IMG/VR virus record: IMGVR_UViG_3300027963_000238
Coordinates: 1 to 29,970 of that record
DNA length: 29,970 nt
Reading direction: 5' to 3' (one strand)
Source: a virus
In this document: positions 1 to 29,970 of the stretch, one piece after another
Numbering within the stretch: position 1 is the stretch's first letter
Layout: every line of letters starts with the position of its first letter
Notes under the pieces: model-generated
Database searches by the model: none
Told to the model about the DNA's origin: nothing
Seen by the model: the letters and a program-made list of their open reading frames with translations, nothing else
Program-made: the position numbers and the translations under genes

Positions 1-3000
1 GGCAACTTAAATGTTACGGCTAATTATTTCAATGTATCTAATAATTTAATTGCTAACGGTAATGCAAATATAAGTGGTAACGCAAACGTTACCGGTAATG
101 TTAGCGCGAATAATTTTATAGCAGGCGGTAATATTACTGGTGCTAATTTAGTTAGTGCAAACTATTTCACTGGTACACTAACAACAAATGCTCAACCAAA
201 TGTTACTAGTCTTGGCACATTAAGCAATCTCTTTATTTTAGGTAATTTAGGTGTAGGTACTAATGTATCTACTACTGATGCTAGAGTTACTATTCTTGCT
301 GTAGGACAAACTAATGTTTATCCTGTTACAGGTAACAGTGTTGCAGCAGGCACTGATCTTCATGTAAGCGGCGGTAATGGCAATCTTACTAGAATAACAC
401 AAGATTCATTTGGATTAAACACTTATGTAGCGTTTACAGGTCGTGCTGCTGGAGGCACCGCTGCTGCACCTACACAGACTCTTGCAGGAGCTAATCTAAG
501 TCAATTTACTGGTCGTGGATTCTCTAATGGTTCATTAGAATTTGGTAATAATTCAACTGGTCTAATAGCTATTAAGGCTGCTGAAGATTTTACAGATACT
601 AGTCGTTCTACTAATGTAGTAATTTACACAACTTCAGTTGGAAATATTAATCCTACAGTAGCTGCTACTTTTGATGGTAATGGCAATTTAACTGTTACTG
701 GTAGTATTACTAGCACAGGTGGAAACGCTAATCTAGGTAATTCTATTAGTGCTAATTTTGTTAGTGTCAGTTCTAATACCGTTACTAATAATTTAAAAGT
801 TAATTTAGAATTCTCAGGTAATACTGCTAATTTTAGTGGAAATATAATTACTGCAAATGCTAACTTAGGTAATGTAGCGAATGCTAATTTCTTTAGTGGT
901 AACGGCGCGTATTTAACTGGTATTACTTTTGCAAATCTGACGGATGCTAATACTGCTAACTTAACTATTAATGAAATTTATTTACAAGGTGTTACTAATT
1001 TAGCAGTTAATCACACTGGTGCTACCGCTTATACATTTGATCAATATCCTGGAAGTAATCCAACATTATATGCAGTTGCCGGCACTACATTAGCATTTGA
1101 TTTAACTGCTGCCGGACATCCATTTCAAATTCAATATGCTAACGGCACAGACTACAACACTGGCTTATATCATGTAACTACTGCCGGTGTAGTAAGTACA
1201 GGAGCAAACGCTCAATCACAAACATCTGGCACACTGTACTTTAAGATACCCGGAGACCTTAATAGTAATTTAAAATATCAATGTTTTAACCATGTTGCGA
1301 TGAATGGTAATATTATCATACAAAATGCCAATATTGCTAATCTTTTATTAAATTTTACTGGTAATATTAATGCAAATTACTTTACTGGTAACGGTAGTTT
1401 ACTAACAGGCATCGGAAACGCAACTAATATTGTTAATGGTAACAGCAATGTGATTGTTACTGCTAACGGTAACGTTACTACTAGTGTAGCAGGAAATGCA
1501 AATGTACTAGTAGTAACAGGCACCGGCATAAACGTAGCAGGGTATTTAAATACAGGTAGTGGTGATATTACCACTACAGGTAATATAACCGGTGGCAATA
1601 TAATTGGCATAGTAGCAGCCGGAAGTAATGCGATTACTACTACAGGTAATATTACCGGTGGTAATATTATTGGAACAATAGCAGCCGGCTCAAATACTAT
1701 CACTACTACTGGCAATGCAAACGTTGGTAATCTAGGATTTGGATCGGGAGAAATTATTGGTACGGGTAATATTACCGGTGGTAATATCAGTGTTGGTAAC
1801 ATATCTACTACAGGCAATGCTAACGTAGGTAATCTCGGCTTTGGATCAGGTTCAATAACTGGTACAGGTAATATCACCGGTGGAAATATTATTGGTACTA
1901 TTGCTGCGGGTTCTAATACAATCACCACTACTGGCAATGCTAATGTTGGTAATTTAGGATTTGGCAGTGGAGTCGTTACTGGTACGGGTAATATTACCGG
2001 TGGCAACTTAATTGGTACCATCGCAGCTGGTTCAAATACTATTAGTACTACAGGTAATGCTAATCTAGGTAATATAGGATTTGGATCGGGAGAAATTACT
2101 GGTACAGGTAATGTCACTGCTGGCAACGTAATTGGTACAATTGCTGCAGGTTCTAATACTATTAGTACTACAGGTAACGCCAATGTTGGTAATTTAGGCT
2201 TTGGTAGTGGTGTTATTACTGGTACAGGTAATATCACTGGTGGCAATATTATTGGCACTATTGCAGCTGGCTCTAATACAATTAGCACTACTGGTAATGC
2301 TAATGTTGGTAATTTAGGCTTTGGTACTGGTTCAGTTACTGGTACAGGTAATATCACTGGTGGCAATATTATTGGCACTATTGCTGCCGGAAGTAATACA
2401 ATCACTACTACAGGTAATATCACCGGTGGTAATATAATTGGTAATGGTAGTCAGCTAACAGGTATAAATTTCTCTAACTTAGCTGATGCGATTACTGCTA
2501 ATTTAACTATTAATGAAGTTTATTTACAAGGTGTTACTAATTTAGCAGTTAATCACACCGGTGCCACCGCGTATACATTTGATCAATATCCTGGAAGTAA
2601 TCCATCTCTCTATGTAGTAGCAGGCACTACCTTAGCATTTGATTTAACTGCAGCCGGTCATCCATTCCAAATTCAATATGCAAATGGTACAGATTATAGC
2701 AATGGTCTATTCCATGTAACTACAACTGGAGTAGTAAGTACAGGAGCAAGTGCCCAATCACAAACATCAGGTACATTATATTGGAAAGTTCCTGGTGATA
2801 TCAGTGGTAATTTTAAATATCAATGCCAAAATCACACGGCAATGAACGGAAATATATTTGTTCAAGCAGCAAATATAGGTAATGTTCTTCTTAACTACAC
2901 TGGTAATTTATCAGCAGGTAATGCTAATTTAGGTAATGCTGTTGCTGCTAACTACTTTGTTGGAAATGGTTTCTATCTAACTGGTATTGACACTGCTGGT

Positions 3001-6000
3001 GTAGCGAACGGCAATTCTAATGTAAAAGTTTACAGCAATGCCAATGTAGAAATTTCATCTAACGGTGTAGCAAATGTATTGACAATAACTGGATCGGCAG
3101 TTGTTGCTTCTCAGAATGTATATGCTAATACTAACACAATACAAGCTAATATTATTGTAGGTAACACACTAACTGGTAACTTAAGTACTGCTGCACAACC
3201 AAATATAACAAGTGTTGGTAGTTTAACAACGTTGACAGTAACCGGCGACATTGTTGGTAATACAGCTAACTTTAATGGTGCTGTATATTCTAATGCTAAT
3301 AGTATCTCTGCTCCAACGCAATTGGCAACTAAGTCTTATGTTGACAATCAAGTTTCTACTGGTATTCAAGTTCATCCAGCAGTAATTGTCTCTACAACTA
3401 CTAATTTAACAGCAACTTATACTCCAGGTGGTACTAATCCAACAGTAACTAGTATTGTCACTGGCAATACACTGATATCAACAGGACACAATTTAAATAC
3501 TACGGATATGTTTGTGCCTACAGTGTCAAGTAGTGGTCTTACATCAGGTACTCCTTATTTCGTATATTCTGTCGCTAATGCAAACGCATTTACCCTAACT
3601 GCTTCTTGGGCCGGTCCCCAGTTAACCGGTCTTACAAATGGTACAGGACTGAGTATTACAAGCAATGCTAATCCAGGTGTTGGAGCTAAACTTACTAATT
3701 CGGGTACACAGGCAGTCATAACAATTGATAATACTGCATTGGCATTGAACGCTAGAGTGCTAGTTCAATACCAATCTAATGCGGCATTAAATGGTGTTTA
3801 TTTTGTCAGTAACGTTGGGTCAGTCTCTACTAATTGGGAATTAACTAGAGCAACAGACGCAGATGAATACTTTCCACAAAGCAATGAAGGTATCGCGCAA
3901 GGAGCTTATTTCTTTGTACAAGATGGTGATACTCTAGCAGGAGGCTCTTATGTAGTTGCTACTACTGGAATAATCATAATTGGTACTACTGGTATATCAT
4001 TTTCTGAATTCAGTGCGGCAGTACCATACACTGGCGTCAGTCCGATTGTAGTAACCGGCCAACAAATTAGTTTAGCTAATACTACTGGGTCAGGGGATGT
4101 TGTTGTATTAGCGACTAGTCCTAATCTTACAACACCAAATATTGGAACCGCAACAGGTAATAGCCTAACACTAAGTGGTAATGGTTTAGTAAGTGCAGCT
4201 AATGTCACTGCTTCTGCAAACGTCACCGCTGGTAATTTAAATACCAATGGTCAAATAACATCAACCGGTACCGGTAATTTATCTGACGGTGGCGGACAGT
4301 TATATCTAAACGGCACCGGTAATAATAGAATTGACTTCAATACTAATGGAACCGGTGCGCCAACATTTACCACACGAAGTGCTGGAAGTAAAATTGTATT
4401 GTATCCACTCACCAACGGAACCAATACAGATTATGCAATAGGTATTAACAGTGGTACATTTTGGTCAAGTGTCCCTCAATACGATAATGCACTACAATTT
4501 AAATGGTATGGTGGTACAACAGAAGTAGCAAACTTGAGTGGTACAGGTAATTTTTCAGCAGCGGGTAACATCACCGGTAGTAACATAATTACTACTGGTC
4601 AACTAGTCTCATCAGTAGCCACCGGTACTGCTCCACTTGTAGTATCAAGTACAACTCAAGTACCAAATCTATTTGCTGCAACAGCTAACGTAGCTAAAAA
4701 TAGTAATGTTGCTTCTGCAACAACTAATATATCTTATCCTACGTTTGCTTATGCTAATATAACTGGTGATTATCCATTACAAAGTAATACAGCATTCTCA
4801 GCTAATTTTGCAAACGGTGCATTTATTTCTACTACGTTCGTTGGTAATGTTGTAGCAGATTCTGCTAATATTACTGGTACTGCAAATGTTGGTAACATCA
4901 CTGGTGCTAATTTAGTTAGTGCGAATTATGTCGCAGGTACACTAACAACAAATGCTCAACCAAACATTACATCAGTTGGGACCTTATCAAGTGTTACAGT
5001 CAGTGGTAATGCTAACGTAGGTAACTTGGACTTTGGATCAGGTTCAATAACTGGCACGGGAAATATCACTGCTGGCAATTTAATTGGTGCAATTTCAGCC
5101 GGTTCTAATCCAATCACCACTACAGGTAATGCTAACCTTGGTAATTTAGGATTTGGCAGTGGAGTGATTACTGGTACAGGTAATATTACCGGTGGTAATA
5201 TTATTGGCACAATTTCAGCCGGAAGCAATACTATTAGCACTACTGGAAATGCTAATCTAGGTAATATAGGTTTTGGCAGTGGAGTGATTACTGGTACAGG
5301 TAATATTACCGGTGGCAATATTATTGGCACAATTTCAGCCGGAAGCAATACAATTACCACTACCGGAAATGCTAATCTAGGTAATATAGGTTTTGGCAGT
5401 GGAGTGATTACTGGTACAGGTAATATTACCGGTGGCAATATAATTGGTACCATCGCAGCCGGAAGTAACACTATCACTACTACCGGAAATGCTAATCTAG
5501 GTAATATAGGTTTTGGCAGTGGAGTCGTTACTGGTACAGGTAATATCACTGGTGGCAACATAATTGGTACCATCGCAGCCGGAAGTAACACTATCACTAC
5601 TACAGGCAATGCAAACGTAGGTAACTTGGGCTTTGGTAGCGGTGTTATTACTGGCACAGGTAATATCACTGGTGGCAACATAATTGGTACCATCGCAGCC
5701 GGAAGTAACACTATCACTACTACAGGCAATGCAAACGTTGGTAATCTTGGCTTTGGATCAGGTTCAGTAACTGGTACAGGTAATATCACTGGTGGCAATA
5801 TAATTGGTACAATCGCGGCCGGAAGTAATACAATTAGTACTACTGGTAATGCAAACGTTGGTAATTTGGGCTTTGGTAGTGGGGTCGTTACTGGTACAGG
5901 TAATATCACTGGTGGCAATATAAACACCAGCGGACAATTAGTTTCCACAGTGGCAACTGGCACCGCTCCATTAGCGGTAAGTAGTAATACTGTCGTTCCT

Positions 6001-9000
6001 AACTTAAATGCAGCATTTGCCAACATTGCAAATTATGTTGCTGTTACTACAGTTTCAACTAATATTTCATATCCAACATTTGCATATGCAGATCTTACAG
6101 GTACTTATCCACTACAAAGCAATACAGCTATTTCAGCTAACTTGGCAAATGGTGCGTTTATTGCTACTACGTTTGTTGGTAATGTAGTAGGTAATCTAAC
6201 AGGGGCCCTATCAAATGGTAATAGTAACGTAAACATTCCTGCTGCAAACGGAAACGTTAATATTAGTGCTGTAGGTAATGCTAACATATTAGTAGTAACT
6301 GGTACTGGTGCCAATATTACTGGTACTGCTAACGTCACGGGCAATACGAACGTTGGCGGTAACGTAAACGTCACTTCTAACGTAATAGCAGGTAACGTTT
6401 ATGCTAACTCAGGTACGATCGGTGGTTCATTAGTAGCAGGTACGCTAACTACAGCAGCACAACCTAATATTACATCAGTTGGCGCACTAACTGGACTAAC
6501 AGTATCTAATGCTACGGGTGTCGTTAACTTTACTACGACCGCTAACGTAACATTGGGTGCAGTTGCTAATCTTAAGATATCCGGTGGTACATCAGGATAT
6601 GTCTTATCTACTGACGGGGCAAGCAATCTAAGTTGGGTAGCACAATCAGGTGGTAGTATAGCCTCTATATCTAATGGTACAAGTAATGTAAATATCCCTG
6701 CGGCAAATGGAAACGTTAATATTTCATCCGCAGGTAATGCCAACATAGCAGTTATTACTGGTACTGGTATGAATGTGGCAGGTACAATTAATGGTACCGG
6801 TAACATTACTGGTGCTAATCTAATTGCTGGTGCCGGCTCAGGTGGTAATATTACCGGTGCTAATTTAGTTAGTGCAAACTACTTCACAGGGACATTAACG
6901 ACAAATGCACAACCTAATATTACATCAGTTGGTACGCTTACAGGATTAACAAGCACCGGTACTGTAAACTTTACGGGTGCTAGTAATGTATCACTTGGTG
7001 CAGTAGGTAATATTAAAATTACCGGTGGCAGTGCTAGTCAATATTTACAAACTGATGGCGCCGGCAACTTAAGTTTTGCTACGATAAGTTCTACTAGTAT
7101 TTCTAACGGTAACAGTAATGTAACCATTCCTGCTGCGAACGGAAACGTTAATATTTCATCCGCAGGTAATGCCAACATAGCAGTTATTACTGGTACTGGT
7201 ATGAATGTGGCAGGTACCATTAATGCTACAGGTAATATCACTGGTGGTAATTTACTTGGACCACATGCTAACGGCAATTCAAACGTTAATATCCCTGCTG
7301 CAAATGGAAACGTTAATATAAGTGCTGTTGGTAATGCTAACATATTAGTTGTAACTGGTACTGGTGCTAATATTACTGGTACTGCAAATATTTCAGGCAA
7401 TGCTAACGTTGGTAATTTAGGCTTTGGTAGTGGTGTCGTTACTGGTACAGGTAATATCACTGGTGGTAATATCATAGGTATTATTGCTGCAGGTTCAAAC
7501 ACTATAACAACTACAGGTAACATTACAGGTGGCAATTTACTTGGATCACATGCTAACGGCAATTCAAATGTTAATATCCCTGCTGCAAATGGAAACGTTA
7601 ATATAAGTGCTGTTGGTAATGCTAACATATTAGTTGTAACTGGTACTGGTGCTAATATTACTGGTACTGCAAATATTTCAGGCAATGCTAACGTTGGTAA
7701 CTTGGGCTTTGGATCAGGTCAAATTATTGGTACAGGTAATATCACTGGTGGTAATATCATAGGTATCATCGCCGCAGGTTCAAACACTATAACAACTACA
7801 GGTAACATTACTGGTGGCAATTTACTTGGATCACATGCCAATGGCAATTCAAATGTAAACATCCCTGCGGCAAATGGAAACGTTAATATTTCATCCGCAG
7901 GTAATGCTAACATTGTAGTTGTAACTGGTACTGGTATGAATGTGGCAGGTACAATTAATGCTACGGGTAATATCACTGGTGGCAATTTACTTGGACCACT
8001 GGCTAACGGCAATTCAAACGTTAATATCCCTACTGCAAACGGAAACGTTAATATAAGTGCTGTTGGTAATGCTAACATTGTAGTTGTAACTGGCACTGGT
8101 ATGAATGTGGCAGGTACAATTAATGCTACGGGTAATATCACTGGTGGTAATATAGTTACTGGTGGTGGTGCTGGTGGAAGTATGACTGGCGCTAACTTAA
8201 TTAGTGCAAACTACTTCACAGGTACTCTAACTACAGCAGCACAACCTAATATTACATCAGTTGGTACACTCACTGGGTTGACCAGTGGCGGTATTGTTAA
8301 CTTTACTACTGCAAGTAATGTGTCTCTAGGTGCAAACGGTAACGTTAAAATTACTGGTGGTACAAATGGTCAAGTTCTTACAACAGATGGTGCAGGTAAC
8401 TTAAGCTTTACTACAGTCTCAGGAGGTGGTGGCGCCGCGATTTCTAATGGCACCAGCTACGCTAATATAACCGCTTCAGGTGGTAATATTGTGTTGGCTG
8501 TTGCAAGTACTATTAGAGCCAATGTTACTTCTACTGGTCTTGATGTAACTGGCAATATTACTAGTGGCAATGCTAATATTACCGGTCAATTCATCTCTAC
8601 ACTAGCAACAGGTACTGCTCCGTTTGTAATAACAAGCACAACTCAAGTAGCTAACCTAAGCGTAGCTACTGCTGGTACTGCTGTTACCGTAACTGGTGCA
8701 GCACAAAGTAATATCACTAGTGTTGGTACTCTAAGTTCGTTGGGAGTTTCAGGTACGGTTACAGCTAGCCAATTTGTTTCAAACGTAGCCACTGGTACTG
8801 CACCAATAACTGTAAGTAGTACAACTCGTGTTGCTAACTTAAACGTAGCATATGCTAATGTAAGTGATTTTGGAGCTGTTACTAATCAAACAACAGGTAC
8901 TTATTATCCTGTTTTTGTAAGTAGCAATGCAACAGGAAACTATGCTCTTGCGGCTAACGGTGTGTTTAGTGCAAATATTGCCAACGGTGCATTTATTTCT

Positions 9001-9543
9001 AATTCATTCGTTGCCGGCGCCGGCTCAGGTGGTAATATTACCGGGGCTAACACAGTAAGTGCCAATACCTTCACTGCAGGTAGCGGCTCAGGTGGTAATA
9101 TTACCGGTGCTAACACGATAAGTGCAAACAGTTTCATTGGTGCAACAAGTATTGACTTTACTACTACTAGCAATGTGGCATTAGGCGCAAATGCAACCGT
9201 TACGGATGGTGCTTCAAATACCTATGCTATTGGTTATAAAGCGGTACCGCAAAGCACTACAGCATCGGGCAATTTTGTTTTAAGTGATAGTGCTAAGCAT
9301 TTATATGTTTCAGCAGGTGTTACTGTACCTGCTAATGCTTCTGTAGCATTTGCTATAGGAACCGTAGTCACGGTCTTGAATTCTAGTGCTAGCAGCATAA
9401 CTGTTGCACAAGGCTCAGGTGTGACGTTGAGACAAACTGGAACTGCCAATACTGGTAATAGAACGCTTTCTGGATATGGAATGTGTTCATGTATTAAAGT
9501 TGCCTCCGACACGTGGTATATTTCAGGAACTGGATTGACATAA
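1..9543 (+). CDS. Giant repetitive tail-fibre protein, 5' end outside window
   Basis: Frame 1 is open from base 1 to the TAA at 9541, at least 3180 residues, so the gene starts upstream; the ATG at 1300 is internal. The protein is Gly/Asn/Thr/Ala-rich low-complexity sequence typical of long aquatic phage fibres, with recurring AQPNITSVGTL segments. It contains two cupredoxin-like domains (residues about 320-440 and 835-955), blocks of 40-residue repeats ending TGNITGGNIIG (codons within 1561-2440 and 5041-5930), 95-residue repeats (7267-8120), and a TKSYVD-type segment followed by a non-repetitive domain with the motif ELTRATDADEY (3320-4000). The last 100 residues (TDGASNTYAIGYKAV to the end) are non-repetitive and look like a tip domain. 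Expected role: receptor-binding or baseplate-attached fibre. Fibre assignment is by composition and repeats; exact gene equivalence is unknown. Confidence 0.85.
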   Translation, partial: GNLNVTANYFNVSNNLIANGNANISGNANVTGNVSANNFIAGGNITGANLVSANYFTGTLTTNAQPNVTSLGTLSNLFILGNLGVGTNVSTTDARVTILAVGQTNVYPVTGNSVAAGTDLHVSGGNGNLTRITQDSFGLNTYVAFTGRAAGGTAAAPTQTLAGANLSQFTGRGFSNGSLEFGNNSTGLIAIKAAEDFTDTSRSTNVVIYTTSVGNINPTVAATFDGNGNLTVTGSITSTGGNANLGNSISANFVSVSSNTVTNNLKVNLEFSGNTANFSGNIITANANLGNVANANFFSGNGAYLTGITFANLTDANTANLTINEIYLQGVTNLAVNHTGATAYTFDQYPGSNPTLYAVAGTTLAFDLTAAGHPFQIQYANGTDYNTGLYHVTTAGVVSTGANAQSQTSGTLYFKIPGDLNSNLKYQCFNHVAMNGNIIIQNANIANLLLNFTGNINANYFTGNGSLLTGIGNATNIVNGNSNVIVTANGNVTTSVAGNANVLVVTGTGINVAGYLNTGSGDITTTGNITGGNIIGIVAAGSNAITTTGNITGGNIIGTIAAGSNTITTTGNANVGNLGFGSGEIIGTGNITGGNISVGNISTTGNANVGNLGFGSGSITGTGNITGGNIIGTIAAGSNTITTTGNANVGNLGFGSGVVTGTGNITGGNLIGTIAAGSNTISTTGNANLGNIGFGSGEITGTGNVTAGNVIGTIAAGSNTISTTGNANVGNLGFGSGVITGTGNITGGNIIGTIAAGSNTISTTGNANVGNLGFGTGSVTGTGNITGGNIIGTIAAGSNTITTTGNITGGNIIGNGSQLTGINFSNLADAITANLTINEVYLQGVTNLAVNHTGATAYTFDQYPGSNPSLYVVAGTTLAFDLTAAGHPFQIQYANGTDYSNGLFHVTTTGVVSTGASAQSQTSGTLYWKVPGDISGNFKYQCQNHTAMNGNIFVQAANIGNVLLNYTGNLSAGNANLGNAVAANYFVGNGFYLTGIDTAGVANGNSNVKVYSNANVEISSNGVANVLTITGSAVVASQNVYANTNTIQANIIVGNTLTGNLSTAAQPNITSVGSLTTLTVTGDIVGNTANFNGAVYSNANSISAPTQLATKSYVDNQVSTGIQVHPAVIVSTTTNLTATYTPGGTNPTVTSIVTGNTLISTGHNLNTTDMFVPTVSSSGLTSGTPYFVYSVANANAFTLTASWAGPQLTGLTNGTGLSITSNANPGVGAKLTNSGTQAVITIDNTALALNARVLVQYQSNAALNGVYFVSNVGSVSTNWELTRATDADEYFPQSNEGIAQGAYFFVQDGDTLAGGSYVVATTGIIIIGTTGISFSEFSAAVPYTGVSPIVVTGQQISLANTTGSGDVVVLATSPNLTTPNIGTATGNSLTLSGNGLVSAANVTASANVTAGNLNTNGQITSTGTGNLSDGGGQLYLNGTGNNRIDFNTNGTGAPTFTTRSAGSKIVLYPLTNGTNTDYAIGINSGTFWSSVPQYDNALQFKWYGGTTEVANLSGTGNFSAAGNITGSNIITTGQLVSSVATGTAPLVVSSTTQVPNLFAATANVAKNSNVASATTNISYPTFAYANITGDYPLQSNTAFSANFANGAFISTTFVGNVVADSANITGTANVGNITGANLVSANYVAGTLTTNAQPNITSVGTLSSVTVSGNANVGNLDFGSGSITGTGNITAGNLIGAISAGSNPITTTGNANLGNLGFGSGVITGTGNITGGNIIGTISAGSNTISTTGNANLGNIGFGSGVITGTGNITGGNIIGTISAGSNTITTTGNANLGNIGFGSGVITGTGNITGGNIIGTIAAGSNTITTTGNANLGNIGFGSGVVTGTGNITGGNIIGTIAAGSNTITTTGNANVGNLGFGSGVITGTGNITGGNIIGTIAAGSNTITTTGNANVGNLGFGSGSVTGTGNITGGNIIGTIAAGSNTISTTGNANVGNLGFGSGVVTGTGNITGGNINTSGQLVSTVATGTAPLAVSSNTVVPNLNAAFANIANYVAVTTVSTNISYPTFAYADLTGTYPLQSNTAISANLANGAFIATTFVGNVVGNLTGALSNGNSNVNIPAANGNVNISAVGNANILVVTGTGANITGTANVTGNTNVGGNVNVTSNVIAGNVYANSGTIGGSLVAGTLTTAAQPNITSVGALTGLTVSNATGVVNFTTTANVTLGAVANLKISGGTSGYVLSTDGASNLSWVAQSGGSIASISNGTSNVNIPAANGNVNISSAGNANIAVITGTGMNVAGTINGTGNITGANLIAGAGSGGNITGANLVSANYFTGTLTTNAQPNITSVGTLTGLTSTGTVNFTGASNVSLGAVGNIKITGGSASQYLQTDGAGNLSFATISSTSISNGNSNVTIPAANGNVNISSAGNANIAVITGTGMNVAGTINATGNITGGNLLGPHANGNSNVNIPAANGNVNISAVGNANILVVTGTGANITGTANISGNANVGNLGFGSGVVTGTGNITGGNIIGIIAAGSNTITTTGNITGGNLLGSHANGNSNVNIPAANGNVNISAVGNANILVVTGTGANITGTANISGNANVGNLGFGSGQIIGTGNITGGNIIGIIAAGSNTITTTGNITGGNLLGSHANGNSNVNIPAANGNVNISSAGNANIVVVTGTGMNVAGTINATGNITGGNLLGPLANGNSNVNIPTANGNVNISAVGNANIVVVTGTGMNVAGTINATGNITGGNIVTGGGAGGSMTGANLISANYFTGTLTTAAQPNITSVGTLTGLTSGGIVNFTTASNVSLGANGNVKITGGTNGQVLTTDGAGNLSFTTVSGGGGAAISNGTSYANITASGGNIVLAVASTIRANVTSTGLDVTGNITSGNANITGQFISTLATGTAPFVITSTTQVANLSVATAGTAVTVTGAAQSNITSVGTLSSLGVSGTVTASQFVSNVATGTAPITVSSTTRVANLNVAYANVSDFGAVTNQTTGTYYPVFVSSNATGNYALAANGVFSANIANGAFISNSFVAGAGSGGNITGANTVSANTFTAGSGSGGNITGANTISANSFIGATSIDFTTTSNVALGANATVTDGASNTYAIGYKAVPQSTTASGNFVLSDSAKHLYVSAGVTVPANASVAFAIGTVVTVLNSSASSITVAQGSGVTLRQTGTANTGNRTLSGYGMCSCIKVASDTWYISGTGLT
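961..1320 (+). other. Cupredoxin-like domain, copy 1, within tail fibre
   Basis: Within the fibre frame, AFDLTAAGHPFQIQY is followed about 55 residues later by YQCFNHVAM. The potential type-1 copper ligands are His373 (codon 1117), Cys428 (1282), His431 (1291) and Met434 (1300). The spacing C-x2-H-x2-M is that of amicyanin. Copper binding is inferred from the ligand pattern only. Confidence 0.6.
1855..2440 (+). repeat. 120-bp (40-residue) in-frame tandem repeats, block 1
   Basis: Near-identical segments recur every 120 bp (for example at 1861, 1981, 2101, 2221 and 2341), each encoding TGTGNITGGNIIG, an AAGSNT segment and GNANVGNLGFGSG. Degenerate copies extend upstream to about 1560. Copies differ mainly at synonymous positions. 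Confidence 0.9.
2500..2862 (+). other. Cupredoxin-like domain, copy 2, within tail fibre
   Basis: Near-duplicate of the 961-1320 domain. Ligand candidates are His887 (codon 2659), Cys942 (2824), His945 (2833) and Met948 (2842), again C-x2-H-x2-M. Differences from copy 1 are scattered while the four ligands are kept, which suggests the site is under selection. Confidence 0.6.
5041..5930 (+). repeat. 120-bp (40-residue) in-frame tandem repeats, block 2
   Basis: Same unit as block 1, in register at 5041, 5161, 5281, 5401, 5521, 5641, 5761 and 5881. Some adjacent units are almost identical at DNA level, indicating recent duplication or gene conversion. Confidence 0.9.
7267..8125 (+). repeat. 285-bp (95-residue) in-frame repeats, block 3
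   Basis: A longer unit beginning ANGNSNVNIPAANGNVNIS recurs at 7267, 7552 and 7837 with a strict 285-bp step, then in shortened form near 8000. It combines the NVNIPAANGNVNIS module with the NANVGNLGFGSG module of blocks 1 and 2. Confidence 0.85.
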
Positions 9544-10640
9544 TGACAGGAATATTGAATATTCTATTAGCATACGGCGCTAGCTCTGGTACCACTACCA
9601 CTACTACGACTACAGCAGGACCAACAACTACAACCACAACAACAGCAGCACCTACAACAACGACAACAACCACAGCAGCACCAACAACTACAACTACGAC
9701 TACAGCAGCACCTACCACTACTACAACAAGTACTACCACAAGTACATCTACAACTACAACTACAGCAGCACCTACCACTACTACAACAAGTACTACCACA
9801 AGTACATCTACAACTACAACTACAACTGCATCACCTACTTTAACCGCAGATGTTACACTAGTAGGCGGTGGCGGTGGCGGTGGCTCTGGACCACGCGGTG
9901 GCGGTGGCGGTGGTGGGGCGTTCCGGTACTCGCCAAGCTCCACACTAACTAGAGGTACGACGTACTCATATTCAATAGGATCAGGTGGCACCGGTGGTGC
10001 AAGAGCAGTAGCTGCCTCGACTACTAATGGCGGTACTGGTGGAACTACATCACTTACTGGATTTACCAGTGCCAGTGGCGGTAATGGTGGTGTTAAAGGG
10101 GTACCAAGTGGTACTGGTGGTAATGGTGGTGCTTCTGGTGGTGGCTCGGCTGGTGGTAGTGGAACGGCCAGTTCTGGTGCTGGTGGCGGTGGCGGTGGAA
10201 ATGGAACCAGTGGCAGTCCTGGTGGTGCTACATCAACAGGTACCGGTGGCGCCGGGGGCAGCGGATCATTTGTTAGTGGTTTGTCAGGATCGTCAGGAAA
10301 CGGTGGCGGCGGTGGAGGCGGGAGTGGGACTAGGGCCGCAGGTGGATCTAGCGGAGCAGGAAGAGGGGGCGCAGGGCAAACCGCGCAGGATGGAGAAGCC
10401 GGAAATTTCAACGGAAACGGCGGTGGAGGGGGAGGTGCTGCTGCTTCTGGAAGTACTTATGCTGGCGGTGGCGCCGGCTCTGCAGGTGCAATAGTGGTAA
10501 ACTTCCCGTCTAGCGGTCCCGCCGGAACATTTACTATTTATAACAGCGGCGGAGGTGTGATTTCCACTACTTCTATTACTACATTAAGCGGGGCGGTTAT
10601 TAATTTAACTTCTGGTGGTGCGTACTTTATTATAACATAA
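9543..10640 (+). CDS. Thr-rich and Gly-rich adhesin-like tail protein
   Basis: 365 residues from the ATG at 9543, which overlaps the fibre stop codon (TAATG) and implies translational coupling; an in-frame GTG at 9513 lies inside the fibre gene and is less likely. After a short hydrophobic start (MTGILNILLAYG), residues about 16-95 are an almost pure Thr/Ala/Pro/Ser tract of repeated TTTTTTTAAP units. Residues 100-320 form a polyglycine domain with runs of 5-7 Gly and motifs such as TYSYSIGSGGTGG, like the Gly-rich domain common in phage tail-tip adhesins. The C-terminus is a small beta-type sequence ending GGAYFIIT. Position directly after the fibre suggests a distal receptor-binding partner. 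Host-range role is inference. Confidence 0.75.
   Translation: MTGILNILLAYGASSGTTTTTTTTAGPTTTTTTTAAPTTTTTTTAAPTTTTTTTAAPTTTTTSTTTSTSTTTTTAAPTTTTTSTTTSTSTTTTTTASPTLTADVTLVGGGGGGGSGPRGGGGGGGAFRYSPSSTLTRGTTYSYSIGSGGTGGARAVAASTTNGGTGGTTSLTGFTSASGGNGGVKGVPSGTGGNGGASGGGSAGGSGTASSGAGGGGGGNGTSGSPGGATSTGTGGAGGSGSFVSGLSGSSGNGGGGGGGSGTRAAGGSSGAGRGGAGQTAQDGEAGNFNGNGGGGGGAAASGSTYAGGGAGSAGAIVVNFPSSGPAGTFTIYNSGGGVISTTSITTLSGAVINLTSGGAYFIIT
9700..9825 (+). repeat. 60-bp perfect tandem repeat in Thr-rich tract
   Basis: The segment starting at about 9700 is repeated with a 60-bp step at about 9760 with no difference over the full unit, encoding the same 20 residues of Thr/Ser plus AAP. Shorter 30-bp-like units precede it from 9590. 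Confidence 0.85.
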
Positions 10641-10716
10641 ATTTTTTTAGATTTAATTCTTAGATGCTTACTTGCCAAGTACAGGGTATATTTACTCATA
10701 AAGGGAAATCTTTGTA

Positions 10717-10745
10717 TTGCTTTTGTAACATTTCTATGTTATAGT
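10717..10745 (+). promoter_or_regulatory. Probable sigma-70-type promoter for the nrd genes
   Basis: TTGCTT (10717) and TATAGT (10740) are separated by 17 bp in the 198-base gap before nrdA. This gap has no other gene and no clear terminator after the adhesin gene. The -35 box is only partly consensus. Confidence 0.45.
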
Positions 10746-10838
10746 TTAGGAAAGAATGTAAAATATATCGTGTAATTGGGTTCGTTGTGGTAGTAAATAT
10801 AACATCAAACTTGACCATAATTATAAAATAGGTAAAAA

Positions 10839-12494
10839 ATGAAAATATCAGTTATTAAACGCTCTGGCGTTAAAGAGTCCCTTACATTGGAAAAATGGCA
10901 GTCACAAATAGCAAAAATATGTCAGGGGATAGCTGATGTTAGTCAATCAATGATAGAAATAAAAGCCCAACCTCACTTTTATGATGGTATCACTACTAGA
11001 GAAATTGACCAAATTACACTTAGGGCAGTGGTAGACCTTATTGATGTAGAAAGCAATCCTGAATTAGGTCATACTAATTATCAGTATGTAGCAGGTAAGC
11101 AGAGATTAAGTATGCTTAGGAAAGATGTATATGGTACATATATACCACCCAGTCTATATAGTATCGTAAAAAGAAATGTTGAAACCGGTCTTTACACCTC
11201 AGAATTGTTAGAATGGTATACCGAAGAAGATTGGAACAAAATGGAATCTTTTATTGATCATGGTAAGGATGAGCAATATAGCTGTGCTGCTATTGAACAG
11301 ATGATTGAAAAGTATTTGGTACGTAATCGTAGTACCAAAGAAATTTACGAAACACCACAAGTTCGTTATATCGTTGCTGCTGCTACTATTTTTCATAAGG
11401 AAGAACCACAGTCAGCAAGAATGCGTTATATAAAGGAATATTACAATGCGGCTTCAGATGGTTTATTTACTCTCGCTACTCCTGTTCTTGCTGGGCTTGG
11501 AACTCCCACTAAGCAGTTCAGTAGCTGTGTACTCATACGCAGTGATGATGACCTTGACTCCATTTTTGCTAGTGGAGAAATGATGGCCAAGTATGCTAGC
11601 AAACGTGCTGGCATTGGATTAGAGATTGGTAGACTACGCCCATTGGGTAGTCCAATTAGGGGAGGAGAAATCATGCATACCGGCATGATCCCGTTTTTAA
11701 AGAAATGGTTTGGGGATCTTAGATCCTGTTCACAAGGAGGGATTAGAAATGCGTCAGCTACTGTGTTCTATCCGATCTGGCATCACCAATTTGATGACCT
11801 TATTGTGCTCAAAAATAATCAAGGAACCGAAGAAACCCGAGTCAGACATATGGACTATGGTGTCGTACTCTCGGCATTCTTTTGGCGTAGGTTTAAGAAC
11901 AAAGAGAATATTACGTTCTTCGACCCGAACCAAGTACCAGACCTCTACGAAGCCTTCTACAAAAATACCGAACTATTTGAAAAACTCTATGTAAAATATG
12001 AAGAACACACCGGTCTTCGTAAAAAAACCATGAGTGCCGAAGAAGTATTCAAGAGTGGCATCTTAAAAGAACGAACAGATACAGGGCGTATCTACCTGGT
12101 GTTCATTGACAACGTAATGAAGCAGGGTTCATTTGATCCTGAGTATCATACAATTTACCAGAGTAATTTGTGTTGCGTCACCGGTGACACTCAAGTTGTA
12201 TTCCAACATGAGAACGGAAATATTGAACAAATGTCTATGTCAAGTGCGGTTGAAAGATTTGAGTTGGGTAATTTGACCAACTCAAAAATTAAAAGTTTTA
12301 AGAATGGTGAAGTTTCTTGGGAAAATATTGATGCCGCAATCAAAACAAAGACGGTTACTGAACTATATGAAATTGAAGATGAGAAGGGGAATGTATTGAA
12401 ATGTACCGGTGACCACCGTGTTTTTACTAAGAATCGAGGATATGTAAGAGCAGATGAATTAGTAGAAACTGACGAGTTATGTGTTGAAATTTGA
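10839..12494 (+). CDS. nrdA: Ribonucleotide reductase large subunit, N-terminal part fused to N-intein
   Basis: 551 residues: 445 residues of class Ia NrdA (N-extein) followed by a 106-residue N-terminal intein half. NrdA reduces ribonucleoside diphosphates to deoxyribonucleotides with NrdB. Visible are the N-terminal ATP-cone-like region (MKISVIKRSGVKE), the first redox-active Cys (SSCVLIRSDDD, Cys230, E. coli C225 equivalent) and the active-site NLC ending at Cys445 (E. coli C439, the thiyl radical site). The next residue, encoded at 12174, is the first Cys of the intein. The frame stops at 12492, so the gene cannot make a full enzyme alone; the rest is in the next gene. Start ATG has a weak AGG upstream. 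Functional only if trans-splicing occurs. Confidence 0.95.
   Translation: MKISVIKRSGVKESLTLEKWQSQIAKICQGIADVSQSMIEIKAQPHFYDGITTREIDQITLRAVVDLIDVESNPELGHTNYQYVAGKQRLSMLRKDVYGTYIPPSLYSIVKRNVETGLYTSELLEWYTEEDWNKMESFIDHGKDEQYSCAAIEQMIEKYLVRNRSTKEIYETPQVRYIVAAATIFHKEEPQSARMRYIKEYYNAASDGLFTLATPVLAGLGTPTKQFSSCVLIRSDDDLDSIFASGEMMAKYASKRAGIGLEIGRLRPLGSPIRGGEIMHTGMIPFLKKWFGDLRSCSQGGIRNASATVFYPIWHHQFDDLIVLKNNQGTEETRVRHMDYGVVLSAFFWRRFKNKENITFFDPNQVPDLYEAFYKNTELFEKLYVKYEEHTGLRKKTMSAEEVFKSGILKERTDTGRIYLVFIDNVMKQGSFDPEYHTIYQSNLCCVTGDTQVVFQHENGNIEQMSMSSAVERFELGNLTNSKIKSFKNGEVSWENIDAAIKTKTVTELYEIEDEKGNVLKCTGDHRVFTKNRGYVRADELVETDELCVEI
12174..12491 (+). other. Split intein, N-terminal half (106 residues)
   Basis: Begins CVTGDTQV, the block A signature with nucleophilic Cys1, and contains CTGDHRVFTKNRGYVRADEL, the block B region with TxxH (here TGDH). 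The half ends at VETDELCVEI followed by a true stop. No endonuclease domain is present. The split lies after the N-terminal splicing domain, as in known naturally split phage inteins. Confidence 0.92.
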
Positions 12495-12531
12495 TTACCA
12501 ACCCAAAATACAAATTAGGAAGAATTAAAGT

Positions 12532-12633
12532 ATGATTAAAATTAGAAAAATAAACGTAGAACCAACCGACGTATACGATATATCTGTTCCCGAAACACAG
12601 TGCTTTTTTGCAGATAATATTCTTGTTCATAAC
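12532..12633 (+). other. Split intein, C-terminal half (34 residues)
   Basis: Short C-intein carrying the terminal His-Asn pair (VHN) needed for Asn cyclisation, immediately followed by the +1 Cys. Length is within the range known for phage split inteins. Confidence 0.92.
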
Positions 12634-13617
12634 TGTGAAATTCTACTTCCTACTAAATCATTCAAGCGTTTGGATGACAGTGATGGACGTGTGGCGCTCT
12701 GTACTCTCGGAAGTATTAACTGGGGTGCGTTCAGGCATCCTGAGGATATGCGCCGTGCTTGCCGTATACTTCAGCGTAGTCTTTGTAATATACTTGATTA
12801 TCAGGACTTCCTAAGTATTCAGTCTAAACTAAGCAATGATGAAATTCAACCATTGGGCATTGGTGTAACTAACTTGGCCTATTGGCATGCTAAACGCGGC
12901 GTTAAGTATGGTGATAAAGATGCTTTACAAGATGTTAAAAGTTGGATAGAGCATCAAGCATACTACTTGACTGAAGCCACTGTGGAGTTAGCTAAGGAGC
13001 GTGGTCCATGTTTAGATAGTCATAAGACAAGATATGGACAGGGTATCTTCCCTTGGGAACTCAGAGCCGATGCTGTCAATGACTTGGCAGAGTTTAGTCC
13101 AGAGCTTGATTGGGAAACTCTTAGAGAAAACATGATAAAATATGGAGTTCGTAACGCTACATTAATGGCTATAGCTCCAGTTGAATCTAGTTCAGTAGTT
13201 ATCAACAGTACTAATGGTATTGAAATGCCCATGAGTCTAATCTCTGTAAAAGAAAGCAAAGCTGGCTCTTTTGTTCAAGTAGTACCTGAGTATCAAAAAC
13301 TAAAAAACAAGTATCAGCTAATGTGGGATCAAAAGGATTGTGATGGATACCTTAAAACTGCTGCTGTATTGGCTGCTTATGTAGACCAAAGCATTAGCAC
13401 TAACACTTTCTACAATCCAGCATTTTTCCCTGATCGTAAAGTTCCTACAACGCTTATAGCCAAGAATCTAATGCAAGCACATATATGGGGCCTAAAAACT
13501 TTTTATTACTCATTAATTTCTAAAATGGGATCTAAAGAGGTTACTGAATCCGCACCTGCAATATTAGAACCCATAGATTTTGATGATGAAGAAGATTGTA
13601 TTGCCTGCAAATTATAA
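12532..13617 (+). CDS. nrdA: C-intein fused to ribonucleotide reductase large subunit C-terminal part
   Basis: 361 residues: a 34-residue C-intein then 327 residues of NrdA. The C-intein has block F (DVYDISVPETQCFFADNIL) and block G ending VHN, with Cys as the +1 extein residue (codon 12634). The C-extein begins CEILLPTK, supplying the catalytic Glu (E. coli E441), then VALCTLGSINWG with the second redox Cys (E. coli C462), the usual barrel region, and the C-terminal redox tail CIACKL. It has its own start with an AGGAAG site, 37 bases after the first half. Spliced NrdA would be 772 residues, normal for the family. Confidence 0.95.
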   Translation: MIKIRKINVEPTDVYDISVPETQCFFADNILVHNCEILLPTKSFKRLDDSDGRVALCTLGSINWGAFRHPEDMRRACRILQRSLCNILDYQDFLSIQSKLSNDEIQPLGIGVTNLAYWHAKRGVKYGDKDALQDVKSWIEHQAYYLTEATVELAKERGPCLDSHKTRYGQGIFPWELRADAVNDLAEFSPELDWETLRENMIKYGVRNATLMAIAPVESSSVVINSTNGIEMPMSLISVKESKAGSFVQVVPEYQKLKNKYQLMWDQKDCDGYLKTAAVLAAYVDQSISTNTFYNPAFFPDRKVPTTLIAKNLMQAHIWGLKTFYYSLISKMGSKEVTESAPAILEPIDFDDEEDCIACKL

Positions 13618-13629
13618 GGATAATAAATA

Positions 13630-13752
13630 ATGTTAGAAACAATTTGCGATGTATTAGTAGAAGAATATAAAAGAAATCCTTGGAGAGCATATGAACATAT
13701 AGAGAGGTTGGAACATATTTCCAAGATCGTTCTAGCATTTGGCAAGTTTTAA
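13630..13752 (+). CDS. Small hypothetical protein, 40 residues
   Basis: Begins MLETICDVLVEEYKRNPWRA and ends VLAFGKF; predicted mainly helical and soluble. It has AAGGA 9 bases upstream of the ATG, follows nrdA by 12 bases and overlaps the next start (TAATG at 13750-13754), so it sits in a tightly coupled series. Function unknown; the position suggests co-expression with the nrd genes. Confidence 0.65.
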   Translation: MLETICDVLVEEYKRNPWRAYEHIERLEHISKIVLAFGKF

Positions 13753-14237
13753 TGACTTCTAAAAGTAATTTAGCTCAAGGTAGAGAAAGTTATGATGCTG
13801 AATTAAGCACGGGTTTGGTTGAATTTTTTAATAGAAATATTACTCCTTACCCTACAGAATCAAGTGGGCCAAAGTTTGATCTTATTCCTGTTGAAAAACA
13901 AAAAGACATTATGGTCAATGTGGCTAGAATGTATGCACAACAAGAATATAATAGAATTATGGATTTAGTTCAAGTACTTCAAACTCAGGCTGCTAGCATT
14001 AAACGTAGGTTGGAGATAACTGATGCTGTCCATTCTGCCAAATATAATTTTCAAATCTATCACGGCCAAATTTATTGGTTAGCATATAATCATATAGATA
14101 GTTGTACAATATTAACACATAACGGACCTGATGATTGGAGTGCTGGGGCACCAAATCATTATGAATTTATATGTAAGGTGAAATGGTTAGGTGACTACAC
14201 GTGGGTAGAACTTGACAAAGACGATAATTATAACTAA
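13752..14237 (+). CDS. Conserved phage hypothetical protein, possibly DUF2452-like
   Basis: 161 residues, soluble. A central helical stretch (MYAQQEYNRIMDLVQVLQTQ, residues about 59-80) is followed by a Tyr/Trp-rich beta-type half (FQIYHGQIYWLAYNH to DYTWVELDKD). The arrangement resembles the DUF2452 family seen beside nrd genes in T4-like phages; this is a recollection of pattern, not a search. Its ATG overlaps the stop of the 40-residue gene, and nrdB follows 14 bases later, so it is probably translated with the nrd operon. No enzymatic motif is visible. Confidence 0.75.
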   Translation: MTSKSNLAQGRESYDAELSTGLVEFFNRNITPYPTESSGPKFDLIPVEKQKDIMVNVARMYAQQEYNRIMDLVQVLQTQAASIKRRLEITDAVHSAKYNFQIYHGQIYWLAYNHIDSCTILTHNGPDDWSAGAPNHYEFICKVKWLGDYTWVELDKDDNYN

Positions 14238-14251
14238 AATAGAAGAACAAT

Positions 14252-15352
14252 ATGTCCAAACAACAATACAACCTAAACACTAAAACAGACTATTTAAATC
14301 GTAAAATGTTTCTAGACCCTGAGGGTCCAGTTACTGTTCAAAGATTTGAAGAAGTAAAATACAATAAATTACAAAAGATAGAACAAACTGCTAGAGGGTT
14401 TTTTTGGGTACCTGAAGAAATCTCTCTATCTAAAGATGCTAACGATTTTAAAGACGCTAGCGATGCGGTTAAACATATCTTTACTAGCAACTTACTAAGA
14501 CAAACCGCACTTGATAGTATTCAAGGCCGTGGGCCAGCACAGGTTTTTACACCTGTTGTGTCTTTACCTGAACTAGAAGCATTGATGTACAACTGGAGTT
14601 TCTTTGAAACTAATATTCATAGTCGCAGTTATAGTCACATTATTCGTAATATCTACAACGTACCAAAGGATGTGTTTAACACTATCCATGATACAAAAGA
14701 AATTATTGATATGGCTAGCAGTGTGGGTAAGTACTATGATGAGCTACATCAAATTAATTGTCATAAAGAAATAGGGGAGGATATCCCTGAAAAAATGCAT
14801 ATTCGTGCAATTTGGTTAGCACTCAATGCTAGTTATGCATTAGAAGCGTTCCGCTTTATGGTATCGTTTGCTACATCATTGGCTATGGTTGAAAACAAAA
14901 TCTTTATCGGCAATGGTAACATTATTAGCTTGATTCTACAAGATGAATTATTACACAAAGAATGGACTGCTTGGATGATTAACCAAGTAGTAAAGGAAGA
15001 TAGTAGGTTCGTTCAAGCCAAACAAGATTGCGAACAAGCAGTATACGATATGTATATGGATGTTATTAGAGAAGAAAAAGATTGGGCTACTTACTTATTT
15101 AAAATGGGTCCTGTTATCGGACTTAATGCTAATATTCTTAAAGATTTTGTAGATTATACAGCCGTAAATGCTCTTAAAGAAATAGGCATCAAGTATCTTG
15201 GCTCAGCTCCAAAAAGCACTCCTATACCATGGTTCAACAAACATAGTGACACTAGTAAAAAGCAGACGGCCTTGCAAGAAAATGAAAGTACAAATTATGT
15301 TATAGGAATTATGTCTGAAGCATTAGACTATAACCAATTACCACAACTATAA
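14252..15352 (+). CDS. nrdB: Ribonucleotide reductase small subunit (class Ia)
   Basis: 366 residues, full length. It supplies the diiron-tyrosyl radical to NrdA. Candidate ligands and radical site: Asp88 (RQTALDSIQGRG), Glu119 and His123 (FFETNIHSRSY), radical Tyr127, Glu198 (YALEAFRF), and Glu232/His235 (DELLHKEW). The C-terminal EALDYNQLPQL resembles the peptide that docks on NrdA. One oddity: the Glu-His pair at 119-123 is E-x3-H, whereas E. coli has E115-x2-H118. Located between an unknown gene and glutaredoxin in the nrd operon. Confidence 0.96.
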   Translation: MSKQQYNLNTKTDYLNRKMFLDPEGPVTVQRFEEVKYNKLQKIEQTARGFFWVPEEISLSKDANDFKDASDAVKHIFTSNLLRQTALDSIQGRGPAQVFTPVVSLPELEALMYNWSFFETNIHSRSYSHIIRNIYNVPKDVFNTIHDTKEIIDMASSVGKYYDELHQINCHKEIGEDIPEKMHIRAIWLALNASYALEAFRFMVSFATSLAMVENKIFIGNGNIISLILQDELLHKEWTAWMINQVVKEDSRFVQAKQDCEQAVYDMYMDVIREEKDWATYLFKMGPVIGLNANILKDFVDYTAVNALKEIGIKYLGSAPKSTPIPWFNKHSDTSKKQTALQENESTNYVIGIMSEALDYNQLPQL

Positions 15353-15363
15353 GGAATAATATT

Positions 15364-15591
15364 ATGCAAGCAATTATATGGTCTAAGTACAGTTGTGCCT
15401 ATTGCGATCAGGCAAAGGCCCTATTAAATCAAAACGATATCCCATATGAAGAACGAATAATCGGTAATAGTTGGACCAAAGAAGATTTATTAGTAGCAGT
15501 ACCAAATGCTAGATCAGTACCTCAAATTTTTCTTAATGAAGAATATGTAGGTGGGTTTCTAGAACTTAAACAAAAATTAACACAAGGATAA
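15364..15591 (+). CDS. Glutaredoxin
   Basis: 75 residues, a minimal glutaredoxin. The active-site CAYC is at residues 11-14 (SKYSCAYCDQAK) and the cis-Pro loop is SVPQIF, followed by the GG of the glutathione-binding region (EYVGGFLEL). It probably reduces the C-terminal disulfide of NrdA, the role of NrdC in T4. AAGGA lies 9 bases before the ATG, 11 bases after nrdB, consistent with one operon. Confidence 0.93.
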   Translation: MQAIIWSKYSCAYCDQAKALLNQNDIPYEERIIGNSWTKEDLLVAVPNARSVPQIFLNEEYVGGFLELKQKLTQG

Positions 15592-15593
15592 AA

Positions 15594-15899
15594 ATGCAGT
15601 TTACAGTCAACGAAGTCTTAACATTTAAGATGAACAGTGGAGATGAAGTAGTAGCAAAGGTCGTTGCAGGGCCTGACGAATATGGATATATTACGGTGAC
15701 CGACCCAGTTACTGTAGTTACTACTAATAATGGAGTTGGAATGATTCCAACTATCATGACCGCAGAACACAACGCTCAAAATAAACTAAATACTAATAAT
15801 ATTTCTATGTTTACGCTTACAGACGATAACATTAAGTTAAAGTATTTAGAAGCTACAACTGGAATATCAGTACCAACTAAAAAATTAATTATGGGGTGA
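15594..15899 (+). CDS. Conserved phage hypothetical protein, 101 residues
   Basis: Begins MQFTVNEVLTFKMNSGDEVV. The first 50 residues are a beta-rich pattern (LTFKMNSGDEVVAKVVAG, then YGYITVTDPVTVV), which recalls small beta-barrel (Sm/SH3-like) phage proteins. That is only a secondary-structure impression. The ATG is two bases after the glutaredoxin stop, with AAGGA overlapping the end of that gene. Four bases separate it from the PAAR gene. Function unknown. Confidence 0.75.
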   Translation: MQFTVNEVLTFKMNSGDEVVAKVVAGPDEYGYITVTDPVTVVTTNNGVGMIPTIMTAEHNAQNKLNTNNISMFTLTDDNIKLKYLEATTGISVPTKKLIMG

Positions 15900-15902
15900 T
15901 AT

Positions 15903-16190
15903 ATGTTTTCAATAATAGGTAGAGGAGTTAGTAGATTAGGTGATATTAATTCTGCCAAGGGTAGAATACTTAGGGGAGCTAAATCAGTTTTTGTCAGCGG
16001 ATTACCTGCAGGACTGCATATTAGCCCTGTTACTCCACATTTACCATTTAATGGTCCACACAAAGCTTCTTTTACTGTAACAGGTAGTCCAACAGTTTTC
16101 TGTGAGTATGCTCCACTCTTAAGAGTGGGTTCATACACTAATTGCGGGCATCCTATCGTACAGGGTAGTTTAACTGTTAGGTGTCCATGA
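15903..16190 (+). CDS. PAAR-type spike-tip protein
   Basis: 95 residues, Gly/Pro-rich with repeated short beta segments: KSVFVSGLPAGLHISPVTPH, ASFTVTGSPTVFCEYAPLLR, then GSYTNCGHPIVQGSLTV. The TVTGSPTVF and GHPIVQGS motifs and the scattered His/Cys (metal-binding candidates) match PAAR proteins that sharpen the central spike of contractile tails (T4 gp5.4). It is followed by a large probable tail gene whose ATG overlaps its TGA, supporting a baseplate role. An SD-like GGGGTGA precedes the start. Confidence 0.82.
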   Translation: MFSIIGRGVSRLGDINSAKGRILRGAKSVFVSGLPAGLHISPVTPHLPFNGPHKASFTVTGSPTVFCEYAPLLRVGSYTNCGHPIVQGSLTVRCP

Positions 16191-18877
16191 GTAACTATGC
16201 TTCACAAACTCCGTTAGGGGTTAATGTTTTAGGTTCACTATTACAAAACACAGGGTTTACTATAAACCCATTAGTATTACAATACATAGGTGTTTCTAAA
16301 AATAATACCAATTATACACCCGGTAAACTTATAACAGGCACATGTTTAAATAATTTAACCAACGCTATTAATGCAGCTTATGGTTTAGTAACCGCTGTTA
16401 TACCTGCATTATCACCGGGTGTGTATAACAGTTTAATATCTATTGGTTCAGATACAATACCTTGTTTGGGTAATTCTAAACCAAGTACATATGATTGGAC
16501 CGGGCCGGCAAATACAGGATATTCAACTGCGGGTAATACTAATACTGGACAAGCAGCCACTTGGAATCCTTATAACACCTCTAATGCTAATAAAGCAGTA
16601 ACACAATGGGGATTTTTAAGATTGCCTGCATTTCAAGCTTGGAATGAATATAATTGGAATGGTATACCACTTGCTGATACACCAGATTATAATGATTTTA
16701 CTGCTTCTATGCAGGTCGCAGCGGGGTATGTAAGTTCTTATAATACTTCGCTATACTCTGTTGCACAATCTAATACTTATTTGAAAGGCATTTATAGCAA
16801 TATGAATGACTTAATAAGTTCAGATGTAACTGGTGTAAATTTAGCTACCAATGCATTTGGTCAAGATTTAATCACATTAGGTAGAGCAATTAATTTACAA
16901 AAAATAGCACTATTTGGATTACCATCAGTACTATTACAAACTATAGTAGCCAATAATAGTTTAACACAAAGCCTTAGTTTAGCTTTGCTATCTAGTGGAT
17001 TAACCGAAAATGAAATTACTAATATTATACTTGATAATGGCTCGGTAACTACTAAGGAACAAGAACAAAAGTTATATGGTTCATTTTTAGTTATAGTAGG
17101 TAGAGATTTACAAGAAATATTAATACCATTAAATTGCAAAACCGTTGGATTAGAATCACTAGCAGATTTACTTAATATAAAAAAATTATTTCCAAACAGC
17201 TATACTTCAATGACTGTTCCTGTGTATAACACTAGTGCAGGGCCCACTAATAGTAAAACGTATTATCCAATATTTGATAATCAAAGCGTAAATGGCAGAT
17301 TGTCTAATCCTACTGTTAAAAATCAACTAGGTGTTATAAACCCAATAGGTGCACCCATTACTTTACCAAGTAGCGGCACATTTCAACTTCCTCAACCCGG
17401 CTTTGGAGCTTTTCTGATTGGAATAGTACCCGATGATATAGCTATATCTACGGGTGCATTTTCTGTTTCTATGCAACAGATTAATAATATAGCAGGAGTT
17501 GATATAGAAAAATTTGCACAGGTAGTTTTTTCTATTGAAACTACCAAAGGGTTAAATTTGGTTAACGGAACTGATGTACCTGTTAATACTGAATTAGCCA
17601 CCGCCGCATTTAATATTCTTGCTCAAGGCACCGGGCCATCAGGGTCATATACAATGTCTGATTTTTTTGGTGCAATGTCAGGTCTTCCATATTATTGGCA
17701 AGAAATATATAATAATATTATAGATATTCAAACTGATAATTTAAAAACAATTTATAACAGTTTATATGCTTTAGTGTCAATTGTACCAGACTATAATATA
17801 GATATTGAAGTGCAAGCATTGATAGAGTTAGCTAATAATGAAATAGAAAAAATATTATCAAAAAATCAATTAAAGGCTGCAAACCTAAATAAAATTTACA
17901 ATTTAGTAGGAACTCAATTAGCTAATGAACAAGAAGCTAGATATAATGCAATTTATCCAGTGCCTAGTCCTACTAGAGACCCTAAAATTAACCCTTATCC
18001 TAGTACCATTGTTAATTTTGTTAACTCTATATCTGAATTTGCACAAAGCACTGCTCCAAATATGGAAGCACAAACACTAGAGGCAATTGCGGACTTATCA
18101 CTAGTTGGTGGACAAAGTATTATAGGATTAATGCGACAAGAAAGAAATCAGGCAAAACTTCAGCTAGCTGGAATAACATTAGATAATGAAATTTCTGGAG
18201 AATTAGATCCCAAATTAGCACAGATTTTATTAGCCAACGGTACCGTTGCAACGGGTGTTAAAGGAATAGCTGTAAATGGGGTAAACTGTAATCCTGATAA
18301 TCCTACGACTATTTTCACTGCACCAGCATGTCTAGTTAATGTTACAGATACTAATCAACTTATTTCACCAAATCCATATGGATATATAGATCCAAATAGT
18401 CAAACTTTCTTAACTACTCGTAGTTCAACTGAAATCGGGCAACAGTCTCCTATTTCAGAAATATTAGCAGCCCCATTATATGGGTCATGTTCTTTGGGTC
18501 CTGAAGACAACGGAACCGGCCCTGCACTATGTTCACCTGGAACAGGGCCAACAATAGGTAGTCCGATACAACTTAATTCTGTTATCAACCCATTCCAAAC
18601 AGGCGTAAGTTTATTAAATAATATACCTCAGCCATTAAACTGCACCCCTATTGTTACTGTAAAAGGAGGAGCTAGGGTAGCGACAGGAACAGGAAATCCA
18701 ATAGACGATGGGAAATCAAAGACTTTGGGTAGTTTAGGTGGCTCACCTGATACTAATTTGGTTCCAATTAACATAAATAGTACGTACACATCAAGTACAT
18801 TAACACCCACTTCATTTACCATTTCCGAAGCCATAGAAGAAGTAGTATTGTGCAACTGTGATTGTTGGGTAGACTAG
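16187..18877 (+). CDS. Large probable virion (tail/baseplate) protein
   Basis: 896 residues from the ATG at 16187, which overlaps the PAAR stop (ATGA) with AGGTG upstream; a GTG two codons earlier is less likely. Asn/Ser/Thr/Ile-rich, with no clear membrane segment. The middle has helical stretches (ALIELANNEIEKILSKNQLK, residues about 544-564), and the C-terminal 250 residues are Gly/Pro/Thr-rich. The last 10 residues include LCNCDCWVD, a Cys cluster. Trp-rich aromatic patches occur near residues 100-165. Not recognised as a specific T4 gene; virion role is inferred from coupling to the PAAR gene, size and composition. Confidence 0.8.
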   Translation: MSNYASQTPLGVNVLGSLLQNTGFTINPLVLQYIGVSKNNTNYTPGKLITGTCLNNLTNAINAAYGLVTAVIPALSPGVYNSLISIGSDTIPCLGNSKPSTYDWTGPANTGYSTAGNTNTGQAATWNPYNTSNANKAVTQWGFLRLPAFQAWNEYNWNGIPLADTPDYNDFTASMQVAAGYVSSYNTSLYSVAQSNTYLKGIYSNMNDLISSDVTGVNLATNAFGQDLITLGRAINLQKIALFGLPSVLLQTIVANNSLTQSLSLALLSSGLTENEITNIILDNGSVTTKEQEQKLYGSFLVIVGRDLQEILIPLNCKTVGLESLADLLNIKKLFPNSYTSMTVPVYNTSAGPTNSKTYYPIFDNQSVNGRLSNPTVKNQLGVINPIGAPITLPSSGTFQLPQPGFGAFLIGIVPDDIAISTGAFSVSMQQINNIAGVDIEKFAQVVFSIETTKGLNLVNGTDVPVNTELATAAFNILAQGTGPSGSYTMSDFFGAMSGLPYYWQEIYNNIIDIQTDNLKTIYNSLYALVSIVPDYNIDIEVQALIELANNEIEKILSKNQLKAANLNKIYNLVGTQLANEQEARYNAIYPVPSPTRDPKINPYPSTIVNFVNSISEFAQSTAPNMEAQTLEAIADLSLVGGQSIIGLMRQERNQAKLQLAGITLDNEISGELDPKLAQILLANGTVATGVKGIAVNGVNCNPDNPTTIFTAPACLVNVTDTNQLISPNPYGYIDPNSQTFLTTRSSTEIGQQSPISEILAAPLYGSCSLGPEDNGTGPALCSPGTGPTIGSPIQLNSVINPFQTGVSLLNNIPQPLNCTPIVTVKGGARVATGTGNPIDDGKSKTLGSLGGSPDTNLVPININSTYTSSTLTPTSFTISEAIEEVVLCNCDCWVD

Positions 18878-18896
18878 ATTCGGAAGCCCAACTCTC

Positions 18897-18925
18897 TTTA
18901 CTTAATTTAGGGCTTTTGATATAAT
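18897..18925 (+). promoter_or_regulatory. Probable sigma-70-type promoter for lysis genes
   Basis: TTTACT (18897) and TATAAT (18920) with 17-bp spacing sit in the 77-base gap after the structural gene. The region also holds AAGCCC (18885) and GGGCTT (18910), a weak 6-bp stem that could end upstream transcription. Confidence 0.5.
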
Positions 18926-18927
18926 TA

Positions 18928-18942
18928 GCTTCGTCTTGAAGC
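18928..18942 (+). promoter_or_regulatory. 5' UTR hairpin before endolysin start
   Basis: GCTTC-GTCTT-GAAGC forms a perfect 5-bp stem ending just before the strong ribosome site AAGGAGG (18943-18949) of the endolysin gene. It may stabilise the leader or modulate translation. Confidence 0.45.
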
Positions 18943-18954
18943 AAGGAGGAAAAA

Positions 18955-19500
18955 ATGGAATTTTCAGTAAAAACTATTAATAGTTTTATTGGACTAGTAT
19001 TAGTAGCATTTTTAGTAAATTATGTTACTATTTACAAGTTTGGTGAGAAAAGAGAAATCAAAACCGCCTCGTCTTATGTGAATGTCAATACTGTTGATAA
19101 AACACTAGATTGTTTGGCAATCAACATTTACCGCGAAGGGGCTAATGAATCGTTTGAGGGCAAAGTTGCTATAGCACAAGTTACGCTTAATAGAATGAAC
19201 AACCCTAATTTTCCCAAAGACATTTGTGGAGTTGTTTATCAAAAAAACGTTTTCATGGAAAAAGTCGTATGCCAATTTAGTTGGTACTGTGATTCATCTC
19301 ATAAAAATAAAAAGATTGATGAAAAATTATATAATGAAAGCTATGCTGTAGCCAAAAAAGTTTTACTAGAGGGCTTTAGGCTAGACATGCTCAAAGATGC
19401 TCTGTATTATCATGCCGTCTACATTAATCCTGGATGGCGTCATGAAAAAATTGGTAAAGTTGGTAATCATATTTTTTATAGGAACAAAAAACATGGATAA
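18955..19500 (+). CDS. SleB-type cell-wall hydrolase, signal-anchored endolysin
   Basis: 181 residues. An N-terminal hydrophobic segment (residues about 10-28, FIGLVLVAFLVNYVTIY) without a clear cleavage site suggests a signal-anchor endolysin. The rest matches Hydrolase_2/SleB cell-wall hydrolases: CLAINIYREGANESFEGKVA (with the expected catalytic Glu), VTLNRM, FPKDICGVVYQ and CQFSWYCD. Predicted to cut peptidoglycan in the periplasm at lysis. It has a strong AAGGAGG ribosome site, its own promoter candidate, and overlaps the holin-like gene by 8 bases. Cys residues could form disulfides after export. Confidence 0.9.
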   Translation: MEFSVKTINSFIGLVLVAFLVNYVTIYKFGEKREIKTASSYVNVNTVDKTLDCLAINIYREGANESFEGKVAIAQVTLNRMNNPNFPKDICGVVYQKNVFMEKVVCQFSWYCDSSHKNKKIDEKLYNESYAVAKKVLLEGFRLDMLKDALYYHAVYINPGWRHEKIGKVGNHIFYRNKKHG

Positions 19501-19804
19501 TATTTACACAGTGATTAATTTTATTACAGATTTTATCACTAACAAACTTGGCAAAATTTCTGCTGAAACACTAGGATGGGTGGCTAACATATGCTTACAT
19601 GCTGCTACTGTGCCTTCTTTGTTAGCATTTATGACAGGTGTTACTGATATTACTCCTTCTGTTGATGTTGTGCTGATGCTATGGGCAGCTTTGGGTCTGT
19701 TATTTTTCAGAGCGGTACTATTGAGAGACTTGCTTAATATTGTTACTATTGGTGTAGGATTCATGGTACAAGCTGTAACTCTTGTCTTAATCTTTTTCAA
19801 ATAA
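19493..19804 (+). CDS. Holin-like small membrane protein
   Basis: 103 residues from the ATG at 19493 (MDNIYTVINFITDF), overlapping the end of the endolysin gene. Longer upstream starts would lie deep in the endolysin frame and are rejected. Three hydrophobic segments are visible: about residues 29-45 (HAATVPSLLAFMTGV), 53-70 (VVLMLWAALGLLFFRAVL) and 78-102 (IVTIGVGFMVQAVTLVLIFF). Size, topology and pairing with an endolysin fit a class I holin. No named holin family was recognised, so the call rests on context. Confidence 0.65.
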   Translation: MDNIYTVINFITDFITNKLGKISAETLGWVANICLHAATVPSLLAFMTGVTDITPSVDVVLMLWAALGLLFFRAVLLRDLLNIVTIGVGFMVQAVTLVLIFFK

Positions 19805-19806
19805 TT

Positions 19807-19968
19807 ATGGCAACATTTAGTGTTTGGGTTCGTTTGAACCCTTATCAAACCACACATGTTATTATTCAAGCTAGCCACGGGTATGATGCTAAACTTATTG
19901 CTGAAGCTCAATATGGACAAGGAAATGTATTAAATTATACAGAAGTAACCCAATCAAAAAATGACTAA
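19807..19968 (+). CDS. Small hypothetical protein, 53 residues (AQYG family)
   Basis: Begins MATFSVWVRLNPYQTTHVII and contains EAQYGQGNV. It shares the pattern V/I-Q-A-x4-A followed by A-Q-Y-G with the 59-residue protein at 29246, so the two look like paralogues. It starts 2 bases after the holin-like stop and its end overlaps the next gene by 8 bases, a tight-packing pattern typical of real phage genes. Function unknown. Confidence 0.7.
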   Translation: MATFSVWVRLNPYQTTHVIIQASHGYDAKLIAEAQYGQGNVLNYTEVTQSKND

Positions 19969-20488
19969 GCTTCGTTCTAGCCCCGATAAACACACCTTTC
20001 GTAGAGAAAGTTATATAGAAAGATGCAAAGAGAGGGACCAACAACCTAATCAAGAATATCTTGAGATGTGGGAAAACATGATTAAAAAAAGAAAAGAGGA
20101 TGAGATAAATCCAATGTGGCAGGAAAACAATATGGAGTATGACCTATTAACTTCCGATTGGATAGCAGAAAAGTGCAAAGATGATAGATATGCTCAAAGT
20201 CTTTACGCTGCAATGTGTAATAATGAGTTTATAAAGAATGAAGTTTGGCCTATTCTTGTTGAAAAAAAATGGAGTTGTAGTTGGCGCTATGCAGGAGGAG
20301 TTGTAGCAGATATTAGACAACAGGGTGATTATATGGATTGGTACTGTTCTGGCATGGGCAGTGGTCTTGGTAATGGAGACGAAGATGGGTCAAAGGGTTA
20401 TGTTGGTGAAAGCGAAATTACCGACGAAATTAAAACTGACCTATTGAAATTAGGTTGGATTGTTTTTGAATCTAGCAAAGACGAATAA
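19961..20488 (+). CDS. Conserved phage hypothetical protein, 175 residues
   Basis: Charged, soluble protein. The N-terminal third is Lys/Glu/Arg-rich and helical (YIERCKERDQQPNQEYLEMW); the C-terminal half has Trp/Gly-rich segments (WSCSWRYAGGVVADIRQQ, YMDWYCSGMGSGLG) and ends LLKLGWIVFESSKDE. No catalytic motif recognised. Overlaps the previous gene by 8 bases and is followed by an ATAAATA motif before iscU. Confidence 0.75.
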   Translation: MTKLRSSPDKHTFRRESYIERCKERDQQPNQEYLEMWENMIKKRKEDEINPMWQENNMEYDLLTSDWIAEKCKDDRYAQSLYAAMCNNEFIKNEVWPILVEKKWSCSWRYAGGVVADIRQQGDYMDWYCSGMGSGLGNGDEDGSKGYVGESEITDEIKTDLLKLGWIVFESSKDE

Positions 20489-20491
20489 ATA
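20484..20491 (+). promoter_or_regulatory. AATAAATA, candidate T4-type late promoter element
   Basis: T4 late promoters are a lone TATAAATA box. AATAAATA lies 17 bases upstream of the iscU start with AAGGAAAGG between. In AT-rich DNA a single octamer is weak evidence. Confidence 0.3.
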
Positions 20492-20508
20492 AAGGAAAGG
20501 GGTATGTC

Positions 20509-20889
20509 ATGTCTTATTCAGCAGCCGTAGTAGATCATTATGAAAACCCACGCAATGTGGGGAAATTTGATGCCGATGATAATAATGTTGGAACTGGCCT
20601 AGTAGGGGCCCCTGCGTGTGGTGATGTCCTGCGCTTGCAAATTAAAGTAGACGAGGCAACAGGAGTAATTAAAGATGCCAAATTTAAAACGTATGGGTGC
20701 GGGTCAGCAATTGCTGCGTCAAGTCTTGTCACAGAGTGGATTAAAGGCAAAACCCTCGCCGAAGCCGAAACAATCAAAAACTCCGAAATTGCCCAAGAGT
20801 TAGCATTGCCCCCAGTAAAAATCCACTGTTCAATACTAGCAGAAGATGCTATAAAATCTGCCATTGAAAATTATAAATCTAAGCACTAA
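20509..20889 (+). CDS. iscU: Fe-S cluster assembly scaffold IscU
   Basis: 126 residues, full length. IscU holds nascent [2Fe-2S] clusters and hands them to apoproteins with HscA/HscB. All key residues are present: Cys37 and Asp39 (GAPACGDV), Cys64 (TYGCGSA), His106-Cys107 (KIHCSIL), plus the HscA-recognition motif LPPVK at 100-104. The intact LPPVK implies it can use the host chaperone; no iscS or iscA is seen nearby. It looks host-derived (auxiliary metabolic gene), near rubrerythrin and rubredoxin. Start ATG has GGAAAGGGG upstream. Its codons appear richer in G/C than neighbours, hinting at more recent transfer. Confidence 0.95.
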   Translation: MSYSAAVVDHYENPRNVGKFDADDNNVGTGLVGAPACGDVLRLQIKVDEATGVIKDAKFKTYGCGSAIAASSLVTEWIKGKTLAEAETIKNSEIAQELALPPVKIHCSILAEDAIKSAIENYKSKH

Positions 20890-20898
20890 GAGGATAAC

Positions 20899-21186
20899 TT
20901 GAGTACCGAAGAAGATAAATTCAAACATTCTAAACGTTTGCTCAAAGATGAAAATGCAGTAAAAAAGCAAGTTCGCATTGCCAAAGAACACGGGGTTCCT
21001 ATTACAGACGCTCATAAATTTGCAAAGCACCATGCACTAAATTGCGGTAATCCAAATTGTGTTATGTGTGCTAATCCTAGAAAAACCTTTAAGGAACCAA
21101 CGTTACAAGAAAGACGTATGTTTCAAGATGTGGATACCCCTAATGACCGACATAGTAACGGTATAAATCCAAATAACAATAATTGA
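20899..21186 (+). CDS. Small Cys4 (putative zinc-binding) hypothetical protein
   Basis: 95 residues with a TTG start at 20899, chosen because AAGAGGA lies just upstream and the only in-frame ATGs come late. The N-terminal half is Lys-rich and helical. The conserved-looking centre is HALNCGNPNCVMCANPRKTF (residues about 49-68), with three Cys in C-x4-C-x2-C and a neighbouring His that could bind zinc. The C-terminal tail is disordered and Asn-rich. Lies 9 bases after iscU, so co-transcribed. Function unknown. Confidence 0.72.
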   Translation: MSTEEDKFKHSKRLLKDENAVKKQVRIAKEHGVPITDAHKFAKHHALNCGNPNCVMCANPRKTFKEPTLQERRMFQDVDTPNDRHSNGINPNNNN

Positions 21187-21202
21187 AAGTTTTATTCTGT
21201 TG

Positions 21203-21210
21203 AATAAATA
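21203..21210 (+). promoter_or_regulatory. AATAAATA, candidate late promoter before rubrerythrin
   Basis: The octamer lies 27 bases before the rubrerythrin ATG, with AAAGGAG between. A weak TTGAAA (21183) with TAAATA (21205) at 16-bp spacing overlaps it, so either promoter type is possible. Confidence 0.35.
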
Positions 21211-21237
21211 ATAAACTACACACACAAAGGAGAATGT

Positions 21238-21690
21238 ATGTCTATCACAATTAAAAACTTAGAGAGTGCTTTGGCTGGTGAAAGTCAAGCCCATGTTAAA
21301 TATCGCTATTTTGCGAAAATTGCCCGAGAAGAAGGGTTTGAAGATGTTGCACGACATTTTGAACATACCGCGGATCAAGAATTACTACATGCATGGGGCC
21401 ATTTAGAATTGCTTATTGGTAAGCCAAATACTAAAGAATGCCTAGAAAAAGCAATTGAAGGTGAAACTTATGAGTTTACTACAATGTATCCTAATTTCAG
21501 AGATGATGCTGTTCATGAAGGTAATGAAGTAGCTGAAAAAGAAATTCAGGGCCAAATTGAAGAAAGTCGTGAGCATGCCGAACAGTTTAAAGCGGTACTA
21601 GCTAAAGCAGAAAAACGTTTTGCAGCTTTAAAGCGTGTTGAACAACGACATGCCACTGCCTATCAAAAGATGTTAGAGGAGGTGCAATAA
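21238..21690 (+). CDS. Rubrerythrin (ferritin-like diiron domain only)
   Basis: 150 residues forming a four-helix ferritin-like diiron protein that reduces peroxide using electrons from rubredoxin. Ligand candidates: Glu15 (GESQAH), Glu48 and His51 (DQELLHAW), a Glu in EGETYEF (76-80) and the EESREH segment (108-113). The C-terminal rubredoxin domain of classical rubrerythrins is absent, but a separate rubredoxin gene begins on its last base (TAATG). AAAGGAG lies before the ATG. Probably protects infected cells or the phage RNR/IscU machinery from oxidants; that role is inferred. Confidence 0.93.
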   Translation: MSITIKNLESALAGESQAHVKYRYFAKIAREEGFEDVARHFEHTADQELLHAWGHLELLIGKPNTKECLEKAIEGETYEFTTMYPNFRDDAVHEGNEVAEKEIQGQIEESREHAEQFKAVLAKAEKRFAALKRVEQRHATAYQKMLEEVQ

Positions 21691-21833
21691 TGGAACATCA
21701 AGAACATATTTGTATCGTCTGCGGATATACACATTCTGAAGAACAACACGGATCATGGGAAAGTTTACCAGAAGATTACACCTGTCCAGATTGCGGTGTA
21801 GGTAAAGAAGATTTTGAATTAGTCTGCTTTTAG
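21690..21833 (+). CDS. Free-standing small rubredoxin, 47 residues
   Basis: Starts on the last base of the rubrerythrin stop codon (TAATG) with AGAGGAGG upstream. Four Cys in CIVCGYTH (8, 11) and CPDCGVGKEDFEL (32, 35) form the Fe(SCys)4 site. The loop between pairs is 20 residues, shorter than in typical rubredoxins (about 29) but longer than in rubrerythrin tails. Likely electron donor to the adjacent rubrerythrin; together they equal a split rubrerythrin. Confidence 0.9.
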   Translation: MEHQEHICIVCGYTHSEEQHGSWESLPEDYTCPDCGVGKEDFELVCF

Positions 21834-21847
21834 GCATAAATAGCTTT

Positions 21848-21955
21848 ATGAAAAATTGTTTCTTATCTACCGAGGTTATAACATGGTCATTGGAGCCAGC
21901 CAATACCAAGTATATTCGCGGCTATAATCAAAGAAAAACTCTGAGGTTTAGATAA
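21848..21955 (+). CDS. Possible 35-residue ORF, doubtful
   Basis: MKNCFLSTEVITWSLEPANT, then KYIRGYNQRKTLRFR and stop. It lacks a clear ribosome site and sits in the leader-like stretch before the terminator at 21981. Its DNA contains CCGAGGTT, complementary to the 5' arm of that terminator. It may be coincidental. Confidence 0.25.
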   Translation: MKNCFLSTEVITWSLEPANTKYIRGYNQRKTLRFR

Positions 21956-21980
21956 CAAGTAATTTTCACATAATTATTAG

Positions 21981-22016
21981 AACCTCGGAAAACTAAAAAA
22001 TTCCGAGGTTTTTTAA
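21981..22016 (+). terminator. Strong rho-independent terminator
   Basis: AACCTCGGAA and TTCCGAGGTT form a perfect 10-bp stem around a 10-base A-rich loop, followed by TTTT. It closes the transcription unit that includes rubrerythrin and rubredoxin, and is followed at once by a consensus promoter. Confidence 0.92.
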
Positions 22017-22019
22017 TGG

Positions 22020-22048
22020 TTGACAGAAAATCAACTTTGAGATATAAT
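22020..22048 (+). promoter_or_regulatory. Consensus sigma-70 promoter
   Basis: TTGACA (22020) and TATAAT (22043) with exactly 17 bp between, a perfect match. It sits 4 bases after the terminator and starts the transcript containing the hairpin-rich leader, the 60-residue gene and tRNA-Arg(UCG). Confidence 0.9.
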
Positions 22049-22054
22049 TTAAAG

Positions 22055-22190
22055 ACAGTGTAAGGTAACGAGGACCTACTCAGCACTATAAACATGAGAA
22101 AACGGGCGGTACAGTGGATGGATAGTCTTATGTGGCTTGAAAAATACTGAGTAGTAAAGCATATTACAGGTAGTGTGCTTTACTACACAC
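22055..22190 (+). ncRNA. Structured leader or small RNA of unknown type
   Basis: About 190 bases follow the promoter before the next gene. GTAGTAAAGCA (22151) and TGCTTTACTAC (22176) form a perfect 11-bp stem with a 14-base loop and no T-run, so it is not a simple terminator. CTACTCAG (22076) can alternatively pair with CTGAGTAG (22147), which shares GTAG with the first stem, so the two folds exclude each other. An 18-codon ORF (22094-22150, MRKRAVQWMDSLMWLEKY) ends exactly before the 11-bp hairpin. No known RNA family recognised. Confidence 0.45.
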
Positions 22191-22242
22191 TTTGGGACAA
22201 ATATTAGCGCAAGACCCCAGAGTGTTTATTTTAGGAGAAATC

Positions 22243-22425
22243 ATGAAAACAATGTATTTTGAAAATTTGGTTAACAAAGAAAAATATTCATGCAAGAATC
22301 CCAATGACATTAGGTTAATTGATGGCATTGAATATATGCGTGTGTTTAAATATGGTACTCAGCGAGAGTGTTTAGTTCGCAAGGACTCTCTCAAAAAAAT
22401 ATCAGAAAGTAAATTGCATCCTTAA
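22243..22425 (+). CDS. Small hypothetical protein, 60 residues
   Basis: MKTMYFENLVNKEKYSCKNP onward, ending RKDSLKKISESKLHP. ATG 22243 chosen for TTAGGAGA just upstream; an upstream in-frame TTG (22192) lies in the hairpin region. Beta-type, Lys-rich, soluble. Its last three codons, including the stop, lie inside the 5' acceptor/D region of tRNA-Arg(UCG), so tRNA processing would cut this mRNA. Function unknown. Confidence 0.7.
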   Translation: MKTMYFENLVNKEKYSCKNPNDIRLIDGIEYMRVFKYGTQRECLVRKDSLKKISESKLHP

Positions 22426-22492
22426 CTCAGTGGATTAGAGTGTTGGTCTTCGAAACCAAAGGTCGGGAGTTCGAATCTCTCAGGGTGCACCA
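22416..22492 (+). tRNA. tRNA-Arg(UCG)
   Basis: Acceptor GCATCCT/AGGGTGC, anticodon stem TTGGT/ACCAA with loop CTTCGAA (anticodon TCG), T-loop TTCGAAT, encoded CCA. Reads CGA. The first 10 bases overlap the end of the upstream CDS. Confidence 0.95.
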
Positions 22493-22591
22493 TACTATGG
22501 TGTAGATATATTTAGTATAATATAGCGTGTAGCATATAGATATTTCTAGCTGATTGTCATATTGTAAATAGCTAGTAAAAAGGAGTTTTTA

Positions 22592-23152
22592 ATGTCTGTT
22601 TTAGCACTGGATATATCGGGAACGCCCCGACAGTGGATTTCATATGATACAGCAATTCTTTACCATGCAACCAAAAGTGTCGCATGGACTATGGGTGAAG
22701 TTGTGGCTAAATATCGTGGTGGAATTCAACGCAACGGGAAACTAAGTTATATTGAAACTCAATCAATTATTGCTATCAAAGGACATGGATTTAATCCAAC
22801 TAAGCATAGTAAAGTAGCATTGGGCAATAGAACATTATTTGGTAGAGATAGACATATCTGTGCTTATTGCGGAGATTATTTTCCCAATGCTAATAGCCTA
22901 AGCCGAGACCATATTATACCTAAAAGCAAGGGCGGTGAAAATGTATGGATGAACGTAGTCACCGCATGTAAAGATTGCAATGCCATGAAAGGGTGTAAAA
23001 CTCTTAAAGAGGCTAGAATGGAATTACTATATGTGCCATATGTGCCAAATCATTTTGAAAATATGATCCTACAGAATAGAAATATTTTGGCTGATCAAAT
23101 GGATTATTTAAGAGCAGGGTTACCAAAACATAGTAGAATTTTATTGAGTTAG
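22592..23152 (+). CDS. HNH endonuclease
   Basis: 186 residues with a strong AAGGAG site. An N-terminal 80-residue region (ALDISGTPRQWISYDTAI to HGFNPTKHSKVALGNRTLF) precedes the HNH core: Cys90/Cys93 (CAYCG), Asp106-His107 (SRDHIIP), Asn121, and Cys126/Cys129 (CKDCN) with Lys133. The two Cys pairs form the structural zinc site. The whole protein resembles a proteobacterial chromosomal HNH family, including the C-terminal LLYVPYVPNHFENMILQNR, so it was likely taken from a host. Sits between tRNA genes, where free-standing homing nucleases often lie; a homing role is inference. Confidence 0.9.
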   Translation: MSVLALDISGTPRQWISYDTAILYHATKSVAWTMGEVVAKYRGGIQRNGKLSYIETQSIIAIKGHGFNPTKHSKVALGNRTLFGRDRHICAYCGDYFPNANSLSRDHIIPKSKGGENVWMNVVTACKDCNAMKGCKTLKEARMELLYVPYVPNHFENMILQNRNILADQMDYLRAGLPKHSRILLS

Positions 23153-23176
23153 TATATACTAGTTAAATATTAACAC

Positions 23177-23252
23177 GCCCTCTTGGCACAGCTGGTAGCG
23201 CAACTGATTTGTAATCAGTAGGTCGGCGGTTCGAATCCGTCAGGGGGCACCA
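23177..23252 (+). tRNA. tRNA-Thr(UGU)
   Basis: Acceptor GCCCTCT/AGGGGGC, anticodon stem ACTGA/TCAGT with loop TTTGTAA, T-loop TTCGAAT, encoded CCA. Reads ACA and other Thr codons by wobble. Confidence 0.95.
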
Positions 23253-23257
23253 ATCTA

Positions 23258-23331
23258 GCGGGTATGATGTAAAGGTAACCTGAATCCTTGCCAAGGATTA
23301 TTTGCGAGTTCGATTCTCGCTACCCGCTCCA
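23258..23331 (+). tRNA. tRNA-Gly(GCC)
   Basis: Acceptor GCGGGTA/TACCCGC, discriminator T, encoded CCA; anticodon stem AATCC/GGATT with loop TTGCCAA. Five bases after tRNA-Thr. Reads GGC/GGU. Confidence 0.94.
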
Positions 23332-23354
23332 AATTACCAAGGAAAAAAGAAATA

Positions 23355-23558
23355 ATGTTTATTGAACTTACCAATGCTACCCCTGCTCATAAAGGCAAAA
23401 AAATCGCAATTAGAAAAGATTTGATTGCTACGGTGCACCGTAGCACTATCTCGCGTAATGAAGGAACTTCGGAAGAAGTTACTTATGTGTTCGCTCCGCC
23501 CCATGGTACATGGGAAGTTGGGGAGACTTTTGAACAAGTAATGCTTTTGATGAAATAA
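23355..23558 (+). CDS. Small conserved phage hypothetical protein, 67 residues
   Basis: MFIELTNATPAHKGKKIAIR onward, with a beta-rich pattern ending TFEQVMLLMK. AAGGA lies upstream of the ATG. Seen between tRNA-Gly and tRNA-Arg, so probably expressed with the tRNA transcript. No motif recognised; possibly a small regulatory or host-takeover protein, but this is only context. Confidence 0.7.
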   Translation: MFIELTNATPAHKGKKIAIRKDLIATVHRSTISRNEGTSEEVTYVFAPPHGTWEVGETFEQVMLLMK

Positions 23559-23592
23559 GTTTCTATCAACCTAGATTGAACGATCAGATAGA

Positions 23593-23668
<76 letters not shown>

Positions 23669-23843
23669 TATTGAAACACATTCTGAGCCGAACCTAGGCG
23701 GCGACCATAAAGAGAGGAGTGTGTTTCCATATGGTAAGAGTAGGGTGACGAATAGGTGTTCTCTTGGCACTGGGCGTCGGGATTCCTTAGTCAGCAACAC
23801 TGACACCATATTGAAGCACATTGGGTTTAGTGTGTTTCAATAT
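23669..23843 (+). other. Gene-free spacer with two long inverted repeats
   Basis: The sequence CCATATTGAAACACA at 23666 (starting in the tRNA CCA) pairs with TGTGTTTCCATATGG near 23721 with one mismatch. A second copy, CCATATTGAAGCACA near 23805, pairs with TGTGTTTCAATATGG (ending 23846) through a 15-bp stem with one G-U pair. No ORF or intact tRNA lies between. May be processing or recombination scars from tRNA duplication. Confidence 0.6.
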
Positions 23844-23929
23844 GGGTAGCGAGCAGCATTGGTGACTGCACTGGACTGTAAATCCGGCGTCTTTAGACAT
23901 ACGGGGTTCGATTCCCTGGCTACCCACCA
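23844..23929 (+). tRNA. tRNA-Tyr(GUA)
   Basis: Type II tRNA with long variable arm; acceptor GGGTAGC/GCTACCC, anticodon loop CTGTAAA (GTA), T-loop TTCGATT, encoded CCA. Its first bases are part of the upstream inverted repeat. Confidence 0.94.
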
Positions 23930-23935
23930 AACAAT

Positions 23936-24009
23936 TCCGGTGTAGTATAATGGCAGTGCGGCGGTCTCCAAATCCGCTAGTGGTGGTTCGATTCCATCCA
24001 CCGGAGCCA
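23936..24009 (+). tRNA. tRNA-Trp(CCA)
   Basis: Acceptor TCCGGTG/CACCGGA, anticodon loop CTCCAAA, T-loop TTCGATT, encoded CCA. The closing base pair of the anticodon stem is a T-T mismatch (GCGGT/TCCGC), which is unusual but tolerated in some phage tRNAs. Confidence 0.9.
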
Positions 24010-24016
24010 TAGAATT

Positions 24017-24094
24017 CGGGGATTACGTCAGTCCGGTTAGACGGTCTGCTTTGGGAGCAGAAGGTCGCAGGTTTGAATCCTGCATCCCCGACCA
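24017..24094 (+). tRNA. tRNA-Pro(UGG)
   Basis: Acceptor CGGGGAT/ATCCCCG starting with C as in bacterial tRNA-Pro, anticodon stem TCTGC/GCAGA with loop TTTGGGA, encoded CCA. Confidence 0.95.
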
Positions 24095-24098
24095 AATT

Positions 24099-24172
24099 GC
24101 CTTTGTAGTTAAATGGTATAACGGCCGCTTGATAAGCGGTTATTACAAGTTCAATTCTTGTCGAAGGCACCA
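24099..24172 (+). tRNA. tRNA-Ile(GAU)
   Basis: Acceptor GCCTTTG/CGAAGGC, anticodon stem GCCGC/GCGGT with loop TTGATAA, T-loop TTCAATT, encoded CCA. Confidence 0.93.
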
Positions 24173-24191
24173 ATTAATACCGTTGCTAAAA

Positions 24192-24265
24192 AACAACTAG
24201 CAACAAGCGTTTGACAATTAATCGGTAGTCAAGTATAATAGTTTCTGTAGTGAGAAAAAACGAAC
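24192..24265 (+). repeat. 74-bp promoter cassette, copy 1
   Basis: 66 of 74 bases match the copy at 29125-29198. It contains TTGACA-N17-TATAAT and the downstream segment TAGTGAGAAAAAACGAAC, presumably the transcript 5' end. In this copy a GTTGCTA/TAGCAAC stem (24182-24204) overlaps the upstream edge. Confidence 0.9.
24211..24239 (+). promoter_or_regulatory. Consensus sigma-70 promoter, copy 1
   Basis: TTGACA (24211) and TATAAT (24234), 17-bp spacer. It drives the 68-residue gene at 24281 and probably tRNA-Asn and tRNA-Lys. Confidence 0.92.
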
Positions 24266-24280
24266 GCAAAAGGAACGATC

Positions 24281-24487
24281 ATGCAAGTATATGTTCTAGT
24301 CACTGATGAAGGTCCTGAAGGGACAGAAGTTCTTGGTGTCTATGAATCACGTTCACAGGCAGTTGACGCCGCCCGTGAATACACTGGTGATTTTGGAGAT
24401 TACGGATTTTTCGTTGAAACCCGTGTAATAGGAGCTCCCCCTGAAGAGGGATGGGATGCTCGTTTTCGGGAGCGTGTAGAGTTGTAA
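24281..24487 (+). CDS. Small acidic hypothetical protein, 68 residues
   Basis: MQVYVLVTDEGPEGTEVLGV onward, with a short helix (SRSQAVDAAREYTG) between beta-type strands and a charged end (RFRERVEL). AAGGA lies upstream of the ATG. It is the first gene after a consensus promoter cassette, a place typical of early phage genes. No family recognised; its codons look more GC-rich than neighbours. Confidence 0.75.
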   Translation: MQVYVLVTDEGPEGTEVLGVYESRSQAVDAAREYTGDFGDYGFFVETRVIGAPPEEGWDARFRERVEL

Positions 24488-24493
24488 GTTTAT

Positions 24494-24569
24494 TCCCCGG
24501 TAGCACAGCGGTAGTTGCACCTGACTGTTAATCAGAGTGTCGGTAGTTCGATCCTACCCCGGGGAGCCA
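24494..24569 (+). tRNA. tRNA-Asn(GUU)
   Basis: Acceptor TCCCCGG/CCGGGGA, anticodon loop CTGTTAA with stem CTGA/TCAG, T-loop TTCGATC, encoded CCA. Six bases after the upstream CDS. Confidence 0.94.
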
Positions 24570-24576
24570 AGTTTTC

Positions 24577-24654
24577 GGGTCCATAACTCAATTGGTCAAG
24601 AGTACTAATCTTTTAAATTAGGAGTTCCCGGTTCGAGTCCGGGTGGACCCACCA
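24577..24654 (+). tRNA. tRNA-Lys(UUU)
   Basis: Acceptor GGGTCCA/TGGACCC, anticodon stem CTAAT/ATTAG with loop CTTTTAA, T-loop TTCGAGT, encoded CCA. Confidence 0.95.
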
Positions 24655-24726
24655 AGTTGATGATTTAGACATTAAACTGAGTGCGCTAGCAAATGTCCCT
24701 TCAGGTGCGAAGCCTGTCAGATTATA

Positions 24727-24789
24727 GTGCGGTGGCAAGGTGGTCAAATGCGCCAAGTGTCGCAAGTTTGATCCTTGTCACCTGCACCA
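24727..24789 (+). pseudogene. tRNA remnant lacking an anticodon arm
   Basis: The 3' part is tRNA-like: T-arm GCAAG-TTTGATC-CTTGT, acceptor CACCTGC, A, CCA (ending 24789). The 5' side GCGGTG only pairs if one base is missing, a D-arm-like GGCAAGGTGGTCAAATGCGCC follows, and no anticodon stem-loop fits. Most likely a deleted tRNA gene. The preceding 70 bases (24655-24726) hold only a small CAGG/CCTG hairpin. Confidence 0.55.
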
Positions 24790-24801
24790 ATTATTTCAGT
24801 A

Positions 24802-25956
24802 CTATTGAGTCGGAGGATTTAAACCGTTATTAACTGTTGACGTATTATTTGTTGTGGTTGTTGTCGTTGTCACGTTAGGTTGTATTCTAGGCAATTGATT
24901 AGATAATGATTGAATGCTGGCATTTGCAGCATTTGATACAGCAACAATTGATGTATTTCCATTATTGCTAATGTTTGTTGCGGTTGTCAAACCGTTTAAC
25001 CCAATTGTAAAAACACCTGTTATGCCTGAATTAGCTACATTTGTTGTAGCTGTCAACCCATTAGCCGCTGTTGTTGTCAACCCAGTTAGACCTGAATTAG
25101 CTATATTTGTTGCGGTTGTCAACCCATTAGCTGCTGTTGTTGTCAAACCAGTTAAGCCTGAATTAGCTATATTTGTTGCGGTTGTCAACCCATTAGCTGC
25201 TGTTGTTGTCAAACCAGTTAGACCTGAATTAGCTACATTTGTTGTAGCTGTCAACCCATTAGCCGCTGTTGTGGTCAACGCAGTTAGGCCCGAATTAGCA
25301 ACATTCGTTGTAGCAGTTAAACCATTAGCTGCGGTTGTTGTCAAACCAGTTAGGCCTGAATTAGCTACATTTGTTGTGGCAGTCAACCCATTAGCTGCTG
25401 TTGTCGTGAGAGAATTAAATCCTGCACTAGCAACTGAATTAGCTACATTTGTTGTGGCAGTCAACCCATTAGCTGCTGTTGTCGTGAGAGAATTAAATCC
25501 TGCACCAGCAATATCTGTATTGGATTTTGCCATGTTGTTGCTCATTGAAGTGAATGTTGAGTTTGTGCTCTGAGCAATTGCGGCTTGGTTATTACTTTGA
25601 GTGATTGCAACTTGACGGTTGGCACTTATACCATAAACCTGTGTTAAACTTGGTAATAAAACACTAGTCCATTGTAAAGCAGTATCAGCTAAACTTTTTG
25701 GTGCAGCTACTTGAACATTTTGTGAACTATTGTTATTGCCACCGCTGCCCATGTGTAGACTCATGACTGCTGCTACTTTTGCAGAACTGTCACCTGATTT
25801 AGCAATTTCAGCAATTGCTGCATATTTAGCTGCATCTGCCATGGCATTTGCTTGTGCAATTTTTTGTTGTGTTGCAACATACATCCCATAATCTGCCGAT
25901 GCACATCCAGCAACCATCAAACATGTAGAAACAATAGCTAACAATGATTTACGCAT
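24802..25956 (-). CDS. Repeat-containing lipoprotein
   Basis: 384 residues, the only minus-strand gene. A signal peptide ends in lipobox VAGC (Cys18), followed by AS, which predicts an outer-membrane lipoprotein. An Ala-rich helical region (residues 25-60, TQQKIAQANAMADAAKYAAI) leads to about eight 22-residue repeats of the form GLTGLTTTAANGLTATTNVA (residues about 155-320) and a Thr-rich tail. AAGGAG lies before the ATG (complement of 25954-25956). The heptad-like, Ala/Thr-rich repeats suggest a fibrous coiled or trimeric structure. Possible roles are superinfection exclusion or host-surface change; none can be shown here. Resembles the style of the phage's own fibre repeats. Confidence 0.85.
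   Translation of the reverse strand: MRKSLLAIVSTCLMVAGCASADYGMYVATQQKIAQANAMADAAKYAAIAEIAKSGDSSAKVAAVMSLHMGSGGNNNSSQNVQVAAPKSLADTALQWTSVLLPSLTQVYGISANRQVAITQSNNQAAIAQSTNSTFTSMSNNMAKSNTDIAGAGFNSLTTTAANGLTATTNVANSVASAGFNSLTTTAANGLTATTNVANSGLTGLTTTAANGLTATTNVANSGLTALTTTAANGLTATTNVANSGLTGLTTTAANGLTTATNIANSGLTGLTTTAANGLTTATNIANSGLTGLTTTAANGLTATTNVANSGITGVFTIGLNGLTTATNISNNGNTSIVAVSNAANASIQSLSNQLPRIQPNVTTTTTTTNNTSTVNNGLNPPTQ
25020..25480 (-). repeat. 66-bp (22-residue) tandem repeats in lipoprotein gene
   Basis: Units recur at a 66-bp step (72 bp where SVASAGFNS replaces SGLTG), with adjacent units nearly identical in DNA, for example those spanning 25060-25230. Prone to unequal recombination. Confidence 0.85.
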
Positions 25957-26037
25957 TTTATTCTCCTTAAATATTTTATGCTATATTATAATAAAGTATT
26001 TAGTATTTTTTTGTTATAATAAATCCGTATATAAGTT

Positions 26038-26072
26038 GGGGGTCAGTGGTTCAAATCCCCTATTGTGCGCCA
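26038..26072 (+). pseudogene. 3' fragment of a tRNA gene
   Basis: The end reads as a T-arm (AGTGG-TTCAAAT-CCCCT, one mismatch) followed by ATTGTGC, G and CCA. No matching 5' acceptor GCACAAT is found upstream, where DNA is extremely AT-rich (25960-26030). TGTGC and GCACA flank the CCA as an inverted repeat. Looks like a truncated tRNA or recombination scar. Confidence 0.6.
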
Positions 26073-26085
26073 ATGGCACATTTAG

Positions 26086-26093
26086 AATAAATA
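26086..26093 (+). promoter_or_regulatory. AATAAATA, candidate late promoter element
   Basis: Lies only 4 bases before the ATG at 26098, with no ribosome site in the leader. If used like a T4 late promoter the mRNA would be almost leaderless. Weak evidence in AT-rich DNA. Confidence 0.3.
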
Positions 26094-26097
26094 CTAG

Positions 26098-26727
26098 ATG
26101 CGTTATCATCAATTATTAGTTGAAAGAATTATCAATCTACATACTCCTGAAGAAAAAATGAAGTATGCGGACAAGATATGGGATATGCTTCAGCGTAGTT
26201 ATAAAAAGATTGGCGGCTTTAAAAGCGCCAATAGTGCTGAAGAATTAGCAAATGATCTAGGTTATTGGAAATTAGTTCGCCGTGGTAGTCATATTACTGC
26301 ATTAGGTGTTTATAAAAAAGTACCTAATACAAACAATTTTAAAATGATTGCTAGTGCTACTGAAACAGAACCTGACCCTGAAGGTGGTTATAAAGCTACT
26401 GAACAGGGTAAAAAAGATTATCATATGCTCAAAAATGATGACATTAAAACAAAAAGAGCATGGACAGAAGTAAGCGGACCTGCTGAAAAGTTAATGCTTA
26501 GAGCAGGTGCAAAGCCAATTGACAATAAGTATGCAGAGTTTTTAACTGGTAAAAAGATATTAGATTTAAATAATGACGGATATCATTATACCAGATTAAT
26601 TCAGGGCGAACCGCATGAAAAGATAATAGTTGGATTTGTTCATTTAAGTCCACAAGGTAAAGAAAAATTAACTAGTTTAGGCTTTGATTTAAAGAATCTT
26701 CCTGCCAATATCTCATCCAAAATTTGA
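26098..26727 (+). CDS. Conserved T4-like phage hypothetical protein, 209 residues
   Basis: Begins MRYHQLLVERIINLHTPEEK; includes the motifs KYADKIWDMLQRSYKKIGGF, GYWKLVRRGSHITALGVYKK and DGYHYTRLIQGEPHEKIIVG. The pattern (short N-terminal segment, then an IGGFKS region, then strand-rich middle) is one I associate with a recurring protein of aquatic T4-like phages; a GNAT-like fold is possible but not shown. No ribosome site is obvious. Followed by a promoter, so it ends its own unit. Confidence 0.75.
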   Translation: MRYHQLLVERIINLHTPEEKMKYADKIWDMLQRSYKKIGGFKSANSAEELANDLGYWKLVRRGSHITALGVYKKVPNTNNFKMIASATETEPDPEGGYKATEQGKKDYHMLKNDDIKTKRAWTEVSGPAEKLMLRAGAKPIDNKYAEFLTGKKILDLNNDGYHYTRLIQGEPHEKIIVGFVHLSPQGKEKLTSLGFDLKNLPANISSKI

Positions 26728-26752
26728 CAAATATTCTATAGTTTGCTATACT
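26724..26752 (+). promoter_or_regulatory. Near-consensus sigma-70 promoter
   Basis: TTGACA (26724) and TATACT (26747), 17-bp spacer; the -35 box overlaps the stop of the upstream CDS. Drives the esterase gene. Confidence 0.85.
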
Positions 26753-26783
26753 ATAGATCAGATAGTGACTTTTGGACATCAAC

Positions 26784-27359
26784 ATGATAGTTTACTTACA
26801 CGGTTTTGCGAGTTCAGGTGCTAGTGATAAGGTCACCTCCCTCAAAAAACGGTTCGGTGACGATAAGGTAATCGCACCCGATCTGCCCTTTGACCCCGAT
26901 CTAGTGGGTGAGTTGGTCAACGATATTGTCCGTGACTTCATGCGATCCCGAGACCCAACCGAAAAATTAGTATTCGTTGGCACTAGTCTAGGAGCATTTT
27001 ACGCAAATTATTTCGGTCATCTATACGACAGTTGTGCTGTGCTAGTCAACCCCAGTGCTAGCCCCAGCGAGACTCTTAAGGAGAAGTTAGGATCAAACAA
27101 AAACTATCACACTGGTGAAGAATTTCTTGTTTCACTAGCACACCTAGATAAACTAGACGGTATGCGGGAACATCTCCGTGAAATCTATTCCCCTAGTTTG
27201 GTAAACTTGTTTGTCGCAAAAGATGATGAGGTCATCCCCTATGAATCTATGCTAGAAGGTTTCCCTTACGCAACAACAACCATCATGGAAGATGGTGGTC
27301 ACAGGTTTACCGATCACTGGCATTTGGTAGTAGATAGGGTAGAAAGCCTCTTAAAATGA
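26784..27359 (+). CDS. YqiA/YcfP-like alpha/beta hydrolase (esterase)
   Basis: 191 residues from ATG 26784, preferred over an in-frame TTG at 26772 because family members begin with MI-x-YLHGF. Catalytic triad candidates: Ser68 (GTSLGAF), Asp148 (KDDEVIPY) and His173 (DGGHRF). An oxyanion-type HGFASS motif is at residues 6-11. Family members are small bacterial esterases of uncertain substrate. It has its own promoter and is flanked by another at 27360, so it is independently expressed. Richer in GC codons than neighbours, suggesting acquisition from a host. Role in infection unknown; lipid or wall ester hydrolysis is speculation. Confidence 0.85.
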   Translation: MIVYLHGFASSGASDKVTSLKKRFGDDKVIAPDLPFDPDLVGELVNDIVRDFMRSRDPTEKLVFVGTSLGAFYANYFGHLYDSCAVLVNPSASPSETLKEKLGSNKNYHTGEEFLVSLAHLDKLDGMREHLREIYSPSLVNLFVAKDDEVIPYESMLEGFPYATTTIMEDGGHRFTDHWHLVVDRVESLLK

Positions 27360-27388
27360 TTGACAAATATTCAGTGGCAGTGTACAAT
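27360..27388 (+). promoter_or_regulatory. Near-consensus sigma-70 promoter for tRNA-Leu
   Basis: TTGACA (27360) and TACAAT (27383), 17-bp spacer; followed by a 40-base leader to the intron-containing tRNA-Leu and tRNA(CAU). Confidence 0.88.
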
Positions 27389-27430
27389 GTATACATACAC
27401 TGAGAAATCAGAAGTTCTTTAAAAATTAAC

Positions 27431-27728
27431 GCCCGGGTGGTGAAATAGGTAGACACAAGAGACTTGAGAGTAAAATTTGAGTGCCTTTAGGGAAATCTAA
27501 AGAGTAGAACCCGTCAAATTCGGTGAAGGCTGTAAAATGCTAATACCGAGCGAAGCCTAAGTAGAAATACTTTTGAACGTGTAGAGACTAGACGGCGGGC
27601 ATCTAAGGTAGTAATACTATGATGAAGGTATAGTCCAGACCACAAACTGAAAGGGTAGTGAAAACTATAGTGGTAAGAAAATCTCTCGCTCACAAGGCGT
27701 GCCGGTTCGAGTCCGGCCCCGGGCACCA
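27431..27728 (+). tRNA. tRNA-Leu(UAA) interrupted by a group I intron
   Basis: Exons 27431-27465 and 27678-27728. The joined tRNA has acceptor GCCCGGG/CCCGGGC, anticodon stem AGAGA/TCTCT, loop CTTAAAA (anticodon TAA), a long variable arm (CGCTCACAAGGCG), T-loop TTCGAGT and encoded CCA. Without the intron the anticodon loop would not form, so splicing is needed. Reads UUA, the main Leu codon of this AT-rich genome. Confidence 0.95.
27466..27677 (+). other. Group I intron (212 nt) in tRNA-Leu(UAA)
   Basis: Inserted between U34 and A35. P1: exon ACUU pairs with GAGU (27479-27482) with the expected U-G pair at the splice site. P2: CTTTAG/CTAAAG (27485/27497). P3: CCGTC/GACGG (27511/27591). P7: GACTA/TAGTC (27586/27631). 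P8: TAGT/ACTA (27609/27616). The intron ends in G (27677). The core motif GAAGGTATAGTCC is typical. No ORF inside. Same site and small size as the cyanobacterial/plastid tRNA-Leu intron. Confidence 0.92.
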
Positions 27729-27735
27729 AGTATAT

Positions 27736-27812
<77 letters not shown>

Positions 27813-27848
27813 AAATTATAGTACTATACTATGTGGCTAAGGCAGTCA

Positions 27849-27868
27849 TTTATCAAACATTTGATAAA
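27849..27868 (+). promoter_or_regulatory. 20-bp near-perfect palindrome, possible operator
   Basis: TTTATCAAACATTTGATAAA has two 9-base arms around CA. It overlaps GATAAATA (27863), a possible late-promoter box, 20 bases before the endonuclease start. Confidence 0.4.
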
Positions 27869-27890
27869 TACATTCATATAGGAGAAGTAT

Positions 27891-28607
27891 ATGCTATGTG
27901 ACTTTGGTTGCGGTAAGGTTGCTATAAAACAATTTGGTTCAGGTAGATGGTGCTGTTCTAGTCATTCAAGTGGCTGTTTAGCAATGAAAAAAAAGAATAA
28001 TTGTAATATCAGAAGTTATTTAAATTATGATTGGACAGCTATACAAAAAGCATATGATACTGGACTATCACATCGTGAGTTAGCGGTGATGTTTAACTTT
28101 GGCTCAGGAACTACCATACAACAAGCAGTAAAGCACGGGTTGTTTGTTTCTAGAAAACGAACTGACGCAGTAAATCTCGCAAGAGAGAAAGGTAAAGGTA
28201 AACTTACTAGTGTCGGAAAAAAGAAACTTGAAGACGGAGCAAGGACTAGAATAGTTAAACGATATGAACAAGGTTGGATGCCAAAAGCAGGGAGATGCAA
28301 GAAATACAAATATATATCGCCCATAGCGGGCGATATATGTCTAGATGGCACGTGGGAACTAGCAGTAGCCAAGTGGTTAGATGAAAAAAATTACAATTGG
28401 AAACGAAACACAAAACGCTTTCAATATATAAATTTAAAAAACAAGATAAGTTTTTATACTCCGGATTTTTGGGTAGAAGAACTCAATGGATATTTAGAAG
28501 TAAAGGGGTATGAAACAGATTTAGACAGATGTAAGTGGTCTCAATTTACCGAGCCACTCACAATTTGGAAATATACGCAATTAAAAGAATTTGGAATGAT
28601 CCCATAA
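27891..28607 (+). CDS. PD-(D/E)XK homing-type endonuclease with N-terminal zinc finger
   Basis: 238 residues with an AGGAGA ribosome site. Residues 1-37 (CDFGCGKVAIKQ, WCCSSHSSGC) form a Cys-rich zinc finger common in phage homing nucleases. Residues 45-90 look like a helix-turn-helix (HRELAVMFNFGSGTTIQQAV). The C-terminal nuclease part has LDGTWELAVAKWL, YTPDFWV (Asp192) and YLEVKG (Glu203, Lys205), the PD...ExK core. It follows the intron-bearing tRNA-Leu by about 160 bases, and its last 15 bases lie within tRNA-Ser(GCU). Homing-type function is inferred. Confidence 0.82.
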   Translation: MLCDFGCGKVAIKQFGSGRWCCSSHSSGCLAMKKKNNCNIRSYLNYDWTAIQKAYDTGLSHRELAVMFNFGSGTTIQQAVKHGLFVSRKRTDAVNLAREKGKGKLTSVGKKKLEDGARTRIVKRYEQGWMPKAGRCKKYKYISPIAGDICLDGTWELAVAKWLDEKNYNWKRNTKRFQYINLKNKISFYTPDFWVEELNGYLEVKGYETDLDRCKWSQFTEPLTIWKYTQLKEFGMIP

Positions 28608-28681
28608 TGGTATTGGAGTAGATTGCTAATCTATCGGTCGATTAAATCGGCTTCGGGGTTCGACTCCCCGTCATTCCGCCA
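28593..28681 (+). tRNA. tRNA-Ser(GCU)
   Basis: Type II tRNA; acceptor GGAATGA/TCATTCC, anticodon stem GTAGA/TCTAT with loop TTGCTAA, long variable arm, T-loop TTCGACT, encoded CCA. Its 5' 15 bases are the 3' end of the endonuclease gene. Confidence 0.93.
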
Positions 28682-28939
28682 AGACGTTCCGTCTAATCAA
28701 CGGATACTCTGACCCAGAGGATATGAAGTACAGTGATATGTACGGGTGGTTCTGAAGAGTAATATCTTCACATGGCAACATGCGGTCTAACCTAACCGGC
28801 GCTGGCAATGCGAGAACGGTCCCTGTCGTGAGCGGGTGAAGTATGTGTGATGGTATGTGGTAAGAACTAATTGTTGTTCTGAGGTCTATATGCTTGATGT
28901 ACTATAATTACCGCCGAGGGATGCAGAGCACCCTATTAA
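28682..28939 (+). ncRNA. Gene-free, hairpin-rich stretch, possible structured RNA
   Basis: 258 bases without ORF or tRNA, visibly richer in G+C than flanking genes. Successive short stems: AGACG/CGTCT (28682-28694), CTCT/AGAG (28707-28719), GTAC/GTAC (28728-28743), TGAAGA/TCTTCA (28753-28770), CATG-GCAA-CATG with a GNRA loop (28771-28782), ACCG/CGGT (28796-28820), AGAAC/GTTCT (28863-28880). No known RNA family recognised; decayed tRNAs are an alternative. Confidence 0.4.
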
Positions 28940-29029
28940 GGAAGTGTGGCAGAGCGGCCGATTGCGTTAGTCTTGAAAACTAAAGGCCCTGAAAGGGGTC
29001 CGTGAGTTCGAATCTCACCGCTTCCACCA
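28940..29029 (+). tRNA. tRNA-Ser(UGA)
   Basis: Type II; acceptor GGAAGTG/CGCTTCC, anticodon stem TTAGT/ACTAA with loop CTTGAAA, long variable arm GGCCCTGAAAGGGGTC, T-loop TTCGAAT, encoded CCA. Confidence 0.95.
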
Positions 29030-29034
29030 ATATT

Positions 29035-29108
29035 GCGTGGTTCGTAAAATGGTATTATCTTAGCCTTCCAAGCTAAAGTCGAGGGTTCGATTCCCTTACC
29101 ACGCTCCA
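29035..29108 (+). tRNA. tRNA-Gly(UCC)
   Basis: Acceptor GCGTGGT/ACCACGC, discriminator T, encoded CCA; anticodon stem TTAGC/GCTAA with loop CTTCCAA. Complements tRNA-Gly(GCC) by reading GGA/GGG. Confidence 0.95.
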
Positions 29109-29124
29109 CTAACATCCAAAAAAT

Positions 29125-29198
29125 AACAACTAGCGACATACGGTTGACAAATAATCGGTAGCCAAGTATAATAGTCTATGTAGTGAGAAAAAACGAAC
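29125..29198 (+). repeat. 74-bp promoter cassette, copy 2
   Basis: Matches 24192-24265 at 66 of 74 positions, with the promoter boxes and the TAGTGAGAAAAAACGAAC transcript start region identical. Confidence 0.9.
29144..29172 (+). promoter_or_regulatory. Consensus sigma-70 promoter, copy 2
   Basis: TTGACA (29144) and TATAAT (29167), 17-bp spacer. Drives the small genes at 29246 and 29425 and probably tRNA-Leu(UAG). Confidence 0.92.
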
Positions 29199-29245
29199 AG
29201 CTACATTAGTTTAATTAATATTCACGCATCATAAAGGAAAATCAA

Positions 29246-29425
29246 ATGAATTCGTATAAATTTAGTGTTACACCTCGTACATTGCATGAAAGTGGCGGGT
29301 GGATTGAACATTCTTCAAGAAGCTTTACAACTGTTGTACAAGCACGAAATTCCACAGAGGCTACTAATATGGTTCAAGCACAATATGGAAATTCTAGCAA
29401 GATTATTTTCTTAGGCTCAGCTTAA
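29246..29425 (+). CDS. Small hypothetical protein, 59 residues (AQYG family)
   Basis: MNSYKFSVTPRTLHESGGWI onward; the segment VVQARNSTEATNMVQAQYGN matches the 53-residue protein at 19807 in the pattern VQA-x4-A-x4-AQYG. AAAGGA lies upstream of ATG 29246. Its stop overlaps the next start (TAATG). First gene after the second promoter cassette, so probably early-expressed. Function unknown. Confidence 0.72.
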   Translation: MNSYKFSVTPRTLHESGGWIEHSSRSFTTVVQARNSTEATNMVQAQYGNSSKIIFLGSA

Positions 29426-29658
29426 TGTCCTTAGTTGAGCAAATAGTAGAACTAGCAAAAGAAATAGAACACGAAGATCCAATAGATTGGGGTATGCTTA
29501 ACATAGACGAAAATGAAGCATTTATGTTGCTTGCCCCTAGTGTTTTGGAAAACTATTTATCAATGGATAAATACAATCGTGATATAATGATGCTTTCAAC
29601 GATACTTAAATTAACCGTTGAAAATTTTGCACTCAATATTAAGTTGATGCAAAAGTAA
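29425..29658 (+). CDS. Small acidic hypothetical protein, 77 residues
   Basis: MSLVEQIVELAKEIEHEDPI onward; predicted all-helical with a middle segment MLLAPSVLENYLSMDKYNRD and a C-terminal helix ENFALNIKLMQK. Translationally coupled to the preceding gene through TAATG. It ends 6 bases before tRNA-Leu(UAG). No family recognised. Confidence 0.72.
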   Translation: MSLVEQIVELAKEIEHEDPIDWGMLNIDENEAFMLLAPSVLENYLSMDKYNRDIMMLSTILKLTVENFALNIKLMQK

Positions 29659-29664
29659 GATATT

Positions 29665-29748
29665 GCCCCGGTGATGTAACGGTAGCCATGCGGGTCTTAG
29701 AAGCCCGTGCAGAAATGCGTGTCGGTTCGAGTCCGACCTGGGGCACCA
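29665..29748 (+). tRNA. tRNA-Leu(UAG)
   Basis: Type II; acceptor GCCCCGG/CTGGGGC, anticodon stem CGGGT/GCCCG with loop CTTAGAA, variable arm TGCAGAAATGCG, T-loop TTCGAGT, encoded CCA. Unlike tRNA-Leu(UAA) it has no intron. Confidence 0.94.
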
Positions 29749-29811
29749 AATTATTTTTTATTCTGCTCACCTAAACTAGATAACTAATAATATAACAAGA
29801 AAGGAATAGTT

Positions 29812-29943
29812 ATGGCAAAAGGAATTGGCGAAGTACATAAACAAGTGGTTAAGAAAACATCACAGGGTGGGCGAGTAAAGACTTCTACAATGAATAAAAC
29901 TGAAAAACGTAGTTTTAAAAAAGATAGAGGTCAAGGAAAATAA
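29812..29943 (+). CDS. Small basic phage protein, 43 residues
   Basis: MAKGIGEVHKQVVKKTSQGG onward, ending KRSFKKDRGQGK; strongly basic (many Lys/Arg), so probably nucleic-acid binding. AAAGGA lies upstream of the ATG. The TMNKTEKRSFKKDRGQGK tail resembles small basic proteins seen in other aquatic T4-like phages, by recollection only. Function unknown. Confidence 0.72.
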   Translation: MAKGIGEVHKQVVKKTSQGGRVKTSTMNKTEKRSFKKDRGQGK

Positions 29944-29949
29944 TAATTA

Positions 29950-29970
29950 AGGACCTTAACTCAGCTGGTA
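29950..29970 (+). tRNA. tRNA gene cut by the window end
   Basis: AGGACCT as acceptor, then TA, ACTCAGCTGGTA matching a D-arm start. The anticodon lies outside the window, so identity is unknown. Confidence 0.7.

Follow-up and report, generated by a model that had tools for sequence, protein, structure and literature searches.

Duplicated cupredoxin-type domains with a candidate type 1 copper site in a repeat-rich, fibre-type phage protein

Cupredoxins are a classical protein family. Those with a type 1 copper site, among them amicyanin, rusticyanin, plastocyanin and pseudoazurin, are soluble electron carriers, and the ligand loop of amicyanin has the spacing C-x2-H-x2-M. Phage virions are known to carry beta-sandwich modules in the form of Ig-like decoration domains. 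Metal has also been proposed to occur in phage tail fibres, as iron at HxH motifs in T4 gp37 and in the alterophage R22Y (excerpted text of PMC11705849). Cupredoxin domains in virions are apparently undescribed in open papers. Among open-licence PMC papers, preprints aside, cupredoxin combined with tail fiber, with tail/baseplate or with marine phages returned no paper, and none of the listed cupredoxin and phage papers concerns a virion cupredoxin, as judged by title and start of abstract. Neither cupredoxin nor plastocyanin occurs in the excerpted text of PMC10966104. Among the phage features inspected beneath the matches reported below, none is annotated as a cupredoxin; the labels used are gp9, tail fibre, tail spike and hypothetical.

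The two domains that we describe here, A and B, resemble the type 1 copper cupredoxins in fold, ligand set and ligand order. They differ from them in lying twice within a phage fibre, in falling below the curated family cut-offs and in that the metal of their candidate site is a predicted one. They lie in a window, by which we mean the whole stretch of viral DNA analysed (29,970 nucleotides of IMG/VR record IMGVR_UViG_3300027963_000238), that begins inside the frame of a very long ORF with 3180 codons in the record (Table 1). The frame is built of fibre-like repeats, including 120-nt tandem units, which domains A and B interrupt; further tandem repeats are found at 5050-5923 and 7226-8151, and the ORF continues for 2736 residues after A and 2222 after B. 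Part of the stretch 2890-5400 matches phrog_30390 (5.1e-21). The phrog_677 family, matched by domain A, is absent from the stretches 1-957, 2890-5400 and 5401-9540, and the 5' end of the gene lies outside the record. The first-pass annotation had placed the domains inside a tail fibre. The repeats agree with this, but the ORF lacks its 5' end, and the remainder of it is not identified as a fibre by any family model. The domains also reach slightly beyond the range first given for them, copy B running to about nt 2883.

Table 1. Positions of the two domains, their candidate ligands and the neighbouring repeats within the fibre-type ORF of the window.
Feature	Position (nt)	Strand	Details
Repeat-rich fibre-type ORF, very long	1..9543	+	Open at 5' end; both domains inside
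Cupredoxin-type domain A	958..1341	+	Residues 320-447; AlphaFold2, Foldseek, phrog_677 2.4e-23
His373, first candidate metal ligand, domain A (GHPF)	1117..1119	+	
Cys428-x2-His431-x2-Met434, ligand loop, domain A	1282..1302	+	
Tandem repeats between domains A and B	1566..2418	+	Units 66- to 120-nt
Linker 5' of domain B, copied along with the domain	2439..2499	+	Counterpart 897-957
Cupredoxin-type domain B	2500..2883	+	Residues 834-961; AlphaFold2, Foldseek, 84% identity to A
His887, first candidate metal ligand, domain B (GHPF)	2659..2661	+	
Cys942-x2-His945-x2-Met948, ligand loop, domain B	2824..2844	+	

Elsewhere in the window, NrdA is split over two plus-strand ORFs (10839-12494 and 12532-13617) with 37 nt between the halves. 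The facing ORF ends match the intein splicing domain PF14890 below its cut-off (residues 486-549, 9.4e-8; residues 3-34, 1.4e-4), and the junctions, ...NLC/CVTGDT... and ...NILVHN/CEILL, read as a split intein. An IscU/NifU-type iron-sulphur scaffold with three Cys motifs (20509-20889, +; PF01592, 3.7e-52), an unusual phage cargo, lies close to a rubrerythrin/ferritin-like protein (21238-21690, +; PF02915, 7.1e-18). Fifteen tRNA genes, all on the plus strand, occupy 22416-29748, and an HNH endonuclease ORF (22592-23152; PF14279, 7.9e-17) sits between tRNA-Arg and tRNA-Thr. Two long ORFs have no family match in PHROGs, Pfam or PADLOC: one of 898 residues at 16181-18877 (+), for which the threshold was E<=0.001, and one of 384 residues in the tRNA region at 24802-25956 (-), which a 219-residue ORF on the plus strand overlaps.

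Each domain carries an upstream His in a GHPF motif and, with its Cys 55 residues further on, a C-x2-H-x2-M loop. The first-pass annotation had noticed both elements in both copies, and the motif indeed occurs exactly twice in the 3180-residue frame. With no more than 4 Cys, 15 His and 9 Met in the frame, the loop would be expected by chance about 5e-5 times; this expectation, together with the family-wide conservation of the motif, rules out a chance occurrence. A further histidine, His72 (GLxHV), is conserved in the subfamily of the window, but we do not count it as a ligand because it is missing from three gp9-type examples.

Domains A and B are an intragenic duplicate under strong purifying selection, since they share 109 identical positions over 130 residues (84%) and have a dN/dS ratio of 0.10 (dS about 1.0, dN 0.10; 39 synonymous and 21 non-synonymous codon differences). 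The duplicated unit comprises the domain and about 60 nt of upstream linker (897-1196 against 2439-2738, 83%). In a tree of 64 rows A and B pair with support of 99/73, and the nearest other row is a 63%-identical domain at locus L010, on a 333-kb contig shared with L001. The contig of locus L037 has its own domain pair, which clusters together (99/99), and duplication has therefore happened at least twice. The copies had been described as diverging in sequence outside their ligands, which is not the case between A and B but holds across the phage family: between phages, in a 24-member alignment whose members are 33-84% identical to copy B, invariant columns number only 9, and these include the four ligands.

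Profile comparisons connect the family to copper proteins. A profile of a 64-member alignment, run against the PDB with hmmsearch, matched 47 sequences at E<=1 (best 0.005), all of them cupredoxin-fold as judged by name, and hhalign of the family to a plastocyanin-type alignment gave an E-value of 1.5e-5 at 80% probability. The Pfam family Copper-bind (PF00127) is matched at E<=0.1 by 42 of the 64 alignment members (best 4.3e-4), with domains A and B themselves showing no match and the curated cut-off not reached; the amicyanin NCBIfam equivalog TIGR02657 gave no family for either domain at E<=0.1. Because neither curated model is reached, we do not assign the domains to PF00127 or to the amicyanins and file them only under the cupredoxin fold. 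In the profile alignment the GHPF His falls over the His of rusticyanin (GHDF) and of plastocyanin (PHN), and the Cys, His and Met of the family fall over the ligand Cys, His and Met of the same two proteins, so that the candidate site has the type 1 copper ligand set at the right places. The amicyanin spacing claimed at first pass is borne out by 147 of 149 distinct full sites (from the best 80 of 312, 509 and 480 stretches in the scans described below), and the title of PDB entry 2vmj (engineered loop CTPHPFM) fits this spacing. Two other families were touched by these searches. DUF1942 matches the domain at 0.018-0.027, below its cut-off, which we take as chance or as a distant beta-sandwich. 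The At5g54830-like domain PF25489 matches 15 of 54 gp9-type members at E<=0.1 (best 5.2e-6), with none of 14 records above its cut-off, and is not among the matches of domain A.

Structure prediction with comparison to cupredoxins, the check suggested along with the first annotation, was run on both domains and gave confident models whose PDB matches are cupredoxins. The AlphaFold2 model of domain A (64-member alignment) has a pLDDT of 93.6 and a pTM of 0.87, and that of domain B (24-member alignment, partly overlapping that of A) a pLDDT of 89.6 and a pTM of 0.82. Foldseek found 64 PDB chains for A and 71 for B at E<=1e-3; among the 50 listed for each, 49 are cupredoxin-fold by title for A, the other being an unnamed chain of a respiratory supercomplex, and all are for B. 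Rusticyanin is the best match of both (1.8e-5 for A, 3.8e-6 for B) and amicyanin comes next, with moderate TM-scores of about 0.4-0.57 (by query length). VIA aligned A with nitrite reductase at Z 10.8 (2.5 Å over 114 residues) and B at Z 10.8 (2.4 Å over 107 residues), a score moderately above the Z 7-8 range that is common by the tool's own account. Both of these best VIA matches fall on nitrite reductase residues 154-312, which we take to be the enzyme's second domain, a cupredoxin domain that has no type 1 site itself. Because the best rows lie on such a site-less domain, the fold match alone is no proof of a copper site. In cupredoxins the first His lies just before a strand, and the Cys, His and Met are placed around the last hairpin. 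In the model of domain A, His54 directly precedes strand 56-59, strand 105-109 terminates in Cys109, and His112 and Met115 belong to the loop leading into strand 116-122, in the last hairpin as read from secondary structure only. This is the cupredoxin arrangement, and it speaks indirectly against the refuting case named with the first annotation, a fold in which the four residues are far apart. Taken with the profile searches and the ligand-for-ligand alignment, the two models and their Foldseek and VIA matches uphold the original description of the domains as cupredoxin-like and indicate that A and B, as predicted Greek-key beta-sandwiches, belong to the cupredoxin fold superfamily.

We then asked how the ligands fare across relatives in IMG/VR. 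A search with the ligand motif is circular, returning motif-bearing domains only, and for this reason three scans were seeded on ligand-free stretches: the N-terminal 52 residues, the stretch between the first His and the Cys, and the N-terminal stretch of the gp9 type. The best 80 of 312, 509 and 480 confirmed stretches, respectively, were analysed; because only these were returned, weaker and more degenerate members are under-sampled in the counts that follow. HP together with C-x2-H-x2-M is kept in 79 of 80 loci with the first seed and 78 of 80 with the second, where L204 instead has C-x2-H-x3-M and the frame of L197 stops short of the motif. With the gp9-type seed, 57 of 62 distinct stretches keep the motif; L342 and L343 have lost the site, L345 has C-x4-H-x2-M, L336 is another domain and L358 a partial one. 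Ligand loops of different length, here with the ligands retained, are also found among known cupredoxins. Pooled, the scans give 237 places, and at 228 of these the full set of four ligands is present. Once redundancy was removed over the span from first to last ligand, full sites numbered 149 among 153 distinct relatives. This count leaves out two partial domains (one from the A3 set, and L358), L336 and L337, in which the seed is not followed by this domain, and L340, whose seed is absent from the scanned frames. The remaining 9 places represent four distinct sequences, one ending early and three, from two lineages, having lost both His. In L095 (one contig) GHPF has become GLSM and the second His Arg, with Cys and Met kept; in the L342/L343 lineage (seven contigs) the first His has become Phe, the Cys Ala and the second His Val, with Met kept. 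Loss of only one His was not seen among the 153 distinct domains.

When a profile was searched more broadly, against 270 loci plus the window, 157 of 167 distinct matches had HCHM in the expected columns. The other ten are four partial matches short of the first His column, three ligand-less domains, L095, L197 and L002, the last belonging to a second domain type and aligned out of register. The ligand-less group, found with the same family profile in ORFs of about 2900-4600 codons, has all four ligand positions changed and keeps the scaffold motifs NNPxLxLYRGQTY and VPxDAPxxLYYQ. In the ligand-less domains L267, L268, L270 and L269 (reverse strand), which lie in ORFs of this size, an insert of roughly 50 residues separates the position of the first His from the last hairpin. 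The fold thus persists without the site, and the site is either kept whole or lost at several positions together, which matches what selection for metal binding would predict. Because the fold survives without a site that is retained or lost as a unit, this joint behaviour is good indirect evidence for metal binding at the putative site. No p-value is given, as the independent losses (L095 and the L342 lineage) are few.

The domain is typically carried by gp9-like connectors of the tail fibre, in cyanophages and in other phages of aquatic habitats. PHROG 677 ('baseplate wedge tail fiber connector') matches all 64 alignment members; domain A covers positions 305-410 of the 412 in its profile, and the window domains align only with its last 105-150 or so positions. 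The connector thus has its C-terminal domain in common with A and B, but there, in the examples inspected, the domain ends a protein of about 410-420 residues, whereas the window fibre is without the rest of the connector. More generally, the ORF reaches its stop codon within the locus for 152 of 162 distinct motif-bearing domains, and 113 of the 152 end no more than 30 residues before that stop. With tblastn, domain A matches 79 public phage records, each with Synechococcus, Prochlorococcus or cyanophage in its name, at 34-40% identity among the 50 listed. A gp9-type profile finds one to four domains in eight of nine named phage genomes and none in the ninth, S-SM2. P-SSM2 has four, in proteins annotated phage tail fiber-like, tail fiber and tail spike (two copies). 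The first-position His and C-x2-H-x2-M are present in 12 of the 13 named-phage domains, one having THQL in place of HPF, and the thirteenth, in P-GSP1, shows the motif. Structure matches in BFVD are mainly cyanophage fibre, connector and unnamed proteins, along with a few giant-virus proteins called beta-sandwich protein. Among uncultured viruses, four overlapping scans confirmed at least 505, 312, 509 and 480 stretches with the domain. A related second domain type, marked by HPLxF and YYxCxxHxxMG, is present in other tail-like proteins. It was seen at L033 2468, L126 265, L208 1675, L214 1516 and L002 4108, and in four of these five loci it shares its protein with the first type.

A scan of cellular genomes gave six loci, two of which (L170 and L173) look viral by eye. 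L171, L172 and the lipoprotein-like L174 are small secreted proteins, as is L274, a 134-residue secreted cupredoxin of a Prochlorococcus MAG that matches the family profile at 1.3e-14 and lies above the PF00127 cut-off (26.4 against 21.2 bits). All four share HPF and C-x2-H-x2/x4-M with the phage domains but are cellular, begin by eye with a signal peptide or lipoprotein start, and are single-domain or joined to DM13. Close cellular relatives are thus secreted cupredoxins. At 1e-4 the family profile finds only 4 of 121 genomes of the cyanobacterial family of L274, some of the hits perhaps being viral or stray MAG contigs. Direct capture of host plastocyanin is unsupported, the closest cellular match found being a different, small secreted cupredoxin. 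In L171 (5425-6474, Hydrogenedentota MAG) the fusion partner is a DM13 'electron transfer' domain (PF10517, 2.2e-16).

The reading that we favour, at a probability of roughly 0.6, is that the domain is a cupredoxin-type module of the adsorption apparatus, with an intact mononuclear His2-Cys-Met type 1 copper-like site, and is locked by its metal. It draws on the predicted fold, the ligand set, the joint retention and loss of the ligands, the C-terminal placement in relatives and the duplication. Free copper is almost absent from the cytoplasm in which phage proteins are assembled. The protein would fold there with its site empty or loosely filled, and the metal that binds, presumably copper, would be acquired outside the cytoplasm, after lysis or at the cell surface. 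By tying the last hairpin, with its Cys, His and Met, to the first His, the metal probably locks the domain, which would become rigid and stable. Rigidity and stabilisation would be the main benefit, felt where a fibre or connector, perhaps a homotrimer, bears load or holds a receptor. In the window phage, a module normally C-terminal in a gp9-like connector lies inside a long repeat fibre and has been duplicated.

Several findings count against a copper module: the window domains lack a PF00127 match, the Foldseek TM-scores are modest and the VIA Z is only moderately raised, the best VIA rows lie on a presumably site-less domain, and the ligand-less relatives show a fold independent of metal. 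Since assembly takes place where copper is almost absent, zinc or no metal at all must also be weighed. That the domain is a metal-free Ig-like decoration or spacer, with ligands that stay for structural reasons or through recent ancestry, is the alternative that fares best, although we think it unlikely. Like the Ig-like decoration domains, the module is a beta-sandwich inserted in several tail proteins, and the retained fold of ligand-less relatives, the copper-poor cytoplasm and the VIA matches all suit a spacer; unlike those domains it adds a conserved metal-type site. A spacer would leave unexplained why, at 33-84% identity, the few invariant columns (9) include every ligand and why no single-His loss occurs in the 153 distinct domains (best 80 of each scan). 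Moreover, domains without the site have lost several ligands at once, so the ligands are not imposed by the fold.

If the site is instead filled, it might serve in sensing, a Cu(I)/Cu(II) switch altering the fibre at the host surface and gating adsorption. Electron-transfer copper proteins use this ligand set and L171 is joined to an electron-transfer domain, but no redox partner or pathway is visible, and the range of tail proteins that carry the domain points to a general module more than to a dedicated sensor; we regard this role as distinctly improbable. It is more doubtful still that the fibre displays metal as bait for a host metal-uptake receptor: many of the hosts are marine cyanobacteria, but copper buried in a cupredoxin makes a poor receptor handle. 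A precedent for such a metal Trojan horse has been proposed for iron in phage tails (excerpted text of PMC11705849). There too a metal is proposed in a tail fibre, but the metal and the motif are different, and no two of the 15 His encoded in the recorded part of the gene are two residues apart, so that an HxH iron-binding fibre is ruled out for this part. The least probable alternative is another metal (zinc in the cytoplasm, or iron) in the same stabilising role, for although zinc rather than copper is on offer in the cytoplasm, His2-Cys-Met with a conserved Met is a copper-type set and zinc sites rarely use Met.

A metal-locked, cupredoxin-type module would place a complete, if candidate, copper-type site, on a fold known above all for copper, in the connectors and fibres of cyanophages and many uncultured viruses, where the discussion of tail metals has so far concerned iron and HxH. 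It also provides an annotation for a domain until now called gp9, tail fibre, tail spike or hypothetical, and the ligand-less versions are natural built-in controls. We tentatively raise the wider idea, on balance rather unlikely, that the virions of many aquatic phages are copper proteins, with blue-copper domains in their connectors and fibres and with copper acquired outside the cell and functional in adsorption, as a lock or as a redox- or metal-dependent trigger. If the fibre is a trimer and there are six fibres, simple arithmetic on that assumption suggests that the window phage could carry 36 coppers per virion. Were the wider idea true, copper availability would tune infection, and phage particles would constitute a pool of bound copper in surface water.

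What the first reader, a model, noticed from the sequence alone, without database searches (positions are those of the whole stretch)
12174..12633. Naturally split intein between radical Cys and catalytic Glu of NrdA
The intein halves (106 and 34 residues) are encoded by separate genes 37 bases apart. Insertion falls inside the N-L-C-x-E active-site motif, directly after the thiyl-radical Cys, so neither half is active until trans-splicing. Split NrdA inteins are known in metagenomic phage DNA, often with an endonuclease gene between halves; here the gap is almost empty, suggesting a lost or never-acquired nuclease.
Basis: partly seen in the sequence, partly recalled or inferred. Interest (0 to 1): 0.8.

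Follow-up and report, generated by a model that had tools for sequence, protein, structure and literature searches.

The report
Phage split intein that lost nuclease
A virus of bacteria carries its DNA-building-block enzyme in two pieces that a split, self-removing protein segment should join, and the 37 bases between the pieces are the leftover tail of a DNA-cutting gene that close relatives still carry, so this is a known kind of mobile element caught after losing its means of spreading.

Summary
Phage nrdA is broken by a naturally split intein: IntN (106 aa, 12174-12491, then TGA), a 37-base gap, and IntC (34 aa, 12532-12633). The break lies directly after the radical Cys (SNLC|C...HN|CEILLPTK). 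About 75 close relatives have the uninterrupted site, and removing the intein gives the predicted 772-residue NrdA. Another contig (6,700 bp, one mismatch) has the same stop and gap, and dozens of divergent relatives keep the same split, so an assembly error is unlikely.

It was lost. Relatives carry a ~310-codon homing-endonuclease gene between the halves; the window's gap is that gene's last 11 codons (NPKYKLGRIKV*), ranking first of 31,096 stop-free 33-mers. About a dozen alleles show separate deletions of different size. Nearly all keep the tail, which holds the IntC ribosome-binding site. One group appears to have re-fused into a contiguous mini-intein.

The intein has moved between phages: the window's closest NrdA relatives are empty.

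Splicing itself is untested. This is a new member of a known kind (split NrdA inteins, 'fractured genes'), with a well-resolved history of nuclease loss.

The parts
10839..12173 (+). N-extein of NrdA (445 aa, class Ia ribonucleotide reductase large subunit, ends SNLC with the radical Cys)
   Evidence: ORF; Pfam PF00317 and PF02867, PHROG 84 E 5e-156; aligns full length with empty-site relatives
12174..12491 (+). IntN, N-terminal half of the split intein (106 aa, Cys1 nucleophile, block B CTGDH)
   Evidence: TIGR01445 above cut-off; 80-92% identical to IntN of L001-L003; profile match to solved NrdJ-1 intein
12492..12494 (+). TGA stop ending the first half
   Evidence: same stop position in relatives and in L082
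12495..12531 (+). 37-base gap; deletion scar of a homing endonuclease gene
   Evidence: Compared with gaps of 964-981 nt holding an intact ~310-aa endonuclease in relatives
12500..12535 (+). Remnant of the endonuclease 3' end in its own frame (NPKYKLGRIKV*, stop overlapping the IntC ATG as in intact relatives)
   Evidence: Rank 1 of 31,096 stop-free 33-mers against 12 intact endonuclease tails; distal six codons alone 15 of 40,611
12516..12522 (+). Shine-Dalgarno-like AGGAAGA inside the remnant, serving the IntC start codon (inferred)
   Evidence: Sequence; conserved upstream of the IntC ATG in nearly all relatives
12532..12633 (+). IntC, C-terminal half of the split intein (34 aa, block F VYDISV, block G ILVHN)
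   Evidence: TIGR01443 above cut-off; 34 aa from the IntC ATG in nearly every split relative
12634..13617 (+). C-extein of NrdA (327 aa, starts with the +1 Cys, CEILLPTK, ends CIACKL)
   Evidence: Pfam PF02867; matches empty-site relatives
14252..15352 (+). NrdB, the partner subunit
   Evidence: Pfam PF00268 E 4e-41, PHROG 86

Best explanation
This is a naturally split class 1 intein in nrdA of a T4-like phage, at the site directly after the radical Cys, that has lost its homing endonuclease. The two genes make NrdA(N)-IntN and IntC-NrdA(C). The halves associate into one Hint fold: Cys1 of IntN attacks the peptide bond after the radical Cys, the +1 Cys takes over the chain, and the terminal Asn of IntC releases the intein, leaving NrdA with a restored N-L-C-C-E active site (inferred by homology). 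The element first came in with a ~310-aa HNH-type endonuclease between the halves, which presumably drove homing into empty nrdA alleles. A deletion removed the endonuclease, its late-promoter-like leader and its start, but left its last 11 codons, probably because these carry the ribosome-binding site of IntC (deletion shown by comparison; reason for retention inferred). The intein is now kept because NrdA function needs it, and it can no longer spread by its own nuclease.
For: Shown by comparison: intein models above curated cut-offs; catalytic Cys1, T-x-x-H, HN and +1 Cys all present; empty alleles define the exact insertion point. Relatives L001, L003 and others have the same split plus an intact endonuclease (PHROG 655 homing endonuclease). 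The gap encodes the endonuclease tail. Intact alleles, partial deletions, scars and contiguous forms are interspersed on the intein tree, with at least 12 changes of endonuclease state. Purifying selection on the intein: dN/dS 0.02-0.13 against relatives and about 0.03-0.08 between endonuclease-less pairs. Horizontal movement: the window's NrdA groups with empty L005-L007 (100% SH-aLRT) and the intein is scattered on the extein tree (12 changes, 8 forced by starred branches); L101 has 48% extein but 84% IntN identity. A contiguous relative folds as Hint (pLDDT 93; NrdJ-1 Z 22.0, rmsd 1.4 over 136 residues).
Against: No splicing has been measured. Each half alone falls below Pfam's gathering score for Intein_splicing (32.4 and 22.1 against 35.8 bits), as expected for halves. 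The 5' part of the gap (TTACCAA) also resembles the endonuclease leader, so the exact junction is uncertain. The extein tree is a quick search and its empty alleles were picked as the most similar ones, so the number of gains and losses is approximate. L082 may come from the same sample as the window.
Confidence: 0.88

Rival explanations
1. The split is original: this intein never had a nuclease between its halves, and relatives acquired one later.
For: The gap is short, and short-gap alleles are common in a wider sample.
Against: The window gap encodes the endonuclease tail in the right frame, ending at the same ATGA overlap. Relatives with 46, 68, 103 or 114 remaining endonuclease codons, and L173 with both ends left, show deletions of different extent.
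Confidence: 0.04
2. Assembly or sequencing error: one continuous intein with a false stop and frameshift.
For: The window is a metagenomic contig, and contiguous relatives exist (L108, L120).
Against: Both a stop and a +1 frame change would have to be false. L082 has the identical arrangement over 6,700 bp. Dozens of divergent contigs, and the complete genomes of Yersinia phage TG1 and Klebsiella phage KP13-7, are split in the same region.
Confidence: 0.02
3. The two proteins work as unspliced pieces, as in Aeh1 NrdA, or NrdA is no longer functional, and the intein halves are dead.
For: Aeh1 NrdA split by mobE is active as two polypeptides (PMC2988022).
Against: Catalytic intein residues are intact and dN/dS is very low, also between endonuclease-less alleles. 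Unspliced IntN and IntC would sit next to the radical Cys. NrdA marker motifs are intact in the window sequence.
Confidence: 0.07
4. The split intein is kept as a regulator: splicing delays or conditions NrdA activity during infection.
For: The insertion is in the active site. An intein in Aquifex NrdB raises iron loading of the spliced product (PMC8772380).
Against: Closely related phages do without it (about 75 empty alleles), so no regulatory need is apparent.
Confidence: 0.08

Closest known systems
Split NrdA inteins in 'fractured genes' of phage metagenomes (Dassa et al. 2009, paper not held; cited in PMC3653736 for 7 nrdA and 2 nrdJ genes with inteins; includes NrdA-2, PMC7090010)
   Same: nrdA broken in two by a split intein in phage DNA; relatives of the window carry a free endonuclease gene between the halves
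   Different: Here the endonuclease is deleted to an 11-codon remnant.
NrdJ-1 split intein (PDB 8UBS)
   Same: Closest solved structure: phmmer E 7e-17 for the joined halves, profile E 2e-23, fold Z 22.0 for a contiguous relative
   Different: NrdJ-1's host gene is nrdJ by its name (class II reductase, background knowledge); here it is nrdA
Yersinia phage vB_YenM_TG1 gp162-gp163-gp164 (NC_028820)
   Same: Cultured T4-like phage: NrdA split by an intein with a related homing endonuclease between (34% identical), leader with TATAAATA
   Different: Insertion one residue upstream (NL|C), nuclease intact, intein halves not annotated as such
Klebsiella phage KP13-7 nrdA (OP617745)
   Same: Same site SNLC|C...HN|CEI, split intein with 49% IntN identity
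   Different: An ORF with a GIY-YIG-like start lies between the halves; nrdA is further fragmented
Aeh1 NrdA split by mobE (PMC2988022)
   Same: Endonuclease insertion divides phage nrdA in a functionally critical region
   Different: No intein; the pieces work without ligation

Membership tests
Intein (Hint domain), class 1 | N-terminal splicing region with Cys/Ser1 and block B T-x-x-H | tested here: met
   TIGR01445 34.7 bits over cut-off 24.5; C1, T78, H81 invariant among 12 relatives
Intein (Hint domain), class 1 | C-terminal splicing region with His-Asn followed by Cys/Ser/Thr +1 | tested here: met
   TIGR01443 25.0 over 15.6...ILVHN|C
Intein (Hint domain), class 1 | Pfam PF14890 Intein_splicing above gathering score | tested here: inconclusive
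   32.4 and 22.1 bits on the separate halves against 35.8; each half can match only part of the model
Intein (Hint domain), class 1 | Hint fold | tested here: met
   Predicted for contiguous relative L108 using the halves as alignment, pLDDT 93.2; NrdJ-1 Z 22.0, rmsd 1.4, 136 aligned. Not predicted for the window's own halves
Intein (Hint domain), class 1 | In-frame precise insertion relative to an empty allele | tested here: met
   75 relatives without insert; removing the intein restores SNLC-CEILLPTK
Naturally split intein | Halves encoded by separate genes, each with its own translation signals | tested here: met
   Stop plus +1 frame change, IntC ATG with AGGAAGA upstream
Naturally split intein | Trans-splicing activity | not testable with these tools
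   Needs co-expression
Fractured gene (split intein with free endonuclease gene between the halves) | Endonuclease gene between the halves | tested here: not met
   Only 37 bases, holding the last 11 codons of one; intact in close relatives
Mobile (homing) intein | Own homing endonuclease | tested here: not met
   Deleted
Class Ia ribonucleotide reductase large subunit | NrdA homology in both parts and catalytic motifs after joining | tested here: met
   PHROG 84 on both parts, PF02867 on both; NLCCE, FYY and C-terminal CIAC visible in the sequence

The most novel reading that the evidence does not exclude
Loss of the free endonuclease is a common, repeated end state of split inteins. The split survives because the nuclease's last codons contain the ribosome-binding site of the C-terminal half, so surviving deletions stop short of it. 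In at least one group (L120, L122, L123) a deletion re-fused the halves into a contiguous mini-intein, so splitting is reversible in nature.
Probability: 0.55. Interest if true: 0.6.

Novelty: new member of a known kind. Interest (0 to 1): 0.45.

Why it matters
Split inteins are widely used ligation tools, but how they arise, and what becomes of them once the nuclease is gone, is mostly argued from single examples. This site gives a series in closely related phages: empty allele, split with intact nuclease, split with part of the nuclease, split with a few codons left, and contiguous. It offers material for testing the homing-cycle model on split inteins, a possible reason why the split persists, and a set of untested split inteins with short (34-residue) C halves and Cys +1.

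Tried and rejected
Assembly error: rejected (second contig, conserved split, stop plus frame change). Nuclease never acquired: rejected. Nucleotide identity of the gap alone as proof of the scar: not enough, because the gap's 5' half also resembles the endonuclease leader; the codon-profile test was used instead. Scan of bacterial and archaeal genomes with the IntN alignment: no relative found, so no cellular source was seen at that sensitivity. Folding the contiguous relative without an alignment gave a useless model (pLDDT 49.6); with the halves as alignment it gave 93.2. Co-conversion of flanking exons: identity between the window and L005-L007 dips around the insertion, but other bins vary as much, so no claim is made. 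The Dassa 2009 paper was not held, so statements about it rest on citing papers and memory.

Full report
WHAT IS THERE. The window is a 29,970-base virus record. nrdA is encoded by two ORFs, 10839-12494 and 12532-13617, followed by a DUF2452 gene, nrdB and a glutaredoxin. The first ORF ends with 106 intein residues starting CVTGDT directly after SNLC; the second starts with 34 intein residues ending ILVHN before CEILLPTK. NCBI's intein_Nterm and intein_Cterm models both pass their cut-offs.

WHERE IT SITS. A scan of viral contigs with the first ORF returned 80 relatives; 73 read SNLC-CEILLPT[KR] without an insert at that point and two read SNLC-LEILLPTK. The intein therefore lies between the radical Cys and a second Cys, which is its +1 nucleophile; the catalytic Glu is the next residue. 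A related group of inteins, such as L004 and L113-L127, sits one residue upstream (SNL|C...HN|CAE), where the radical Cys itself is the +1 residue.

REAL, NOT AN ASSEMBLY ERROR. The halves differ by a stop and by one base of frame. L082, another contig, matches the window over 6,700 bp with one mismatch, including the stop and gap. It may come from a related sample, but dozens of divergent contigs also end IntN at or near the same place, and the complete genomes of Yersinia phage TG1 and Klebsiella phage KP13-7 are split alike.

THE MISSING NUCLEASE. In L001, L003 and many others the gap is 964-981 bases and holds a ~310-aa ORF matching the homing endonuclease family PHROG 655 (E 5e-13) and, weakly, the AHH branch of the HNH/EndoVII nucleases. 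Each intact copy printed has an ATAAATA motif like a T4 late promoter ahead of its start. Most intact copies end in a peptide like NPEFVQGRIKI*, with the stop overlapping the IntC ATG. The window's gap reads NPKYKLGRIKV* in that frame. Against 12 intact tails this 11-codon stretch scores first of 31,096 stop-free 33-mers of the window (27.7; next 18.5), and the six codons outside the ribosome-binding site rank 15 of 40,611. The nuclease was present and was deleted.

A SERIES OF DELETIONS. Other alleles keep nuclease codons 196-309 (L093), 207-309 (L102), 242-309 (L104), 264-309 (L085), several pieces (L098), both ends (L173), or only a few codons (L083, L116); in L088, L097 and L115 the halves nearly abut or overlap. 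These lie next to intact alleles on the intein tree, which needs at least 12 changes of nuclease state. Different end points imply separate deletions. Nearly all keep AGGA or GGAAGA just upstream of the IntC ATG; the L097 allele lacks it and has a stop-start overlap instead, and L088 has only a weak match. I infer that the nuclease tail is kept because it carries the IntC ribosome-binding site. A parallel is known: promoters of T4 genes embedded in homing endonuclease genes favour retention of the endonuclease (PMC2988022).

RE-FUSION. L120, L122 and L123 carry a contiguous mini-intein within one ORF. The IntC start Met is still inside it, the junction read in the nuclease frame gives TQGRSL* against KRGRTL* in the nearest intact nuclease L125, and the group lies within a split, nuclease-bearing clade. 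The scar is short, so this is likely, not certain. L108-L111 are also contiguous, but the direction of change there is open.

MOVEMENT AND SELECTION. The window's NrdA groups with three empty alleles (100% SH-aLRT) and the intein is scattered over the extein tree (12 changes, 8 forced by starred branches; quick search). L101 has a NrdA only 48% identical to the window's but an IntN 84% identical. Synonymous differences are fewer in the intein (pS 0.43-0.72 in most comparisons) than in the extein (0.72-0.87), and intein dN/dS is 0.02-0.13. This fits an element that spread horizontally and is held by selection for splicing.

FOLD AND MECHANISM. The closest solved relative is the NrdJ-1 split intein. 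A contiguous relative modelled with the split halves as its alignment reaches pLDDT 93.2 and matches NrdJ-1 at Z 22.0, rmsd 1.4 over 136 residues. All catalytic residues of a class 1 intein are present. Trans-splicing is therefore the expected mechanism, by homology; it has not been shown here. That unspliced halves are inactive is also unproven, since Aeh1 NrdA works in two pieces (PMC2988022).

NOVELTY. Phage nrdA genes broken by split inteins, often with an endonuclease between, are known (Dassa et al. 2009 as cited in PMC3653736 and PMC7090010). The homing-cycle model already predicts nuclease loss (PMC8966425). In the papers I could search I found no description of a graded series of nuclease deletions in one split intein, nor of natural re-fusion; the key older paper was not readable here. 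I therefore file this as a new member of a known kind with moderate interest.

Noticed in passing
L083, L085, L102, L108, L116 (upstream nrdA), also partial L084, L095, L104, L109: nrdA has a second fracture near codon 294-297 (the SCSQGG region) with an insert of about 0.5 to 3 kb (about 2 kb in L083); in L095 it reads SC|CVTPDTWVEIL, which looks like another intein.
   Followed up: partly
L107 and L108, just downstream of the intein: A further fracture about 15 codons into the C-extein: a block-B-like tail (LTLDDGQEVTLRGEHKVLL), then in L107 a GIY-YIG-like ORF, then NrdA resuming in another ORF (MKIVKKECINEGG in L107).
   Followed up: no
L070:2766-3700: A GIY-YIG-like ORF interrupts nrdA shortly after SFKRM in an allele without this intein.
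   Followed up: no
L147 (Klebsiella phage KP13-7): nrdA lies in at least four pieces, several annotated as hypothetical proteins, with at least two split inteins and a GIY-YIG-like ORF.
   Followed up: partly
window 22592-23152: Free-standing HNH endonuclease (HNH_5 E 8e-17), a different family from the one lost from nrdA.
   Followed up: no
window 1-9543 and 24802-25956: Long ORFs with tandem repeats: units of 120, 240 and 285 bases in the first, 66 bases in the second.
   Followed up: no
window 9513-10640: Thr-rich then Gly-rich low-complexity ORF with 30/60-base repeats just upstream of nrdA.
   Followed up: no
window 21238-21690: Rubrerythrin/ferritin-like protein (PF02915 E 7e-18) in a phage.
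   Followed up: no
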